Shown here piece after piece: positions 1-64,000 of a stretch of DNA of 64,000 bases; the stretch's first letter is position 1, and each line of letters begins with the position of its first letter. Location: positions 1 to 64,000 of the forward strand of contig JAJRYK010000004.1 in NCBI GenBank assembly GCA_024275825.1, in the 5' to 3' direction. This stretch comes from Alphaproteobacteria bacterium. Its GTDB lineage: Bacteria; Pseudomonadota; Alphaproteobacteria; Micavibrionales; Micavibrionaceae. The position numbers were made by a program, and so were the translations under genes. The notes beneath the pieces were generated by a model. That model was not told where the DNA came from. It ran no database searches and saw only the letters and a list, made by a program, of their open reading frames with translations.

Positions 1-99
1 CATCAAATCAGCCGCTGTGCGTGCCGTGACTTCGGCCACGAAAAACTCCAGCAACTTCCGCTGAACTCTATCCCTTAATCTGCAACGCTTTAAACCCAT
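1..99 (-). CDS. IS1595-family transposase, N-terminal 33 residues only
   Basis: The minus strand from ATG at 99 is open to the window edge and encodes 33 residues. They include LLEFFVAEVTARTAADLM, which matches the N-terminal zinc-ribbon/helix-turn-helix region of IS1595 (ISXO2-like) transposases, where a pattern like EHFVAGTTARTAA is characteristic. The catalytic DDE/N domain would lie outside the window, so it cannot be said whether the element is intact. Confidence 0.65.
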   Translation of the reverse strand, partial: MGLKRCRLRDRVQRKLLEFFVAEVTARTAADLM

Positions 100-138
100 A
101 AACTATCCTAAATAATTTTACTTATCTACGACAGCCCC
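1..138 (-). mobile_element. End of an IS1595-family insertion sequence, cut by the window edge
   Basis: Reading the minus strand, a sequence starting GGGGCTGTCGTAGATAAGT at about 138 leads into the transposase start at 99. A short GGG-starting terminal repeat followed closely by the transposase gene is typical of IS1595-family elements. Only one end lies in the window, so the partner inverted repeat and the target duplication cannot be checked. The edge at 138 is my estimate. Confidence 0.6.
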
Positions 139-246
139 TATTTTTTATTGAAATTTTAATTAACATACCAAATGAAATATGTCAAACATTTTCTATATTT
201 AAAAAATCCGTATTCATCTGTGTTCATTTGTGGTTAAAATAAAACC

Positions 247-1137
247 ATGTTCCCTCCCCCTCCCCTAAACCCCGGCGATTGTATCGGCGTCTTTGCGCCC
301 TCCTCTTATGTTGTGCAAGAGGATATCGAGAAATCAAAAGTACTATTAGAAAACAAGGGCTACAGCGTTTTTGTTCATCCTCAAACCTATGCGCGCCATG
401 GTCAAATGGCGGGCACGGATGAGGAGAAAATCAGCGCGCTTTACGATTTATGGGAGCGCGAAGATATAAAAGCCATTTGGAGCGCCGGCGGCGGTAATCG
501 GGCGCTCAATTTGCTGGGCAAGATCAATTTTGAGCGCCTTAAAGCCGCTCCAAAGCCCCTCATTGGCTTTAGCGACATATGCCCCCTCCTGAACGCCATC
601 ACCGCGCATACAAGCCTAACCACCTATCACGGGCCGGTCTTTAAGGCTCTGCATAGCTATGAAGAGCACATGATAGACCAGTGCCTAGGCACACTCGCCG
701 GAAAACCACAGGTAATAGACCTAAACCCCGCAGAAATCTCGCGCGAAGGCACCGCCACCGGCCCTCTCATTGGTGGCTGCCTCAGCCTGTTCCAATATCT
801 GGTCGGTACAAAGGACTGCCCGCCCCTTGATGGCGCGCTCTTGTTCCTCGAAGACACCGGCGATCACATCAGCCGCTTTGACCGCATGTTCGCCCATTTG
901 GCCCGCCACCGCGTATTTGAGCGCATCAGCGGCCTCATCCTCGGCGAATTCCACGACCTACAAAACAGCGCCCGCCCTTTTGGCTTCACACTGGAGGAGT
1001 GCATCACCGAATACACAAACCATCTCAACATTCCCATCGTCACAAATGTGCCCTTCGGCCATGGAACACAGCTCCCCACCTTCCCTATAGGGCAAAGCGC
1101 CACACTCGACACAAAACTCCTCACTTTGTCATTTTGA
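247..1137 (+). CDS. LD-carboxypeptidase, peptidase family S66 (LdcA/MccF-like)
   Basis: This is a serine peptidase of the S66 family. Such enzymes release the terminal D-Ala from murein tetrapeptides in the cytoplasm during peptidoglycan recycling; MccF relatives cleave peptide-nucleotide antibiotics instead. The 296 residues match the usual length of about 300. The nucleophile elbow GFSD gives Ser109, the second conserved block GPLIGGCLSLF lies at 172-182, and the remaining triad members fit Glu202 (LEDTGD) and His272 (PFGHG). No signal peptide is seen, as expected. It is a single gene with a poor Shine-Dalgarno sequence, just downstream of the insertion-sequence end. LdcA and MccF activities cannot be separated by eye. 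Confidence 0.9.
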   Translation: MFPPPPLNPGDCIGVFAPSSYVVQEDIEKSKVLLENKGYSVFVHPQTYARHGQMAGTDEEKISALYDLWEREDIKAIWSAGGGNRALNLLGKINFERLKAAPKPLIGFSDICPLLNAITAHTSLTTYHGPVFKALHSYEEHMIDQCLGTLAGKPQVIDLNPAEISREGTATGPLIGGCLSLFQYLVGTKDCPPLDGALLFLEDTGDHISRFDRMFAHLARHRVFERISGLILGEFHDLQNSARPFGFTLEECITEYTNHLNIPIVTNVPFGHGTQLPTFPIGQSATLDTKLLTLSF

Positions 1138-1301
1138 TCACCGACCAACCACCAGTAAATTATTTTCCGAAAATGCACTATATCTGCAGTATTATGCCTA
1201 AAGTATGCGCAGCTAAAGTACCAAGAATTACTTTTTGTTGAAACAATATTGTTATCCACAATAAATATTTCATTCTATTACAGTGCATTAGGAAAAACAC
1301 T

Positions 1302-1330
1302 TTGACTTACATACTAAAGTATATGCTAAT
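1302..1330 (+). promoter_or_regulatory. Putative sigma-70 promoter with a palindrome in the spacer
   Basis: TTGACT (1302-1307) and GCTAAT (1325-1330) are spaced by 17 bases. The spacer contains the perfect palindrome ATACTAAAGTAT (1311-1322). CTAAAGTA also occurs at 1198-1205 and 1213-1220, so the site may be an operator upstream of the gene at 1375. Confidence 0.4.
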
Positions 1331-1374
1331 ATTCCTCACACAATAAAAAACAGCAGCAACAGGGATAATACGTT

Positions 1375-2079
1375 GTGAAATACAAAGAGACCGATAATAG
1401 CGGCTCTTTCGATGCGTACGGAGCGGGGTTTACGTACAAATACCACTCCAACGAGCAAAGTTTAACGATACTGCGTGCGCACGATTGCAAAGCCATAAAC
1501 ACCATCGCGCTTGACAGCCGGTCATCCTGTGATGTGCGCGCCTATATTGATGACATTAACAAAGCCACCCAAATCTACGCCCTGATGTTCAGCAATAATA
1601 CACAAATAGAGCTGGTGGAGATTCTAAAAGGGCCGCGCCTCAAAAGTATTGTGAAGAATGCCGCCCGCCTCGCCCGCTATAGTTACGATCTCAAAAGTTA
1701 CGATTTCCCAAGATTTACTGAAAAATTCTGCACGCACTTCTCCCTCAAAGATATTGAAGTGAGGAAAATATATGGCCGGACAAAAGAAGAAGATTTTTAC
1801 GTCGCCAAAATCAAAACCAAGAAAGACAACGCCGCAGCGGCTATTTCCGAGAGCCTTCACGGCATCATGAAAGATTTATCCGAAAAAACCGTGCAGGACC
1901 TCATCGTCGCGGAATATGGTGGATTTAACCAAAGAGAAGCCCAGAACCTCCTCACCGTTTCCACCAATCTAGCGACCATTTCCCGCATTCTCAACACAGA
2001 GTTCTCCCCCCACCGCCGCATTGCAAAATACAGCACCATGAGCGATTCTGATCTAGAGAAAAACAGAGAAAATATATAA
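1375..2079 (+). CDS. Hypothetical protein, 234 residues
   Basis: I do not recognise this family. The start is GTG, preceded by AGGG about ten bases upstream. The protein is soluble-looking, with no signal peptide or membrane segment. The middle (about 95-165) is basic and aromatic, and the C-terminal third is predicted helical and rich in Asn, Ser and Arg. It stands alone between an LD-carboxypeptidase gene and carD, with its own putative promoter and repeated CTAAAGTA boxes upstream, which suggests a regulated single gene. Codon use is like the neighbours, so it is probably a real gene, but nothing in the sequence gives a function. Confidence 0.7.
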   Translation: MKYKETDNSGSFDAYGAGFTYKYHSNEQSLTILRAHDCKAINTIALDSRSSCDVRAYIDDINKATQIYALMFSNNTQIELVEILKGPRLKSIVKNAARLARYSYDLKSYDFPRFTEKFCTHFSLKDIEVRKIYGRTKEEDFYVAKIKTKKDNAAAAISESLHGIMKDLSEKTVQDLIVAEYGGFNQREAQNLLTVSTNLATISRILNTEFSPHRRIAKYSTMSDSDLEKNRENI

Positions 2080-2115
2080 ACAACAACAGCTTAACCCACA
2101 ACCCTGACTATTTAA

Positions 2116-2144
2116 TTGAATTTTCTCTAATTTTCATGTATAGT
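2116..2144 (+). promoter_or_regulatory. Putative sigma-70 promoter for carD
   Basis: TTGAAT (2116-2121) and TATAGT (2139-2144) are separated by 17 bases. They lie about 160 bases upstream of the carD start in an AT-rich spacer with no other gene. Confidence 0.45.
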
Positions 2145-2303
2145 ACGGTCTTCAAGCATTACAGGGAAAAATGGTTGCTCACGGAGAATATGATTCTCAT
2201 AGCCTAAAAGGCACCAAACCAAACTTCCTGGCGCAAGATCATCGACAATGCGTTTGTCGAATATATATCTTTAACCGCAAACGATAAGAAAAAAAGGAAC
2301 GAC

Positions 2304-2873
2304 ATGGCTGACAAAAAAACCAAAACAGTAGCAAACAACGACAATATCGACTTTTCAAAAGGCGAATACGTGGTGTACCCCAATCATGGCGTGGGCCAAA
2401 TTGAAGGCGTGGAAACACAAACCATCGCCGGCATGGAAATTAGCCTCTATGCGATCAGCTTTGAAAAAGACCGTATGCGTCTTAAAATTCCGGTCATGAA
2501 AGCCAAAGACTCTGGCCTGCGCAAACTGTGCACCGGTGATCGTCTAAAGGACGCGCTTAGCACGCTTAAGGGCCGCTCACGCGTACGCCGCACAATGTGG
2601 AGCCGCCGCGCACAAGAATATGAGATGAAGATCAATTCCGGTGACCCGATTTCCATCGCCGAAGTTCTTCGTGACTTAAAGCGTAGCAATGATGATACGG
2701 AGCAATCTTATTCAGAGCGCCAGATCTATCAATCTGCTTTAGAGCGTTTGGCCCGCGAAGTCGCTGCTGTTAAGGAGATTGACGAGCTAAAAGCGACAGA
2801 GCAGCTGGAAGATATCTTACAAAAATCATCCAAAAGCGCCGCGAAAGCCAAAGAAGAAAAGGCCGCCGCTTAA
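2304..2873 (+). CDS. carD: CarD/CdnL-family transcriptional regulator
   Basis: CarD-family proteins bind the RNA polymerase beta subunit and stabilise open promoter complexes, often at rRNA and growth-linked promoters. The N-terminal RNAP-interaction domain is clear: GEYVVYPNHGVGQIEGVE near residues 14-31, followed by the conserved MRLKIPV segment. The helical C-terminal DNA-binding half contains the Trp in RRTMWSRR and ERQIYQSALERLARE. An Ala/Lys-rich tail extends the protein to 189 residues, slightly longer than many relatives. The start at 2304 follows AAAAAGGAACGAC. The gene is transcribed alone, with a putative promoter upstream and a strong terminator downstream. Confidence 0.95.
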   Translation: MADKKTKTVANNDNIDFSKGEYVVYPNHGVGQIEGVETQTIAGMEISLYAISFEKDRMRLKIPVMKAKDSGLRKLCTGDRLKDALSTLKGRSRVRRTMWSRRAQEYEMKINSGDPISIAEVLRDLKRSNDDTEQSYSERQIYQSALERLAREVAAVKEIDELKATEQLEDILQKSSKSAAKAKEEKAAA

Positions 2874-2900
2874 AGCCTGATCTACAAACATAAAATTCCA

Positions 2901-2934
2901 AAAACCTCCCTCTAATATGTGGGAGGTTTTTTTT
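2901..2934 (+). terminator. Rho-independent terminator of carD
   Basis: AAAACCTCCC pairs with GGGAGGTTTT around a TCTAATATGT loop, and the 3' side runs on into T residues. It lies 28 bases after the carD stop. Confidence 0.9.
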
Positions 2935-2954
2935 GTGCGAACATATTCTAAAGA

Positions 2955-3057
2955 ACCTCCTCCCCCTTAGGGGGAGGATTAAGGTGGGGGGTGACAGTGT
3001 TTGATTAGTTTACCGTTCTAACCCCTCCCCCTAGCCCCCTCCCTTAGGGAGGGGGCA
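2955..3057. repeat. GC-rich paired palindromic repeat, copy A1
   Basis: Two palindromes, CCTCCCCCTTAGGGGGAGG and CCCTCCCTTAGGGAGGG, are joined by a spacer containing ATTAAGGTGGGGGGTGAC. The same composite occurs in reverse orientation at 4087-4187 and 5260-5355. It resembles REP/BIME-type dispersed intergenic repeats. Confidence 0.85.
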
Positions 3058-3231
3058 ACTAAGGTTGATAAAAATCAAAGAGTACCGCTTGGTAATCCTC
3101 TGATTTTGTTGTATACTTAATTTGATTCTGGGAATTCCTATTTTTTGAGTCATCTATTGCGACACCGCCTTTTCTTTTTTCACCATTTCTGCTGCGTTCA
3201 AATCCTTCCTCTTTCGGTGATTATTTTAGCA

Positions 3232-4050
3232 GTGCCTAATAAAACAAAAGACGCCCGCTTTGCGGACCTTGGCAAGCCTAATCGAATCTGGGCTGTGCCC
3301 GCTATCCACGGTGAAGTTGACCGCCTGATCAGCATCCATGACAGTATTTTAGAGCACATCACCCCCGGCGACCGCCTCATCTATCTCGGCAACTATACCG
3401 GCTATGGCGAGCATGCACGAGAGACTGTGGACGAACTTCTGACCTTCCGCCGCCTTGTCCTGTCGATGCGGGGCATGATGTGCAAGGATCTTGTTTATTT
3501 ACGCGGCGGACAGGAAGAAATGTGGCAAAAGCTGCTCCAGCTCCCCTTCGCACCAGACCCCACCAGCGTTCTGCTCTGGATGCTCGGTAATGGCCTCTCC
3601 AGCACGCTTTACAGCTACGGTATTTCGCCGCATGACGGGATCGAAGCCTGCCGCAATGGTGTGATGAGCATCACCAAATGGACCGCCACCATTCGCGCTG
3701 CCATCCGCCAAAATCCGGGCCATGAGATTTTCGGGACGCAGCTTGTCCGCGCGACCTATACGGCGCAAGATACCGCCTACCCCATGCTGTTCGTCCATGC
3801 GGGCCTCAACAGCCAAAAACCGCTAGAGCAGCAAGGCGATCATTTCTGGTGGGCGGGCGATCAGTTCAAACGCATAGAGCGCGCCTACGACCCATTCCAG
3901 AAAGTTATCCGCGGTTATGACCCCTACCATAACGGCATCGTCACGAACTGCATCACCGCCACCATCGATAATGGCTGCGGCTTCGGCGGCACGCTGGCCT
4001 GTGTTGGCTTTGAACAAAATGGTGATATTGTGGATGTGCTGGAGGCTTAG
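3232..4050 (+). CDS. Metallophosphoesterase-fold protein with altered metal-ligand motifs
   Basis: The layout is that of the calcineurin-like/PPP phosphoesterase family, but the signature motifs are changed. Where active enzymes have GDIHG, this protein has PAIHG, so the first Asp is Ala. GDYVDRG is replaced by GNYTGYG (Asp to Asn), and RGNHE by RGGQE (Asn to Gly and His to Gln). A later HAG motif survives. It may therefore be a non-catalytic relative or use a different mechanism. The open frame extends to a TTG at 3145, but that stretch is T-rich and lacks any family motif. I chose GTG 3232 (272 residues); GTG 3217 is also possible. GC-rich repeats lie on both sides of the gene in inverted orientation. 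Confidence 0.8.
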   Translation: MPNKTKDARFADLGKPNRIWAVPAIHGEVDRLISIHDSILEHITPGDRLIYLGNYTGYGEHARETVDELLTFRRLVLSMRGMMCKDLVYLRGGQEEMWQKLLQLPFAPDPTSVLLWMLGNGLSSTLYSYGISPHDGIEACRNGVMSITKWTATIRAAIRQNPGHEIFGTQLVRATYTAQDTAYPMLFVHAGLNSQKPLEQQGDHFWWAGDQFKRIERAYDPFQKVIRGYDPYHNGIVTNCITATIDNGCGFGGTLACVGFEQNGDIVDVLEA

Positions 4051-4086
4051 AACCGCTAGCCCCTCTTCACACAGATACCCAAATCA

Positions 4087-4187
4087 TCCCCCCTCCCTGA
4101 GGGAGGGGGCTAGGGGGAGGGGTTTACGGCGCATCAATCAAGCGCCATCACCCCCCACCTTAATCCCCCCCCCTAAGGGGGAGGAGA
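4087..4187. repeat. GC-rich paired palindromic repeat, copy A2
   Basis: This is the reverse complement arrangement of copy A1: CCCTCCCTGAGGGAGGG, then CTAGGGGGAGGGG, a spacer with CACCCCCCACCTTAAT, and a second palindrome CCCCCTAAGGGGG. It fills most of the space between the phosphoesterase gene and rpoH. Confidence 0.85.
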
Positions 4188-4334
4188 TTAATGCAAAAAC
4201 CTAAAGTTAAAAAAATGTAATCTCCATGTAATCCAAATGCATGTTTGGTACGAATATACTTTTAACAACACTTGGATGAACTCTAGAAATAATCAGGACC
4301 AAAATTGTCTTGTTTTATGAAAAGGTAAAAAATC

Positions 4335-5180
4335 ATGGCTCACATAGACGATCCACAAACACAAAAAGCCAACATGGCCTATATCAAAACATCGATGAGC
4401 GCCCCGATGCTCGAAAAAGAGCACGAGCTGGATCTGGCGCGCCGCTGGCGTGAAAAGGGCGATGAGAAAGCGCTGCATGAGCTTATCGAATCTTATACGC
4501 GCCTCGTGATTTCTCTGGCCTCTAAATTCCGCAATTACGGCCTGCCGATGGGTGATCTTATTCAGGAAGGCAATATCGGCCTGATGCAAGCCGCTAACCG
4601 GTTTGAACCAGACCGCGAACTGCGCTTTTCCACCTATGCCAGTTGGTGGGTCAGATCCTCGATCCAGGATTACGTACTGCGTAACTGGTCGATCGTGCGG
4701 ACCGGCACAACGGCCGCGCAGAAATCCCTCTTCTTCAATTTCAGACGCCTGCGCGCCAAGATAGAGAATGACAACGAAGCCGAAGGGATCGGCGAAGATG
4801 GCCGCGCAGAAATCGCAAAAGAACTCGGCGTGAAGGTGAAAGAGGTCGAACAAATGGAAGGCCGCCTCAGCGGCGTTGACAGCTCGCTCAACATGACCAT
4901 CGGTGATGAAGGGCAAGAGGAGTGGCAAAACTTCCTTGCGGACGATGCCCCCAATCCAGAGGAAATCGTAACCACAATGAAGGACTCGCAAACCCGCTCC
5001 GCATGGATCAATGACGCGCTGAGCGAACTGCCCGAACGCGAGCAACGCATCATCCGCGAGCGTCATTTGGGGTATGAGACCGTCACACTGGAAGCCCTCG
5101 GCAAAGAGCTCGGGATCAGCAAAGAACGTGTGCGCCAGCTAGAATACCGTGCCATGACCCACCTCAAAACCTCGATCTAG
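4335..5180 (+). CDS. rpoH: RNA polymerase heat-shock sigma factor RpoH (sigma-32)
   Basis: This alternative sigma factor directs RNA polymerase to heat-shock promoters. Region 2 is well conserved (DLIQEGNIGLMQAANRFEP near 74-92, then FSTYASWWVRSSIQDYVL). It is followed by the RpoH-box segment around 129-140 (QKSLFFNFRRLR), which separates RpoH from RpoD. Region 4.2 has the helix-turn-helix TLEALGKELGISKERVRQLE near the C-terminus. At 281 residues it matches the family length of about 290. The start at 4335 follows AAAAGG. GC-rich repeats border the gene on both sides. No RNA-thermometer structure was evident to me in the leader, but I could not fold it. Confidence 0.97.
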   Translation: MAHIDDPQTQKANMAYIKTSMSAPMLEKEHELDLARRWREKGDEKALHELIESYTRLVISLASKFRNYGLPMGDLIQEGNIGLMQAANRFEPDRELRFSTYASWWVRSSIQDYVLRNWSIVRTGTTAAQKSLFFNFRRLRAKIENDNEAEGIGEDGRAEIAKELGVKVKEVEQMEGRLSGVDSSLNMTIGDEGQEEWQNFLADDAPNPEEIVTTMKDSQTRSAWINDALSELPEREQRIIRERHLGYETVTLEALGKELGISKERVRQLEYRAMTHLKTSI

Positions 5181-5259
5181 GGAATGGTGGATGAACCGGA
5201 TAATCTGTTTATGGGTGGTTAATCTGTTTATCATCGCGCAAGAGAACCTTACGCGACAC

Positions 5260-5355
5260 TCCCCCCTCCCTGAGAGAGGGGGCTAAGGGGAGGGAGTTAG
5301 GAACGGCGACCGTCACTCACCCCCCACCTTAATCCTCCCCCCCTCAGGGGGAGGA
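5260..5355. repeat. GC-rich paired palindromic repeat, copy A3
   Basis: Same orientation and composition as copy A2 (CCCTCCCTGAGAGAGGGGG, then CACCCCCCACCTTAAT and CCCCCCCTCAGGGGGAGG). It lies between the convergent rpoH and M48 peptidase genes, where it could act as a bidirectional transcription barrier. Confidence 0.85.
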
Positions 5356-5364
5356 AATAAAGGC

Positions 5365-6846
5365 CTACTCCATTACAACCTTATAACTCTGGCCAGCAAT
5401 CACCCCCTGGCCAGAGGCTAAACCATTGAGCAAGCGGAACAGATCCTCCTTATACTCATCAACAACCTGCCGCGCGGCCATCGTGCCCACACTCTCACCA
5501 GATTTTGCGACCACCATTTTAACTTTATACGGCTTAACCGACGCCTTCTCGCTCTCTTTCATATTACGAAAACTGTAAGAGGCGCGCTTTAAATCTTCCA
5601 CCAGCGCGGCAGAGCTGCCCTGCGGTATCGCCAGCTGAAACCGGACAAAGCGCCCCTGCCATGCAATGCTCACCAGCCGGATCGTGACGGGCCTTTTATT
5701 CACCGTGCCCGCAAAGCTCGCCGTTGCTGCGGGCAAGCCGTTCACCGTAATGCGCTGCGCATCTTTCAGAACTTTATCTTTCATCCATGTTTTGGTCAGA
5801 TACACAAACGGATCACTCCCACCGCCTTGCGGCGCGCCCTTCATATCAAACACCATCACCGCGCCATTTTTGGCGCTCGCCACAACCTGCGTCGGCTGAT
5901 TAATCATCCGAAAGCCATCCGGCGCGCTAAGGGTAAAACCAAGCCCAGGGTGGTAAAAGCGCTGCCCGCGCACAAAGCCTTGCGCCGCGCTATCGCCAAA
6001 AATCAGCCCATCCAGCGCGATCAAATATTCATTGCGCCCTATCGTTGAGCCGTCTTGCGGATATTGCCGCGCCTCGGCCATCGTCTTAGCCACACGATCA
6101 GAGGTCGCCGGGTGGGTGGAGAAATAGCTAAACTGATTCCCATTTTTCCCCGCGGCCTTCGCCTGAAATGCGCTATCGCGCTGCAACGCAGCCAAGAAAG
6201 AAGACATCGCCTTTGCGTCATAATTCGCCCGCGCCAAATACCGGATCCCCAGCGTATCAGCTTGATTTTCCTGCGACCGCGAATACGAACTCAGAAACAA
6301 ATTCGACCCCAGACCCAACGCTTGCGCCGCGCTAGAGCTATCCACCGCCGCCGCAATCAACCCCGCGCCCAGCGATGTCACAACGCTGGTGGAATACCGC
6401 TCTGCAGAATGCCGCCCCGTAATGTGCCCAATCTCATGCCCCACAACGCCCGCCAGCTCCGCCTCATTATTCGCCAGCGCCAGCAATCCGCGCGACACAT
6501 ACACATACCCGCCCGGCAGCGCAAAGGCATTCACGATCGGGCTATCGATGATATAAAATTTATAGCTCACATCCGCGCGCTCCGTCCCCTTCGCCAGCCG
6601 CGCGCCAAGCCTGTCCAGATAGGCCTGCATCTGCGGATCTTTATACAGCCCAAATTGCGCGACGATCTTTTCATGCTCGCTTGCGCCCACGCTCGCTTCT
6701 TGCTGCGGCGACATCAGCGCGGTGAATTGCCGCTCCCCCGTCGCCAAATTCGTCGAGCACGCCGCGCCAAACAAAAGCGCAAAGGCCAAAATAATCACAA
6801 AAAGCCCTTGTCTCTCAAAGGCCTTGGCTTGTATGTCTTTAGGCAT
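5365..6846 (-). CDS. Periplasmic lipoprotein M48-family metalloprotease with LysM-like C-terminus
   Basis: This is a zinc endopeptidase of the M48 (BepA/YfgC-like) group, which works in envelope protein quality control. An N-terminal hydrophobic segment ends in a lipobox with Cys30. The catalytic HEIGH motif is at 137-141, and Glu193 in SQENQAD is the likely third ligand. The C-terminal 50 residues (SGESVGTMAARQ onward) resemble a LysM-type repeat. The frame is open upstream to 7047, but ATG 6846 has AGGAG nine to ten bases ahead and leads directly into the signal peptide, so I chose it (493 residues). Its start codon overlaps that of the divergent gene at 6848. Confidence 0.92.
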   Translation of the reverse strand: MPKDIQAKAFERQGLFVIILAFALLFGAACSTNLATGERQFTALMSPQQEASVGASEHEKIVAQFGLYKDPQMQAYLDRLGARLAKGTERADVSYKFYIIDSPIVNAFALPGGYVYVSRGLLALANNEAELAGVVGHEIGHITGRHSAERYSTSVVTSLGAGLIAAAVDSSSAAQALGLGSNLFLSSYSRSQENQADTLGIRYLARANYDAKAMSSFLAALQRDSAFQAKAAGKNGNQFSYFSTHPATSDRVAKTMAEARQYPQDGSTIGRNEYLIALDGLIFGDSAAQGFVRGQRFYHPGLGFTLSAPDGFRMINQPTQVVASAKNGAVMVFDMKGAPQGGGSDPFVYLTKTWMKDKVLKDAQRITVNGLPAATASFAGTVNKRPVTIRLVSIAWQGRFVRFQLAIPQGSSAALVEDLKRASYSFRNMKESEKASVKPYKVKMVVAKSGESVGTMAARQVVDEYKEDLFRLLNGLASGQGVIAGQSYKVVME

Positions 6847-6847
6847 G

Positions 6848-7660
6848 ATGAAATTTCTCCTGATGTTATTCACTCTATGCTTTTTACCCTGCTCCATAGG
6901 GTATACGCAAGAGGCCGTCCAATCCTTCCCTACTGGAATCTTCGATGACCTCAAACGCGGCGACATGGTCAAAGTCAGCGCCATTGTCGACCCACAAACC
7001 ATCCAGCTTGATAATGGCACCATCATGCGCCTTGTCGGCATCCGCATGCCAGATTTCGGCGTGTATGAGGTTGGTGATTATGCGTTGACGGCCAAAAAAA
7101 TCCTCACCGACATGCTCCAGGGCGAAACGGTGCAGCTCTATATCACCCCAAAGAAAGATTGGGGCCGCGTCAATCGTATGGGGCACACCCTCGCCCATAT
7201 TGAGCGCCAGAGCGACAAGGCCTGGATACAGGGCACACTCATATCTCTGGGCCTCGCCCAAGTCGGCACCGGCCAGCGCAATCCCGAAATGGCCGCGCAG
7301 ATGTATGCCTTAGAAGCCGCAGCGCGCGCAGAAAAGCTGGGCATCTGGGAAAGCGATACCTACAAAATCATCACCCCCGAAGACACGCCGGACCACCTCA
7401 AAACTATTCAAATTGTCGAAGGCCACGTCGAAAGCGTCGCCAGAAGAAATAGCCGTACCTATATTAATTTCGGCAAAGACTGGCGCACCGACTTCACTGT
7501 TTCAATTAAATCCGGCGATAAACGCCTCTTTTCCAAGGCTGGCATAAACCCCATGGATTGGGGCGGCCAAACCATCCGCGTACGGGGCTGGCTGGATGAG
7601 TATAATGGGCCATATATCCAGATTAGCCACCCTGAAGCGGTTGAGGTTATTTCTGAATAA
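6848..7660 (+). CDS. Secreted thermonuclease-like (SNase-fold) protein
   Basis: A signal peptide (MKFLLMLFTLCFLPCSIG) is followed by a staphylococcal-nuclease-type OB fold: IQLDNGTIMRLVGIRMP, then KILTDMLQGETVQLY, then a GRVNRMGHTLA strand region and ALEAAARAEKLGIWE. The last 90 residues look like a second OB-like domain. The canonical nuclease Arg/Glu set is only partly recognisable, so hydrolytic activity is uncertain. The frame is open further upstream, but that part lies antisense to the M48 gene. ATG 6848 (270 residues) or the adjacent ATG 6845 gives a clean signal peptide. The ribosome-binding site is weak. It probably acts in the periplasm or outside the cell. Confidence 0.85.
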   Translation: MKFLLMLFTLCFLPCSIGYTQEAVQSFPTGIFDDLKRGDMVKVSAIVDPQTIQLDNGTIMRLVGIRMPDFGVYEVGDYALTAKKILTDMLQGETVQLYITPKKDWGRVNRMGHTLAHIERQSDKAWIQGTLISLGLAQVGTGQRNPEMAAQMYALEAAARAEKLGIWESDTYKIITPEDTPDHLKTIQIVEGHVESVARRNSRTYINFGKDWRTDFTVSIKSGDKRLFSKAGINPMDWGGQTIRVRGWLDEYNGPYIQISHPEAVEVISE

Positions 7661-7667
7661 GCAAGAG

Positions 7668-7768
7668 GCTCACGCAAAGAGCACTAAGTTTTTCGCAAAG
7701 GGCGCAAAGCTTATATAAAAATTCTTTGCGTCCTTTGCGGCTTTCCTTCTTTGCGCCCTTTGCGTGAA
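7668..7768. repeat. CACAAAG-type imperfect palindromic repeat, copy B1 (diverged)
   Basis: The left arm CTCACGCAAAGAGCACTAAG and the right arm CTTTGCGCCCTTTGCGTGAA form a long imperfect hairpin with internal CGCAAAG units. Related copies are at 16638, 19245, 20037, 29775 and 30046. Confidence 0.75.
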
Positions 7769-7825
7769 CCCTTTTTCCTTCATAAAACTCTTTAGCTAAA
7801 TTCGTTAATATATTAACATCCCCAC

Positions 7826-8806
7826 ATGCCCAAGAAAAAACAACAACTCCGTCCGCAACCGCTGCTCGATCTCTTCCCTGAGATTACCCCCTATTCCAGT
7901 GGCTTTCTCGATGTCGGTGATGGGCATGAAATATATTGGGAGCAAAGCGGCAACCCAGACGGCGCGCCCGTCATCTTCCTGCATGGTGGCCCCGGCGCAG
8001 GCGCCAGCCCAACGCACCGCCAATTCTTCGACCCCGATCATTACCGCATCATCATCTTTGATCAGCGCGGCGCTGGGCGCTCTCATCCGCTAGGCGGTCT
8101 GGAGAAGAATACAACCGCCGCGCTCATTAGCGACATGGAGACATTGCGCACGCATCTACGGGTTGAGCGCTGGCACATCTTCGGCGGCTCATGGGGCAGC
8201 ACGCTGGCCCTCAGCTACGCCGCAGCGCATCCGCAGCACGCCTTAAGCATGATTCTGCGCGGTATTTTCCTGTGCGAAGCGGATGAGATTAACTGGTTCC
8301 TCTATGGCATGCGCAAGATTTTTCCCGAAGCCTGGGAGCAATTCGCCGGCCTCATCCCCGAGGATCAACAAGGTAATCTGCTAGAGGCCTATTACGCGCG
8401 CCTGACCAGTGACGATCCCGATATCGTCATCCAAGCCGCCATCCGCTGGAGCCTGTATGAAAGCGCCTGCGCCTCGCTATTCCCCAATTACGAGACCATC
8501 ACAACCGAAGAGCAAAAACAAAGCGCCCTGTCCCTCGCGCGCCTTGAGGCCCATTATTTCACGCACGAGATGATCAGCCCCGAAGATAGCCTGCTAAGCA
8601 AAATTGACACCTTCCGCCATATCCCCAGCATCATTATCCAGGGCCGCTATGACGCCATCTGCCCGATCCAGACCGCGCATAAACTCCACCAGGTCTGGCC
8701 CGAAGCCGACTACATCGTTGTGCCCGATGCCGGCCACTCCGCCCTTGACCCGCCTCTGCGTTCACGGCTAATAGAAGCCACAGAGACATTTAAGACGATC
8801 AGATAG
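7826..8806 (+). CDS. pip: Prolyl aminopeptidase (proline iminopeptidase), family S33
   Basis: This alpha/beta-hydrolase removes N-terminal proline from peptides in the cytoplasm. The oxyanion-hole signature HGGPGAG is at 53-59. The nucleophile motif GGSWGS places Ser122, and the other triad residues fit Asp276 (GRYDAICP) and His304 (AGHSALD). DQRGAGRS, typical of S33 iminopeptidases, follows the first strand block. The length of 326 residues is close to the usual 310-320. No clear Shine-Dalgarno sequence precedes the ATG. It lies 11 bases upstream of pgk and is probably co-transcribed with it. Confidence 0.93.
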   Translation: MPKKKQQLRPQPLLDLFPEITPYSSGFLDVGDGHEIYWEQSGNPDGAPVIFLHGGPGAGASPTHRQFFDPDHYRIIIFDQRGAGRSHPLGGLEKNTTAALISDMETLRTHLRVERWHIFGGSWGSTLALSYAAAHPQHALSMILRGIFLCEADEINWFLYGMRKIFPEAWEQFAGLIPEDQQGNLLEAYYARLTSDDPDIVIQAAIRWSLYESACASLFPNYETITTEEQKQSALSLARLEAHYFTHEMISPEDSLLSKIDTFRHIPSIIIQGRYDAICPIQTAHKLHQVWPEADYIVVPDAGHSALDPPLRSRLIEATETFKTIR

Positions 8807-8817
8807 GAAACACCCAA

Positions 8818-10008
8818 ATGAGCTTCACCTCCATCCGCGACCTCGACCTAAAGGGCAAAAAAGTTCTCCTGCGCGTTGACCTCAACGTCCCGCGCCAAGA
8901 TGGCCGCGTCACCGATACCACGCGCATTGATCGCCTCAAGCCCACCATTGATTATTTACGCAAGGCCGGCGCAAAGACCCTCATCCTCTCCCATTTTGGT
9001 AGTCCTGATGGAGAAAATAATGCACAAATGTCACTCGCCTTCCTCACCTCAATTCTGCAAGAACGCTGGGACGCGCCCATTAAATTCGCGCAAGACTGCA
9101 TCGGACCGAAAGCGCAAGCCATTGCCGACAACCTCCAAAATGGCGAGATTGCTCTGCTTGAAAATCTCCGCTTCCACGCTGGCGAAGAAAAGAACGACCC
9201 GGAATTCGTTGCTGCTCTTGCCGCGCTAGGGGAAATATACGTCAACGATGCCTTCTCTACCGCCCACCGCGCACATGCCTCAACCGAGGGCCTTGCCCAC
9301 GCGCTCCCCTGCGCTGCCGGTTTACTGATGGAAACCGAGCTCACCGCCCTTGACAAGGCTCTGGGCAATCCCGACACCCCCGTCGCAGCAATCGTCGGCG
9401 GCTCAAAAATCTCTACAAAGCTCAACGTGCTCTATCATCTAACCGAAAAGGTCGATTACCTGATCCTCGGCGGCGGCATGGCCAACACATTTTTACATGC
9501 TGGCGGTGCAAATATCGGCAGCTCGCTGTGTGAAAAAGACATGGCTGAGGAAGCTCAAAAAATCATCACCAATGCCAAAAAGAATAACTGCGAGATCATC
9601 CTACCGATCGATTGCGTAACCGTCACAGAACTGAGCAGCGATGCCGAGATTCAAACCGTCTCTGCGCAAAGCATTCCCCCAAACCGCATGGCCATCGATA
9701 TCGGCCCCGAAAGCATCATGCACATCGAGAGCATCCTAAAAACCTGTAAAACTGTCGTCTGGAATGGCCCTATGGGCGTGTTTGAAATCAAACCTTTCGA
9801 TACCGGCACAAACGCCGTGGCCAAAATTGTCGCAAACCTGACCACCGCAAACAGCCTCATCAGCATCGCCGGCGGCGGCGACACCGTGGCCGCGCTCGAA
9901 AACGCCAGCGCAGCCAAAGACTTCACCTACATTTCCACCGCAGGCGGCGCTTTTCTGGAATGGCTAGAAGGCAAGACCCTGCTCGGCGTGGCAGCGCTTC
10001 AAAAATAA
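8818..10008 (+). CDS. pgk: Phosphoglycerate kinase
   Basis: Pgk interconverts 1,3-bisphosphoglycerate plus ADP and 3-phosphoglycerate plus ATP in glycolysis and gluconeogenesis. The N-terminal KKVLLRVDLNVP signature is at residues 14-25, followed by TRIDRLKPTI. The nucleotide-binding C-domain has VVWNGPMGVFE and GGGDTVAALE near the end. At 396 residues it is full length. The start follows AGGAAACACCCAA. The gene has no gap or tpi neighbour here and follows the proline iminopeptidase gene. Confidence 0.97.
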   Translation: MSFTSIRDLDLKGKKVLLRVDLNVPRQDGRVTDTTRIDRLKPTIDYLRKAGAKTLILSHFGSPDGENNAQMSLAFLTSILQERWDAPIKFAQDCIGPKAQAIADNLQNGEIALLENLRFHAGEEKNDPEFVAALAALGEIYVNDAFSTAHRAHASTEGLAHALPCAAGLLMETELTALDKALGNPDTPVAAIVGGSKISTKLNVLYHLTEKVDYLILGGGMANTFLHAGGANIGSSLCEKDMAEEAQKIITNAKKNNCEIILPIDCVTVTELSSDAEIQTVSAQSIPPNRMAIDIGPESIMHIESILKTCKTVVWNGPMGVFEIKPFDTGTNAVAKIVANLTTANSLISIAGGGDTVAALENASAAKDFTYISTAGGAFLEWLEGKTLLGVAALQK

Positions 10009-10033
10009 ACTAAGGAAAAACTATTCAAAGAAA

Positions 10034-10131
10034 AATGCGGTGAAAGTGCAGTATTTCGAAAACCGGAGCGAAGCGTACGTCTTGTACGTGAGCACCGGAA
10101 GCATAGAAATGCTGTGCTTGCAGCCCATTTA
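10034..10131. repeat. Large palindromic repeat between convergent genes (family D)
   Basis: The outer arms AAATGCGGTGAAAGTGCAG and CTGTGCTTGCAGCCCATTT are imperfect reverse complements. Inside is a tight hairpin ACCGGAGCGAAGCGTACG-TCTT-GTACGTGAGCACCGG. About 98 bases could fold as one long hairpin between the 3' ends of pgk and the DUF2336 gene. Confidence 0.7.
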
Positions 10132-10143
10132 TCAAAGAATAAC

Positions 10144-11265
10144 TTAGTGAACCTGAAGAGAGTTCTTCATGATGCTGATCGCAACATCTTTTTCGATGCG
10201 GTTGAAATAGCTCACCGCGCGAGTCATATCATTCAGGTCAATCTTTTTCCCCCGCCCGCGCACGCGATTGGTCAGCAGAAATATCGATACAAAATCATCC
10301 TTACAGATATCCAGCGCCCGACACGCTACGGCCAAGCCTTGTCCATTTGCTTGCTTCAAGATCGTCTCAATCGTCTCGGATTCAAGCTCTGTAAACTTCG
10401 AAAACTGTGCAATGAACGCCTGAACTTGGCCACGGCGCAGCGTGCCCATCATCAGCTTCATGGTCAGCAAGCCCTTCTCACGAAAACGCTCAGCCGCATT
10501 GATCATCGCCTTACTCGGCGAAAATTCACTCGCCGCGGTGGCCTCTTGCATTTCAAGAACCAAATCATCAACCGCGTTCATCAAAATGCTTGAATCAACC
10601 TCGTAATTCTCACGCATAAAACTCTTCAACTCCGCGCCCACAGCATCATAAAGCTTAGAGGCCAGCTCATCGGAAACCTCTTCCCGGCGCAATAATGGCC
10701 GCGCGAGCACATCAGAATCTTGCGCTAAATCGGCCAAACTCATCATCACCGGCTCCGTCAGTGTAATGCCTGTATTCTCGGCCAAATTCACAGCTGTATC
10801 AAAATCTCCAGTATCAGCCAGAATGCTCATCACTTTATCGCTCATAATCTGGCGCGTTGCGATGGCGCGCCAATATTCGGGGCCCTTCGACTTAATAATA
10901 TATTGTAGATCCAAATCACCTAAAACACTGCTCTGGCGCAATACCGGCTCAGCCACAGGAATCTCATCATTGGCAAATTCCAGAGCAAGACGCAGCGGAA
11001 TTCCATCCATCACGGCCAGTTTCTCAGACAGCGCCTGACGCAAATCAATCTCCGCCTGACGCAGCAATTCCATCATCACATCCGCGATCAGCTCTTTCTC
11101 ATTGTTTGAGAGCGACATCTCAAACAGCTCAGACACAGCCGTTGTTAATTCGCCGCGCGCCTCGGGCTTCTTATCCTGCGCCAAGCCATAAAGCTTGTGC
11201 GAATCATAAAGCTTCACCAAAAGCGGCGTCACATTCGACGATTTATCTAAAAACCTTAAATCCAT
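10144..11265 (-). CDS. DUF2336 domain protein
   Basis: This is an all-helical 373-residue protein resembling the DUF2336 family, found mostly in alphaproteobacteria and built of HEAT-like helical pairs. Supporting segments include EKELIADVMMELLRQAE, DLRQALSEKLA, PLRLALEFANDEIPVAEPVL and AQDSDVLARPLL. No signal peptide or membrane helix is seen, so it is probably cytoplasmic. The molecular function of the family is not established. It is divergent from the small gene at 11608, with a 340-base spacer between them. Confidence 0.85.
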   Translation of the reverse strand: MDLRFLDKSSNVTPLLVKLYDSHKLYGLAQDKKPEARGELTTAVSELFEMSLSNNEKELIADVMMELLRQAEIDLRQALSEKLAVMDGIPLRLALEFANDEIPVAEPVLRQSSVLGDLDLQYIIKSKGPEYWRAIATRQIMSDKVMSILADTGDFDTAVNLAENTGITLTEPVMMSLADLAQDSDVLARPLLRREEVSDELASKLYDAVGAELKSFMRENYEVDSSILMNAVDDLVLEMQEATAASEFSPSKAMINAAERFREKGLLTMKLMMGTLRRGQVQAFIAQFSKFTELESETIETILKQANGQGLAVACRALDICKDDFVSIFLLTNRVRGRGKKIDLNDMTRAVSYFNRIEKDVAISIMKNSLQVH

Positions 11266-11493
11266 TTTAAAAACCCTAAGCTGTTCAATCGCTGAGCCTT
11301 ATAAGACTGGCCCGTCATTATTGTGCGATATTGTGTTGAAAGAAGAAGAAACGCAGACCTTAGGCAGAGCGCCTAAAATTGAGAGGAATCTAATGTTCCC
11401 TTGCTCTCACCCCTTATTTATACAGATCATTTATTACCAAGCGGTTAAGGCAAAGTTATCAAATCGTTAAAAACACGGTTTTTTTGAAACTTT

Positions 11494-11522
11494 TTGCTTT
11501 TACAGGCGAAACTATCTATACT
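11494..11522 (+). promoter_or_regulatory. Putative promoter in the 11266-11607 spacer
   Basis: TTGCTT (11494-11499) and TATACT (11517-11522) are spaced by 17 bases, about 85 bases upstream of the small gene at 11608. The remainder of this 342-base divergent spacer is AT-rich and shows no other gene; it should also hold the promoter of the DUF2336 gene. Confidence 0.35.
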
Positions 11523-11607
11523 AAGTTTTTGTTAAGGGTTCATGGGTATACTGAGTAGATAGGCTAATTTCACGTCTTTTAGGGACGATGACAAAGGGAC
11601 ACTCAAA

Positions 11608-11886
11608 ATGGCAGGATCACTATCAGGCATATCCGGACAGCAACAATACGCTGTATCACAGGCGCTTCAACAATCAGGCAGCCAAAATACCACGCAGCAA
11701 CAGGTGCGCGAAAATGACAACGCGCAAACGCAACAAGCCACCGCGCCGACACAAGGCGCGCACGTTCAAAACATTAAACCACAAGATTCAAGCGTCCAGA
11801 ACGAACGCGTAGCACAAGCCGCCGCCGGCGAACTCAGCGAATCAGCCGACACAGAGCGCGGCTCAGTAATTGATATTACAGTTTAA
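11608..11886 (+). CDS. Small Gln/Ser-rich hypothetical protein, 92 residues
   Basis: The low-complexity N-terminal two-thirds is dominated by Gln, Ser, Ala and Asn (for example SGQQQYAVSQALQQSGSQ). It ends in a more ordered RGSVIDITV tail. No signal peptide or membrane segment is seen. The start has AAAGGGA upstream and a rho-independent terminator follows, so the gene is probably expressed as a single unit. Small proteins of this composition are often found beside alphaproteobacterial flagellar or DUF2336 genes, but I cannot assign a function. Confidence 0.65.
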   Translation: MAGSLSGISGQQQYAVSQALQQSGSQNTTQQQVRENDNAQTQQATAPTQGAHVQNIKPQDSSVQNERVAQAAAGELSESADTERGSVIDITV

Positions 11887-11916
11887 AGTGCCCCGACTTA
11901 ACGTTAGAGCATTAAA

Positions 11917-11941
11917 GAGGCGCTTTCAGGCGCCTTTTTTG
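11917..11941 (+). terminator. Rho-independent terminator
   Basis: AGGCGC and GCGCCT pair around TTTCAG and are followed by a run of T, 30 bases after the stop of the small gene at 11608. Confidence 0.85.
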
Positions 11942-11964
11942 ATGGAAAGTTAGGCAGGCGGACC

Positions 11965-12363
11965 TTAAGCAAACCCTGCAGGCGCTGCAGCACTCAATGC
12001 GTTATCAAGATCATCAATAGCCTGACAAACTGATCTACTTAAACCTGCCAAATTGTCAGGCAACCACTCAAGGTTATCAACATCTTCAAACACAATATCC
12101 ATTGTTTTCTGCATAAACTCTCTAGCTGTTCGCTGCATCTCAAGGAGAGAAATATAGGCATCTTCTGAAATTTCAAACCTATCCTCCTTAATCAAACGAT
12201 CAAATGTGCGTTCAATCTCCGAAACTTTACTAGCAAGACCGCTTGGAGCAATCTTGCCTGGCGACTGAAAATCATTTTCAGCACTCCAAACAACCATAAG
12301 ATCTTCCGCAGCGTTACGCGCTGCACAATATAAATTTTTAGTCTCTTCCGTATATGCACCCAT
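11965..12363 (-). CDS. Hypothetical protein, 132 residues
   Basis: I do not recognise this protein. It is acidic and predicted to be mostly helical, with a cluster EKR-type helix (SEIERTFDRLIKED) and a C-terminal Ala-rich end (DNALSAAAPAGFA). The frame extends nine codons further upstream, but AAGGAG seven bases before ATG 12363 fixes the start at MGAYTEE. No signal peptide is seen. It lies tail to tail with the small Gln-rich gene and upstream of an AT-rich spacer. Confidence 0.65.
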   Translation of the reverse strand: MGAYTEETKNLYCAARNAAEDLMVVWSAENDFQSPGKIAPSGLASKVSEIERTFDRLIKEDRFEISEDAYISLLEMQRTAREFMQKTMDIVFEDVDNLEWLPDNLAGLSRSVCQAIDDLDNALSAAAPAGFA

Positions 12364-12710
12364 ATTAAACTCCTTATATTTCGATAACACATAACAACAA
12401 CAAAATAATCATGTCAAATAAATTGTGTTAAACAAGAACCTTTACAAATTAGGAATTTTATCCTATGGTGCCCCTGGATACTCACATATACCGACCCTCA
12501 GTTTAATATTATGTAAATAACAAAGATCGATTTACGCACCATTAAAAAAAACCGGGCCAAACGGATCCGCTTTGGGATAAGTGCCGAAAGCACAAGAGAA
12601 AACATCAGGCCCACTCGAGAGAGAAATCCGGCCCCACTGGGCCCACAATGTGGCCCCACTCTAAAAAACTAGAAAAGATCGCTTAAAATCCGATATGAGA
12701 TTCTTAAGGC
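12364..12710. other. Non-coding spacer
   Basis: This 347-base stretch separates the 132-residue gene and amn, both on the minus strand. Its right-hand part has repeated GGCCC-rich words (12600-12660: CAGGCCCACT, CGGCCCCACTGGGCCCACA, GTGGCCCCACT) forming small palindromes that could terminate amn. No further gene was found. Confidence 0.5.
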
Positions 12711-14132
12711 TTACTGAAACGCAACCTCGTTAAAGCTGCGCAGTTTCCGGCTATGGAGCTTTTCCGGCTTCAGGTCACGCAGCAGCGTCATTGTGCGCAG
12801 GCCAATTTGCAAATGCTGCTCAACGCGCTCGCGATAAAAGCTATCGGCCATGCCGGGCAATTTCAGCTGCCCGTGCAGCGGCTTATCCGAGACACAAAGC
12901 AGCGTGCCATAGGGCACGCGAAAGCGAAACCCGTTAGCCGCAATCGTGCCCGATTCCATGTCCATTGCGATCGCGCGGCTCTGCGATAAATGCTCGTTCT
13001 GACGCTGCGTCGAGCGCAGCTCCCAGTTCCGGTCATCGGTTGTGGCAACGGTTCCGGTGCGCATAACCTTCTTCAGCTCATACCCCTTTTGACCTGTGAC
13101 TTCGGCAACCGCTTGCTCCAACGCGACCTGAACTTCCGCCAGCGCCGGAATGGGGATAGAGGGCGGTAAATCACCGTCTAGAACATTATCCTCGCGCAGA
13201 TATCCATGGGCCAGCACATAATCGCCAAGCGCCTGCGAATTACGCAAACCCGCGCAATGGCCCAGCATCAGCCACGCATGCGGGCGCAAAACGGCGATAT
13301 GGTCGGTAATCGTCTTCGCATTTGATGGCCCAACGCCAATATTGACCATCGTAATCCCGCTGCCATCGGCACGCTTCAGATGATAGGCCGGCATTTGCGG
13401 CAGGCGCTTCCCCTCCGGCGGCTCGACAAATTCCGTATATTCCGCCGTTTTAACCTGTGATTTACCAAGCGTAATAAACTCATCGATATAGAATTGATAA
13501 TTCGTGAAGATAATAAAATGCTGGAAATGCTCCGGCGCTGTGCCGGTATAATGCTTCAGGCGCTGCAGGCTCAAATCCACGCGCGGCGCGGTGAACAGCG
13601 ATAATGGCTCTTCCTCGCCAGCCTTCACAATATGGGTTGAATTGGCAATTTCATCATCCATAATGTCCAAATTTGGTACATCAAAGATATCGGGCATGTC
13701 TTTCAGCTGATCAACGCTAAGATCACCCTCCAGATGAAATTCACTGCCCAGCGCGAAATGAACCGGAATGGGCGTATCGCTCACGCCAATTTCAATCGGC
13801 ACCTCGTGGTTTTGCATGATTAGGCGGAATTGCTCCTGATAATAATGCTCAAAAATATCCGGACGCGTCAGCGTGGTCGAATATGTCCCGGGATGCGGCG
13901 CAAAGCCATAGGCCAGGCGCGAATCCGGCCGGCGCGCATATTTGGTCGAAATCCTTGCATAGGGGTAACAGGCCCGAACGCGCTCACCGGGCTTAAGCTC
14001 CCCGCGCACAAAGGCCCGAAATTGCTCCCGCAAATGCTCAGTATTCGCCTCATATATCTCCTGCAGCGCTTTCAGCGCGGCTTCAGCAGATTTATGTTTT
14101 TTGGATTTAAAAGATTTTGGAAATTTAGCCAT
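12711..14132 (-). CDS. amn: AMP nucleosidase
   Basis: Amn hydrolyses AMP to adenine and ribose 5-phosphate and so helps regulate intracellular AMP. The 473 residues match the family. The N-terminal regulatory domain includes RACYPYARISTKYARRPDSR and YGFAPHPGTYSTTLTRPDIF. The C-terminal catalytic half has the nucleoside-phosphorylase fold, with NIGVGPSNAKTITDHIAVLRP, RPHAWLMLGHCAGLR and the AMDMESGTIAANGFRFRVPYG region. It lies 43 bases downstream of ftsY and may be read through from it. Confidence 0.95.
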   Translation of the reverse strand: MAKFPKSFKSKKHKSAEAALKALQEIYEANTEHLREQFRAFVRGELKPGERVRACYPYARISTKYARRPDSRLAYGFAPHPGTYSTTLTRPDIFEHYYQEQFRLIMQNHEVPIEIGVSDTPIPVHFALGSEFHLEGDLSVDQLKDMPDIFDVPNLDIMDDEIANSTHIVKAGEEEPLSLFTAPRVDLSLQRLKHYTGTAPEHFQHFIIFTNYQFYIDEFITLGKSQVKTAEYTEFVEPPEGKRLPQMPAYHLKRADGSGITMVNIGVGPSNAKTITDHIAVLRPHAWLMLGHCAGLRNSQALGDYVLAHGYLREDNVLDGDLPPSIPIPALAEVQVALEQAVAEVTGQKGYELKKVMRTGTVATTDDRNWELRSTQRQNEHLSQSRAIAMDMESGTIAANGFRFRVPYGTLLCVSDKPLHGQLKLPGMADSFYRERVEQHLQIGLRTMTLLRDLKPEKLHSRKLRSFNEVAFQ

Positions 14133-14175
14133 ATCTTTATTATAGCTTATTTTTCAAGGTTTTGGCGAAAAAAAA

Positions 14176-15363
14176 CTATGTTTCTAAGCCCACTAATGCC
14201 CGCGCATATTGCTCTGGATTAAAGGGCTGCATATCCTTAATCCCTTCACCGACACCGATTTTATAGACCGGAACGCCGAATTGATCCGCAAGGCCAACAA
14301 GAACGCCGCCCTTGGCCGAGCCGTCCAGCTTCGTGACAATCAAGCCGGAAATATTAACCATCTCTTTAAACGTCTCCACTTGCGAAAAGGCGTTCTGGCC
14401 GGTGGTTGCATCAAGCACGAGCAAGGTAGCGTGCGGCAAATTTTCATCCTGTTTTTTCAGCACGCGGATAATTTTCTCCAGCTCCGCCATAAGGTTCTTC
14501 TTATTCTGCAAGCGTCCAGCCGTATCGATCAGCAGCACATCAGCGCCCTGCGCCTTAGCCTGAACATAGGCCTCAAACGCAACAGCGGCAGCATCTGCGC
14601 CGATATCCTTGGACAGGAATGTCGCGCTCGCGCGCTGCGCCCAAATCTGCAGCTGCTCCACCGCCGCCGCGCGAAACGTATCACCCGCGGCGATCATAAC
14701 GCTCAAACGGTCTTCGAAATGATATTTATAGGCCATCTTGCCAATGGTGGTGGTTTTGCCCGCGCCATTAACCCCGCACACCAGAATGACAAACGGGCCG
14801 CCGCCTTCCGGTTTTTTGATTTCCAGATGGCTGGCCACAGGCTTAAGAATTTCGCTCATGCTATCGGCCAAAGCTTGCTTAATTTCTTCGGCCTCAATTT
14901 CTTTACCAAAGCGATCTTTAGAGAAATCAGCAATAATTTTAGCCGCTGTGCTCGGCCCTAAATCCGCCTCGATCAGCATATCCTCCAGCTGCTCCAGCGT
15001 TTCCTCATCAAGCTTTCTTTTGGTGACAAGGTCGGCCAAACCCTTCGTAAAACGATTGGTGGATTTGGATAGGCCGGCGGTAAGGCGCGAGAGCCAGCCC
15101 CCCTCCTCGCTATGATCAGCATCAAGCTCCTCAGCCTCCTTCGCATCGCCATTGGGCGTATGATCCGGCACCGGCGCTTCATCAATATCAGCAATAATTT
15201 CAGCCGTGGTTTCATCAAGCTCATGACGAAGATCAGGCCCAATTTCAGCCTCATGCTCCGTCGGCAACTCAAGCCCCGGCTCACCCTTTGGGTGCAGCAA
15301 CGCATCATCCCGCGCCTCCTGCTCGGCTTGCTTACTCTTATTCTTTTTGCGCCAAAAAACCAT
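14176..15363 (-). CDS. ftsY: Signal recognition particle receptor FtsY
   Basis: FtsY docks SRP-bound ribosomes at the inner membrane. The GTPase motifs are complete: G1 GVNGAGKTT (197-205), DTAGR (280-284) and TKLDG (344-348). They are preceded by the NG four-helix bundle (LEQLEDMLIEADLG near 123-136). An acidic A-domain of about 95 residues lies in front (many Glu and Asp, beginning MVFWRKKNKSK, a possible membrane-binding basic patch). The length is 395 residues. It starts two bases after the mtaB stop, so the two are certainly co-transcribed. Its partner ffh is encoded divergently only 2.4 kb away. Confidence 0.97.
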   Translation of the reverse strand: MVFWRKKNKSKQAEQEARDDALLHPKGEPGLELPTEHEAEIGPDLRHELDETTAEIIADIDEAPVPDHTPNGDAKEAEELDADHSEEGGWLSRLTAGLSKSTNRFTKGLADLVTKRKLDEETLEQLEDMLIEADLGPSTAAKIIADFSKDRFGKEIEAEEIKQALADSMSEILKPVASHLEIKKPEGGGPFVILVCGVNGAGKTTTIGKMAYKYHFEDRLSVMIAAGDTFRAAAVEQLQIWAQRASATFLSKDIGADAAAVAFEAYVQAKAQGADVLLIDTAGRLQNKKNLMAELEKIIRVLKKQDENLPHATLLVLDATTGQNAFSQVETFKEMVNISGLIVTKLDGSAKGGVLVGLADQFGVPVYKIGVGEGIKDMQPFNPEQYARALVGLET

Positions 15364-15365
15364 CT

Positions 15366-16616
15366 CTATACGGGCGTTCCGATCAGAACATCCCCCTCAA
15401 TTTCAGTAGTGTGTATGCTCAGAAGTGTACCAGCTTTTTGATCCGCACAAAGCCTTATCGGTGCGAAGTTTTCTGCGCGGGTCATATTGTCTTTTTCGAC
15501 AATGACTTGCAGGGTTTTATTCAGATTACTACGCAGGAATTTATGCATCTGCAATTCTCCTTTTTCACGCAAGCGCTTTGTGCGTTCTTTGCGGATTTTT
15601 GGCTCTACTTGTGGCATTTTGGCGGCGGGGGTGCCTTCGCGCTCTGAATAGGGGAAAATATGGAGGAAGGTTAGGTCGCATTCTTCAATGATATTTAGCG
15701 TATTTTGGAACATTTCATCTGTTTCAGTGGGAAAACCAGCGATAATGTCTGCGCCGAAGCTTATATCAGGGCGCAAATCACGGGCTTTTTGGCAAAGATC
15801 AATTACATCTGCGCGCAAATGCCGCCTTTTCATGCGTTTCAGGATCATATCATCACCGGCCTGCAGCGAAAGATGCAGATGCGGCATTAAACGCGGTTCC
15901 TGCGCGATTAATTGCCAGAGGTCTTCGTCAATCTCCACCGGATCAAGAGAGGACAAGCGCAGGCGCGGCAATTCCGGCACCAGCGCCAGCACGCGACGGA
16001 TCATCTGGCCAAAACTTGGCGATCCCGGCAAGTCCGGGCCGTAGGAGGTCACATCAACACCAGTAAACACGATCTCTTTATAGCCCTGCTCCACCAGCGC
16101 ACGCACTTGATCAACAATTACGCCAATCGGCACGCTGCGCGAATTACCGCGACCATAGGGGATAATGCAGAACGTACAGCGATGGTCACAGCCATTTTGC
16201 ACCTGCACAATCGCGCGCGCACGGCTTTCAAAGCCCTCTAACATGTGACTAGCGGTTTCGGTAACGGACATGATATCATTAACCAGAATGCGCGCTTCGC
16301 CGGGGGCGCTCCACGTCTCTGCCTTAAGCTTAAGATCATTGCCGATAACCTGATCAATTTCCGCCATCGCCGCATAGGCGCTCGGATCAATCTGCGCGCT
16401 ACAACCCGTCACGATAATTTTAGCATCCGGGTTTTCACGCCGCGCACGGCGAATAGCCTGCCTACCCTGCCGCTCCGCCTCTTTGGTCACGGCGCAGGTA
16501 TTAAAAATAATAGCATCCCCAAGCCCCGCCTTCCTGGCATGATCGCGCATAACTTCGGACTCATAAGTATTGAGGCGGCAACCGAAGGTTATTAATTCTG
16601 GTTCAGAGTTTTTCAT
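15366..16616 (-). CDS. mtaB: tRNA t6A37 methylthiotransferase MtaB
   Basis: This radical-SAM methylthiotransferase converts t6A to ms2t6A at position 37 of tRNAs. The N-terminal UPF0004 domain carries Cys13, Cys41 and Cys72 for the auxiliary cluster. The radical-SAM motif NGCDHRCTFC gives Cys143, Cys147 and Cys150. FGADIIAGFPTETDE and a C-terminal TRAM-like tail follow. MtaB is preferred over MiaB and RimO because of the GCRLNTYES start and the HLSLQAGDD form of the substrate region. The length is 416 residues. It lies between dapF and ftsY, a common alphaproteobacterial order. Confidence 0.92.
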   Translation of the reverse strand: MKNSEPELITFGCRLNTYESEVMRDHARKAGLGDAIIFNTCAVTKEAERQGRQAIRRARRENPDAKIIVTGCSAQIDPSAYAAMAEIDQVIGNDLKLKAETWSAPGEARILVNDIMSVTETASHMLEGFESRARAIVQVQNGCDHRCTFCIIPYGRGNSRSVPIGVIVDQVRALVEQGYKEIVFTGVDVTSYGPDLPGSPSFGQMIRRVLALVPELPRLRLSSLDPVEIDEDLWQLIAQEPRLMPHLHLSLQAGDDMILKRMKRRHLRADVIDLCQKARDLRPDISFGADIIAGFPTETDEMFQNTLNIIEECDLTFLHIFPYSEREGTPAAKMPQVEPKIRKERTKRLREKGELQMHKFLRSNLNKTLQVIVEKDNMTRAENFAPIRLCADQKAGTLLSIHTTEIEGDVLIGTPV

Positions 16617-16637
16617 TTTTACAAATGTAGCCTTTAA

Positions 16638-16737
16638 AATTCACCACAAAGACTCGAAGGACTCAAAGAATCACAAAATTTTTTAAATATTTCTTCTTTG
16701 TGATTCTTTGAGTCCTTCGAGTCTTTGTGGTGAATAC
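16638..16737. repeat. CACAAAG-type palindromic repeat, copy B2
   Basis: The left arm TTCACCACAAAGACTCGAAG continues to about 16677, and the right arm (16695-16734) is its near-perfect reverse complement, ending CTTTGTGGTGAA. The loop is AT-rich. It separates dapF from mtaB. Confidence 0.9.
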
Positions 16738-16757
16738 TTAATATTAATTTAGATTTT

Positions 16758-17570
16758 CTATATATTTTTAAGCACGCCGTCAAACACATGCTCAATCGAG
16801 CCAGTCATCAGGACGTGGTCATCACTTTCGCGCCATTCTATATGAAGCGTACCACCGTCCAGCTCAATCTCAACTTTGCGCCCCGTTAATTCCCTTCGCG
16901 CCGCAGCCACCGCAACAGCGCACGCGCCGGAACCGCAGGCTAGCGTTACACCAGCCCCGCGCTCCCAGGTTTTTTGGCGGATTTTGGTCTTGCTGATAAT
17001 TTGCGCGAATTCTACGTTAGTGCGCGCCGGAAACAACGTATGGTGCTCATAAATCGCGCCGAGCTCTTCTATCACGAGATCATCGAGATCATCCACAAAA
17101 AACACGCAATGCGGGTTGCCCATGCCGACAGCGGCGGGATTTGACAGCCCCTCTTGATTACCTATCGGCAGCTCTAGCGTATCCTCTTCATGCGCAAGTG
17201 GGATATCTTTCCACTCCAGATAGGCTGGGCCCATATCGACCTCAATCAAATCACCCACGCGGCGGCACGGCAAAAGCCCCGCGCTAGTCTCTATCGTACA
17301 AAGATCCAGCCCCATCTCGGCCATCGCGAGATCAGCGACGCAGCGGCTAGCATTGCCGCAGGCGCCGGATTCCGAGCCATCAGCATTATAAAACCAGGCA
17401 AAAACATCGCCGTCTTTTGAGGGTCCTAACACCACCAGCTGATCACAGCCCACACCGAAATTACGGTCGCAAATCGCGGTAATTTGGGCATTGGTCAACA
17501 TCCCCTTGACCTCTCGCTGATCAAGGATCACAAAATCATTCCCTAGGCCGTGCATTTTCTTAAAGCGCAT
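16758..17570 (-). CDS. dapF: Diaminopimelate epimerase
   Basis: DapF converts LL- to meso-diaminopimelate for lysine and peptidoglycan synthesis, without a cofactor. The two catalytic cysteines are Cys71 (SGACGNASRC) and Cys212 (LACGSGACA), and the family start KKMHGLGNDFVILD is present. The frame extends 13 codons upstream, but AAAAGGACAAGAT before ATG 17570 and the alignment of MRFKKMHG support the shorter start, giving 270 residues. It heads the dapF-mtaB-ftsY run and is divergent from ffh. Confidence 0.96.
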   Translation of the reverse strand: MRFKKMHGLGNDFVILDQREVKGMLTNAQITAICDRNFGVGCDQLVVLGPSKDGDVFAWFYNADGSESGACGNASRCVADLAMAEMGLDLCTIETSAGLLPCRRVGDLIEVDMGPAYLEWKDIPLAHEEDTLELPIGNQEGLSNPAAVGMGNPHCVFFVDDLDDLVIEELGAIYEHHTLFPARTNVEFAQIISKTKIRQKTWERGAGVTLACGSGACAVAVAAARRELTGRKVEIELDGGTLHIEWRESDDHVLMTGSIEHVFDGVLKNI

Positions 17571-17677
17571 ATCTTGTCCTTTTCCTTGACATTGACCAAC
17601 AATATGCATAGTTTACCAACAAATTTCCACTGAAAGCTTATATTTTCAGTGCCCAAGCACTTTCGAGGTGCAGGTAT

Positions 17678-17708
17678 CCCCCGCTCGGCGCATTTACGCT
17701 CAGCGGGG
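17678..17708. promoter_or_regulatory. GC-rich hairpin in the ffh leader
   Basis: CCCCGCT (17679-17685) and AGCGGGG (17702-17708) could pair around CGGCGCATTTACGCTC, about 30 bases before the ffh start in the dapF-ffh divergent spacer. It has no T run, so it is not a typical terminator. It may be part of the mRNA leader. Confidence 0.35.
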
Positions 17709-17739
17709 CTTAAAGCTTTATTTGAGGTTACGGACGTAA

Positions 17740-19224
17740 ATGTTTGATAGTTTGAGCGAAAAATTAGGCGGTGTATTCTCCAAGCTGCGCGGTAAGGGCG
17801 CGCTTAGCGAGAATGATGTTATGGCCGTTAGCCGTGAGATCCGCGTTGCGCTACTCGAAGCCGATGTTGCCCTGCCGGTTGTTAAGGACTTTATTTCAAC
17901 CATCAAGGACAAGGCCATTGGTGAGGATATCATCAAGGGCGTTAATCCCGGCCAGCAAGTCATTAAGATCGTCCATGACGCGCTTGTTGAAATGTTGGGC
18001 AGCGAGACGCAGGAGCTTAAATTTGCGACCTCGCCTTGTGCTTACCTGATGGTTGGCTTGCAGGGCTCTGGTAAAACGACCTCTACGGCGAAAATTGCTA
18101 AGATACTGACCGAAAAGCACAATAAGAAAGTGCTAATGGCCAGCCTCGATGTTTATCGCCCGGCAGCGCAGAAACAGCTCGCCGTACTGGGCGAGCAAAC
18201 GGGCATTGCCACGCTGGATATTATAGAAGGCCAGCAGCCCGTTGATATCGCCAATCGCGCAATGGATGTGGCGCGCAAAGAGGGCTATGACGTGGTCATG
18301 CTCGATACCGCTGGCCGCCTGTCTATTGATGAAGCGCTAATGGATGAAGCCACGGCGATTAAAAAGGCCACAAACCCGGTTGAAACTCTGCTGATCGCCG
18401 ATGCGATGACGGGGCAGGACGCGGTGCAGACCGCCACCGCGTTTGATAAGGCCGTTGGCCTGTCCGGCATTATGCTGACCCGCGTAGACGGCGATGCGCG
18501 CGGCGGCGCGGCGATGAGCATGAAGGCCGTCACCGGCCAGCCCATCAAGCTGATCGGGGTTGGCGAGAAGTGGGACGAGATTGAAGTCTTCCACCCGGAG
18601 CGCATCGCCGGGCGCATTTTGGGCATGGGCGATGTTGTCTCTCTGGTAGAAAAGGCGATCGATACGGTTGATGCCGCCGATGCCGAGAAAATGGCCGCCA
18701 AGTTCAAAAAGGGCAAGTTCGACTTTAATGATCTGCTAAGCCAAATGAAGCAAATGCAGAAAATGGGCGGCATGGGCGCCATGATGAAAATGCTGCCCGG
18801 TATGGGAAAGATGGCGGGGCAACTTGATGAGGCGGGCGTTGATGATGGCATGATCAAAAAACAAGAAGCCATCATCCTGTCCATGACTCCGGCAGAGCGC
18901 GAGAAGCCTGAATTGCTCAACGCCAAGCGCAAGATCCGCATCGCCGCCGGTTCCGGCACAAGCGTGCAGGATCTGAATAAGCTGGTGAAACAGCTAAAGC
19001 AAATGCAAACCATGATGAAGCGTATGCGCAAAATGGGCATGGGCGGCATGATGAAACAAATGAAGGGCATGATGGGCGGCAATGCCGGCGATCTTGAACT
19101 AATGGCGCAAAGCATGGACCCGGATGGCCTTGGCATGGACATGGCTGAACTGGAAAAGAATGCGGGCGGCCCCCTGGGCAACAACCCCTTTGCACCGGGC
19201 GGTGCGCTGTTTAAGGGGAAGTAA
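17740..19224 (+). CDS. ffh: Signal recognition particle protein Ffh
   Basis: Ffh binds 4.5S RNA and signal sequences and delivers ribosome-nascent chains to FtsY. The N domain (1-90) leads into the GTPase G1 motif GLQGSGKTT (106-114), then DTAGRLS and TRVDGDARGG. The M domain from about residue 320 is methionine-rich (repeated MKQMQKMGG-type and MGGMMKQMKG-type segments) and contains the RNA-binding loop region ILSMTPAEREKPELL. At 494 residues it is somewhat long because of the Met/Gly-rich tail. It heads the ffh-rpsP-rimM-trmD operon. Confidence 0.97.
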   Translation: MFDSLSEKLGGVFSKLRGKGALSENDVMAVSREIRVALLEADVALPVVKDFISTIKDKAIGEDIIKGVNPGQQVIKIVHDALVEMLGSETQELKFATSPCAYLMVGLQGSGKTTSTAKIAKILTEKHNKKVLMASLDVYRPAAQKQLAVLGEQTGIATLDIIEGQQPVDIANRAMDVARKEGYDVVMLDTAGRLSIDEALMDEATAIKKATNPVETLLIADAMTGQDAVQTATAFDKAVGLSGIMLTRVDGDARGGAAMSMKAVTGQPIKLIGVGEKWDEIEVFHPERIAGRILGMGDVVSLVEKAIDTVDAADAEKMAAKFKKGKFDFNDLLSQMKQMQKMGGMGAMMKMLPGMGKMAGQLDEAGVDDGMIKKQEAIILSMTPAEREKPELLNAKRKIRIAAGSGTSVQDLNKLVKQLKQMQTMMKRMRKMGMGGMMKQMKGMMGGNAGDLELMAQSMDPDGLGMDMAELEKNAGGPLGNNPFAPGGALFKGK

Positions 19225-19244
19225 GAAAGAAGAAGGAAGGAAGA

Positions 19245-19340
19245 TTCACCACGAAGACACAAAGACCACAAAGAAACACGAAGAAGAGTATTAATAAAAA
19301 ACTTTGTGATTCTTAGCGTACTTCGAGCCTTCGTGGTGAA
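19245..19340. repeat. CACAAAG-type palindromic repeat, copy B3
   Basis: The left arm TTCACCACGAAGACACAAAG and the right arm GAGCCTTCGTGGTGAA are imperfect reverse complements with an A-rich loop. It lies in the ffh-rpsP gap, inside what should be one transcript. Confidence 0.85.
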
Positions 19341-19397
19341 TTTTAAAAAGTTTTAACCAATTGATTGATTTAACATTTTAACCAAAGGAGAAAGAAA

Positions 19398-20033
19398 ATG
19401 GCATTAGCAATCAGACTAGCAAGAGGCGGACGGAAGAACCGTCCATTTTACCGTATCGTTGTAGCCGACAAGCGCATGCCGCGCGATGGCCGCTACCTTG
19501 AAAGACTGGGCACGTATAACCCGCTTTTAAACGATGATAACGAGCAGCGCGTGACGCTGGTGAAGGAGCGTATTGAGTACTGGCTTTCGCAAGGCGCGAA
19601 ACCGTCCGAGCGCGTAGCGATCTTTCTGGGCAAGGCCGGCATGATTGATATGCCTGCGCAGCCAAGCCGTCCGAACAAAGCAAAGCCGTCTGAAAAGACC
19701 ACATTGCGCATTGCGGACAAAGAAGAGCGCGTAGCCGCAGCCAAGGAAACAGCGAAGGACGCTGAAGCCGAGGCAAAGGAAGCCGCAAAGGCCGCCGCCG
19801 AAGCAGAGAAAGCTGCCGCTGAAGAAGCCGCCGCTGCCCCTGCTGAAGAGGCTGCGCCAGAAGCAGATGCTCCTGCTGAAGCCCCTGCGGAAGAGGTGAA
19901 AGCTGAAGAGACCCCTGCGGAGGAAACTAAAAAAGAAGACGCTGCACCTGAATCTCCGGCAGAAGAAAAGCCTGCTGAAGACGCAAAAACCGAAGGTGCT
20001 CCAGCGGCTGAAGACAAAAAGAAAGCGGAGTAA
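19398..20033 (+). CDS. rpsP: 30S ribosomal protein bS16 with a long Ala/Glu/Pro-rich tail
   Basis: Residues 1-85 are a normal S16 ([19 protein letters not shown], then [15 protein letters not shown] and [16 protein letters not shown]). The protein then runs on for about 120 residues of Ala, Glu, Lys and Pro (for example [20 protein letters not shown]), against a family length of about 80-100. Alphaproteobacterial S16 proteins often carry extended tails, but this one is long. The start has a strong AAAGGAGAAAGAAA ribosome-binding site. Palindromic repeats flank the gene on both sides. Confidence 0.96.
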
Positions 20034-20036
20034 AGA

Positions 20037-20128
20037 TTCACCACAAAGTCACAAAGGTCTCAAAGCTGCACAAAGTTTTTTCATTATTTCTTTGAGATTC
20101 TTTGTGTACTTTGAGCCTTCGTAGTAAA
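20037..20128. repeat. CACAAAG-type palindromic repeat, copy B4
   Basis: TTCACCACAAAGTCACAAAG on the left pairs imperfectly with ACTTTGAGCCTTCGTAGTAAAA on the right. It fills the whole gap between rpsP and rimM and ends about ten bases before the rimM start, so it overlaps the rimM ribosome-binding region. Confidence 0.85.
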
Positions 20129-20138
20129 ATAACGCACG

Positions 20139-20618
20139 ATGAAACGCATTTGCTTAGGAAAAATTGTCGCAGCGCATGGCGTGAAGGGGCTGGTGAAAAT
20201 CCGCCCCTTTGGCGATGATCCGTCATTAATGAACGGCACGATATATACGAACGAAAGCGGCAAAGACACGCTGCACATCACCCTCAAAAATGGCCTGGGC
20301 AAATATATTCTGGCCGAAGTCAAAGACGTACAAGACCGTACGCAAGCTGAAGAGATCAGAGGGACAGAGCTGTACGTTGATCGCGAAATCTTGCCCGACC
20401 TTGATGAGGGGCATTATTTCGAAGATCTGATCGGCATGAGCGTGGTCGATAAAACCAGCGCAGCAATCGGCAAAGTCATCACCGCCGATAATTTCGGCGG
20501 CGGCGATCTCATCGAAATCCGAGGTCCAAAAGGCACATTCATGCTGCCCTTTATCGAGGATTATGCAAGCGTTCAAGACGATCAGGTCGTTATCAAAGAT
20601 TTTGAGCAATTCTTATGA
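20139..20618 (+). CDS. rimM: Ribosome maturation factor RimM
   Basis: RimM assists 30S head assembly by binding uS19 and the 16S rRNA 3' domain. The N-terminal RimM domain (ICLGKIVAAHGVKGLVKIRP) is followed by a PRC-barrel (DLIGMSVVD, IGKVITADNFGGGDLIEI, FMLPFIEDY). The length is 159 residues, slightly short of the usual 165-180. No strong Shine-Dalgarno sequence is seen because a palindromic repeat abuts the start. The stop overlaps the trmD start by four bases. Confidence 0.95.
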   Translation: MKRICLGKIVAAHGVKGLVKIRPFGDDPSLMNGTIYTNESGKDTLHITLKNGLGKYILAEVKDVQDRTQAEEIRGTELYVDREILPDLDEGHYFEDLIGMSVVDKTSAAIGKVITADNFGGGDLIEIRGPKGTFMLPFIEDYASVQDDQVVIKDFEQFL

Positions 20619-21313
20619 GCTGGCACGTCAACATCCTCACCCTATTCCCCGAAATGTTCCCCGGGTCACTTGGCACATCGCTGAGCGGGAAAGCGCTGGG
20701 GGCTGAAACATGGTCATATGATGCGATCAATATCCGTGACTTTGCAGGCGGCGTGCATAAAAACGTTGACGGCGCGCCCTATGGCGGCGGCGCGGGGATG
20801 GTGATGCGCGCGGATGTGATCGAAAGCGCGCTGCTCTCAATCAAACAGCCGGGCCGCAAAATATATCTCAGCCCGCGCGGGAAACCTCTGAGGCAGGCGC
20901 TGGTGCAAGAACTGTCACAAGAGCCAGCCCTGACCCTGCTCTGTGGCCGGTATGAGGGCGTAGATCAACGTGTTTTGGACGCACAAGGCTTCGAAGAAAT
21001 CAGCATCGGTGATTACGTACTCTCTGGCGGAGAGCCCGCGGCGCTGATCCTCATGGATGCCTGTATCCGCCTGCTGCCCGGCGTGATGGGCAATGCGGAA
21101 ACGGCGCGCGAAGAAAGCTTCGCGCAGAGCACGGGCGGCCTGCTGGAATATCCGCACTATACCCGCCCCGCCACATGGGAAAGTGCAAACGGCGGCACCT
21201 TAAACGTGCCCGACATCCTCACCTCTGGCGATCATGCAAAGATAAAAAAATGGCGCGAAGACCAATCCCGCGCCATCACGAAAGCCCACAGGCCTGATTT
21301 GTTAGAAGGTTAG
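20615..21313 (+). CDS. trmD: tRNA (guanine-N1-)-methyltransferase TrmD
   Basis: TrmD methylates G37 of tRNAs and prevents frameshifting. It has a SPOUT trefoil-knot fold. Motifs seen are PYGGGAGMVMR, the knot segment LLCGRYEGVDQRVLD, and IGDYVLSGGEPAALILMDA, followed by the C-terminal helical domain with EYPHYTRPA. The length is 232 residues. It overlaps rimM by four bases, which implies translational coupling, and its last four bases overlap the convergent lipoprotein gene. Confidence 0.97.
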   Translation: MSWHVNILTLFPEMFPGSLGTSLSGKALGAETWSYDAINIRDFAGGVHKNVDGAPYGGGAGMVMRADVIESALLSIKQPGRKIYLSPRGKPLRQALVQELSQEPALTLLCGRYEGVDQRVLDAQGFEEISIGDYVLSGGEPAALILMDACIRLLPGVMGNAETAREESFAQSTGGLLEYPHYTRPATWESANGGTLNVPDILTSGDHAKIKKWREDQSRAITKAHRPDLLEG

Positions 21314-22065
21314 TCAGCGCAAGGCTCACAACGATCAATACCGTAATATTCATAAAAATCATCACGATCACCATAAACAGCATTCGGCAAGTTTAATCCA
21401 ACAGGATGGTTGCGATGCTCCCCGCTATCCCAACCACCATGCCCACCACCGCGTCGATGACGGTGCCCGTCCTCAGCCTTGTTGTTGTGGAAAATATTTA
21501 CCGCAGAGCCATGATCATGCGTCCCGTTTGGATCACGGTCATAATAAAAAACAGCATTATGCTCACACTGGCTGTGGTCCTTGGCCTTATAAGGCTGCGC
21601 TTCACTACGGGCATGAGCACCTGAACGAAATCTGCTTAAAACCTCAGCTTTTTCTCTCAACGCATTATTGTACGCCGCGGGATCAGTTTCCTCTAAACGC
21701 TTCATCGCGCCATTCATAATGGCTTGTGCGTAGAGTAATTGCTCTTCACGGCTCAAATCACCAACCATCAACTTATTGTCTGTCCACGACATTCCTGTGG
21801 CCTTAAAAATATTTGAAGAAACACCAGCGCGATTTTCGAACATTTGACCCGGCAACGCATAAACTTCAAAAGGAATTGGCGGAAGCACGCCTGTATCGCT
21901 AACATACACACGGCCTGCAAGGTTTGCTTTTTTATAATCATACATAAGGGTTGAGGCCCTGTTATACTCGGGCATGCCATCAGTTGTAGCGCACCCGACC
22001 ATGCCAAAAATTGGCCCTAATGATAGAATTGTAGCAATACCTGTCTTTCTCAAATTGAGTGTCAT
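21310..22065 (-). CDS. Histidine-rich lipoprotein of unknown function
   Basis: I do not recognise this family. A signal peptide ends in GMVGC, giving lipidated Cys25. The middle is ordinary (PFEVYALPGQMFENRAG, EEQLLYAQAIMNGAMKRL). From about residue 150 it becomes rich in His, Gly, Arg and Asp (GHRHRRGGGHGGWDSGEHR), and it ends in an acidic stretch with a CEPC pair. The His-rich part could bind metal (inference). It is transcribed against the operon, inserted between trmD and rplS, which are normally adjacent. The start has GGGGG four to five bases upstream. Confidence 0.75.
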   Translation of the reverse strand: MTLNLRKTGIATILSLGPIFGMVGCATTDGMPEYNRASTLMYDYKKANLAGRVYVSDTGVLPPIPFEVYALPGQMFENRAGVSSNIFKATGMSWTDNKLMVGDLSREEQLLYAQAIMNGAMKRLEETDPAAYNNALREKAEVLSRFRSGAHARSEAQPYKAKDHSQCEHNAVFYYDRDPNGTHDHGSAVNIFHNNKAEDGHRHRRGGGHGGWDSGEHRNHPVGLNLPNAVYGDRDDFYEYYGIDRCEPCAD

Positions 22066-22306
22066 AAAACCCCCGTCATAAATCTGTTATCTAAAATTCT
22101 TGGCGACTATAGACCGAATAGCGCAATAACGCAAATTTTTCCCATAACAAGCACCAGAAAAACCGCAAAAAAGCTTGCATATGGGCTCATTATCCTGTAA
22201 TTATGCGCGGAATTTAGATTTAACCCATGAAAAAGATAAGTGAACCGCCGGGCTAGAGATAAGACTATAGCTTGATTATCGGGTTCCGCAAAAAGGGAAG
22301 AAGACA

Positions 22307-22891
22307 ATGAATACACTACAAAAATTCGAAGCAAAGCAGCTCGAAGAGCTAAAAAACGCTAAAGAGATCCCAAAGTTTGGACCTGGTGACACCATCAAGG
22401 TTAATGTCCGCGTTAAAGAAGGCACGCGCGAGCGTATCCAGGCGTTTGAAGGCGTTTGTATTTCGCGGACCAATGGTGACAATGTCAGCGCGAACTTCAC
22501 CGTTCGTAAAATCAGCCTCGGCGAAGGCGTTGAGCGTGTGTTCCCGCTTTGGAGCTCTCGCGTAGACAGCATCGAAGTGGTACGTCGCGGTTCCGTTCGT
22601 CGTGCAAAACTTTATTACCTGCGCGATCGCCGCGGTAAGTCGGCCCGTATTTCCGAGCGTACATCCGGCCACGGTTTTGAAAAAGTTGATGAAGCAGCAA
22701 TAAGCACCGTTTCAAAGACTGAAAAGACAAAAGCCAAGCAGGAAGCCAAGAAAGCGCAACGTAAAGAGCGCAGTGATGAGCTGGCTAAAGTAAAAGCTGA
22801 AAAAATCGCCGCGAAAGACGCTGAAAAGAAAGCAGCCGAAGCAGAAGCCGCAGCCGAAAATGCAGCGCCAGAAGGTGAAGCGCAGGAGTAA
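22307..22891 (+). CDS. rplS: 50S ribosomal protein bL19 with charged C-terminal tail
   Basis: Residues 1-122 are a typical L19 ([69 protein letters not shown]). The last 70 or so residues are an added Lys/Ala/Glu-rich tail, against a family length of about 115-130. L19 sits at the 30S-50S interface. Its start is separated from trmD by the inverted lipoprotein gene. A terminator follows. Confidence 0.96.
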
Positions 22892-22924
22892 AGCGCTCTT
22901 CGATTATATAATAGAGCATTTAAG

Positions 22925-22951
22925 AAGGTCGCGGATTAGCGGCCTTTTTTT
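22925..22951 (+). terminator. Rho-independent terminator of rplS
   Basis: AAGGTCGC pairs with GCGGCCTT (one G-U pair) around GGATTA, followed by a T run, 33 bases after the rplS stop. Confidence 0.85.
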
Positions 22952-22982
22952 ATGGGCTGGATTCGTTTTCTGAGGACAGAGG

Positions 22983-23141
22983 TTATTTATTTGAAGAAAC
23001 AATAACTGGCGGCATCGCAAATCCATCACCAAAATACCCGCCAATCACCTTATATGGCTTGGCTTTGGTGTCGTTATCTTTGCTATTTTTTAGATGTGGT
23101 GCATCAGCCTCTAAACACTGGCTGTATTCTGTTTTACGCAT
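22983..23141 (-). CDS. Small hypothetical protein, 52 residues
   Basis: The minus strand has ATG at 23141, preceded by GGGAG at a spacing of six bases, and is open for 52 codons to TAA at 22983. The product starts MRKTEYSQCLEADAPHL, has a Lys/Asp-rich middle and ends with YFGDGFAMPPVIVSS. No signal peptide or membrane segment is seen. It lies antisense between rplS and leuC. I do not recognise it. The good ribosome-binding site and lack of overlap with other genes favour a real small gene. Confidence 0.5.
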   Translation of the reverse strand: MRKTEYSQCLEADAPHLKNSKDNDTKAKPYKVIGGYFGDGFAMPPVIVSSNK

Positions 23142-23322
23142 TTTACTCTCCCATTTACACAAGTAATTTTTTTGGTGCTTTTTTGGCGATTCTTTTTACT
23201 GCTTGAATTATATATAGCACTACCGTGCTGCATTGCAACACAAAGACGGTAATAATCGTAAAATTATCCTCAACCTATGTTTTTTAGTGGCGTGCGCAAT
23301 CATTTCTTCGTATCAAAAGAGC

Positions 23323-24741
23323 ATGAGACCACGCACACTTTTTGAGAAAATTTGGGACGATCATATCGTTCATACGGGTGATGATGGCACGTGCCTGATC
23401 TATATTGATCGGCATTTAGTGCATGAAGTCACCTCACCGCAGGCCTTTGAAGGGCTGCGCATGACAGGCCGCACGGTGCGCCGCACGGAAAACACACTCG
23501 CCGTGATGGATCATAACGTCCCCACCACCAGCCGCGCCGAAACAAAAGAGCGCGGCATCATGCAAGAAGATAGCCGAGTTCAGATCAGTGCCTTAGAGAA
23601 AAACTGTTCGGAATTTGGCGTACAGCTTTTTGATTTATTCGATAAACGCCAGGGCATCGTGCATATTATCGGGCCGGAGCAAGGATTCACCCTCCCCGGC
23701 ATGACGATTGTGTGCGGCGACAGTCACACCAGCACACATGGCGCATTTGGCGCGCTGGCTTTTGGCATTGGCACATCTGAAGTCGAGCATGTGCTGGCCA
23801 CGCAAACACTGATCCAAAGCCCAGCGAAATCCATGCGCATTACCGTGAATGGCGCGCTCTCCACCAGTGTGACGGCCAAAGACATGGCACTGCACATTAT
23901 TGGTGAAATCGGCACAGCAGGCGGCACAGGATACGTCATTGAATATGCGGGCGAAGCCGTGCGCAATCTGTCTATGGAAGGCCGCATGACGATCTGTAAC
24001 ATGTCGATTGAGGCCGGCGCGCGCGCTGGTATGGTTGCGCCGGATGAAACAACCTTCGCCTATATCAAGGGCCGTCCAATGGCGCCGCAAGAAGGTAATT
24101 GGGACAAGGCGGTCGCCTATTGGAAGACCCTCCCGTCTGATGATGGTTCAACCTATGACAAAGAGGTCGCGATTGAGGCCTCAAACATTGTGCCCACCGT
24201 GACATGGGGAACAACGCCCGAAGACGTCGCGCCGATCACGGCGCAAGTCCCTGCTCCGACTGATTTTGATGATCCGAATAAACGACAATCGGTAGAACGG
24301 ATGCTCGATTATATGGGGCTAACCCCCGGTACAAAACTCACCGACATCCCCATCGATAAAGTGTTTATCGGCTCCTGCACCAATGGCCGGATCGAGGATT
24401 TGCGCGCCGTGGCCAAGATTGTTGAGGGCAAGAAAATTGCTGATAATATCCTGGAAGCTCTCATCGTCCCTGGCTCCGGTCTTGTGAAGGCGCAGGCGGA
24501 AGAGGAAGGAATCGCAGAAGTCTTAATCAATGCAGGCTTTGACTGGCGCGAGCCCGGCTGTTCTATGTGTCTGGGCATGAATCCAGATCAGTTGGAGCCC
24601 GGTGAGCGCTGCGCCTCGACCTCTAACCGCAACTTTGAAGGCCGCCAAGGCCGCGGCGGGCGCACGCATTTGATGAGCCCAGCCATGGCCGCAGCGGCAG
24701 CAATTACAGGGAGATTGACCGATGTCAGAAATATGGCCTAA
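23323..24741 (+). CDS. leuC: 3-isopropylmalate dehydratase large subunit LeuC
   Basis: This aconitase-family enzyme isomerises 2- to 3-isopropylmalate in leucine synthesis, with LeuD. The [4Fe-4S] ligands fit Cys352 (IGSCTNGR) and Cys413/Cys416 ([10 protein letters not shown]). [13 protein letters not shown] and [11 protein letters not shown] are typical. The frame is open to 23233, but that part has no homology; ATG 23323 gives [11 protein letters not shown] and 472 residues, the usual length. The 3' end overlaps the following HD-domain gene by 20 bases. Confidence 0.96.
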
Positions 24742-25396
24742 TAACTTCGACTTTCGCACTGATGAGACATGTCAGACCATCTTCAAGCCCTTCATCCTTG
24801 CGCAATTTGAAGAGCTTAAGCGCTATAATGACAATCGCCCCGGCAATCACACCTATATTTTCCATGAACATGCAGAGCGCGTGGCGGGGAATGTGCGCAA
24901 GACGTGCCTCCACATGAGCCTTAGCGATACAATAGCGGAAAACATGTATTGGGCAGTGCTGCCCCATGATATCGGCAAGAAAAACATGCCCGTTGAGATT
25001 TGGGATAGCGATGAAAAGCCCACGCCGCAGCTTAAACAGTTCCGCCGTACGCACACCCTGCTCGGCGCGCAAATCGTGCAGGAACATCTGGCGGATATCG
25101 AACATCCATTCAAAGACCTAATGATCAACATCATGGCCCATCATCATGAACAAATGGACGGCGAAGGCACGCACGGCATTGCCGGCGACGCGCTCTCCCT
25201 GCCCGTTCGTCTCGCGGCCATCATTGAGGCCTATGATGGCTGGCGCATATGGCGCCCTCACTATGGTGAGCGCGACATCTCTCCCGTCGGCGTTCTCACC
25301 CGCATGCGTGAAGAAAAAGGCGCTGATATTTTTGATATGGCGCTCTTTGAATCCTTTGCACAAATGAAAGTGGATGAGTATAACAATCCATCATGA
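24722..25396 (+). CDS. HD-domain protein, HD-GYP-like but lacking the GYP motif
   Basis: The metal-binding pattern of HD hydrolases is present: His48/His50, HD at 82-83 ([11 protein letters not shown]), a later HH pair near 140-142 ([10 protein letters not shown]) and Asp172 in IEAYDGW. In HD-GYP c-di-GMP phosphodiesterases the HHE motif is followed by DGxGYPxGLxG; here the equivalent reads [12 protein letters not shown], so GYP is missing. Substrate is therefore unknown. No regulatory domain or signal peptide is seen. The gene overlaps leuC by 20 bases and leuD by four, so it is translated as part of the leucine operon. Inference: a housekeeping or signalling hydrolase captured by the operon. 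Confidence 0.85.
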
Positions 25397-25998
25397 AGCC
25401 ATTCACAAAACTCACAGCGATCGCCGCCCCCCTGCCGATGGTGAATATCGATACCGATATCATCATCCCCAAGCAGTTCCTAAAAACCATCAAGCGTACG
25501 GGGCTGGGCGTAAGCGCGTTTTATAATTTACGTTATAGTGATGACGGCACGCCCAACCCTGATTTTGTGCTGAACAAACCAGAATACAAAGACGCAGAAA
25601 TTCTGATCACTGGTGAGAATTTTGGATGCGGCTCTAGCCGCGAACATGCGCCCTGGGCTATTCTCGATATGGGGTTTCGCTGTGTGATTGCGCCAAGCTT
25701 TGCCAATATTTTCTACAATAACAGCTTCAAAAATGGTATTTTACCCATCACTCTGCCGCAAGAACAAATTGATGAGCTTATGAAAGAGGCACAAAATAAC
25801 CCCGATGCCCTCACCGAAATTGACTTGGAAAAACAAACCATAACGCGCGGTAATAAATTTAGCTTTGACTTCGACATCGACCATTTTCGCAAATCATGCC
25901 TACTCGGCGGATTAGACGATATCGACCTGACGCTAGAAAAAGACGCACATATCAAAACCTATGAAGACAAGCTGAAGGACGACAAGCCATGGCTCTAA
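25393..25998 (+). CDS. leuD: 3-isopropylmalate dehydratase small subunit LeuD
   Basis: This is the swivelling small subunit that pairs with LeuC. The motifs [15 protein letters not shown] and [15 protein letters not shown] are diagnostic, and [18 protein letters not shown] follows. The length is 201 residues, as usual. The start overlaps the HD-gene stop by four bases (ATGA), and the 3' end overlaps the FkbM-type gene by ten bases. Confidence 0.97.
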
Positions 25999-26675
25999 TA
26001 TCTTTTAAAAAACCAAAACCGCACAAAACGCGTGAAGGTAAAATCGGCCTTACGCTTGCCGCTCATAGCATTGATACAATCATTGATATTGGCGCCAATA
26101 ATGGTGGCGCATATGAAAGCTTTCGCAATGGTGGGTTTAAGGGACAAATTATTTCAATAGACCCCCTGCCTGCAGTACAAGAAACTCTCGCACAAAAGAA
26201 AAAGAACGATCCTAACTGGACGATCCTGCCGCCCTTGGCTATTGGAGATCAAAACGGCGAGACACAGATTAATGTCTCCGATGCCAGCGATATGAGCAGC
26301 GTGCTCAAAGCCTCCAATGTACTCATGGAGGCCCTCCCTCGCACCAATGTCGTTGAAACCATCACCGTACAAATGAAAACACTCGATACGCTGTATGAAG
26401 AGCTCTGTCTTGAAGGAAAAAACGTATTCGTAAAGATCGATACACAAGGCTATGAAATGCCTATACTCAAACATGCGGAAAAAACATTGAATAAAATCAA
26501 AGGATTGCAAGTCGAAATGTCGCTCTTCGAACTTTATGAAGGCGAAACGCTTTATGGTGAAATCATGACTTTTCTTAGTAATAAAGGTTTCTCTCCGCAC
26601 ATGCTCATCGAAACCAATTTTTCTAAAAAACTCAATCGGCAACTCCAAATCGATGGCATTTTTTACAAGGATTAA
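25989..26675 (+). CDS. FkbM-family methyltransferase
   Basis: This is an SAM-dependent O-methyltransferase of the FkbM group. SAM motif I is [10 protein letters not shown] near residues 32-41, with the acidic post-I residue in [28 protein letters not shown], a strong FkbM signature, is near 145-162, and [11 protein letters not shown] closes the protein. The acceptor is unknown; family members often methylate sugars of surface polysaccharides. It is embedded between leuD (ten-base overlap) and leuB (three-base gap), which is unexpected for a leucine operon. The length is 228 residues. Confidence 0.9.
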
Positions 26676-26678
26676 ACA

Positions 26679-27767
26679 ATGACAAAGAAACTCATGATGT
26701 TGCCTGGCGATGGTATTGGACCAGAGGTGATGGCCGAGGTGCAAAAGCTTATTGACTGGATCAATGATCAAGGCGACCTCGCGATTGAAACGCAAAATGG
26801 CCTGATTGGCGGCGCCAGCTATGATGAATTTGGCAACCCTTTTGACGACACAACGCTAGAGGCCTGCCGTGATTGTGATGCCATTATGCTCGGCGCGGTA
26901 GGCGGACCCAAGTGGGACAATGTGGACTATACATTGCGCCCGGAGGCTGGCCTGCTCAAACTGCGCAAACAACTCGACCTCTTCGCCAATTTACGCCCCG
27001 CCATTGTGTTTGACGCACTAATCGACGCCTCAACCCTCAAGCCCGAAATCGTGCGCGGCCTCGATATTCTGATCGTGCGCGAACTTACCGGCGGCGTTTA
27101 TTTCGGCGAGCCTCGCGGCATTGAAGATCTGGGCAACGGCCAGCGCCGCGGCGTCAACACGCAAGTTTACACCACCAGCGAAATTGAACGCGTTGGGCGC
27201 GTTGCATTTGATCTCGCACGCAAACGTCGGGGGAAAGTCACGTCCTGTGAAAAAGCCAACGTGATGGAGAGCGGCAAACTCTGGCGCGAAGATATGACTG
27301 CGCTCCACGCCGCGAACTATAGCGACATCACGCTAGAGCATATGTACGCCGATAACTGTGCCATGCAACTCCTGCGCGATCCATCGCAGTTTGATGTAAT
27401 TGTTACCGATAATTTATTCGGCGACATTCTCTCTGATGAGGCTGCGATGCTCACCGGCTCGCTTGGCATGCTCCCCAGCGCTTCACTGGGCACAGAAGGA
27501 GCGCCGAGCCTGTATGAGCCAGTGCACGGCTCCGCCCCCGATATTGCCGGCCAAGGCAAAGCCAACCCCCTTGCGATGATTCTAAGCTTCGCCATGTGCC
27601 TGCGATATTCACTAGATCAAAGTAATTTGGCAAGCCGCATAGAATCAGCAACACAAAGCGTACTCGGCCAAAATCTGCGTACACACGATATCATGAGCGA
27701 TAATTGCAACGAAGTTTCTACAGCAGACATGGGTGATGCCGTCATCGCAGCCCTGTCAAACATGTAA
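26679..27767 (+). CDS. leuB: 3-isopropylmalate dehydrogenase
   Basis: LeuB oxidises and decarboxylates 3-isopropylmalate with NAD in leucine synthesis. [11 protein letters not shown] is at the start. [21 protein letters not shown] and [15 protein letters not shown] bind substrate, and [20 protein letters not shown] is the classic signature. [15 protein letters not shown] lies near the NAD site. The length is 362 residues. It is the last gene of the interleaved leucine operon and is followed directly by a terminator. Confidence 0.97.
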
Positions 27768-27793
27768 AAAGAGGCCCATGAAGGCCTCTTTTA
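27768..27793 (+). terminator. Rho-independent terminator of the leucine operon
   Basis: AAAGAGGCC and GGCCTCTTT pair around CATGAA, immediately after the leuB stop. The near-symmetric stem with A and T flanks could also stop transcription from the prepilin gene on the other strand. Confidence 0.85.
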
Positions 27794-27815
27794 TTATTCT
27801 CAATTCGCATAAAAC

Positions 27816-28001
27816 CTAGCTGCTCGTACCCAACGCCGTGCGACAGAATCCGCCACCTGCAATAGCGCCCGCTTCATCATAAATACCGGACACAGGCGTT
27901 GTTGTGCAACCCGTCCCAAAGCTCTGCGTCGTGCCGCTATTCGCTATACCATCGTCTGTTTTGCGGTCAAGCCGTGCCGCCTCAGACGGCTCTAAAATGC
28001 C
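27816..28001 (-). pseudogene. Continuation of the first prepilin gene beyond an in-frame TGA
   Basis: Reading on in the same frame after the TGA at 28004-28002, 61 sense codons follow to TAG at 27816. They include SEAARLDRKTDDG, identical to a segment of the downstream paralogue, and end FCRTALGTSS where the paralogue has LCRMALGLGN. This is clearly the original C-terminus of the pilin. The TGA lines up with a Gly in the paralogue. Confidence 0.85.
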
Positions 28002-28562
28002 TCAGGTCCCGACCGCACGCTCTGCAAGCACAATGAAATGTCCCGGTGAGGCTTGTCCTCCAGTCATATTCATCATACCACCAGGGTGATAACCAACAGA
28101 CATAAATCCGCCAAGGGATGTGGGCGGGTTCGCTGTGGCCGCCGTCAAAATGGTCGTGTTCACAATCATCTGTGATTTTGTTAAATGTTGCCAAAATGCC
28201 AAAGGCTCTCCCACATTGCCGTTCGCCCCAGGCAAAATTGCAACGCCGCCAGGGTTAGTAATACGCCCATCACCGCTTCCTCCAATGCAGACCGGCGCCA
28301 CTGTACAATTCGGAACGCGTGCATTGGCAACGTTCAATGGCATATCGCCTGGAAAACTTGCATATGAATCACGGAATGTCATGATTGCGGCATCAACTGA
28401 CCGTACGGCAGAGGCCGTTGAGGCGATCTCTGCATTTGTGATGAGCTCTTGGCCCTTAAGAACGCCGGTGATCAATAACCCGACAATGATCAGCACAATG
28501 GCAAGCTCCACCAACGTGAAGCCCTGCTGCGGCTTATTTGCCTTATATAGTCCCTTATTCAT
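28002..28562 (-). CDS. Type IV prepilin-like protein, truncated by TGA
   Basis: A 14-residue leader ends in Gly14, followed by FTLVELAIVLIIVGLL with the conserved Glu5 of the mature pilin, so the prepilin peptidase at 37208 should process it. The globular part is rich in Gly, Asn and Pro. The frame stops at TGA after 186 residues, but homology to the paralogue at 28847 continues for another 61 codons. The product is either a C-terminally truncated pilin, a decaying gene, or full length only by readthrough. It is the last gene of the pilus region, tail to tail with leuB. Confidence 0.88.
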   Translation of the reverse strand: MNKGLYKANKPQQGFTLVELAIVLIIVGLLITGVLKGQELITNAEIASTASAVRSVDAAIMTFRDSYASFPGDMPLNVANARVPNCTVAPVCIGGSGDGRITNPGGVAILPGANGNVGEPLAFWQHLTKSQMIVNTTILTAATANPPTSLGGFMSVGYHPGGMMNMTGGQASPGHFIVLAERAVGT

Positions 28563-28798
28563 GTCTAAGCGCCTCCCTGAAAACGCGTTTTAGTCAAAAA
28601 AAGGTCGATGAATCAGTGGAAATGGGCGAAGTGCCCGTAAGATGAAGTCCCTGTCATACCCTTTTATTATACCGCTTATTGTTGTGTTTGTTGATACACA
28701 TGCGGCTTTCTACTGCACTTATCATCACATTTTCAGGTAAAGAAGAGGTTAATATCCACAGGCTATAATATTTTTTTCACTCGCCCAACGAGTATAAA

Positions 28799-28824
28799 AA
28801 AAGGGCCCCGCGAAGGGCCCTTTT
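28799..28824 (-). terminator. Palindromic terminator after the second prepilin gene
   Basis: AAAAGGGCCC and GGGCCCTTTT pair around CGCGAA, 22 bases beyond the stop of the gene at 28847. The symmetric stem has T runs on both strands. Confidence 0.85.
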
Positions 28825-28846
28825 AAATTCTTTATTAAAGCAAAGA

Positions 28847-29542
28847 CTAGTTACCAAGCCCAAGCGCCATCCGGCAAAGACCATCATCCACAGCTTCATC
28901 ATAGACAGCTCCATTCAAACATCCGCCATCAGATTGCGTTGTACCGGTAGCAGGAAGACCGTCATCTGTTTTGCGATCAAGACGCGCGGCTTCACTGGCA
29001 GCCAAAGTATCACCTGTACCAACATCAGTGTTAGCAATAACAATGAAATGCCCTTGTCCAACAGCGCCGCCACCGACAGCTAAAGCAGGACCAGGATGAT
29101 ATCCAACAGAGAAAAATCCAGCGATCGGTGTCTTCGGATTTAAAACAGGATTCACTTCATTGTTGCTCACAAGCATTTCTGCGCGAATTAAATGCTCCCA
29201 GAAAACCAACGCCTCTCCGGTATCTCCAGCAGCACCGACGGCCTGTGCAATTCTACCATTTCCATCCCCACCTGCGCACGTACCACAAGTTGGAATACGT
29301 GCGATAGCAGTCACTGGCAACATGTCACCAGGGAACGCCGCATATGAATCACGGAAGGTTGAAATAGCGGCATCCACAGCCCGAACAGATGTTGCTGTCG
29401 ATGAAATCTCAGCATTCGTAATCAGTTCTTGCCCTTTCAGAACGCCGGTAATCAATAGGCCGACGATAATCAGAACAATCGCAAGTTCAACAAGGGTAAA
29501 TCCCTGCTCGCTCTTGCGGTGTTTCAGTATAGTTCTCTCCAT
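28847..29542 (-). CDS. Type IV prepilin-like protein (pseudopilin or pilin)
   Basis: The class III signal is intact: a basic leader to Gly14, then FTLVELAIVLIIVGLL with Glu at position 5 of the mature protein. The length is 231 residues. The first 60 residues are nearly identical to those of the truncated pilin at 28002, and the C-terminal SEAARLDRKTDDG block is shared, so the two arose by tandem duplication. Cys pairs (THE PTCGTCAGG stretch, and GGCLNG with LCRMALG) could form disulfides. It is probably the major or a minor pilin of the locus at 31210-46125. Confidence 0.92.
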   Translation of the reverse strand: MERTILKHRKSEQGFTLVELAIVLIIVGLLITGVLKGQELITNAEISSTATSVRAVDAAISTFRDSYAAFPGDMLPVTAIARIPTCGTCAGGDGNGRIAQAVGAAGDTGEALVFWEHLIRAEMLVSNNEVNPVLNPKTPIAGFFSVGYHPGPALAVGGGAVGQGHFIVIANTDVGTGDTLAASEAARLDRKTDDGLPATGTTQSDGGCLNGAVYDEAVDDGLCRMALGLGN

Positions 29543-29774
29543 TTTAAAACTCCTTCAAAAAGTTTATATCAAGTTTGTGTGTGTAAAAACGACATGCCAG
29601 GACGGCACATGTGTAAAATAGTATACACAATTACGCCCCCATAGAACAGGCCCCATAGCCTTAGTTTTTCATTATTTCCTAAACAGACCGTTAATTTTTC
29701 CCTGCAAAAACAACGCTTTGACAAAATGAGTCCTCACATTCACAAAATGAGGAGTTTGGGGCGGTTTTAGGAGG

Positions 29775-30030
29775 TTTTTCACCACAAAGGCTCAAAGGAC
29801 ACAAAGATTCTCAAAGAAAGTAATCGTTGTTTTCATTAAACATCGTACATATCACGATACCGTCATTACACGGCTCCGTCCGTGTAATCTACGATCAATA
29901 TGGATTGCACGCATAAAGCGTGCAATGACGGATTTAGAAAAATGGACGAATTTAATAATTTATCTACAGCACTCCTTATAATATTCTTCTTTGAGAATCT
30001 TTGTGTCCTTTGAGCCTTTGTGGTGAAAAC
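29775..30030. repeat. CACAAAG-type palindromic repeat, copy B5, with long interrupted loop
   Basis: The left arm (29776-29817, starting TTTTCACCACAAAGGCTC) and right arm (29987-30029, ending GCCTTTGTGGTGAAAA) are perfect reverse complements over about 42 bases. The loop is about 170 bases instead of the 10-30 seen in other copies, and holds a second palindromic element at 29860-29931. The 29543-30171 spacer contains no gene. Confidence 0.9.
29860..29931. repeat. Compound palindromic element inside the B5 loop
   Basis: It is bounded by CCGTCATT and AATGACGG and contains two hairpins: ACACGG-CTCCGT-CCGTGT and TTGCACGC-ATAAA-GCGTGCAA. Mobile-looking miniature element or REP pair; no coding content. 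Confidence 0.75.
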
Positions 30031-30045
30031 GACTACATATATGAG

Positions 30046-30109
30046 CCACGGAGGCATGAAGGCGCGAAGTTTTTTATTTTGTTTTCCCCCTTCGTCTCTT
30101 CGTGGTAAG
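30046..30109. repeat. CACAAAG-type repeat, copy B6 (diverged)
   Basis: CCACGGAGGCATGAAGGCGCGAAG on the left pairs imperfectly with CTTCGTCTCTTCGTGGTAAG on the right around a T-rich loop, 16 bases after copy B5. Confidence 0.6.
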
Positions 30110-30136
30110 AGATTTTTGTGTCTTCAGTTTCTTGCA

Positions 30137-30166
30137 AAAGATCCCGGATCAAGTCCGGGATGACGG
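30137..30166. repeat. Short palindrome ATCCCGGATCAAGTCCGGGAT
   Basis: ATCCCGGA and TCCGGGAT pair around TCAAG, followed by GACGG. It lies just downstream of the AraC-type gene and may terminate it. Similar palindromes are common in alphaproteobacterial spacers. Confidence 0.6.
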
Positions 30167-30171
30167 TGGGG

Positions 30172-31197
30172 TTAGGTATTCTTCCTAAATTTCGATGGTG
30201 AATCACCCGTCATTTCTTTGAAGACACGGTTGAATGATGCCAAAGAATTAAACCCGACATCCTCCGCCACCACTTTTATCGGCGCGTCTGTCTCACGCAG
30301 CAGGCGTTTGGCGTCTTCTATGCGGTATTCATTCATCAATTGCGGAAAGCTTTTGCCGAAATGGGCATTAATGACCTTCGAAATTGTCGTTTCCGACGCG
30401 TCACATTCGCGCGCCAGATCCATCCGGGAATAGCTCGCCTCTTGATAAACCTTCTCTAAGGTCAATAAACGCTCAATTTTCTGCGCAAGCGCCTCATCAG
30501 CATCTGAAAAACTCTCCGCACCGCGCGGCTCCACCTGCACGGCTTGCGGATAGATACGAAACAGGCTGGTGCTGACCAAATAAACAAAGCCCAGCCCCAA
30601 AACACTGCGCGCCATGATTAAGTTATTAACCTCAAAATCCTCATTCAGCCCTGCAAGCATCAAAATCAGCAGCGATATATTCATGAAGATCAGTGACAGA
30701 ACGAGCCAATAGCGTGCCTTGCCATTTTTCTCCGCATAAAGACGATCAAACAGCTGACGCTTAAACCAAATTTTCAGCAAGCTGATCGCCCCGGCGATAA
30801 GGCCGCAAATCACCAACCACTCTGATAGATTTTCAGCATCGCTGGCCAAGTTTTGCGCAGCAAAAAATGCAAGCGGCGGCAGCAATAATACCCAATAATG
30901 ACGCAGCGCCGGAACCTTGGTTATTTCTGCAATTTGGATGATCAGCAAAACACTGAGCGGCGGGCCGTAGAACCAGGCAAACCAGCGAATTGTCTCAAAA
31001 TGCGGGATCAATTCCGCAATCTGCGTTTGCCCAAAATCGCCCATGAAGGCCAGCCCAAGCACAAAGAAATACAAAAGCGCCAGCCCGGCCCGCGAAATTC
31101 TTCCTGCGCGCATGCTCATATAAACCAGCACATAGACGCACTGCGTTACGCCAATCAGAGACAGAATCTCGGTTATGCTGAAACGGAGCTGGTCCAT
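30172..31197 (-). CDS. AraC-family regulator with a multi-helix membrane N-terminus
   Basis: The C-terminal 100 residues are an AraC-type DNA-binding domain with two helix-turn-helix units (SRMDLARECDASETTISKVI and IKVVAEDVGFNSLASFNRVF, then TGDSPSKFRK). Residues 1-215 contain about six or seven hydrophobic helices (ITEILSLIGVTQCVYVLVYM at the start) and no periplasmic domain, so the protein may sense a membrane or lipid-soluble signal. The length is 341 residues. It starts 12 bases after the gene at 31210, in line with the pilus genes, and is a candidate regulator of them (inference). Confidence 0.92.
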   Translation of the reverse strand: MDQLRFSITEILSLIGVTQCVYVLVYMSMRAGRISRAGLALLYFFVLGLAFMGDFGQTQIAELIPHFETIRWFAWFYGPPLSVLLIIQIAEITKVPALRHYWVLLLPPLAFFAAQNLASDAENLSEWLVICGLIAGAISLLKIWFKRQLFDRLYAEKNGKARYWLVLSLIFMNISLLILMLAGLNEDFEVNNLIMARSVLGLGFVYLVSTSLFRIYPQAVQVEPRGAESFSDADEALAQKIERLLTLEKVYQEASYSRMDLARECDASETTISKVINAHFGKSFPQLMNEYRIEDAKRLLRETDAPIKVVAEDVGFNSLASFNRVFKEMTGDSPSKFRKNT

Positions 31198-31209
31198 TAT
31201 GCTCTTTCG

Positions 31210-31941
31210 TTATTGTTGCGGGACATCCTTACATAGAGGATGCACGGCCGCTTCCTCCGGGTCAAGAATACGTTCGCATATCGTATCGCGCGTATGGGTA
31301 ATTTCCGCCGGGTCGTATTTGTCGAGACCTTCTTTGATGATTTTAACCATGATCTCAAGCGCCTCATCTTTGTTCCCCGTGGAATTGAGGATAAAGCCCG
31401 GCATTTGCCGCGTCCATACGGGCTGATCACCCGGCAAGGCCGCAAGCTGCCGCGCATATTTAAGGGCCAAGTCCATATTCTTCATCCTGAAGCGCGCAAG
31501 ATATGCGGCATGCGCAAGCCAGCGCCAATTCTCTCCGCCCGGCCTTTGCCCAGCATCGCTCAAATACTCTAAAAGCGGGGGCAGCATTGATGGTTTTTGT
31601 ACGCCGCCAAAATATAGAGCCGCGAGATACGGCGTAAAAGAGGATTCAGGATCCAGCATGCTACTGAGGCGTAACCAGCGCGTGAGGTCATCAAAATCAT
31701 AATCCTCAAGCGGCGTAACGCGCCCGCCCGTATCGCCAAAATTTTGGAGCATAACACTGATCATGCGGAATGCGAGCTGCCGATCGCCGATAGCAAAGCT
31801 CTGCGCGCGCGATTCGCTTGGCACCGGAGGAATTATATGCCACTCCGCCCGAAAATCACGCGCATAAAACCAGAAGATGAGATTGAGAAAGACGGCAAGA
31901 TAGAGAAATATTTCAACGGTTTTTTCTTTTAAAATGCTCAT
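31210..31941 (-). CDS. Membrane-anchored repeat-like protein of the pilus locus
   Basis: I do not recognise a named family. Residues 9-27 form one N-terminal membrane helix (IFLYLAVFLNLIFWFYA). The rest appears extracytoplasmic and mostly helical in TPR-like pairs (SSFTPYLAALYFGGVQKPS, NWRWLAHAAYLARFRMKNMD, ALKYARQLAALPGD, NKDEALEIMVKIIKEGLDKY). It is 15 bases after an ABC permease gene and 12 before the AraC gene. By position it could be the accessory subunit of the transporter, the role proposed for PilG next to PilH/PilI in Myxococcus. Confidence 0.75.
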   Translation of the reverse strand: MSILKEKTVEIFLYLAVFLNLIFWFYARDFRAEWHIIPPVPSESRAQSFAIGDRQLAFRMISVMLQNFGDTGGRVTPLEDYDFDDLTRWLRLSSMLDPESSFTPYLAALYFGGVQKPSMLPPLLEYLSDAGQRPGGENWRWLAHAAYLARFRMKNMDLALKYARQLAALPGDQPVWTRQMPGFILNSTGNKDEALEIMVKIIKEGLDKYDPAEITHTRDTICERILDPEEAAVHPLCKDVPQQ

Positions 31942-31956
31942 GGCTTGAAATACCTC

Positions 31957-32718
31957 TTAAAACTGCCTGCGCACCAGATCAAGCATGGATGCCAAAGAGA
32001 CAAGCATTGTAAAGACCAGACCCTGCGCAAACACAAAGGCGAGATTTATCTGCTCCCCCACGCCATAGATCAACCAGGATGTCTGGCCCATCAGATCGAG
32101 GCGCGGGGTGATCACGGACACCATCTGCACGGCCATTTCCAAAATCGGCATATTGCTCACGCTATAATCCGCGTAAATAATACCCAGAATTTGCCCCATC
32201 ATACGCGCCAGAACATAAAACCCAAAGCTGGCCATCGCGGCCGTTGCGGCGCTGGTGAGAAACATTGAGAAAAATAACGCCATACTGGCCATGATCATAT
32301 TTTCAATGATAACGCTCACGGTCCAGAGGATATGCCCTTCTCCGAAAAGATGGGGGCCGAGAATATAAACGGCCAGCCCCTGCGCCAGCCCCATAAAGAT
32401 CGCCAGCACGTAAAAAGCAAAGCTGTAGGAGAGTAAAAACTGAACCCGGCCAATGGGGCGAGAGAGCAGGAATTCCACATCCTTTGTTTCGAAAGATCGC
32501 CTCATAAAAAAAACGACAAACAAAACGAGACCAAAAGCGCCAATGAAGCGAAAGCTACCCGCCGCGAACACGGCGCTGAATTGATTTTTTTCAATGATCG
32601 CAGACGATCCGACAAACACCGACAGGCTCGCGCCGAGTATCAACAGGATCATCAGCGCCGTAATAACCCGGTCCCGAAGAGCCGCAGTCAGAACATATTT
32701 AACCAAGGACCAAGACAT
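31957..32718 (-). CDS. ABC-2 type transporter permease of the pilus locus
   Basis: This integral membrane protein of 253 residues has about six hydrophobic helices, with the first (VITALMILLILGASLSVFV) following a short cytoplasmic start. The layout, including the SFETKDVEFLLSRPIGRVQF coupling-helix-like segment, is that of ABC-2/NosY-type permeases. The matching ATPase gene is 6.3 kb upstream in the same run, at 39046. The substrate is unknown. In Myxococcus an ABC pair (PilH, PilI) in the pil cluster is needed for pilus assembly, which is the closest parallel I know. Confidence 0.82.
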   Translation of the reverse strand: MSWSLVKYVLTAALRDRVITALMILLILGASLSVFVGSSAIIEKNQFSAVFAAGSFRFIGAFGLVLFVVFFMRRSFETKDVEFLLSRPIGRVQFLLSYSFAFYVLAIFMGLAQGLAVYILGPHLFGEGHILWTVSVIIENMIMASMALFFSMFLTSAATAAMASFGFYVLARMMGQILGIIYADYSVSNMPILEMAVQMVSVITPRLDLMGQTSWLIYGVGEQINLAFVFAQGLVFTMLVSLASMLDLVRRQF

Positions 32719-32740
32719 CTTAAAGTACCAAAATTTTCAC

Positions 32741-34627
32741 TTAAAGCTTAAACGGACGGCGATCGCTGGAAAAACGTCTATATAAATCCTTGTCAGCACT
32801 ATGAACGCTACCCGATGGGCTATTTAATATCGTTGCCTTCAGGAAAATAACGAGCTCCGTTTTCGTTACGGTATCGCTATGGTTTTTAAAGAGTGAGCCA
32901 AACATCGGTATTTCGCTCAAAATGGGGACGCCATCTTCACTTGTTTCCGATCTATCATTTAGCAGGCCACCCATAACAACGGCCTGGCCGGAGCTAACCT
33001 TAATCACAGTATCAATTTCCTGTACGTCTAGCTGAGGGATTAAAGATGGCGCAAGATTAGCACATGGCGCGCCACATTGCGCGATAACAAATGCTACCCC
33101 CGGATCCTCAACCTGCGCATCAATGCTCGTCACCGTAGGGCGCACGGCCAGAGATATCGTCTGCCGTTCAAGATCAATCGAGGGCATAACATTAACAAGA
33201 ACGCCAACAGGCACATTTCGTATTTCGCTGGTCACCTTTGTGTTCACAGTAGCGCCGGCACCGGCAACCGGCGTGGAGTCGGATTTCACCTCAACTTCAA
33301 AAAACACAACATTCGTGGCAACATTTAAAACCGCAGACTGATTATTCAAAACAGTCATTCGCGGGCTGGCCAGTGCACGCACTGTTCCAAAGGTCGAAAG
33401 CGCCTCAATAAAGGCCTCTATATTGCTCCCCGCATATCCAACACCAAAGGAAGATGCCCCGGCAATCGCCGTGGTTGAATTAGCGTTCAGCGCATCCAAA
33501 AATGCCCCACCAGTATTTGATAAGAAGTTAAGTGTGGTCAAATCCCCAGTCGGATTAATCTCGCGCCAATTAATGCCGGTCGCATATTGATCACTAAGCG
33601 ACACCTCCAGGATTTTAGCTTCAATCAAAACTTGCGCCGTTGCAGATCTCCTAAGCAGTGTCAAATATTTTTCTATTTCTTTTTGCTGCCGCTGCGGCGC
33701 GAAAACATTTACAATACCGGCCATTTTATTGAGCGAGAATGTTGCACTCACAGCAGCACCTGCTGCGCCCTGAGCGCCCACATCATCGCCGCTAATCGGT
33801 AGAGATTCAACCCGCAACACAGCATCGGGCGGTGAAATTTGCACCTGCCCACCACGCCCCTGCGGTGCAACTGGCCTCACATCGGGGTTTTGATCCATGG
33901 CCGTAATACGCGGCGTAACGCTGGTTTTTAGAGATGATGATGATGCCTCTAAAATCTGTGTTAAATTTGTTTCAAGTTCCCCCCAAAAATCAGCCTCGCT
34001 CTCTGATGTTGCTTCAAAAGAAGATCCTGTATCCGCGCCTTCTCCTGCAACAACAGCAACATCATTCCTAACGCTTCCCGAATTGCTTCGAATAAAGCTC
34101 AAATAGTCAATTTTATATGACTTGTTATAAGGTGTATCAATTTCAACGCGCAAAACATCATTGTCGAAGTTATGGCGCAGCCCGGCCATATCGCTTATAC
34201 GCTCTACAACCTCATCAAGTGGCCGATTACGCGCGGTGAAGATGATGGAGCCACTAATGCGCGGATCTAGCTCAAGGTCATAATCAGCTTGATTAGCCAG
34301 CTCAAAGAGAATATCGCGCAGTGGCACAGATTGATTAACTGAAATAGAAACCAGCGGCATAGATTTCCCAATAGCGCCGCCTTGCGCCACATAAGGTTTT
34401 AACTCTGGAATAGAAACGTTATAGCCTGATTCGTTCTCATCGACTTCTGGCAAGCGCGGTGCGAGCCCATCCTTAAAATCTTGCACCTCCATACTCGCTG
34501 AACGATCCGGTTTGAGCTGATTTTTAGCAAAATCACAACCGCTGAGCGGAACAACCAGAAACCCTAACGCAAAAACCGTCAGGAAAAACTGTGAAGAAAA
34601 AATATAGGAGCAAGTTCTATTGATCAT
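32741..34627 (-). CDS. Type IV pilus secretin lipoprotein (MshL/PilQ-like)
   Basis: This forms the outer-membrane ring through which the pilus passes. A signal peptide ends in LSGC (Cys31), indicating a lipoprotein. An STN/N0-like domain follows near 100-165 (DILFELANQADYDLELDPRI). The C-terminal secretin domain, about 320-600, has LASPRMTVLNNQSAVLNVA, VGVLVNVMPSIDLERQTISL and the closing GQAVVMGGLLNDR with TKTELVIFLKATIL. The length is 628 residues. A single STN domain and the N-terminal lipobox fit the MshL group more than classical GspD. Confidence 0.93.
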   Translation of the reverse strand: MINRTCSYIFSSQFFLTVFALGFLVVPLSGCDFAKNQLKPDRSASMEVQDFKDGLAPRLPEVDENESGYNVSIPELKPYVAQGGAIGKSMPLVSISVNQSVPLRDILFELANQADYDLELDPRISGSIIFTARNRPLDEVVERISDMAGLRHNFDNDVLRVEIDTPYNKSYKIDYLSFIRSNSGSVRNDVAVVAGEGADTGSSFEATSESEADFWGELETNLTQILEASSSSLKTSVTPRITAMDQNPDVRPVAPQGRGGQVQISPPDAVLRVESLPISGDDVGAQGAAGAAVSATFSLNKMAGIVNVFAPQRQQKEIEKYLTLLRRSATAQVLIEAKILEVSLSDQYATGINWREINPTGDLTTLNFLSNTGGAFLDALNANSTTAIAGASSFGVGYAGSNIEAFIEALSTFGTVRALASPRMTVLNNQSAVLNVATNVVFFEVEVKSDSTPVAGAGATVNTKVTSEIRNVPVGVLVNVMPSIDLERQTISLAVRPTVTSIDAQVEDPGVAFVIAQCGAPCANLAPSLIPQLDVQEIDTVIKVSSGQAVVMGGLLNDRSETSEDGVPILSEIPMFGSLFKNHSDTVTKTELVIFLKATILNSPSGSVHSADKDLYRRFSSDRRPFKL

Positions 34628-34767
34628 TGGTCACTCAACCTTGGACATAGGAAACGATAGCGCGAAACGCACTGACTGCCTAAAGTATAATCATAATAGG
34701 GTCGACCGATCAATAACTGATCATCCAGCAAAGCTTTATTAATGGGATAAGTTTCGTGCGCTAAGCT

Positions 34768-35916
34768 TTATTCGCTAAGAGAAAGGAGAGATGTATCCAT
34801 AACTTGAAGAGCATCGCCGCCCTTCGCACTATTGCGATCTTTTTCTGTTAGGTTTGCTTGTTGCAATTTTATTTTAATATCAGCAGGCTTATCAGAATTG
34901 ATAATCACAGTTTCCTCAGTGATTAAATCTTCTTGATAAAGCCGCATAAGCGATTGATCAAAAGTGCACATGCCGAGCGTATTATTTTGCTCCATCACAT
35001 CCTTGATCTTTCCTATCTCTCCAGACTGGATAAGCTCACGCACGAGCCCCTCATTGATCATCACCTCAATGGCCGGCGTTAAGCCTCCATGTTTGCACGG
35101 CATTAATCTTTGCGACACAATCGCTCTTAAGTTCATCGATAGATTAAGACGAATCTGTGTGCCGTAATCCTCTGGGAAAAAGTTAATAATGCGCTCAATA
35201 GCCTGATACGCGTTATTGGTATGAATGGTTGAGAGACACAAATGCCCCGTTTCCGCACTCATTAAGGATTGCTCCATAACTGCGCGGTCCCGGATCTCTC
35301 CCACCAAAATAACGTCCGGGCGCTGGCGCAAGGCATTCTTGAGCGCAATCTCATAGCTCTCCGTATCCACCCCTACTTCACGCTGCGAGATAATGGACTT
35401 CTTATGTTGGTGAAAATATTCGATAGGGTCTTCAATGGTAATGACATGCCCCTCCATGACGGAGTTACGGTAGTCAACCATTGCGGCAAGAGACGTCGAT
35501 TTACCCGACCCCGTCATCCCCGTAAATAAAATCAGGCCGCGCTTTTCTTTTGCTAGCCCCTCTAAAACACGCGGCAAGCGCAAATCGGCGAAACTGGGGA
35601 TCTCGGAAATAATACGGCGAATAACGATAGCCGACTGTTGCTTTTGTCTCATAATACTTAAACGAAAGCGCCCATGCTCACCCATATCAAGCGCTGTGTT
35701 CAGCTCCATATCCGCTTCAAAATCGCGCTTTTGGCGATTGGTCAGAAGCATATTGAGCACATCATTGATATCATCGGGCGACATCTTATCGTTACTGAGT
35801 GCATAAAGCTCATCTTCCACCCGCAATGTCGGCGGATAGGCCACTGTCAGATAGAGGTCACTGGCCCCACGATCATTCATATTCTTCAGGTAATTTAGGA
35901 TTGCCGGCTCACTCAA
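34768..35916 (-). CDS. pilU: Pilus retraction ATPase, PilU-type
   Basis: This hexameric secretion ATPase of the PilT family assists PilT-driven retraction. Walker A GMTGSGKS is at 133-140, the Asp box ITIEDPIEYF follows, Walker B VILVGEIRD is at 202-210, and the His box is ETGHLCLSTIHTNN. The Walker A Met replaces the usual Pro, as in PilU. The C-terminus lacks the AIRNLI motif of PilT. The length is 382 residues. It overlaps the pilT stop by four bases, implying coupled synthesis. Retraction ATPases are not part of type II secretion, which supports a pilus assignment. Confidence 0.92.
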   Translation of the reverse strand: MSEPAILNYLKNMNDRGASDLYLTVAYPPTLRVEDELYALSNDKMSPDDINDVLNMLLTNRQKRDFEADMELNTALDMGEHGRFRLSIMRQKQQSAIVIRRIISEIPSFADLRLPRVLEGLAKEKRGLILFTGMTGSGKSTSLAAMVDYRNSVMEGHVITIEDPIEYFHQHKKSIISQREVGVDTESYEIALKNALRQRPDVILVGEIRDRAVMEQSLMSAETGHLCLSTIHTNNAYQAIERIINFFPEDYGTQIRLNLSMNLRAIVSQRLMPCKHGGLTPAIEVMINEGLVRELIQSGEIGKIKDVMEQNNTLGMCTFDQSLMRLYQEDLITEETVIINSDKPADIKIKLQQANLTEKDRNSAKGGDALQVMDTSLLSLSE

Positions 35917-37082
35917 AATGAATATCCTTCAGTTCCGCCTGACTTTTGATCTGCGCCACCTTCGGAAGAAAGCTCTTCAACCAAATCGGTGCCATCAATG
36001 CGCCCACCACCAAGCGCGCCTGCTGCATAGTCTTCATCTTCGTCATCTTCGGAATCCGTCGCCGTCATCATCGCCTTGCGGGCCTCGCTCTTTTCAATCA
36101 AGCCGCCTTCCAGCAGATCAGCAATCGCATCTTCCATCGTGATCATCCCGTATCGCGATCCCGTTTGCATCATGGAGTACATTTGCGGCACCTGATTTTC
36201 ACGAATCAAATTACGTACCGCATTTGTGCCGACCAAAACCTCAAACGCCCCAATACGGCCACCGCCAGCCCGCTTCAACAGGCTCTGCGCGACAACGCCC
36301 TGCAATGACGAAGCCAGCATCGCGCGCACCATTTCCTTATCACCCGTCGGGAACACATCAATAACACGGTCAATGGTTTTTGCCGCTGAATTAGAGTGCA
36401 GCGTTCCAAATACCAAGTGCCCAGTTTCCGCCGCGGTTAGTGCCAAAGAAATCGTTTCATAATCACGCATCTCTCCCACCAAAATCACATCAGGATCTTC
36501 ACGAAGCGAGCTTTTAAGCGCTCTGGCAAAGGACTTCGTATCCGTGCCCACCTCACGGTGATTGATCAAAGATTTCTTTGATTTGTGAAAAAATTCAACC
36601 GGGTCTTCAATCGTAATAATATGCTTCCCCATATTCGTATTGATATGGTTGATCATGGATGCCAGCGTCGTTGATTTACCGCTCCCTGTCGGACCGGTGA
36701 TCAAAACAATCCCCTTCTCCAGCTCGGCAAAGCGCCGTATAACCGGCGGCAAATCAAGCTCGCGCATCGTTGGCACTTCGGTCGGGATGGTTCTAAAAAC
36801 TGCAGAAGACCCGAGGCGCGTCGTAAATGCATTCACACGAAAACGCGCTTTCTCGCCAAGCGCGATGGCGAAATCAATCTCCATTTCCTTTTCGTAGGTG
36901 GAGCGCTGTTCCTCTGTCATCACAGAATAGAGCATCGTGCGAATATCGTCACTAGACAGCACATCAGTCTTGATGCGTTTCATGTCGCCATTCACGCGAA
37001 TAATGGGTACGCTTCCTGCGCTTAAATGCAGGTCAGACGCCGAGTTTTGCATGTTAAATGCTAAGAGCTGCGTTAAATCCAA
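35913..37082 (-). CDS. pilT: Pilus retraction ATPase PilT
   Basis: PilT depolymerises type IV pili, powering twitching or DNA and prey pulling. Walker A GPTGSGKST is at 130-138, the Asp box TIEDPVEFFH is at 158-167, Walker B VILVGEMRD is at 199-207, and the His box is ETGHLVFGTLHSN. The C-terminal GTNAVRNLIRENQ corresponds to the conserved AIRNLIRE motif required for retraction. The length is 389 residues, with a short acidic/glycine tail extending past the core. A 125-base gap upstream could contain a promoter. Confidence 0.95.
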   Translation of the reverse strand: MDLTQLLAFNMQNSASDLHLSAGSVPIIRVNGDMKRIKTDVLSSDDIRTMLYSVMTEEQRSTYEKEMEIDFAIALGEKARFRVNAFTTRLGSSAVFRTIPTEVPTMRELDLPPVIRRFAELEKGIVLITGPTGSGKSTTLASMINHINTNMGKHIITIEDPVEFFHKSKKSLINHREVGTDTKSFARALKSSLREDPDVILVGEMRDYETISLALTAAETGHLVFGTLHSNSAAKTIDRVIDVFPTGDKEMVRAMLASSLQGVVAQSLLKRAGGGRIGAFEVLVGTNAVRNLIRENQVPQMYSMMQTGSRYGMITMEDAIADLLEGGLIEKSEARKAMMTATDSEDDEDEDYAAGALGGGRIDGTDLVEELSSEGGADQKSGGTEGYSF

Positions 37083-37207
37083 AGCTAAAATCCCCTTTTA
37101 TTGAAAACGTGTCAGAAAGGCCGACCATCCTATTATTACGCAATAGTCTAAACGGAAAGTAAATTTTCTAAACTATTTACAAGATTATTTTACACTATTC
37201 ACCCTCT

Positions 37208-38014
37208 TCAGAACAGAAAAGAACCATCCAGGACCAAAAGGATGAAAAACGCGATAATTAATGCCGGGCCAAAGGGAAAAACCTTAGTTTTTTTAATGAC
37301 TTGCCAGATAATGGCCAAAGCCACGCCCAAAACACCAGACACCACACAAAAGAGCGGCAATTGATAAAACCCGAGCCATAAACCGGCCGCGCCAAAAAAC
37401 TTCACATCACCAAAACCCAAAGCGTCTTTTTTCAGCACTTTTCCAACAAACCAGCCCATAAGCCAAATCACGCCCGCAAACACCGCCGCGCCCAGAATAT
37501 TATCCGCTAAAACGTCGCCCACCGTACGTTGATGAAACACAAAAATTTCCGTGCCAAGATAGACTGCGCCAAGGCCGGCAATAATCGCCACCAGCTGATT
37601 GGGTAAAATCATATACTCCAGATCAATCATCAGTAACGCCGTCAGAAACGGCGTCAACGCCATTAACATCCACCCCTGATAAGAAAACCCAAATTGCGTG
37701 TAGATAGTCAGACATGCCGCCAAAACCAAAAATTCTGTGACAGGATAAACCACGCTAATAGGTGCCTGACAATGCCTGCATTTTCCGCGAGAAAACAGCC
37801 AGGAAAAAAGCGGCACCAAATCACGAACGCCTAAAATGTGATCACACTGCGGACAGGCCGAACGACAAAGCGCAGAATCCTTTCTATCCGCCCTGCTCTT
37901 ATACAAAACAGCCCACGGAATATCGCGCGGAATGCGATAGATCATCGCCGTGGAAAAGCTGCCCAGCACCAGGCCAAGAAAACAAATCAGGAAAAATTCA
38001 AAAAACAGCATCAA
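37208..38014 (-). CDS. pilD: Prepilin peptidase / N-methyltransferase
   Basis: PilD cleaves prepilin leaders and methylates the new N-terminal Phe. The catalytic aspartates fit Asp131 (LLMIDLEYMILP) and Asp203 (GFGDVKFFG). The N-terminal half keeps the zinc-type Cys pairs Cys54/Cys57 and Cys79/Cys82 (CPQCDHI, CRHCQAP) of the methyltransferase domain. Several membrane helices complete the fold in 268 residues. Substrates are expected to be the two prepilins at 27816-29542. Confidence 0.95.
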   Translation of the reverse strand: MMLFFEFFLICFLGLVLGSFSTAMIYRIPRDIPWAVLYKSRADRKDSALCRSACPQCDHILGVRDLVPLFSWLFSRGKCRHCQAPISVVYPVTEFLVLAACLTIYTQFGFSYQGWMLMALTPFLTALLMIDLEYMILPNQLVAIIAGLGAVYLGTEIFVFHQRTVGDVLADNILGAAVFAGVIWLMGWFVGKVLKKDALGFGDVKFFGAAGLWLGFYQLPLFCVVSGVLGVALAIIWQVIKKTKVFPFGPALIIAFFILLVLDGSFLF

Positions 38015-38033
38015 TCAATGCCTTACTGCCGCA

Positions 38034-38960
38034 TTAGCGCAGATGGCTCAAGCGCTCATACACATTGTCGCGCGGAATAGATTTTCCACCACCATAAACG
38101 GTATCCATCTCCAGCGCCTTTTCGTAGTAATTAATCGCCTCTTTCTTATTACCGCCGCGATCAGCAACAACAGCAATATTGAACAAATGATTCGCATTAT
38201 TCGGCTCCATACTCGCCGCGATGCCAAGATATTGAAGTGCGTCGTCATAGCGCTGCATCTGCGCATAAGCCACAGCCGTCTGCGCCACAACAGCAACACT
38301 ATCAGGATGGCGCTCCCGCAAGTCCAAAAGGCGCTGCAGCGACACCGCCGGATATTGCGCACTCATCAAACCAAGCATATTGATCTCAGCATCCAAATTA
38401 CCGTCATTGGCATCAAGCAACTCTTGATAAGCCATGACCGCCTCATCATTGCGCCCAAGATTCTGCAAAGAGACAGCGCGCCCCATCAGCACATTAGAAT
38501 CTTGTTTTCGGCGCTCATAAAGACGGTCAAACATCTCAAGCGCGGCATCGTAACGCCCTAATAACAACGCCCGCTGCGCCGCGACGATCTGCGCCGGCTG
38601 AGAATTACCGCTCGCATTTTTCTCAACCACAATAAACTTAGAGGCTGGCTCCAACGCCGGGTTAAGCTTCCGCGGTCCCGTGCTGCCAAGCTCCCCCCTG
38701 GGCACTAAATCATTTGCATCAAAGAATAAATTTTCATCTTCGCTCTGCCCTGACGGAGCAAGCGCATCAGAATCAGGTGCGCCTTCGCCTGTTAAAAATT
38801 CCAAATCAGCCTGTGTTATACGTTCCTGCCCTTGCGGTTCAAGTTTTCTGATCTGCCCGGAATTCTGGGCAAGAACAGGTTGTGAAATAACAAAGACACC
38901 AAGCATAGCAGCCGATGTAAGCAACATTTTGTTAATGGTCAAAAAATTAAAAACGGACAT
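38034..38960 (-). CDS. Exported TPR-repeat protein of the pilus locus (MshN-like position)
   Basis: A signal peptide (MLLTSAAMLGVFVISQPVLA) is followed by a low-complexity linker and four or five TPR units (AAQRALLLGRYDAALEMFDR, GRAVSLQNLGRNDEAVMAYQ, QTAVAYAQMQRYDDALQYLG, NIAVVADRGGNKKEAINYYE). The open frame reaches 39086, but that would overlap the ABC ATPase gene. I chose ATG 38960 (308 residues) because AAAGAG precedes it and the signal peptide follows. MSHA loci carry a TPR protein, MshN, which this could correspond to. Confidence 0.85.
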   Translation of the reverse strand: MSVFNFLTINKMLLTSAAMLGVFVISQPVLAQNSGQIRKLEPQGQERITQADLEFLTGEGAPDSDALAPSGQSEDENLFFDANDLVPRGELGSTGPRKLNPALEPASKFIVVEKNASGNSQPAQIVAAQRALLLGRYDAALEMFDRLYERRKQDSNVLMGRAVSLQNLGRNDEAVMAYQELLDANDGNLDAEINMLGLMSAQYPAVSLQRLLDLRERHPDSVAVVAQTAVAYAQMQRYDDALQYLGIAASMEPNNANHLFNIAVVADRGGNKKEAINYYEKALEMDTVYGGGKSIPRDNVYERLSHLR

Positions 38961-39045
38961 GAGATAAAACTCTTTTACTAACATTTGGCATGAAGCACCT
39001 TGAAAACGCTTAAAGCATAGATTCGCACAGCGCATTACCCAATTA

Positions 39046-39783
39046 TTATGCAGCATTCTTTTCTTCAATGAAATGAAGAAAAGCACGCTCCAGGTTTTCA
39101 GCCCCGGTTTTTTTCTTTAATTCCCCCGGCGCGCCCACATATTTTATCTGACCATCATGTAAAACAGCCACGCGGTCACAAATTTCATCCATATCCGCCA
39201 GAATATGCGAGCTCAAAAAAACAGTTTGCTCATGGCTTTTACCCTCCACCAGCATATCCTTTACCTTCGTGCGCGCACATGGATCAAGGCCGCTCATCGG
39301 TTCATCAAGCACGAGCAATTCACATTGCGTTAGCACGGTCGCAAGCAGCCCAAGTTTTTCACGCATACCCTTTGAATAGGCCTGCACACGGCGCTTAAGA
39401 GCCGCAGGGTCAAGCGCCAGCTTCTCCGCCCCCGCAATCACTTTTGCCTCATCAAAGGGCTGCTTATATAAACGAAGAGAGAAACGGACAAACTCCATGC
39501 CGCTTAAAAACCAGGGCGGCTCAAAGCGTTCGGGCAAATACGCCAAGCGTGCCTTGCTTTCCACCGCATCTAATGGCTGACCATGGATGCTAATCACGCC
39601 AGATTCCTGGGTCATAAGCCCCAATATCGCCTTAATCAAGGTGGTCTTACCCGCACCATTCAGGCCAATAAGGCCAAAAAACTCACCTTTTTGAATCGAA
39701 AATGACGCATTGTGCACAACCGGCACACCGCCATAAGCCATGGTGACATCATCAATTGAAAGAGAATTTATCTTTGCGCTCAC
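39046..39783 (-). CDS. ABC transporter ATP-binding protein of the pilus locus
   Basis: Walker A GLNGAGKTT is at 40-48, the signature segment reads YSKGMREK (136-143) in place of LSGGQ, as in ABC-2 export ATPases, and Walker B ELLVLDEPMSGLDP is near 155-168. SSHILADMDEICDRVAVLHDG is the H-loop region. The length is 245 residues. It lies nine bases after the PilP-like gene and is the obvious partner of the permease at 31957, although secretin, retraction and peptidase genes separate the two. Compare PilH of Myxococcus. Confidence 0.93.
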   Translation of the reverse strand: MSAKINSLSIDDVTMAYGGVPVVHNASFSIQKGEFFGLIGLNGAGKTTLIKAILGLMTQESGVISIHGQPLDAVESKARLAYLPERFEPPWFLSGMEFVRFSLRLYKQPFDEAKVIAGAEKLALDPAALKRRVQAYSKGMREKLGLLATVLTQCELLVLDEPMSGLDPCARTKVKDMLVEGKSHEQTVFLSSHILADMDEICDRVAVLHDGQIKYVGAPGELKKKTGAENLERAFLHFIEEKNAA

Positions 39784-39792
39784 GGTTAAACT

Positions 39793-40470
39793 CTATCCCG
39801 GCAAGAAAATGCGTGTGTCAATATTGAACCTTTGATGCGCCTTTAAGCGAATAGGAAAGATCTGGTTGCTCCACTCATCAAACCATTTCATCTCAATATA
39901 TTCATTGTGAACATTAAGGTCCAAGATTTCCAGCGGCAACGCATCTGGCGTCACGCGCTTTCCATTGAGCCATATTGTCCAATCACCTTGAGCAACATAG
40001 ACAATCCCACCCAAAACAATATCACGCTTCTCGGGCGGTGGTTTAACACGATCTTCCGGCCGAATCTCTGGTCGTTTATTTAATTCCGCCCTGGTCGGTG
40101 CACGCACCTTACCGCGCGAACGCTTGGCATCTGCAATAGCATTACGCTCCCAAAAAGTGAAAAACAAAGAACTCATCTTAGAGACATCGCGAGCAGCATT
40201 GATCTTCGTGCTTTTTTCAGCCTTTTGGGCCGCATTGTCACTCACATCAGCGGTAACAACGTCGGAAACCTCTTCATCACCATTGCCTTCGGATTCACTG
40301 CTCTGTATTGATCCCTCAACCGTCACACCAAAGTCTTGCAGCACCTCGCCTTCAGGGCCAGCGACCTCTTCCACCACAACATCTAAATCTGACGCAACGT
40401 CCTGCGCATAAGATGGCGTAAAAACAAACCAGACCGCAAAAAAACATAAAGCTGAAATTAAAATCTTCAT
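39793..40470 (-). CDS. Exported pilus-assembly protein, PilP/MshK-like by position
   Basis: A signal peptide (MKILISALCFFAVWFVFTPSYA) precedes an acidic, probably disordered stretch of about 110 residues. A compact C-terminal domain of about 75 residues follows (VLGGIVYVAQGDWTIWLNGK). PilP and MshK proteins have a similar plan and link the inner-membrane complex to the secretin. The frame is open 18 codons further upstream, but ATG 40470 overlaps the preceding stop by four bases and gives the signal peptide (225 residues). The family assignment rests on order and architecture, not on a clear motif. Confidence 0.75.
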   Translation of the reverse strand: MKILISALCFFAVWFVFTPSYAQDVASDLDVVVEEVAGPEGEVLQDFGVTVEGSIQSSESEGNGDEEVSDVVTADVSDNAAQKAEKSTKINAARDVSKMSSLFFTFWERNAIADAKRSRGKVRAPTRAELNKRPEIRPEDRVKPPPEKRDIVLGGIVYVAQGDWTIWLNGKRVTPDALPLEILDLNVHNEYIEMKWFDEWSNQIFPIRLKAHQRFNIDTRIFLPG

Positions 40471-41114
40471 GGCCGCCCCCCTCCTGCACCGATCACATCC
40501 GCTTGAGGAATCATTGTACGCCACATTAAATCAATCTTAGCACTCACCAAAACAGGACTTGCGCCACTGGAAATACTGCGGAGCAAAGCGCCAGTCACCT
40601 CTTTTTCTCGTTTCATTGTAATGTTCTGGACAGACACATGGCCGGGAAATACCCGCTCCACTAAGTCTATATATTTATAAATATTAAGCTCATCCATCGC
40701 CTCCACCCGCACCTCAATCGGGCTGCGCAGGACAACATGATCAGCCTTAGCGCTCTCTTCACTCTCCTCAAATTCACCAGACCTGATATTCGCCACAGCA
40801 GAAATAACGCCGGCCTGTTTTTGAATGGCCTCAAAAAGAAGCTCAGCCTCACGGCGCCCCTGCTTGCTAAAGAACCCCTTTTCCTTCAACGCCTCGAACT
40901 CAGAGCGTTGCGTTTCCAATTGAGAAAATTCAACAGACAAACGACTAATATCCGTGCGCAACGTGGAAACCTGAGAACGAACCATGCGTAACTCCCGCTC
41001 TTTCTTAGCGGAATCAGGCATTAAATACCCGTAAACGCCATAAGCAACCAGCACATTCACAGTAACCAGCACGACTAAAATAATAACTCGGCTTTTCCCC
41101 AGTACTCTAATCAC
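40467..41114 (-). CDS. PilO/MshJ-like inner-membrane alignment protein
   Basis: One membrane helix lies near the N-terminus (VIILVVLVTVNVLVAYGVYG), followed by a coiled coil of about 50 residues (VRSQVSTLRTDISRLSVEF) and a small alpha/beta domain. This is the plan of PilO-family proteins, which pair with PilN beneath the secretin. The length is 215 residues. It overlaps both neighbours by four bases (ATGA), consistent with coupled synthesis of the PilMN-, PilO- and PilP-like subunits. Confidence 0.82.
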   Translation of the reverse strand: MIRVLGKSRVIILVVLVTVNVLVAYGVYGYLMPDSAKKERELRMVRSQVSTLRTDISRLSVEFSQLETQRSEFEALKEKGFFSKQGRREAELLFEAIQKQAGVISAVANIRSGEFEESEESAKADHVVLRSPIEVRVEAMDELNIYKYIDLVERVFPGHVSVQNITMKREKEVTGALLRSISSGASPVLVSAKIDLMWRTMIPQADVIGAGGGRP

Positions 41115-42736
41115 AATGACGTCTCCTGCGCCGGCTCTGGCGCTACTATCGTAATTTCAGCAATAAAATCTTGCTGTACATTAATAGAATTTAGATCACC
41201 CGTTTCAACAACAAGCTCTTCAATATACTCATAGTCCTTCAGAAACTTACTCACAACAACACGATAGCCAGGAAGCACCCGTTCCAAGCGTGTCCTTAAA
41301 TCACGCACCTCCTTATTGCCACGATCAACATCAGTCGTGCTCGGATAGGTCATCTGCATCGTGGCAGAAAATAGATCGCGCGGCTCATCCGATGTCTGTG
41401 ATTGGCCAAAGGGATCTTTTTGAACTTTGTGCTCTACACGGTTAATCGTGACCTTATCAATGCGAAGATCTTTGCCAAGCGCCCGCCCGACCCCATCAAA
41501 CACATCCAATGCTTTAATTCTCTGCCGCTCAAGCTCGTCACGAACAGCAATCGAGCTTTGCACCAAACGCACATCAAAGCCAAGCTCTTCCTTGCGCTGT
41601 ACTTCTCTTTGGTACTGAGCATTAAGCTGTGATTGCACATTTTTTCTCGAATCTATATCTGCGCCCGTCTCAGACACATTAAAAGCAACAGTCATAAACT
41701 GATAACTGAAAAATGCAGCACTACAGAACAACAGAAAAGAGGCCGCAAGTGCTGCCTGACGAGGCTTGGAAACACTATCAATTTGAACCGCCTTCATCGG
41801 CAGAACAAATTTAGTCTTGCGCCCAGCCCAGGCTACATGAAGCGTATCAGCGTAGCGAACATGCTTATGATTCCCAATGGGCACACCGAGCATGCGCGCG
41901 GCCTGGACAACTGTTATCGCCGTAAAGTTACATTCCTCTTCAATGAGAGCCTCAAGGCGCTCACCCGCATCCGGGTTGGCAACAACAATGACATCAAGGC
42001 CATCCTCAGCTTTATATCCAAAGCGCGCTAGATAACTCATCGTTGCTTTAAACTCTTGATGAACCTCATCTGCCCATGCGCCGCTATCACTCTCATCATC
42101 AATGATGGGCGTCATCCGTGTTAAGGCCATGTCACCATTCTTCGTCACGATTTGACGAAGACCACCACTTTTATGCTGTCCAATAAAGATCGACCATTCC
42201 GCATTGCTCTTCTTCGCCTTCGAGAGCTTTGCAGACAAGGCACCCACCATGTCTGATGCCTCAACAGGCAACAGACAAAAGCCAGAAATAGATGCCAGGG
42301 AAATTTTTGCTGCTGCGATCGTATCCTGGAACTGTGAAGAATTTGGAATAGCCGCAAAGATAAAGATATCAGCGGCCGGACCAGCATCTTTTTTGGTCAC
42401 CCTTTCCTTCAGAGGGTACGCCGCCTTAACCGAATAATTTGGAAACGCCACATTCAGCTTACGCTTAATTAAGCTTTGTTTGTCGAGCATGCCCACGCCT
42501 TTTTTGACCACGCGCTCCTTACGATAATGCTGCTCGACCATATCATTGAGAATCAAAATCGGCTTGCGACCACAATCCTTGGAAATAATATTGGCAACAT
42601 TTTGCTGGAAGTTTTCACCACCCCATGGAATCGTCTCAATCAAATCCACGCCCTTGCTGCTCGTTGTATAGATATACAACGCCTCATCAGAAAGAAGCAG
42701 AACGGTACGACTGGGCGACAAAAAAGAAAGAGACAT
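41111..42736 (-). CDS. PilM-PilN-like fusion protein (MshI/GspL-like)
   Basis: The 541 residues divide into a cytoplasmic N-terminal domain of about 325 residues with a PilM/actin-like start (LLLSDEALYIYTTSSKGVDL), one membrane helix (AALAASFLLFCSAAFFSYQF, about 331-350), and a periplasmic part with a coiled coil (LNAQYQREVQRKEELGFDV) and a PilN-like domain. This combines roles that PilM and PilN carry separately in other pili, as in GspL and MshI. The canonical nucleotide motifs of PilM are not obvious. Confidence 0.8.
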   Translation of the reverse strand: MSLSFLSPSRTVLLLSDEALYIYTTSSKGVDLIETIPWGGENFQQNVANIISKDCGRKPILILNDMVEQHYRKERVVKKGVGMLDKQSLIKRKLNVAFPNYSVKAAYPLKERVTKKDAGPAADIFIFAAIPNSSQFQDTIAAAKISLASISGFCLLPVEASDMVGALSAKLSKAKKSNAEWSIFIGQHKSGGLRQIVTKNGDMALTRMTPIIDDESDSGAWADEVHQEFKATMSYLARFGYKAEDGLDVIVVANPDAGERLEALIEEECNFTAITVVQAARMLGVPIGNHKHVRYADTLHVAWAGRKTKFVLPMKAVQIDSVSKPRQAALAASFLLFCSAAFFSYQFMTVAFNVSETGADIDSRKNVQSQLNAQYQREVQRKEELGFDVRLVQSSIAVRDELERQRIKALDVFDGVGRALGKDLRIDKVTINRVEHKVQKDPFGQSQTSDEPRDLFSATMQMTYPSTTDVDRGNKEVRDLRTRLERVLPGYRVVVSKFLKDYEYIEELVVETGDLNSINVQQDFIAEITIVAPEPAQETSL

Positions 42737-42744
42737 TCAAAGAC

Positions 42745-43989
42745 CTAAAAATCAATAGTTTCCAACATAGAGTATATCGGACCAAAGACCGCAACTGCAA
42801 TCCATAATATCATTATACCCAGAACTCCTGTTAATGCCGGCTCAATCATCGCAATTAAACCCTGAATTGCCTCGTCGACATCCTTAGTATAAAAACCAGA
42901 AACCTGGTCGAGAACGGGACCTAAATTACCAGATTCCTCACCGACCTTAATCATACGCACAACCAGTGACGGGAACTCCCCCGATGCATTAAACGCCTCA
43001 GACAGCGTGCTGCCTGACTGAATATAGCGCTCAACAGATTCCAGCGCCTCCAGCATCGCACGATTGGTCACCGTTTGCCGCGCGGCCTTCAGCCCCTGCA
43101 CGATATCAATGCCGCTATCATACAGCGCGCCGAAGGTTTGCGCATAGCGCGCAATTGTGATTTTGCGAATCAATATACCGCCCACGGGCATTTTCAAATA
43201 TAGCGCATCAATCTGATAGGCCAGATCATCTGATGACGCCCGCAATAGCCTTAATGTTGTTAGCAGTAAAAACGGCGTAATCAAAACAACAAACCCGCCA
43301 TAGACCGGCAAACCAAATATCGTGAATAACGGTGAAGCAAAAAATTCAGACGTGGCCACCAGCGATGTCGTGAAAATATTGAGGTCCTGATCAAGATTAT
43401 CCAGAAAACCAACAATTTGCGGCACCACATACCCCATCATCACCACAATCACGAGCAGGACAACGCCCGTCACAATAATCGGATAGCGCGTGGCCTTGCG
43501 AATATTAGACTGCATCTGGTCAACCCAGAGCAAATACTTCACAAGCTGACGATAAATACCGGTCAGGTCCCCGGTTTCCTCACCGGCCTTGATCAAAGAG
43601 ATATAAAGATTGGTAAAAATCTTCGGGTGCAGCGCCATAGATTCGGACAAGGATGCCCCATCAGAGACATCACGATGAACATCCGTCATCACATCACGAA
43701 GCGTACCATTGCTCGTTGTATCACGAATATCCGCCAGCGCATCAAGCAAGGGCACACCCGCGCCCTGCATCTGCTCCATATGAATAAAAAACTGAATAAG
43801 ATCGCGGACCTTGACTTTCTCGGTCTTAAATCCACCAGAACTGCTTTTTTCACCGATCACCGAACAATCAATAAGCTCGAGCCCCGCCGATTGAAGTTGA
43901 CGATATAAATCGACCTCGTTGGCAGCAGAAATCGTGCCGCGTATGGGGCGACCTCGTTCATTTACAGCTCTATATTTATAGCGTTCGAT
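42745..43989 (-). CDS. Pilus platform protein PilC/GspF (MshG-like), non-standard start codon
   Basis: This polytopic inner-membrane platform protein works with the assembly ATPase. Two GspF repeats are seen: one near the N-terminus (FFIHMEQMQGAGVPLLDAL), one in the C-half (YAQTFGALYDSGIDIVQGLK), and GEETGDLTGIYRQL and GEESGNLGPVLDQV are typical. The first standard start, GTG 43860, would give only 371 residues. Codons upstream in the same frame encode the conserved family N-terminus (RYKYRAVNERGRPIRGTI), back to a TAG at 44010. That interval contains no ATG, GTG or TTG. ATC at 43989, with GTGGGA eight bases upstream, is the best-placed start and gives 414 residues. Confidence 0.82.
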   Translation of the reverse strand: MERYKYRAVNERGRPIRGTISAANEVDLYRQLQSAGLELIDCSVIGEKSSSGGFKTEKVKVRDLIQFFIHMEQMQGAGVPLLDALADIRDTTSNGTLRDVMTDVHRDVSDGASLSESMALHPKIFTNLYISLIKAGEETGDLTGIYRQLVKYLLWVDQMQSNIRKATRYPIIVTGVVLLVIVVMMGYVVPQIVGFLDNLDQDLNIFTTSLVATSEFFASPLFTIFGLPVYGGFVVLITPFLLLTTLRLLRASSDDLAYQIDALYLKMPVGGILIRKITIARYAQTFGALYDSGIDIVQGLKAARQTVTNRAMLEALESVERYIQSGSTLSEAFNASGEFPSLVVRMIKVGEESGNLGPVLDQVSGFYTKDVDEAIQGLIAMIEPALTGVLGIMILWIAVAVFGPIYSMLETIDF

Positions 43990-44019
43990 GGTTCTTATCC
44001 CACGCTTCTAAGTGAATAC

Positions 44020-46125
44020 TTACTTTCTGAGATCAACAACTTTGGCAAGCGCCTGAAAGTCAGTAACGCCCTCAAGCACTTTTAGAATGCCATCATCCCG
44101 CATGCTTTTGAAGCCTTTTTTAACAGCCGCAGCTTTAAGGTCCGCTTTTGAGTGGCTTGCCGCAACCAAATCATCCATCTCCTCATCGAATGATAAAATC
44201 TCTACGACAGCTGTCCGCCCGCTATAGCCTTGACCGCCGCACGCATCGCATCCACCTTGCTTGGCCTTAAAAATGGTTAGCGCACCGGCTTGCTCAACAC
44301 CAAGAAACTCACATTCATCAGCATCCGGTTTATAGGCAACCTTACAGCTACCACAAAGCTTACGCGTCAAACGCTGCGCAAACACCGCAACAATCGCGCC
44401 CGCAATCATCCCCGGCTTAAGCCCCAGATCCAAAAGACGCGGCAAAGCGCCAAACGAATCATTCGTGTGCAATGTCGTATAAACCTGGTGCCCCGTCATA
44501 GAGGCCTTCAGCGCCATCTCCGCTGTTGTCTGATCACGAATTTCACCAATAAAGATAATATCCGGATCTTGCCGCAGCAACGCCTTAATCCCGTCCCCAA
44601 ACTCCAAAACACCTTCACGCACATGCGTCTGCCTGATCATCGGCAGAGAGTATTCAACAGGGTCTTCCAATGTCTGAATATTCACCGCCACATCATTGAT
44701 TTCATTAAGCATTGAATAAAGCGAAGTTGTCTTACCTGAGCCCGTAGGGCCCGTCACAATAATAATCCCCTCAGGCTTGGATTGCGCATGCTTGATCATA
44801 TTCAGATTATGCTCACTAAAGCCCAGCCCTCTCATCGGCATAATGCTTGAACTTTTATCCAAAACACGAATAACGATATTCTCGCCATTTACCGTCGGCA
44901 AAGAAGACACACGGAAATCAGCCTCACGACCGCCAACATTCAAACTAAAGCGCCCATCTTGCGGACTTAATTTGTCAGCGATATTCATGCCGGACATAAT
45001 TTTAATGCGCTGCGAGATACCGCTCCAATGCTGCTTATGCAGGATTTGTGCGGTATACAGCACGCCATCCTTACGATAACGCAGGCGAATAAAATTTTCT
45101 TCTGGCTCAAAGTGCAAATCAGATACACCAAGCTTCACCGCATCAAACACCAGCGCATTCACAAGGCGCACAATCGGATGAGAAAACGCAGCCTCCTCCC
45201 CCAGAGTAGCCATATCAATCTCAGCGCCATGCTCTTCCAATTCCTTAAGGATCGCGCTAATCGAACTCGCATATCCATAGGCCGCATCAATTGCATCAGA
45301 CAGCGTCTTGGACGTCGCCACCATTGGCTTGATTTGCGTACCTCTGGGCACATAACGACGCAGCAAATCCAGCACCACCACGTCATACGGGTCAGCCATC
45401 GCCACCAACAGCTCATCATTATCCATAGAAATCGGTAAAAGACTGTTCTTAAGCGCGACCTCTTTTTCAATCAGCGCCAGCGCATCCCCATCAACAATCG
45501 TTGTCTTTGGATCAAATAGATCAAACCCGGAGCTTTCCGCCAAAAACTTAATCAGGACTTCTTCAGAAATAAACCCAAGATCTACTAAAATTTCACCAAG
45601 CATCCGCCCGGTAATCTTCTTTTCCTGAAGCGCAACATTGAGCTGATCATCACTAATGATGCCCATAGACACCATCTTATCGCCCATACGGCCCTTAAGC
45701 CGGTTCGCCGCATCCGCAGCTTTTACACCCAGATTCGTTTGATATGTTTTAAGCTCGCCGCTCGCTTTAGAAGAATCATACTCAACAGGAAGCATCTCCT
45801 CTTCATCTTGCTTTGAGGAAACATTGTCTTCACTAGCCTCAAGGTTCAAATCCTCAGTGTCAGAAACAAATTCAACCTCCTCCGCCATAAATGAACCCTC
45901 AATCGAGTCTTGCTCAAGCGCAGAAGCCAAATCAGCATCCGGCTCGATCTGCAAATCATCGTCCAGCGTTAAATCCTGGAAGTGTTCAAATTCCGTGTGT
46001 TTTTTGGGGGCCTCGTCTTTTGAGACAGCCTCCACGTCAACAGCATCAGAATCGCCCTGAATACGAAGCCCTAACTTATTGATTTTATTATCTTTACTGT
46101 TATCACTGCTCATGTTTTGAACCAT
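44020..46125 (-). CDS. Pilus assembly ATPase PilB/GspE (MshE-like) with MshEN-like region
   Basis: This is the extension motor of the pilus. Walker A GPTGSGKTT is at 459-467, Walker B DIIFIGEIRD at 522-531, the Asp box TLEDPVEYS is nearby, and a zinc tetracysteine is formed by Cys591/594 and Cys626/629. An acidic N-terminal extension of about 140 residues precedes an MshEN-like region (about 144-255). Its two half-motifs begin RMGDKMVSMGIISDDQL and RMLGEILVDLGFISEEVL, a pattern that in MshE binds cyclic di-GMP. The final Gln of the first motif is Glu here, so binding is probable but unproven. The length is 701 residues. It is the first gene of the pilus run. Confidence 0.95.
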   Translation of the reverse strand: MVQNMSSDNSKDNKINKLGLRIQGDSDAVDVEAVSKDEAPKKHTEFEHFQDLTLDDDLQIEPDADLASALEQDSIEGSFMAEEVEFVSDTEDLNLEASEDNVSSKQDEEEMLPVEYDSSKASGELKTYQTNLGVKAADAANRLKGRMGDKMVSMGIISDDQLNVALQEKKITGRMLGEILVDLGFISEEVLIKFLAESSGFDLFDPKTTIVDGDALALIEKEVALKNSLLPISMDNDELLVAMADPYDVVVLDLLRRYVPRGTQIKPMVATSKTLSDAIDAAYGYASSISAILKELEEHGAEIDMATLGEEAAFSHPIVRLVNALVFDAVKLGVSDLHFEPEENFIRLRYRKDGVLYTAQILHKQHWSGISQRIKIMSGMNIADKLSPQDGRFSLNVGGREADFRVSSLPTVNGENIVIRVLDKSSSIMPMRGLGFSEHNLNMIKHAQSKPEGIIIVTGPTGSGKTTSLYSMLNEINDVAVNIQTLEDPVEYSLPMIRQTHVREGVLEFGDGIKALLRQDPDIIFIGEIRDQTTAEMALKASMTGHQVYTTLHTNDSFGALPRLLDLGLKPGMIAGAIVAVFAQRLTRKLCGSCKVAYKPDADECEFLGVEQAGALTIFKAKQGGCDACGGQGYSGRTAVVEILSFDEEMDDLVAASHSKADLKAAAVKKGFKSMRDDGILKVLEGVTDFQALAKVVDLRK

Positions 46126-46358
46126 TGGATTATCGTCTCTGAAATTATTGTATATGAAAATATGTTTAGAATTACCCAGCTCTAGTCCCTTTAGTTTTAC
46201 CGCAAAAAGGTTAACAAAATGATTACAGCCTTGAAAATATTATATTTTTTCATAATGCATGAGTGTGTTATCCACAGGGAAGAATACCACATTTCCACAG
46301 CCAATTTGAGACAATTCCTCAAGCCTCCATAAAACAAATACGGGGGAAACCACATATG

Positions 46359-46392
46359 AAAAGGCGCCCAACTCAAGATGAGGACGCCTTTT
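46359..46392 (-). terminator. Rho-independent terminator of the glutamine synthetase gene
   Basis: AAAAGGCG and CGCCTTTT pair around CCCAACTCAAGATGAGGA. On the minus strand the stem ends in a T run, 24 bases beyond the stop. The rest of the 46126-46415 spacer holds no gene. Confidence 0.75.
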
Positions 46393-46415
46393 AAAGCTCA
46401 GATATTGATTTAAGC

Positions 46416-47528
46416 TTACGCAGCCGCTACCGCAAATTTTGCATTCTTGCGCGGCCAGCTTGAAAATGTCATCACCGAATCTGGAATATCACAGATAGTC
46501 GCCGCAATGCGCGCCGCCACCAGATATGGATCAGCATTCGCGCCCGGACGGCGATCTTCGAAATACCCATAGCCCTTTTGCACCACCGGCGCAGGAATAC
46601 GAATAGAACATCCACGATCCGCATTACCGACCTTAAAGGTATCGATACCGCACGTTTCATGCTCACCCGTCAAACGCTCAGCCAAGCCAGCACCATAAAG
46701 CGCAATATGCTCTTTATGCTTCTCGCCAAGCTTTTGGGTCGCCGCCTCAATCGCCGCCTTCCCTTTCTTCTTGTCGCGCGTATCTTTGGTAGAGATATTG
46801 GCGTGCATGCCTGCGCCGTTCCAATCCCCCTTAACAGGCTTATTATCAAGCGACACAGAAATATCAAACTCCTCACCAATGCGGTAAAGCAACCAGCGCG
46901 CAATCCACGTGTGGTCACAGATTTTCATCGCATCAGCTGGCTCATTCTCATCACCACGATAACCAATCTGGAATTCCCACTGGCCCGGCATCACTTCGGC
47001 ATTAATGCCGTAGAACATCAGTTCGGTAGACAGACACAACTCCGCATGCGCTTCAACAATCTCACGACCAAAAATCTCATCCGAGCCAACGCCGCAATAA
47101 TACGGCCCCTGCGCCCCCGGATAACCATGTTCCGGCCAACCTAGCGGCGTACGATTTTTAAACAGCGTATATTCCTGCTCCAGCCCGATCCACATTTCCT
47201 GCTCTGCCGCGCCTGCATCCATAACGGCGCGAAGCTGCGCCCGCGAATTTGATTCGTGCGGCGTTCCATCCGGGTTCATCACCTCACACATCACCAGATA
47301 ACTGCCCTCACCGCGAATAGGGTCATCAACAAAGCTAACGGGCTGCAAAAGACAATCTGAATTATTTCCCACCGCCTGGTTCGTGGAAGAGCCATCAAAA
47401 CTCCATTCCGGGAAATCATCAACAGATGGCGTGCCATCAAATTTAACTGCGCGGGTCTTGGACCTCAAATAGCGCGTGGGCACAGCGCCATCCAACCAAA
47501 TATATTCGGCCATCGTGAAATTGGACAT
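46416..47528 (-). CDS. Glutamine synthetase, type II (eukaryote-like GSII)
   Basis: GSII condenses glutamate and ammonia with ATP. The protein is about 370 residues, not the 470 of GSI. It has the GSII start YIWLDG with RYLRSKTR, then FPEWSFDGSSTNQA, the metal-site WIGLEQEYTLF, PGQWEFQIGY and GDWNGAGMHANIST, and FEDRRPGANADPYLVAAR near the end. GSII is not adenylylated. The frame is open eight codons upstream, but AAGGAGG lies seven bases before ATG 47528, which fixes the start. It is transcribed alone and has its own terminator. Confidence 0.95.
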   Translation of the reverse strand: MSNFTMAEYIWLDGAVPTRYLRSKTRAVKFDGTPSVDDFPEWSFDGSSTNQAVGNNSDCLLQPVSFVDDPIRGEGSYLVMCEVMNPDGTPHESNSRAQLRAVMDAGAAEQEMWIGLEQEYTLFKNRTPLGWPEHGYPGAQGPYYCGVGSDEIFGREIVEAHAELCLSTELMFYGINAEVMPGQWEFQIGYRGDENEPADAMKICDHTWIARWLLYRIGEEFDISVSLDNKPVKGDWNGAGMHANISTKDTRDKKKGKAAIEAATQKLGEKHKEHIALYGAGLAERLTGEHETCGIDTFKVGNADRGCSIRIPAPVVQKGYGYFEDRRPGANADPYLVAARIAATICDIPDSVMTFSSWPRKNAKFAVAAA

Positions 47529-47679
47529 GAACATGCCTCCTTTTTTGTACATCAGTGAACTCTAAAACCATCTCAACTTAAGCATTTAAAAGGAATAGTT
47601 CAAGAAACCGGGCCGAATAGGACCAATGTTGTGCACAAGAAAAAATGATTTTAGGAAGAACATCAACATTGAAGGAAAA

Positions 47680-47756
47680 TGGTGCACCCGGGAGGATTCG
47701 AACCTCCAACCGCTCGATTCGTAGTCGAGTACTCTATCCAATTGAGCTACGGGTGC
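47680..47756 (-). tRNA. tRNA-Arg (anticodon ACG)
   Basis: The minus strand from 47756 reads GCACCCGTAGCTCAATTGGA onward. The acceptor stem GCACCCG pairs with CGGGTGC, the D arm has AGCTC...GAGT, and the anticodon stem CTCGA/TCGAG encloses loop CTACGAA with anticodon ACG. The T arm has GGAGGTTCGAATCCTCC. Discriminator A and CCA are encoded. It decodes CGN arginine codons after A34 deamination. Confidence 0.97.
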
Positions 47757-47977
47757 TTAAAAAGCCCTTGAAAGGCGGGCAGACCATACGCCAAATAAAA
47801 ATCTATTGCAAGCCTGCCTTCACCCTATTACGCTTCACGCATAATTTTGGGGGTACTCCTTGGCCCACGCTTGACTTCGCGCGATTTAAGAGGGATGCTT
47901 AAAGCTGAATTGTACCTAAGAGTAACTACTCACCAACGATATATAAATCAAAACTCCTAAAGAATAGGCATATAAGC

Positions 47978-49156
47978 ATGCGCTTTCGTTATAAAATCCT
48001 TATTTTATCGGCTCTCGCCTCCTCCAGCGCCCTGACCAAACTGCCTGCGTTCGCGCAAGGCAGTTCCAGACCGCCACTGGTGATCACCAATGCGCCGCTC
48101 CCCGCTGATCTAAAGGAACGGATCTACAGCAAACCGATGCAAGTGCAAGACATTGAGCCAAATCAGGTTGTCGGCCGTGATTACTATCAAAACATTCCTG
48201 TCACCAAAGTTTCAGCTAAAGTCGATGAAATTGGCAATAATCTCTATAATATCCAGAGCAATATTTCGGGCCTTTCTGCGACCCTTAATGGCCTGCAGCG
48301 TAATAATGAGCAAAAGGCTGCAACATATTACGCATCTACCGCCACCATAAATACGCAGCTTCAGGTTGGCACAACGCCCGGCAACCCCCGCCTGATGCAG
48401 AAAATAGACGTTGCGCGCACTAACCTTGAGAATTTGAACACTGGCCTGGGTGAACTTAGCATTCTGGCTGATGATGTCGCACAAACAGCGTCTGAAGCCT
48501 CTTACCTGCTCGAAGCGACCAGAGCCGCTTATGCCCTATCTGGTGCTATTGAAGAAGATCACGTCAAGCTGGCCGAACTGGAAGATGCCATCAATAATAC
48601 ATTAGTCGTGATTGACCGCATCCTGAACACGGTAAACGACGACATCACCCGCTCCAGCGCTTACCTAAGCTCGGAGCGCAGCAATTTGCGCACTCTAGCG
48701 CTGGGCGTAACCAATGGTGACCTTTACGGCATCAGCCTTGCGAATCGTCCTTTCTCTAACGTTCCTGAGTTTATTCAAGCCAGCACAGGCAGCAACAATG
48801 CTGTGAGCAGTCAATCACTGGCACCGCGCGCCTCCGCTGGCGGCGCGCTTTCTTCACCACGTCCATTGGTGAAAATTCGCTTTGACCGCGCTAACATTGA
48901 CTATCAGCAGCCCATCTATTTAGCTGTCAATGAGGCTTTGGAGCGCTATCCAAACGCCCGTTTTGATCTTGTCGCCATTCACCCAACATCTGGAAATGCC
49001 GCCGAAGTTGCGATTGAGAGCACAAAAGCCCGACGCAATGCTGAGAGTGTTCTGCGCACATTAACACAAATGGGTCTGTCGAGTGATCGCGTGGATCTTG
49101 CCTATAATAAAAGCGACGTTGCGCGCTCTATCGAAGTTCATCTTTACATTAAGTAA
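47978..49156 (+). CDS. Exported OmpA-like protein with long helical middle
   Basis: A signal peptide (residues 1-26, ending AFA) is followed by a long helical, partly coiled region (about 80-250, for example NLYNIQSNISGLSATLNGLQ). The C-terminal 100 residues resemble an OmpA/MotB-type peptidoglycan-binding domain: VKIRFDRANIDYQQPIYLAV, then TKARRNAESVLRTLTQMGL. The usual NxxL/R motif of OmpA domains is partly preserved (KARRNAESV), although the Asp that contacts diaminopimelate is not certain. It is probably periplasmic and cell-wall bound. A terminator follows. Confidence 0.78.
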   Translation: MRFRYKILILSALASSSALTKLPAFAQGSSRPPLVITNAPLPADLKERIYSKPMQVQDIEPNQVVGRDYYQNIPVTKVSAKVDEIGNNLYNIQSNISGLSATLNGLQRNNEQKAATYYASTATINTQLQVGTTPGNPRLMQKIDVARTNLENLNTGLGELSILADDVAQTASEASYLLEATRAAYALSGAIEEDHVKLAELEDAINNTLVVIDRILNTVNDDITRSSAYLSSERSNLRTLALGVTNGDLYGISLANRPFSNVPEFIQASTGSNNAVSSQSLAPRASAGGALSSPRPLVKIRFDRANIDYQQPIYLAVNEALERYPNARFDLVAIHPTSGNAAEVAIESTKARRNAESVLRTLTQMGLSSDRVDLAYNKSDVARSIEVHLYIK

Positions 49157-49177
49157 TAAGAGCAAATATCACAAAGA

Positions 49178-49208
49178 AAAGCGGACTGGGCTAAGTCCGC
49201 TTTTTTTG
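49178..49208 (+). terminator. Rho-independent terminator
   Basis: AAAGCGGACT and AGTCCGCTTT pair around GGGCTA, followed by T residues, 21 bases after the OmpA-like gene. Confidence 0.9.
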
Positions 49209-49307
49209 ATGAGTGAACCTACCTTTTCGTGAAAATGTTAGCGCTTGACCGCGCATGGTGAATGCTTAGGATGAGACCGTATTATGACCCTAGCAAAAGA
49301 CGACTAA

Positions 49308-50195
49308 ATGAGCGTTACCCCCACCGCAGCCCCCATACAGTTGGATGCCATATCCATTCGCTTAACCGAATCTACTGCTGAAATAGAGGCGGCGCAGCGT
49401 TTGCGCTATAAAGTCTTCTACGAAGAATATGCAGCAACCCCGGATAAGGAAACTGCCGCCAGCCGCCTGGATGCCGACGATTATGATGACTATGCCGACC
49501 ATTTAATCGTTATTGATGATTCTCGCCCAAACGAAAAAATCGTGGGCACCTATCGCTTGCTCCGCCGTGAGCCGGCGATGCGCTATGGACAATTTTACTC
49601 TAGCGATGAATTTGATATTACAAATCTTAAAAATTCCGAATTAGAGCTTTTGGAACTTGGCCGCTCATGCGTACTGCCTGAATATCGGACAAAGCCAATC
49701 CTTAACCTGCTCTGGCAGGGCATTGCGGATTATGTCACCGATCATAAAATTGATGTCATGTTTGGCTGCGCGAGCTTGCAGGGCACTGATATCCCGAGCA
49801 TCGCCACGCCGCTTTCATATTTACACCACTTCCATCAAGCCCCAGAACACCTATGTCCACGCGCGATTAAGGGGCGCTACATCAATATGAACTTGATCCC
49901 CAAAGATGATTTACACCCACGCCGCGCCTTTGCCAGCCTACCGCCACTGATCAAAGGCTATCTGCGCATTGGCGGCTCCATTGGTGATGGCGCTGTGATT
50001 GATAAGCAATTTGGCTCAACAGATGTGTGTATCGTCGTAGAAACTCACAAAGTCACACAAAAATACCGCAGCCATTACGAGCGCAAATTACAAAAAACCA
50101 TGCATAGCGGGAAAGAGAGCGAAGGCGCAGATGCCGCAGACACTGCAGGCAATGTGACCAACCTCAAAGACTTTAAGAAAGACAAAGACGAATGA
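49308..50195 (+). CDS. olsB: Ornithine-lipid N-acyltransferase OlsB-like (GNAT fold)
   Basis: OlsB transfers a 3-hydroxyacyl group from ACP to the alpha-amino group of ornithine to make lyso-ornithine lipid. The family pattern is present: AAQRLRYKVFYEEYAA near 29-44, DHLIVID, KIVGTYRLLRREPA, the acyltransferase core ELLELGRSCVLPEYRTKP and FGCASLQGTD. GGSIGDGAVIDKQFGSTDVC lies toward the C-terminus. The length is 295 residues, with an acidic tail. The stop overlaps the next gene by four bases, and that gene is an O-acyltransferase, which supports the ornithine-lipid role. Confidence 0.88.
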   Translation: MSVTPTAAPIQLDAISIRLTESTAEIEAAQRLRYKVFYEEYAATPDKETAASRLDADDYDDYADHLIVIDDSRPNEKIVGTYRLLRREPAMRYGQFYSSDEFDITNLKNSELELLELGRSCVLPEYRTKPILNLLWQGIADYVTDHKIDVMFGCASLQGTDIPSIATPLSYLHHFHQAPEHLCPRAIKGRYINMNLIPKDDLHPRRAFASLPPLIKGYLRIGGSIGDGAVIDKQFGSTDVCIVVETHKVTQKYRSHYERKLQKTMHSGKESEGADAADTAGNVTNLKDFKKDKDE

Positions 50196-50977
50196 GCATT
50201 CTACGCGCCGTCTTTAAATTCCTTATATTCGCCTTAACCTGCCTGATCATTGTTCCCATGCAAGCGCTAGTACTCATCTTTGCCAAAAACCAAAATGCCT
50301 ATATCATGCCCCAATTGTGGCACATCATCATATGTACGGCATTTGGTCTTCGCGTCACGATTGAGGGCGCGCCCAATAAAAACCAGCAAACCATATATAT
50401 GGCCAACCATATTTCCTATCTGGACATCCCGCTGATCGGGCAGATGATCAGAGGCTCGTTCGTCGCCAAAAGCGAAGTCGAGAACTGGCCCGTCTTTGGC
50501 TTTTTAGCCAAGCTGCAACGCACTGCCTTTATCCAGCGCAAAAGCAGCGAGATCACAAAGCAAAAACACTCCCTTCAGGCAAAACTTAATCAAGGAGAAA
50601 GCCTCATCATATTCCCCGAAGGCACATCCACAGACGGTCGCGAAGTGTTACCCTTCAAATCCAGTCTATTTTCCATCGCGCTAGATAGCACGCAAAAGGA
50701 CCTATACGTCCAGCCCGTGACCATCACACTCAACAGCGTTGATGGACACCCCATTACAACGCAAGAAGAGCGCGAAATTTACGTCTGGTCGCGCGACATG
50801 CCCATCAATCTGGCCGCGCATCTCTGGCGTTTTACCAAGACCAGCGGCGCGCATCTTACCCTCACCTTTCACCCGCCGCTCAAGGCCCGTGATTTTGAAG
50901 ACAGAAAAACACTTGCCAAGACCTGCCATGACCACGTAAGCATGGGGCTAGATTTAAATATAGAGACCGCCGCGTAA
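50192..50977 (+). CDS. olsA: 1-acyl-glycerol-phosphate / lyso-ornithine-lipid acyltransferase (OlsA/PlsC family)
   Basis: This membrane-associated acyltransferase has the catalytic NHxxxxD motif (His73 and Asp78 in ANHISYLDIP) and the substrate-binding FPEGTST at 141-147. An N-terminal hydrophobic helix (FLIFALTCLIIVPMQALVLI) anchors it. The length is 261 residues. The sequence alone fits PlsC as well as OlsA; the four-base overlap with olsB makes O-acylation of lyso-ornithine lipid the more likely step. Confidence 0.87.
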   Translation: MSILRAVFKFLIFALTCLIIVPMQALVLIFAKNQNAYIMPQLWHIIICTAFGLRVTIEGAPNKNQQTIYMANHISYLDIPLIGQMIRGSFVAKSEVENWPVFGFLAKLQRTAFIQRKSSEITKQKHSLQAKLNQGESLIIFPEGTSTDGREVLPFKSSLFSIALDSTQKDLYVQPVTITLNSVDGHPITTQEEREIYVWSRDMPINLAAHLWRFTKTSGAHLTLTFHPPLKARDFEDRKTLAKTCHDHVSMGLDLNIETAA

Positions 50978-51009
50978 AGCGCGCATAACGAAAAAAGGAC
51001 GATAAATTA

Positions 51010-51240
51010 ATGGCTATCATCGATAATTCAGAACTTCCCCGCCTTGAAGCTTATCTGCAAACAACATTCGGCAATGACCGCATCTCGCTAACCCCGCGCG
51101 ACAAGGCTAAAGATTCTGCCGAGGTTCATATTAACGGCGAATTTATCGGCGTGATCTACAAGGATGATGAAGATGGCGAAGTCTCTTACGACCTCAATAT
51201 GGCCATCCTTGAGATGGATCTGCCGAAAACCACGGGCTAA
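51010..51240 (+). CDS. DUF3126 family protein
   Basis: This small 76-residue soluble protein has the segments ELPRLEAYLQTTFGN, ARVHINGEFIGVIYKDDEDG-type strands (here VHINGEFIGVIYKDDEDGE) and YDLNMAILEMDL. These match the alphaproteobacterial DUF3126 family, whose function is unknown. An AAAAAGGAC ribosome-binding site precedes the start, 33 bases after olsA, so the three genes may be co-transcribed. Confidence 0.85.
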   Translation: MAIIDNSELPRLEAYLQTTFGNDRISLTPRDKAKDSAEVHINGEFIGVIYKDDEDGEVSYDLNMAILEMDLPKTTG

Positions 51241-51373
51241 TTACACTTAGCCCGCGCCCGTTCATCCCCACACATCACGTCACCCAAAACGCTTAGTTTT
51301 TGCGCCTGCTGCCCCCTTTTTGCTAGAATGAAGGGTAAGGGAAATTTTAGACTTTGTGCGAGGGTAAACTATT

Positions 51374-51853
51374 TTGACACGGCATTTTTATCTCAGCCTC
51401 TTTTTAAGCGCGATTATCTCTGTGTGCTTCCACAACATAAATGCGCGTGCCGCTGAATCTCTTACATTTGGCAGTACCATCCCCGCCTCCTCCCAATTGT
51501 TCTTGCAAAACTATAGCGAACAAACGCTACAAAGCCCTCTGAAACCAAGCAACATTGCCCAAATCGACCTCAACGGCGATGGCCTGAATGAGTTTATCCT
51601 GCTCCCGCAAACATGCACCAGCGTCCATACATGCCTCTTCCGCGTCCTTAGCGAATCTAACGATCAGATCATAGAGCTCGGCCAAATCACAGCACGCACA
51701 CTCGCCTTGAGCGATCATCAAACAAACGGTGTACGTGACATTATTGCCTATGACAGCGCGATAAATGACTACGCCTATAATATCTATCACTGGGCACCCA
51801 AGCGTGCGCAGTATATACTGGAAAAGAAACAACCAAGAGCCGTAAATGAATAA
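51374..51853 (+). CDS. Exported hypothetical protein, 159 residues
   Basis: The start is TTG, with GAGGG eight bases upstream. A signal peptide (residues 1-27) precedes a small domain with an FG-GAP-like calcium-loop motif, IDLNGDGLNEFILLP, and two nearby cysteines (TCTSVHTC). The repeat-like DHQTNGVRDIIAYD resembles a second, degenerate copy. I do not recognise the family. The last eight bases overlap the start of the next gene (ATGAATAA), so it belongs to the following exported pair. Confidence 0.72.
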   Translation: MTRHFYLSLFLSAIISVCFHNINARAAESLTFGSTIPASSQLFLQNYSEQTLQSPLKPSNIAQIDLNGDGLNEFILLPQTCTSVHTCLFRVLSESNDQIIELGQITARTLALSDHQTNGVRDIIAYDSAINDYAYNIYHWAPKRAQYILEKKQPRAVNE

Positions 51854-52904
51854 CGCCCGACACAAAAACTGGATGAAACGCGCAGTGATCACGGCGACCA
51901 TGCTCGCGGTTTTTGTGTCATCTGCGGCGCATATTTCTATGGCGCAAGATCAAGATGCAGGCTGCTTGCCCGGCATTCCCTGCGTTGTCGATAAAACCGA
52001 AAATGATCCCGCTGCGCCCGATAATGGTCCGAATGCCGGCCCCAACGCAGATAAAAACACCTCCGGCGCATGCGATGCCGATTTCATGAACCAGATCTAC
52101 AGCCGCGCCTATATCGAGGCCGAGCGCGAGATCGTAATGAATGAAATTGTAATCCGCAAGCCCGACAGCGTGCTGGAATATACTTGTTTCGACCAAATCG
52201 CGGGAATCAATGCCACCGTTGGCAGCGCGCTGTTTTCAGGCTCCGACAACTTCACAGATAAAACCGTGCCGATCGAGGTATCCGGCTCCACAGATTTTCT
52301 GGGCACCGAAGTGACCATCAGCAATACACTCGGCCCCGACAGTCTGGGCGATGTGCTGGAAAATCTTGTGCTCGCCAGCCTTATAAATTACAGAAACAAC
52401 AATTTTGCACATGACTTTCTGGGCGGCTATGCGACAAATCAAAATAGCGAGTTTAGCGCCGAGGCAACCGCCGAAGACTATAATTGCGGCGTGATGAACG
52501 CCATCTATACCGGGCTCGCCAAATGTATGGATTTCGCCACCGATGATCGCTTTTTCAGTTTTGAGACATTGGCCAATTTGGACCCGCGCCTTTTGCCCGC
52601 ACAATGCGCAGCCGATGATGAAGGCACAGCCATCACGCAGGATCTTATCAATGTGGCAAATAACACGGCCTTCCAATATGTGAATTTTGATGAAACGGAC
52701 ACTCATCTGGATTGGGTCATTGGCGGCGCGGAGGCCTGCTCCATTGATCCAATCCCCACAGGCATTTTAACCACAAGGCTGATATTCTCATTCTCGCTGC
52801 CCTTTGGTGATGTAAAGATTGAGAGACGCCGCGAATATGACGAGGGTATTTGCCCGCCGGGGTGCTTGCTCAATGATGACGGAACATCCTGCGGAGGGAA
52901 CTAA
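51846..52904 (+). CDS. Exported cysteine-containing protein, paralogue 1 of an unknown family
   Basis: A signal peptide (cleavage near SMAQ) is followed by a Pro/Asn-rich linker and a domain of about 270 residues. Landmarks are EAEREIVMNEIVIRKPDSVL, EYTCFDQ (113-117 region), AKCMDF (225-230) and LLPAQC (249-254), with further Cys residues near the C-terminus (ICPPGCLLNDDGTSCGG). All these landmarks recur in the next gene, so disulfide-stabilised periplasmic or surface proteins are likely. No known domain is recognised. The length is 352 residues. Confidence 0.75.
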   Translation: MNNARHKNWMKRAVITATMLAVFVSSAAHISMAQDQDAGCLPGIPCVVDKTENDPAAPDNGPNAGPNADKNTSGACDADFMNQIYSRAYIEAEREIVMNEIVIRKPDSVLEYTCFDQIAGINATVGSALFSGSDNFTDKTVPIEVSGSTDFLGTEVTISNTLGPDSLGDVLENLVLASLINYRNNNFAHDFLGGYATNQNSEFSAEATAEDYNCGVMNAIYTGLAKCMDFATDDRFFSFETLANLDPRLLPAQCAADDEGTAITQDLINVANNTAFQYVNFDETDTHLDWVIGGAEACSIDPIPTGILTTRLIFSFSLPFGDVKIERRREYDEGICPPGCLLNDDGTSCGGN

Positions 52905-52956
52905 CCATTTGCGCTGGATAGCGAAAATGCAGTAAAATCAATATAGAAGGGTAATT

Positions 52957-53871
52957 GTGCAGAAAAACTTAAAAAACAACGTGGGTAAAACATGGATATT
53001 GGGCCTAGCGCTTATGCTGTGCGCCGTCTCTATTGCCACATTTGCCAATGCACAAACCGCCGCGGAGAGCAGCTGCGACCCCGAATATTACAACACTCTG
53101 AAATCCCGCGCCTGGCTAGAGGCGCAGCGCGAGATTACCCAGAATCAAAACCTGATCTTCAAACCGGACAGCGTGCTGGAATATACCTGTTTCGACCAAT
53201 ATCTAAATGTGCTGGCCCAGCAAGCTGAAAACATGTTCAGCGAATCTGGGCGGTGGGGCGATGGCGCTGGAGAGCGTAATACGATCATGGATGTGGCGCT
53301 GGAAAACTTGGTCGGCACGCCGGTTGCAGCTTACATCGCAGCAAACTTCGAAGACCCCGGCTATGATCTTGCTGGAGGACGCGCAGAAGGAATTGACCAC
53401 GATATAGCTCCCGTTGCCGGCGGCACATATGAATGTGACATCATGAACCAGGTCTGGATGTTCGCCAAATGTATGGATTTTATCGCCGATGCGGAGCATG
53501 ACGGCTTTTTCACCTTCGCTGATTATCAGACTGGCGATGATAAACGCTTCCTTCCTGCGCAATGTGATGCGATTAGCGATCGCTGGGGAACTGAACTCGC
53601 GGCGGCGCTGGGCACCGCGGAAGAAACCCCGTGGACCGAAGACCCTCTGGTGACGTATTTTAATCTATTGTTGCCACCGGCTGACCTTGCATCTGACCAA
53701 GACGGCCCGCCAGCACCACTTCGCTGTAACAACTACACCCCTGTCCCAACAGGCGTCACCGTTATCCGTAACCAAAGCCCCAGCTATTACGAAGAAAAAA
53801 TATGTCTGGTACCCGGCTGTGTCTTTGTTCCCGGAGAAAACGGCGCAGCAGGCACGTGCGAGAACTCGTAA
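52957..53871 (+). CDS. Exported cysteine-containing protein, paralogue 2
   Basis: The start is GTG with AAGGG six bases upstream. A signal peptide ends near ANAQ. KPDSVLEYTCFDQ (69-81), AKCMDF and RFLPAQC match paralogue 1 in order and spacing. The tail EKICLVPGCVFVPGENGAAG replaces the other's CPPGC ending. The length is 304 residues. It is a tandem duplicate that has diverged widely outside these motifs. The function is unknown; the shared spacing of cysteines argues for a common fold. Confidence 0.75.
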   Translation: MQKNLKNNVGKTWILGLALMLCAVSIATFANAQTAAESSCDPEYYNTLKSRAWLEAQREITQNQNLIFKPDSVLEYTCFDQYLNVLAQQAENMFSESGRWGDGAGERNTIMDVALENLVGTPVAAYIAANFEDPGYDLAGGRAEGIDHDIAPVAGGTYECDIMNQVWMFAKCMDFIADAEHDGFFTFADYQTGDDKRFLPAQCDAISDRWGTELAAALGTAEETPWTEDPLVTYFNLLLPPADLASDQDGPPAPLRCNNYTPVPTGVTVIRNQSPSYYEEKICLVPGCVFVPGENGAAGTCENS

Positions 53872-53937
53872 TATAGTCTCTTTTCATTTGATCATATAAA
53901 GCCTTTGCATTTCGTGCCGCCCGCGCCATAAATAACC

Positions 53938-55212
53938 ATGCTGAAACTCTATCAAATTTTAACCCGCGCCAGTGAATGGCTTTTCATCCGCTTACTGGAT
54001 AGGCGCGTGGCCAAGGGCAAGGAAGATCCGGCGCGCCTGAAGGAGCGCATGGGCGTGACCTCAAAACCGCGCCCGGATGGTCCGCTCCTCTGGCTCCACG
54101 CTGCCAGTGTTGGCGAGGCGCAATCGGCGCTGATTCTGATTAAGGCGATTTTAGAGCAGCATAAAGCTCTTCATATTCTGGTCACGACCGGCACGCTGAC
54201 CTCCGCGACCCTTATGGAGAAATCATTGCCGGAGCGGGTGTTTCATCAATTCTACCCTCTCGATCACCCCGCATGGGTCGAGCATTTTTTGGATCACTGG
54301 CACCCGAACCTCGTCCTTTGGATGGAATCAGAGCTGTGGCCGAATATGCTGATCGGTATTAAGCAACGCAAAATCCCCGCTGCGCTGGTGAATGCAAAGC
54401 TCTCGGACAGATCATTCAAACGCTGGCGATTAATGACCGGCGGCGCGCGGAAAATTTTAGGCGCGTTCTCCCTCGTCCTCACCCAAACGCAGAAGGATAC
54501 GCAGCGCTATGGCGCGCTGGGCGCGCACAATGTCTTTTACACTGACAACATCAAACACAGCGCCGCCGCCCTGCCCGCTGATGATCAGGCTCTAAAATTA
54601 TTGATCGCGCATACTGCTCAGCGCCCAATTTGGCTGTTTGCAAGCACGCATGATGGTGAGGAGGACATGGCCGCGCGCATCCATGCGCGCCTTAAAAACA
54701 CATTCGCGGATATCCTGACCATCATTGTTCCGCGCCACCCAGAGCGCGGGGAAGAGATTTATGCATCTTGCGACCGTGCGGGCCTGGGCACAACCCTGCG
54801 CGGTGAAAACCACATCATGCCGGGCGAGAATACGGACATTTATATCGCTAACACACTGGGCGAGCTTGGCCTGTTTTATCGCGCCGCGCCGATTGCCGTT
54901 ATTGGCCGGTCATTCAGCAATGATGGCGGCGGCGGGCATAACCCGATTGAAGCTGCGCAGCTGAATTGCGCTGTTCTGTGCGGGCCGAACGTCCAGAATT
55001 TGCAGGAGATTTATGATGACATGCTCGATGCGGAGGCCGTTATTCAATGCCCTGATCAGCCTGCTCTTTACAATCAGCTTTCTGCGCTTTTGAGCGATAT
55101 CGACATGCTCAAAACCCAACAAAAACGTGCCATTAATTACGCAAGGGAAAAGGACAAAGTACTGCCCCGTATTTTACAGCAGCTTTCACCATTGCTTGAA
55201 GATAATTTATAG
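53938..55212 (+). CDS. waaA: 3-deoxy-D-manno-octulosonic acid transferase (Kdo transferase)
   Basis: WaaA adds Kdo to lipid A precursor at the inner membrane. The N-terminal segment has LYQILTRASEWLFIRLL (membrane contact), and the conserved catalytic Glu60 lies in HAASVGEAQSA. PNLVLWMESELWPNML, LVNAKLSDRSFKRW and the nucleotide-sugar site IGRSFSNDGGGGHNPIEAA follow. The length is 424 residues. It starts the waaA-lpxK-lpxL run. Confidence 0.96.
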   Translation: MLKLYQILTRASEWLFIRLLDRRVAKGKEDPARLKERMGVTSKPRPDGPLLWLHAASVGEAQSALILIKAILEQHKALHILVTTGTLTSATLMEKSLPERVFHQFYPLDHPAWVEHFLDHWHPNLVLWMESELWPNMLIGIKQRKIPAALVNAKLSDRSFKRWRLMTGGARKILGAFSLVLTQTQKDTQRYGALGAHNVFYTDNIKHSAAALPADDQALKLLIAHTAQRPIWLFASTHDGEEDMAARIHARLKNTFADILTIIVPRHPERGEEIYASCDRAGLGTTLRGENHIMPGENTDIYIANTLGELGLFYRAAPIAVIGRSFSNDGGGGHNPIEAAQLNCAVLCGPNVQNLQEIYDDMLDAEAVIQCPDQPALYNQLSALLSDIDMLKTQQKRAINYAREKDKVLPRILQQLSPLLEDNL

Positions 55213-55230
55213 AGCCGCTATAAAGACCTA

Positions 55231-56235
55231 ATGTTGTTTAAAACCCCCAAATTTTGGTATAGACCCAATGACACGCGCGCGCCGCTTATCGAGCATTTGC
55301 TCAGCCCGCTATCATGGCTTTATGCGATGGGATATAATATTGATCAATCCCGCAAAAATCGTCAGCACGTAGATATTCCAATTCTTTGCGTTGGTAATAT
55401 TATCGCCGGCGGCGCGGGGAAAACCGTGACGGCTCAAAGCTTTATGAGCCTTGTTCAAAAGCATAAGCTTGCCAAAAAACCACACTTCCTCACGCGCGGC
55501 TATGGCAGCAAGATTAAGGGTACAATGCTGGTCAATCTTGCGCAGCACAGCTATGAACAATGCGGTGATGAGCCCCTCTTGCTCGCGCAAGACGCCCCAA
55601 CCATCATTTCCAAAAACCGGCCAGAGGGCGCAGACCTCGCGCAAAGAAAGGGCGCAGATCTGGTCATCATGGATGACGGGCTGCAAAACCCGACCCTGCA
55701 TAAGGATATCAGCATTGTGGTTATTGATGGGGAAATGGGCTTTGGCAATCAGAAATTATTGCCCGCAGGGCCATTGCGCGAGTCCCTGGATGAGGGTTTT
55801 CACAAGGCCGATGCCTTTGTGCTTATTGGTCAGGACAAGCGCGACCTCATCCCGACACTGCCCAAAAAACCAATCTTTAGCGCGCGCTTTTCAGCCCTGA
55901 ATGAAGACGCACCATCAAAGGATAAGCCTTATGTCGCCTTTGCCGGTATGGGTTATCCGCAGAAATTTTTCTCTTATCTCAAAACGCTGGGATACACTCT
56001 GGTTGAGGAGCTGGATTTTCCAGACCATAAGCCCTATACAAACAACGATATCAAGGCTCTGCGCGCCATGGCCCAAAGCCACAAAGCAGAATTAATCACC
56101 ACAGAAAAAGACATTATCCGCCTGCCCCAAGGCCACGGCTTAAATGTACATACACTGCCCGTGACATTATCGTGGCGCGATGAAGGCGAAGTCGTCGCGT
56201 TTTTAAAAACGCGCATCAATAAGGCGCGGGCATGA
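55231..56235 (+). CDS. lpxK: Tetraacyldisaccharide 4'-kinase
   Basis: LpxK phosphorylates the 4' position of the lipid A disaccharide. The P-loop GNIIAGGAGKT is at 55-65, unusual in its AGGAGKT form but typical of LpxK. YEQCGDEPLLLAQ and VIMDDGLQNPTLHKD are diagnostic, followed by LPAGPLRES. The length is 334 residues. It lies 18 bases after waaA and overlaps the next gene by four bases. Confidence 0.96.
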   Translation: MLFKTPKFWYRPNDTRAPLIEHLLSPLSWLYAMGYNIDQSRKNRQHVDIPILCVGNIIAGGAGKTVTAQSFMSLVQKHKLAKKPHFLTRGYGSKIKGTMLVNLAQHSYEQCGDEPLLLAQDAPTIISKNRPEGADLAQRKGADLVIMDDGLQNPTLHKDISIVVIDGEMGFGNQKLLPAGPLRESLDEGFHKADAFVLIGQDKRDLIPTLPKKPIFSARFSALNEDAPSKDKPYVAFAGMGYPQKFFSYLKTLGYTLVEELDFPDHKPYTNNDIKALRAMAQSHKAELITTEKDIIRLPQGHGLNVHTLPVTLSWRDEGEVVAFLKTRINKARA

Positions 56236-57125
56236 AAACGCTCCGCTATGGCCTGGAGGCTACGCTCCTGTATCTCCTCTTTGGGTTTTTTAAGTTACTG
56301 CCCATTGAGTCCGCATCAAATTTTGGAGGCTGGGTTGGGCAGACGATTGGACCGCGCCTTGCCACCTCTCGTAAGGCGCTGGGCAATATACAGCGCGCGC
56401 TGCCTGATTTAAGCGATGAAGAACACCACCAAGCCATCAAAGAAATGTGGGATAATTTGGGCCGTATCATTGCTGAATACCCCCATTTAGAGGCCATTGG
56501 CAAGCGCTATACGGTGATCGAGAATCAAGAGGCGTTCCTCAACTTCTCCGAAAATAATGACCACGGCGTTATCCTCTTCACCGCCCATATCTCGAATTGG
56601 GAGATCCACGCACCGGCAATGCTCCAACAGCTTGGGCAAGAGGTTGATGGCACATACCGCGCACCCAACAATCCCTGGAGCGATAAAATGCTGGCCAAGG
56701 CGCGCAGTCTCAAAGGGCGCTTGCAGGCCCACGCGAAATCACGCAGCGGCGGACGCGCCTTGCTGGGCGCGATGAAACAAAAGCGCAATATTGGCATTTT
56801 GATTGATCAAAAATATAATGAAGGGCTTGCGGTGCCGTTCTTCGGCATCTCCGCCATGACCAACCCCATCTTTGTACAGCTCGCGCAGAAATATAAATGC
56901 CCGCTCATCCCCGTGCGTAATGAACGCCTGGGCGGACCGCACTTTAAGTTGAGCTTTGAAAAGCCGATTGATGTGTTTGACAAAGAGGGCAAACCTCTAC
57001 CGATGGACGAGGTGATTGAAAAAGCGCATGAACGGCTGGAACACTGGGTCAGGAAAAAACCGGGGCAATGGCTCTGGCTACACCGAAGGTGGGACTCTGC
57101 GAAGACAGCAAAAGAGCGCGCTTAG
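56232..57125 (+). CDS. Lipid A lauroyl/myristoyl acyltransferase (LpxL/HtrB family)
   Basis: This late lipid A acyltransferase has an N-terminal membrane helix (TLLYLLFGFFKLLPI) and the catalytic H(x4)E motif, His119 to Glu124, in TAHISNWEIHAP. GILIDQKYNEGLAVPFFG and the Trp-rich end GQWLWLHRRW are typical. The length is 297 residues. It is coupled to lpxK by a four-base overlap. LpxL and LpxM cannot be distinguished. The 3' end overlaps the convergent phosphodiesterase-like gene by four bases. Confidence 0.93.
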   Translation: MKTLRYGLEATLLYLLFGFFKLLPIESASNFGGWVGQTIGPRLATSRKALGNIQRALPDLSDEEHHQAIKEMWDNLGRIIAEYPHLEAIGKRYTVIENQEAFLNFSENNDHGVILFTAHISNWEIHAPAMLQQLGQEVDGTYRAPNNPWSDKMLAKARSLKGRLQAHAKSRSGGRALLGAMKQKRNIGILIDQKYNEGLAVPFFGISAMTNPIFVQLAQKYKCPLIPVRNERLGGPHFKLSFEKPIDVFDKEGKPLPMDEVIEKAHERLEHWVRKKPGQWLWLHRRWDSAKTAKERA

Positions 57126-58279
57126 TTAACACTCGTCGAGCCTTGTGTTTCGCTAATGACAGACACCATCAAGTCAGAATGCTCAAGATTCGGAAATGGA
57201 AGATTACCGCCTCGTACATCGTCCTCCGCCAATACATAAATGCGCGCCATATTCGCGGCATATAGCCGCTGCCCCGCATGAGAAAGAAACGCGCGGTTAC
57301 AAACATGATTGAGGAAATCCAGAACCTGTTCCGGATAGGCTTCCTCTCGCCCAGCTTCCTGCATCAGGCTTTTTGTCTCAAATTTAGTAATGCGGTAATC
57401 CAGGCCCGCTGATGTTGCAATATCCGCCTCGTGCAAAATTAAGCTTAAAAGCGCTAGCCGTTTATCGCCCTCAAGCGCCTGGAGCTCAAGATCAAGGTTG
57501 AGCGTATATACTTTATTTTTTTCACCCATATAGTGATAGCGATACGCCGCCTTCATTTGATTAACCGGGCTAGAGGGTTCCCCCATTGGCGTTGTATCCG
57601 TGCCAAGCAGCATCGTACGGACATCATCTAAAAATTGGCTATGATCCATTCCACACGCTTCAAAATACGGCTTTGCAAATTCAAAAGACCGCCCTTCCAG
57701 ACGCCCCTGAAAGAACGATCCTTGCACAACATTGCCCTTACCATCATGCCCCAGGTCATGAATGCAGGCCGTCAGCAGCAGTAAAGCAATAGAACCATCA
57801 GCCAGCTCCTGAGACGTTTCTTTAAATATTTCATTATGCGCCGCAATCATACGGACCGTCTGCAGCAGCACTTTCTTAAAATGGAGGTTATTATGATAAG
57901 GGTTGGTATTTTCAACCTCCCCCAGCAGCGCCGCCATAAAAACGGCTTGTCTAAAACGCTTTGGCACATTCAAATCAAAATGCTCAAAAGCGCACACACA
58001 CATCGCCATCAAAGACGGCGCACTGCCCGCATAATGCCACTGGCGAATAACCTCAAAATTATGTGCGGTTTGACTATCATTTTCAGATTCTGGACCAAAA
58101 ATGGCACCTGCGCCCTTTTGACATTTCTCAACATCATCAGGCAGAGCGCCCACAACACGCGCCAGAACGTCATTCAGCTCACCTTGCGCGGGCCAGTTCG
58201 TGTGAACACAATCAACCACATCACTCAAGGCACTCAGCCGTGATTGCCACACATTCATATCAGTCTCTAAGAAATTCAT
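57122..58279 (-). CDS. Class I cyclic-nucleotide phosphodiesterase-like HD protein
   Basis: The middle carries the class I PDE metal signature: NPYHNNLH (His129 and His133), then HDLGHDGKGN, which fits HD-x2-H-x4-N exactly (His174, Asp175, His178, Asn183), and a distal Asp284 in LHEADIATSAG. This is the pattern of eukaryotic cAMP/cGMP phosphodiesterases and their rare bacterial relatives. No GAF, PAS or membrane domain is seen in the 128 residues before it. The length is 385 residues. The start at 58279 has GGA six to seven bases upstream. It stands alone and is convergent with the lipid A acyltransferase gene. Other HD-type substrates cannot be excluded. Confidence 0.82.
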   Translation of the reverse strand: MNFLETDMNVWQSRLSALSDVVDCVHTNWPAQGELNDVLARVVGALPDDVEKCQKGAGAIFGPESENDSQTAHNFEVIRQWHYAGSAPSLMAMCVCAFEHFDLNVPKRFRQAVFMAALLGEVENTNPYHNNLHFKKVLLQTVRMIAAHNEIFKETSQELADGSIALLLLTACIHDLGHDGKGNVVQGSFFQGRLEGRSFEFAKPYFEACGMDHSQFLDDVRTMLLGTDTTPMGEPSSPVNQMKAAYRYHYMGEKNKVYTLNLDLELQALEGDKRLALLSLILHEADIATSAGLDYRITKFETKSLMQEAGREEAYPEQVLDFLNHVCNRAFLSHAGQRLYAANMARIYVLAEDDVRGGNLPFPNLEHSDLMVSVISETQGSTSVN

Positions 58280-58427
58280 ACGTTATCCGGTACTACTCAT
58301 TTTTTATATGGCTTTAACAGCCTTCTCTTTACACTATATTTTATTCGTTTATTTTTGCTTAAAGCCGTTAAATACTCTATATAAATCTTTGATTTAACGC
58401 ATTTTACTGTATATAAGAGCAAAAAAC

Positions 58428-59819
58428 ATGGCTAAAGACTGGAATCCCTCAAGCTGGCGCGCAAAACCATCGCTTCAAATGCCTCACTATGAGGATCAAA
58501 CTGCTCTCGATCAGGCTGAAGCAGAACTGCGCGCGATGCCGCCACTTGTCTTCGCTGGTGAGGCCCGCAATTTACAATCCAGCCTTGCAGATGTCGCAGC
58601 GGGCAAGGCCTTCTTGCTACAGGGCGGCGATTGTGCCGAAAGCTTCGCCGAATTCAACGCTAATAAAATTCGAGATACATTCCGCGTCATCTTACAAATG
58701 GCAGTTGCCCTGACTTATGCCGGCGGTTTACCTGTCGTCAAAGTCGGCCGCATTGCAGGACAATTCGCAAAGCCACGCTCCAGCGACACAGAGACGCAGG
58801 GCGACATGACCCTGCCTAGCTATCGCGGCGATAATGTCAATGGACTAGATTTCACACCAGAGAGTCGCGTGAATGACCCCGCACGCATGGTCAAGGCCTA
58901 CCACATGGCCGCCTCGACGCTGAACCTTCTGCGTGCATTTGCGAAGGGTGGCTATGCCGATCTTAATCGCGTACATGGCTGGAACCTCGACTTTATCAAG
59001 GGCAGCCCGTTGGGTGCACGTTACGAAGACCTTGCCGGCCGTATTGACGATGCCTTGCGCTTTATGGCCGCCTGCGGCGTCACCAGCGAGACCGTACCTG
59101 CCATTCGTCAAACCGATTTCTATACCTCGCATGAGGCCCTCCTTCTCAACTACGAAGAGGCCCTCACCCGCAGCGATAGCTTGACCAACCAATGGTATGA
59201 CTGCTCCGCGCATATGCTCTGGGTCGGTGCGCGGACACATCAGGAAGATCATGGACAAATCGAGTTCCTGCGTGGAATCAACAACCCACTGGGCCTAAAA
59301 TGCTCACCCGACATGAGCGCAGATGAGCTATTGCGCCTGATTGATATGCTCAACCCCGATGACATTCCAGGTCGCCTAACCTTAATCGCGCGCATGGGCC
59401 ATGAGCAAGTTGAAGACAAGCTCAGCCCTCTTGTGCAGGCTGTAAAGAAAGAAGGCCGCACGGTTGTGTGGTCTTGCGACCCCATGCATGGCAACACTGA
59501 GAAATCTTCCAGCGGCTATAAAACCCGCCGCTTTGACAATATCCTCGCTGAGGTCAGAGGCTTTTTCGCCGTGCACAAAGCCGAAGGCACGCACCCCGGC
59601 GGTGTTCATTTTGAGATGACCGGCCAAAACGTTACCGAATGCGTCGGCGGCGCGGAAGACATCACCGATGAAGATCTCTCCAGCCGTTATCACACCCATT
59701 GCGACCCGCGCCTGAATGCAAACCAGGCGCTAGAGCTCGCCTTCCTTATCGCTGATGAACTGAAGGCCGTGCGCATACATAATAATCTGCAAAGTGTTGC
59801 CGCGGCGGCGGCTGAGTAA
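58428..59819 (+). CDS. 3-deoxy-7-phosphoheptulonate synthase, class II
   Basis: This enzyme joins phosphoenolpyruvate and erythrose 4-phosphate in the first step of aromatic amino acid synthesis. The class II (plant-like) start [16 protein letters not shown] is present. [15 protein letters not shown] binds metal through its Cys, and [15 protein letters not shown] and [15 protein letters not shown] follow, with [14 protein letters not shown] and [16 protein letters not shown] near the end. The length is 463 residues. Its TAA stop is immediately followed by the ATG of nadE. Confidence 0.96.
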
Positions 59820-61427
59820 ATGAACGCCCCTCTCAATATAACGCTCGCACAGATCAACCCGATCGTCGGAGATTTGGCATACAACAAGGGCAAAATCCTG
59901 ACATACTGGCAAGACGCACCGGAAGGCACCGACCTGGTGCTGTTCCCCGAGCTTGCCATCTGCGGCTACCCCGCCGAAGATCTCATCCTAAAACCCTTTT
60001 TCATGCGCGAGATTGAACGAGTCATTGGTGAAATCCTTGAGGCCAGTGCATCACTCAAATCCGCCGCCATCATCGGTACGCCATGGGAGATCGACAGCAA
60101 GACCTACAACGCCGCTCTGCTCATCGAAAATGGTGAAATTCTAAACGTCACCGCTAAACACCACCTCCCGAATTACGGCGTATTTGACGAGCGCCGCATT
60201 TTCGCCCGCGGGCCCTTACCCACGCCAGTCAGCTTTAGAGGCACAAAGCTTGGAATTATGATCTGTGAAGATATGTGGAGTTCTGATGTTGCCGCGCATT
60301 TAAAATCCGAGGGCGCAGAAATACTCATCGTGCCCAACGCCAGCCCCTATGATTGCGACAAAGACGATATCCGCCTGAACTCAGCCAAAGACCGCGCCTG
60401 CGAAACCGGCCTGCCCCTTTTCTACGTCAACCAAATCGGCGGGCAAGACGAGCTAGTGTTTGATGGCAAATCATTCGTGCTTGATGAAAATGCCACAGTC
60501 ATCCGCCAAGGTGCAGAGTTCGAAGAAGGCCTCTACAGCGCCAACGAGGTTATTGCCGGAGGTGAAGAGCTGGCCGAAATCTATGGTGCCCTCAAACTCG
60601 GCCTCCACGATTACATCACCAAAAACGGCTTCCCCGGCGTTTTGATTGGCCTCTCCGGCGGTGTGGATAGCGCTCTTACCGCAGTCATCGCCGCCGATGC
60701 ACTCGGCCCGGGCAAAGTCCATTGCGTGATGATGCCCTCGCAATACACCTCACAAGACAGCCTCGATGACGCGGCGGCGCTCGCCAAAAATCTCGATGTT
60801 CATCTAGGGAACATCCCAATCACAGAGGCCGTAGAGGCGCTCGCCCCCACCATCGAATCTTACGTTGGCCCAAACGCACCGGCGGTCACCTACGAAAATA
60901 TTCAGTCGCGCAGCCGCGGCCTGATTCTGATGGCGCTCTCCAATGCGATGGGCTATATGGTGCTGACCACCGGCAATAAATCGGAAATGGCTGTGGGGTA
61001 CACAACGCTCTACGGCGATATGTGCGGCGGGTTTAACGCGCTGAAAGATGTCTATAAAACGCAAGTCTATGATCTGTGCAGCTGGCGTAATGCGCAATCG
61101 CCAGTCATCCCAGAGCGCATTATCACCAAAGCGCCAACGGCGGAGCTAAAAGACAACCAAACCGACCAGGACACGCTGCCGCCCTATGACGCGCTCGACG
61201 ACATCCTCGCCTGCCTGATTGAGGCGGATATGGGCCTTGATGCAATCGTCGCGCGCGGCCATGACCGCGAAACCGTTGCCCGTGTCTGGAAAATGCTAGA
61301 TCGCGCCGAATATAAACGCCGCCAAGCCCCGCCGGGGGTAAAGATCACAAAACGCTCCTTCGGTCGCGAGCGCCGCTACCCCATCACGAATCATTTCGTG
61401 AATATTGTTGAAAAACAGGGCATTTAG
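59820..61427 (+). CDS. nadE: NAD+ synthetase, glutamine-hydrolysing
   Basis: NadE amidates nicotinic-acid adenine dinucleotide to NAD. The N-terminal nitrilase domain has Glu44 (LFPELAICGY), Lys113 (AKHHLPNYG) and Cys149 (MICEDMW), so glutamine can be the ammonia donor. The C-terminal synthetase has the PP-loop GLSGGVDSALTA (SGGVDS at 279-284) and TTGNKSEMAVGYTTLYGD. The length is 535 residues. The start directly follows the DAHP-synthase stop with no gap, which suggests translational coupling although the pathways are unrelated. Confidence 0.96.
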   Translation: MNAPLNITLAQINPIVGDLAYNKGKILTYWQDAPEGTDLVLFPELAICGYPAEDLILKPFFMREIERVIGEILEASASLKSAAIIGTPWEIDSKTYNAALLIENGEILNVTAKHHLPNYGVFDERRIFARGPLPTPVSFRGTKLGIMICEDMWSSDVAAHLKSEGAEILIVPNASPYDCDKDDIRLNSAKDRACETGLPLFYVNQIGGQDELVFDGKSFVLDENATVIRQGAEFEEGLYSANEVIAGGEELAEIYGALKLGLHDYITKNGFPGVLIGLSGGVDSALTAVIAADALGPGKVHCVMMPSQYTSQDSLDDAAALAKNLDVHLGNIPITEAVEALAPTIESYVGPNAPAVTYENIQSRSRGLILMALSNAMGYMVLTTGNKSEMAVGYTTLYGDMCGGFNALKDVYKTQVYDLCSWRNAQSPVIPERIITKAPTAELKDNQTDQDTLPPYDALDDILACLIEADMGLDAIVARGHDRETVARVWKMLDRAEYKRRQAPPGVKITKRSFGRERRYPITNHFVNIVEKQGI

Positions 61428-61469
61428 CGCTATTCAGATACTCTAAATAAAGAATGTTATAGGAAAACC

Positions 61470-62816
61470 ATGACCGTAAAAGTTCGTTTCGCCCCATCCC
61501 CCACCGGTATGCTCCACATTGGTAATGTGCGCGCAGCCCTGATCACATGGCTGTTTGCTCGCAAGGAAGGCGGCGACTTTTTGCTGCGCATTGATGATAC
61601 GGATGTTGAGCGCTCAAAGCTTGAGTATGAGAATGCGATCGAGGAAAGTCTGACCTGGCTCGGCCTGGATTGGGATCAAAAGGCCAACCAAAAAGACCGC
61701 ATGGAGATCTACACAGCGCAGATTGAGAAGCTGAAAGACGATAGCCGCCTCTATCCGTGCTATGAAACACCCGAAGAGCTGTCCCTCAAGCGTAAGAGCC
61801 AGCTCTCCCGCGGCAAGCCGCCGACATATGATCGCGCAGCGCTCGACCTTACGCCCGAGCAAATCGCAGCTTACGAAGCCGAGGGCCGCACCCCGCACTG
61901 GCGCTTTAAGCTCAATGACGCACCGATTGAATGGAACGACCTGATCCGCGGCGAAGTCAAATTTAACGGCAGCGATCTCTCCGATCCCGTCGTTCTGCGC
62001 GCGGATGGAACGCCGCTTTATCACCTCTGCTCCGTCATTGATGATATTGAATTTGGCATCACACACGTTATTCGCGGCGAGGATCATGTCTCCAACACCG
62101 CCACGCATGTGCAGATGTTTGAAGCGCTCGGCGCCAGCGCGCCAATATTTGCGCACAATTCCCTGCTCTCTGACAAAGAAGGCGGCAAGCTCTCCAAACG
62201 TCTCGGCTCGCTCAGCATTATTGATCTGCGTGATGATGAGGGGCTGGAGCCGATGGCGATTATCAGCCTGCTAGCCCGCCTTGGCACGTCTGAGCCGATT
62301 GAACCATTCCAAAGCATTGCGCCGATTATCGAGAGCTTTGATTTTGCTAAATTCTCTCGCGGCACACCGAAATTTGATCAAGAAGAGCTGATGCGTCTGA
62401 ACGCTAAAATTCTACACGATATGCCTTTTTCTGACGCCGCGCCGCGCCTTGCTGGTCTAGAACTGAGTGATTTGGATGAATCTTTCTGGCTAACGGTACG
62501 GGCAAATCTTGAGAAATTTGAAGATATTAAAGACTGGTGGCACGTCGCCAACGGCCCGGTGCAACCCGTCATTGAAAATCCAGATTTCATCGCCGAAGCC
62601 CTCGCTCTCCTGCCCAATACGCCATGGGACAAAAACACATGGAGCACATGGACAACGGCTGTGAAAGAACAAACCGGCCGCAAGGGTAAAGCGCTGTTCA
62701 TGCCCCTGCGCCAAGCCCTCACCGGCATGGATCACGGACCAGAGCTGGCGGATTTATTGCTGTTGATTGGACCAGACAAGGTGAAAGAGCGTCTAGACCA
62801 CAAAAAAGCCGCTTAA
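61470..62816 (+). CDS. gltX: Glutamate--tRNA ligase
   Basis: This class I synthetase charges tRNA-Glu. The HIGH-type motif is HIGN at 16-19 in SPTGMLHIGNVRAAL. The second catalytic motif is KLSKR at 240-244 in GGKLSKRLGS. SVIDDIEFGITHVIRGEDH and YHLCSV are typical of GltX. The anticodon-binding C-domain (about 300-448) is full length. Many alphaproteobacteria have a second GltX; a tRNA-Gln-charging role for one copy cannot be judged here. The start follows TAGGAAAACC. Confidence 0.95.
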   Translation: MTVKVRFAPSPTGMLHIGNVRAALITWLFARKEGGDFLLRIDDTDVERSKLEYENAIEESLTWLGLDWDQKANQKDRMEIYTAQIEKLKDDSRLYPCYETPEELSLKRKSQLSRGKPPTYDRAALDLTPEQIAAYEAEGRTPHWRFKLNDAPIEWNDLIRGEVKFNGSDLSDPVVLRADGTPLYHLCSVIDDIEFGITHVIRGEDHVSNTATHVQMFEALGASAPIFAHNSLLSDKEGGKLSKRLGSLSIIDLRDDEGLEPMAIISLLARLGTSEPIEPFQSIAPIIESFDFAKFSRGTPKFDQEELMRLNAKILHDMPFSDAAPRLAGLELSDLDESFWLTVRANLEKFEDIKDWWHVANGPVQPVIENPDFIAEALALLPNTPWDKNTWSTWTTAVKEQTGRKGKALFMPLRQALTGMDHGPELADLLLLIGPDKVKERLDHKKAA

Positions 62817-62824
62817 AAGCGGCT
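62807..62824 (+). terminator. Hairpin overlapping the gltX stop codon
   Basis: AGCCGCTT pairs with AAGCGGCT around AA, with the gltX TAA inside. There is only a weak T run afterwards (CTTCATCTT), so termination is uncertain. Confidence 0.35.
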
Positions 62825-62851
62825 CTTCATCTTAGGTATTAATATAGAAGC

Positions 62852-63091
62852 TTAGCTCGCAACGCGCATTGAGTTTTGCAGCAGCACCATAAATCTTTGC
62901 AGCTTAATCACATCGCATTTCTCAGCTTGGGGCCAGATCAGCTTAACCGCAGAGCCAAAGGCTGCTGGGCTGTGCGCATTATTATGCTCCCACAGCGTCA
63001 TTTTTTGCTTCACGCTAAGGCCCGAAAATTCTTCAATAACATTGAAGTTCGGCGCGGTATCTCGTACTAAGGTCTCTGAATAAGCAGCCAT
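62852..63091 (-). CDS. Small hypothetical protein, 79 residues
   Basis: I do not recognise it. It is a soluble, probably helical protein (KQKMTLWEHNNAHSPAAFG, IKLQRFMVLLQNSM), with no signal peptide. A GTGAG ribosome-binding site precedes ATG 63091. It is convergent with gltX and divergent from trmJ, so it is transcribed alone. Its isolated position and good start support a real gene. Confidence 0.6.
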   Translation of the reverse strand: MAAYSETLVRDTAPNFNVIEEFSGLSVKQKMTLWEHNNAHSPAAFGSAVKLIWPQAEKCDVIKLQRFMVLLQNSMRVAS

Positions 63092-63199
63092 TTTTTACTC
63101 ACTATTTGTTTAAGTTGAATATGATCCTATCAAAATCATGATAAAAAATCAAATACATCAGCAAACATTAAACAAAAACAATATGTTAGCTATAAAATT

Positions 63200-63934
63200 A
63201 TGTCTAATGATAACCCTGTAATCATCCTTATTAACCCGCAAATGGGCGAAAACATCGGCGCGGCGGCAAGGGCCATGCTCAATTTCGGCCTAATAGACTT
63301 ACGAATCGTCGCCCCGCGCGATGGCTGGCCGAATGAGCGCGCTATCGATATGGCCGCCGGCGCGCTTGATCAGATGCCAGAGCCGCAGATTTTTGAGAGC
63401 CTAAAAGACGCCATCACAGACTTAAACTACACCTACGCCACCACCGCCCGCCGCCGCGATATGGTCAAGCCCATTTTCACCCCCAGAAGCGCCAATAAAG
63501 ACGCTGCAGAGCGCAACGCACAGACACAAGCTATCGGTTTCGTTTTCGGCCCTGAGCGTACGGGGCTGAGCAATGATGATCTGTCTCTATGCAGCGCCGC
63601 CATAACCATTCCCACAAACCCAGAATTTTCGTCGCTCAATCTCGCGCAATCTGTCCTGCTGATCGCACATGAATGGTACAGCGCTCATGACCGGACGCCA
63701 GATAAAGTCATGGATTCCGGTGACAGCCGCCCAGTAGAGCAAGAAAAACTTGAGGAAATGCTCACCCGCCTAGAAAGCGAATTAGAGGCCGCCCGCTTTT
63801 TCCGCGATGAAGGCCTAAAACCCACCATGCTGCGCAATATCCGCAATATCTTCACCCGCGCAGAGCTCACCGATCAAGAAACCCGCACCTTCCACGGCAT
63901 TATTTCAGCGTTGATTGGGAAGAAGAGCCCATAA
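63200..63934 (+). CDS. trmJ: tRNA (cytidine/uridine-2'-O-)-methyltransferase TrmJ
   Basis: This SPOUT-class enzyme methylates the 2'-O of residue 32 in several tRNAs. Motif 1 is NPQMGENIGAAARAMLNFG near 12-30. Motif 2 is IGFVFGPERTGLSNDDL, and motif 3 is IPTNPEFSSLNLAQSVLLIAHE, all diagnostic. The C-terminal extension of about 75 residues is the TrmJ-type dimer domain. The length is 244 residues. It is the last complete gene in the window. Confidence 0.94.
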   Translation: MSNDNPVIILINPQMGENIGAAARAMLNFGLIDLRIVAPRDGWPNERAIDMAAGALDQMPEPQIFESLKDAITDLNYTYATTARRRDMVKPIFTPRSANKDAAERNAQTQAIGFVFGPERTGLSNDDLSLCSAAITIPTNPEFSSLNLAQSVLLIAHEWYSAHDRTPDKVMDSGDSRPVEQEKLEEMLTRLESELEAARFFRDEGLKPTMLRNIRNIFTRAELTDQETRTFHGIISALIGKKSP

Positions 63935-63935
63935 A

Positions 63936-63963
63936 AAAAGCCGCTACAAATGAGCGACTTTTT
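63936..63963 (+). terminator. Rho-independent terminator of trmJ
   Basis: AAAAGCCGCT and AGCGACTTTT pair (one mismatch) around ACAAATG, right after the trmJ stop, with a T run. The last 37 bases of the window show nothing further. Confidence 0.55.
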
Positions 63964-64000
63964 GAATTCTTTAACGAAACTTCAAATCTTTAACGTGAAT

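Follow-up and report, generated by a model that had tools for sequence, protein, structure and literature searches.

On the minus strand of the window, as we term the whole 64,000-nt stretch of DNA that was analysed, positions 46125-30172 carry a complete type IV pilus (T4P) gene set in one uninterrupted run, as defined by the ORF list and Pfam/NCBIfam matches. The run agrees in its ORFs, strands and coordinates with what the earlier note had read from the sequence, and this extends to the interleaving of an ABC ATPase gene (39046), a permease gene (31957), the gene for the 31210 protein and an AraC regulator gene (30172) with the pilus genes. The locus reaches beyond the AraC gene to two prepilin genes at 29542-28002, likewise on the minus strand and recognized by N_methyl. 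The window's genome has a size of 1.92 Mb and is 99.8% complete. The genes, with the evidence for each in brackets, are:

44020..46125, minus strand: PilB/MshE extension ATPase (T2SSE 6e-114, MshEN 1.7e-15)
42745..43860, minus strand: PilC/MshG platform protein (T2SSF 1.5e-53)
41111..42736, minus strand: PilM-PilN fusion-like protein (position, topology, conserved in the order)
40467..41114, minus strand: PilO-like protein (position, one N-terminal membrane helix)
39793..40470, minus strand: PilP-like protein (position, conserved)
39046..39783, minus strand: ABC ATPase, PilH-like (ABC_tran 7.7e-23)
38034..38960, minus strand: secreted TPR protein (TPR matches, place conserved)
37208..38014, minus strand: PilD prepilin peptidase (A24_N_bact and Peptidase_A24)
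35913..37082, minus strand: PilT retraction ATPase (T2SSE 8e-50)
34768..35916, minus strand: PilU retraction ATPase (T2SSE 9.8e-43)
32741..34627, minus strand: MshL-type secretin (Secretin 7.8e-34; TIGR02519 219 bits, cut-off 250)
31957..32718, minus strand: ABC-2 permease, PilI-like (ABC2_membrane_2 in orthologues, model fold)
31210..31941, minus strand: inner-membrane-anchored TPR-like accessory protein, PilG-like (N-terminal helix, helical repeats, profile match)
30172..31197, minus strand: membrane-embedded AraC-type regulator (HTH_18 6e-23; in 35 of 40 loci)
28847..29542, minus strand: prepilin, probable major pilin (N_methyl 6.2e-7)
28002..28562, minus strand: second prepilin, shorter, possibly a truncated copy (N_methyl 8.9e-8)

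The ORFs of the PilP-like and the secreted TPR protein are listed to 40524 and 39086, with probable true starts, read from the sequence, at about 40470 and 38960, respectively. The PilM/N-, PilO- and PilP-like proteins owe their names to position and topology, as none of them gave a convincing Pfam match; neither did the 28-member MN family, whose profile also found no match in a library of solved structures. Topology prediction divides the PilM-PilN-like protein into a cytoplasmic part, a membrane helix at about 334-352 and a periplasmic part, and hydropathy at a strict threshold assigns four strong membrane helices to the AraC regulator, for which the earlier note had given 6-7. The N-terminus of the second prepilin is near-identical to that of the first. 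Intergenic gaps are at most 22 bp inside the P-ABC-TPR-PilD and MshL-permease-anchor-AraC segments, in contrast to 125-159 bp upstream of PilC, PilT and MshL and 629 bp upstream of the first prepilin gene, so the locus is likely expressed as a few linked transcripts; promoter-like matches within it did not exceed chance level. The ATPase gene lies 6.3 kb from the permease gene, in keeping with the 6 kb of pilus genes said earlier to separate the two.

In the ATPase, the Walker A, Walker B, signature and H-loop residues are invariant in 18 orthologues; these motifs, together with a six-helix permease as judged from Pfam matches of orthologues and the predicted fold, identify an ABC-2-type ABC transporter. 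The window permease and the 31210 protein alone gave no significant Pfam match; ABC2_membrane_2 was matched by 10 of 32 permease orthologues, and the permease model (pLDDT 86) resembles NosY (TM 0.70) and PmtD (TM up to 0.64). For the 31210 protein, hereafter also the anchor, the model (pLDDT 91) combines a single membrane helix at the N-terminus with a TPR-like superhelix. Its only cysteines, 222 and 237, occur as a pair in 26 of 32 orthologues, with neither present in the other six, a pattern that fits a disulphide and thus suggests that the domain is periplasmic. Identity of this protein with a PilF/PilW/Tgl pilotin was rejected, as there is no lipobox cysteine and the N-terminus is a membrane helix, and a weak Glyco_hydro_10 match was discarded as noise.

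Of 142 genomes of the order Micavibrionales, 123 have the permease, each as a single copy. Conservation of gene order among relatives, on which the earlier note had made its proposal depend, was found throughout a sample of 40 permease-bearing loci from six families of the order: in every one, the ATPase gene comes ahead of the TPR gene and the permease-anchor pair comes after the secretin gene. The AraC gene occupies the same place in 35 of these loci, and the downstream prepilin gene is kept in most relatives. A glutamine synthetase gene adjoins the locus in just 16 of the 40, and the conservation is thus not simply that of a whole syntenic region. The window's family very probably includes Micavibrio aeruginosavorus ARL-13, an epibiotic predator (PMC3189940).

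Absence of the module is equally informative. The permease is missing from 19 of the 142 genomes, profile search included, and 15 of these are also devoid of the orthologous MshL secretin and ATPase; module and pilus are thus co-inherited. Among the four pilus-bearing, permease-free members, only G010 represents a true loss, because the other three (G055, G108 and G041) are fragmented drafts with broken or partial loci. G010, a complete genome (100% complete), retains PilB, PilC, MN, O, P, TPR, secretin and pilin, with a short PilD, and has lost the ATPase, permease, TPR-like anchor, PilT, PilU and AraC all together. The module is therefore not required to retain the assembly core, and its disappearance along with the retraction motors points tentatively to a role in pilus dynamics, albeit as a single event. 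Another genome (G037) was dismissed as a second case of coupled PilT/PilU loss, since PilT and part of PilU are encoded on another contig.

In a wider sample of 387 alphaproteobacterial genomes, the permease profile found matches in 14, nine of them outside the order and belonging to eight families. These nine genomes contribute ten loci, in nine of which the permease gene adjoins an anchor gene; in eight of those nine, a secretin gene is adjacent as well, with permuted gene orders. An MshL-type secretin occurs in 56 of the 387 genomes, and twelve permease-free loci of this type that we inspected encode no recognizable permease or anchor of this kind. As many MshL-type loci thus do without the permease, the module is an accessory element that belongs to a single branch of such pili. 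The earlier suggestion of a need for pilus assembly, drawn from Myxococcus, is not sustained by these permease-free loci, nor by the retention of the core in G010.

Related gene sets were found in more distant lineages. A Geobacter PilA query, used as bait only, fetched 80 loci, with no M. xanthus locus among them. In about 22 of the 80, genes near pilA code for an ABC ATPase, a ~270-aa ABC-2 permease and a further protein of ~285 aa. Among loci L154-L233 and L325-L334, sets of this kind occur in Geobacteraceae, other Thermodesulfobacteriota, Nitrospirota, Zetaproteobacteria and a Pseudomonas MAG, and Myxococcus is hence not the sole parallel that the earlier note knew of. Window-family and pilA-linked permeases match over their full length in profile-profile comparison (P 2.5e-14), and the window-family permease profile scored 14-42 bits on 20 of 22 pilA-linked permeases, whereas none of 20 multi-helix control proteins encoded beside other ABC ATPases exceeded 5.5 bits. 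The ATPases of the two groups share 32% identity and form one tree group (support 88/98), with two control ATPases in or beside it (one stray inside). By these sequence comparisons, the window-type permease and ATPase are related to their pilA-linked counterparts. For the accessory protein, the profile scored 50.7 against the pilA-linked accessory family; the highest-scoring unrelated TPR family reached 29.1, and a reversed version of its own profile 27.1. The two accessory families are probably related as well, with moderate evidence given that TPR repeats can match by convergence.

As at the window locus, the pilA-linked sets comprise all three subunits and, in the loci examined, always lie at pilus genes. 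They differ in being contiguous three-gene sets, mostly adjoining a GFTLIELMIVVAII-type pilin gene, where the window locus is split, and in that most of their accessory proteins (about 285 aa) have an extra DPYGG-containing C-terminus, unlike the window protein. Linkage was also approached from the anchor (TPR-protein) profiles alone, which matched 24 and 41 of 398 Pseudomonadota genomes. Each of the 20 anchor neighbourhoods that were fetched contains a prepilin ORF or else PilB/PilC/PilD, in most cases no more than a few kb away; these neighbourhoods represent nine families, several loci coming from one family, and are not fully independent. No prepilin ORF was present in 94 kb of control sequence around other ABC ATPases.

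Taken together, these results make it very probable that the ABC module functions within the pilus system, as opposed to lying beside it by chance. We consider it likely that the 39046, 31957 and 31210 proteins form a putative dedicated ABC-2-type machine of this pilus, serving pilin handling or dynamics. Such a machine would consist of two copies of the ATPase on the cytoplasmic side and two of the six-helix permease, together with the TPR-like accessory protein, which would be anchored in the inner membrane and face the periplasm. Most likely, ATP hydrolysis would either move or loosen pilin or pass force to the accessory domain, and pilin subunits would thereby be made available for repeated extension and retraction. 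Data on Myxococcus xanthus, where deletion of pilGHI abolishes S motility (PMC5544727) and where a statement in PMC3724824, citing Wu 1998, describes PilGHI as essential for pilin translocation, would by analogy favour a role in subunit supply, while the G010 loss favours one in dynamics.

The latter loss also gives rise to a rival reading, according to which the module, in conjunction with PilT, PilU and the AraC regulator, serves retraction or its regulation instead of assembly. The disappearance of all these genes from G010 with the core left in place speaks for this reading. It has to contend, however, with the fact that this is a single event at a locus that, to judge from the short PilD, may be decaying, that modules outside the order often have no PilT/PilU genes next to them, and that M. 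xanthus pilGHI has been described as required for pilus assembly and PilA export; on balance, we regard it as unlikely. Much the same applies to an exporter of non-pilin cargo, such as a peptide, a lipid or a surface decoration, that is used alongside the pilus and hence kept in the locus. In its favour, exporters are found in the same fold and ATPase subfamily, among them PmtCD, whose cargo is phenol-soluble modulin peptides, and the ABCA lipid transporters; yet no biosynthetic or maturation gene accompanies the module, whose constant partners are pilus genes, and we rate this reading as improbable.

Passive inheritance of an unrelated transporter inside a conserved operon could by itself account for a stable gene order in one order of bacteria. 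It would not be expected to leave the module in place when the flanking genes reshuffle, to recur in related form at differently arranged pilus loci of other families and phyla, or to couple loss of the module to loss of the pilus, and we consider it very improbable indeed. The functional integration argued for in the earlier note is strongly supported by these lines of evidence, namely the linkage in 40 of 40 loci, the near-complete co-absence and the related modules at pilus loci elsewhere.

PilGHI has so far been regarded as a myxobacterial oddity, and a 2024 review of pilus assembly makes no mention of it. Linkage across an order with an epibiotic predator, along with modules in other lineages, indicates that an ABC machine recurs as a component of pilus systems. 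The naturally occurring gene loss in G010, PilT and PilU included, moreover yields a concrete hypothesis that sets dynamics against assembly. As a broader and admittedly doubtful conjecture, the three-part ABC machine, overlooked although widespread, might join PilB and PilT as a further ATP-driven part of many type IV pili, one that acts on membrane pilins or passes force periplasmically and is retained where pilus cycling has to be rapid, for example in predatory Micavibrio relatives.

We found no description of this locus type in the literature, and comparison with named systems shows resemblance in parts. The permease fold and the ATPase subfamily are common to the window module, NosDFY and PmtCD, which have other partners and no pilus link. 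To our knowledge, NosD is not a TPR protein. The label 'MSHA-like' used in the earlier note holds loosely. With the MSHA pilus of Vibrio, the locus shares an MshE-type ATPase with MshEN, and MshL (TIGR02519) is the best of all secretin models for the window secretin, yet with 219 bits it stays below the cut-off of 250. Unlike Vibrio MSHA, the window locus has PilT and PilU inside, an apparent PilM-PilN fusion and the ABC module, and no ORF for an MshM (ExeA-like) ATPase lies between 28000 and 46125.

The closest published counterpart is PilG-PilH-PilI of M. xanthus (MXAN_5782-5780, TC 3.A.1.144.5), where pilG encodes an accessory factor, pilH an ABC ATPase and pilI a permease, in an operon with pilA (PMC3546991, PMC3924187). 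The window locus likewise encodes an ATPase, an ABC-2 permease and a membrane-anchored accessory protein at a type IV pilus locus, and the accessory-ATPase-permease order of two pilA-linked loci (L330, L331) is the order implied by the published M. xanthus roles. The likeness to M. xanthus PilGHI thus lies in published roles and gene order, with sequence homology computed to the pilA-linked sets of other phyla only. In place of a contiguous pilA-pilG-pilH-pilI operon, the window locus has its ATPase gene 6.3 kb away from the permease-accessory pair, an arrangement conserved in the order, and it includes an MshL-type secretin. The module is therefore best read as a split, MshL-secretin-linked variant of a widespread and neglected PilGHI-type ABC module.

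A natural deletion was found in G010, a member of the order with a 100% complete genome, which lacks the ABC ATPase, permease and anchor genes together with PilT, PilU and the AraC regulator and retains the rest of the pilus locus:

L108:5244-15516 (G010:C1 about 839243-849515), deletion-bearing pilus locus of G010

In G037, the closest relative of the window, PilT and part of PilU lie on a different contig, outside the pilus locus (L031), and the ABC module is still in the pilus locus. A second permease copy, without the anchor, occurs in the genome G397 (L081:9143-9961), with TPR, PilT and PilU genes nearby.

Between both prepilin genes of the window, a near-perfect inverted repeat containing GGGCCC and followed by a T-rich tail (28799-28824) is likely to be a terminator or attenuator 3' of the major pilin gene. 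The second prepilin ORF (28002-28562) has its N-terminus in common with the first pilin and ends ~45 residues sooner. It might be a shortened duplicate of that gene, or else encode an alternative pilin. Elsewhere in the window, a GNAT/FeeM-like N-acyltransferase gene followed by one for a PlsC-like acyltransferase (49308-50977) probably serves ornithine-lipid synthesis.

Most pilA-linked accessory proteins from loci outside the order (L227:12379-13233 and other members of alignment A6) terminate in a conserved IPxDPYGGxF motif. This tail, possibly an instance of pilin mimicry or a pilin-binding element, resembles the C-terminus of GspG-type pseudopilins.
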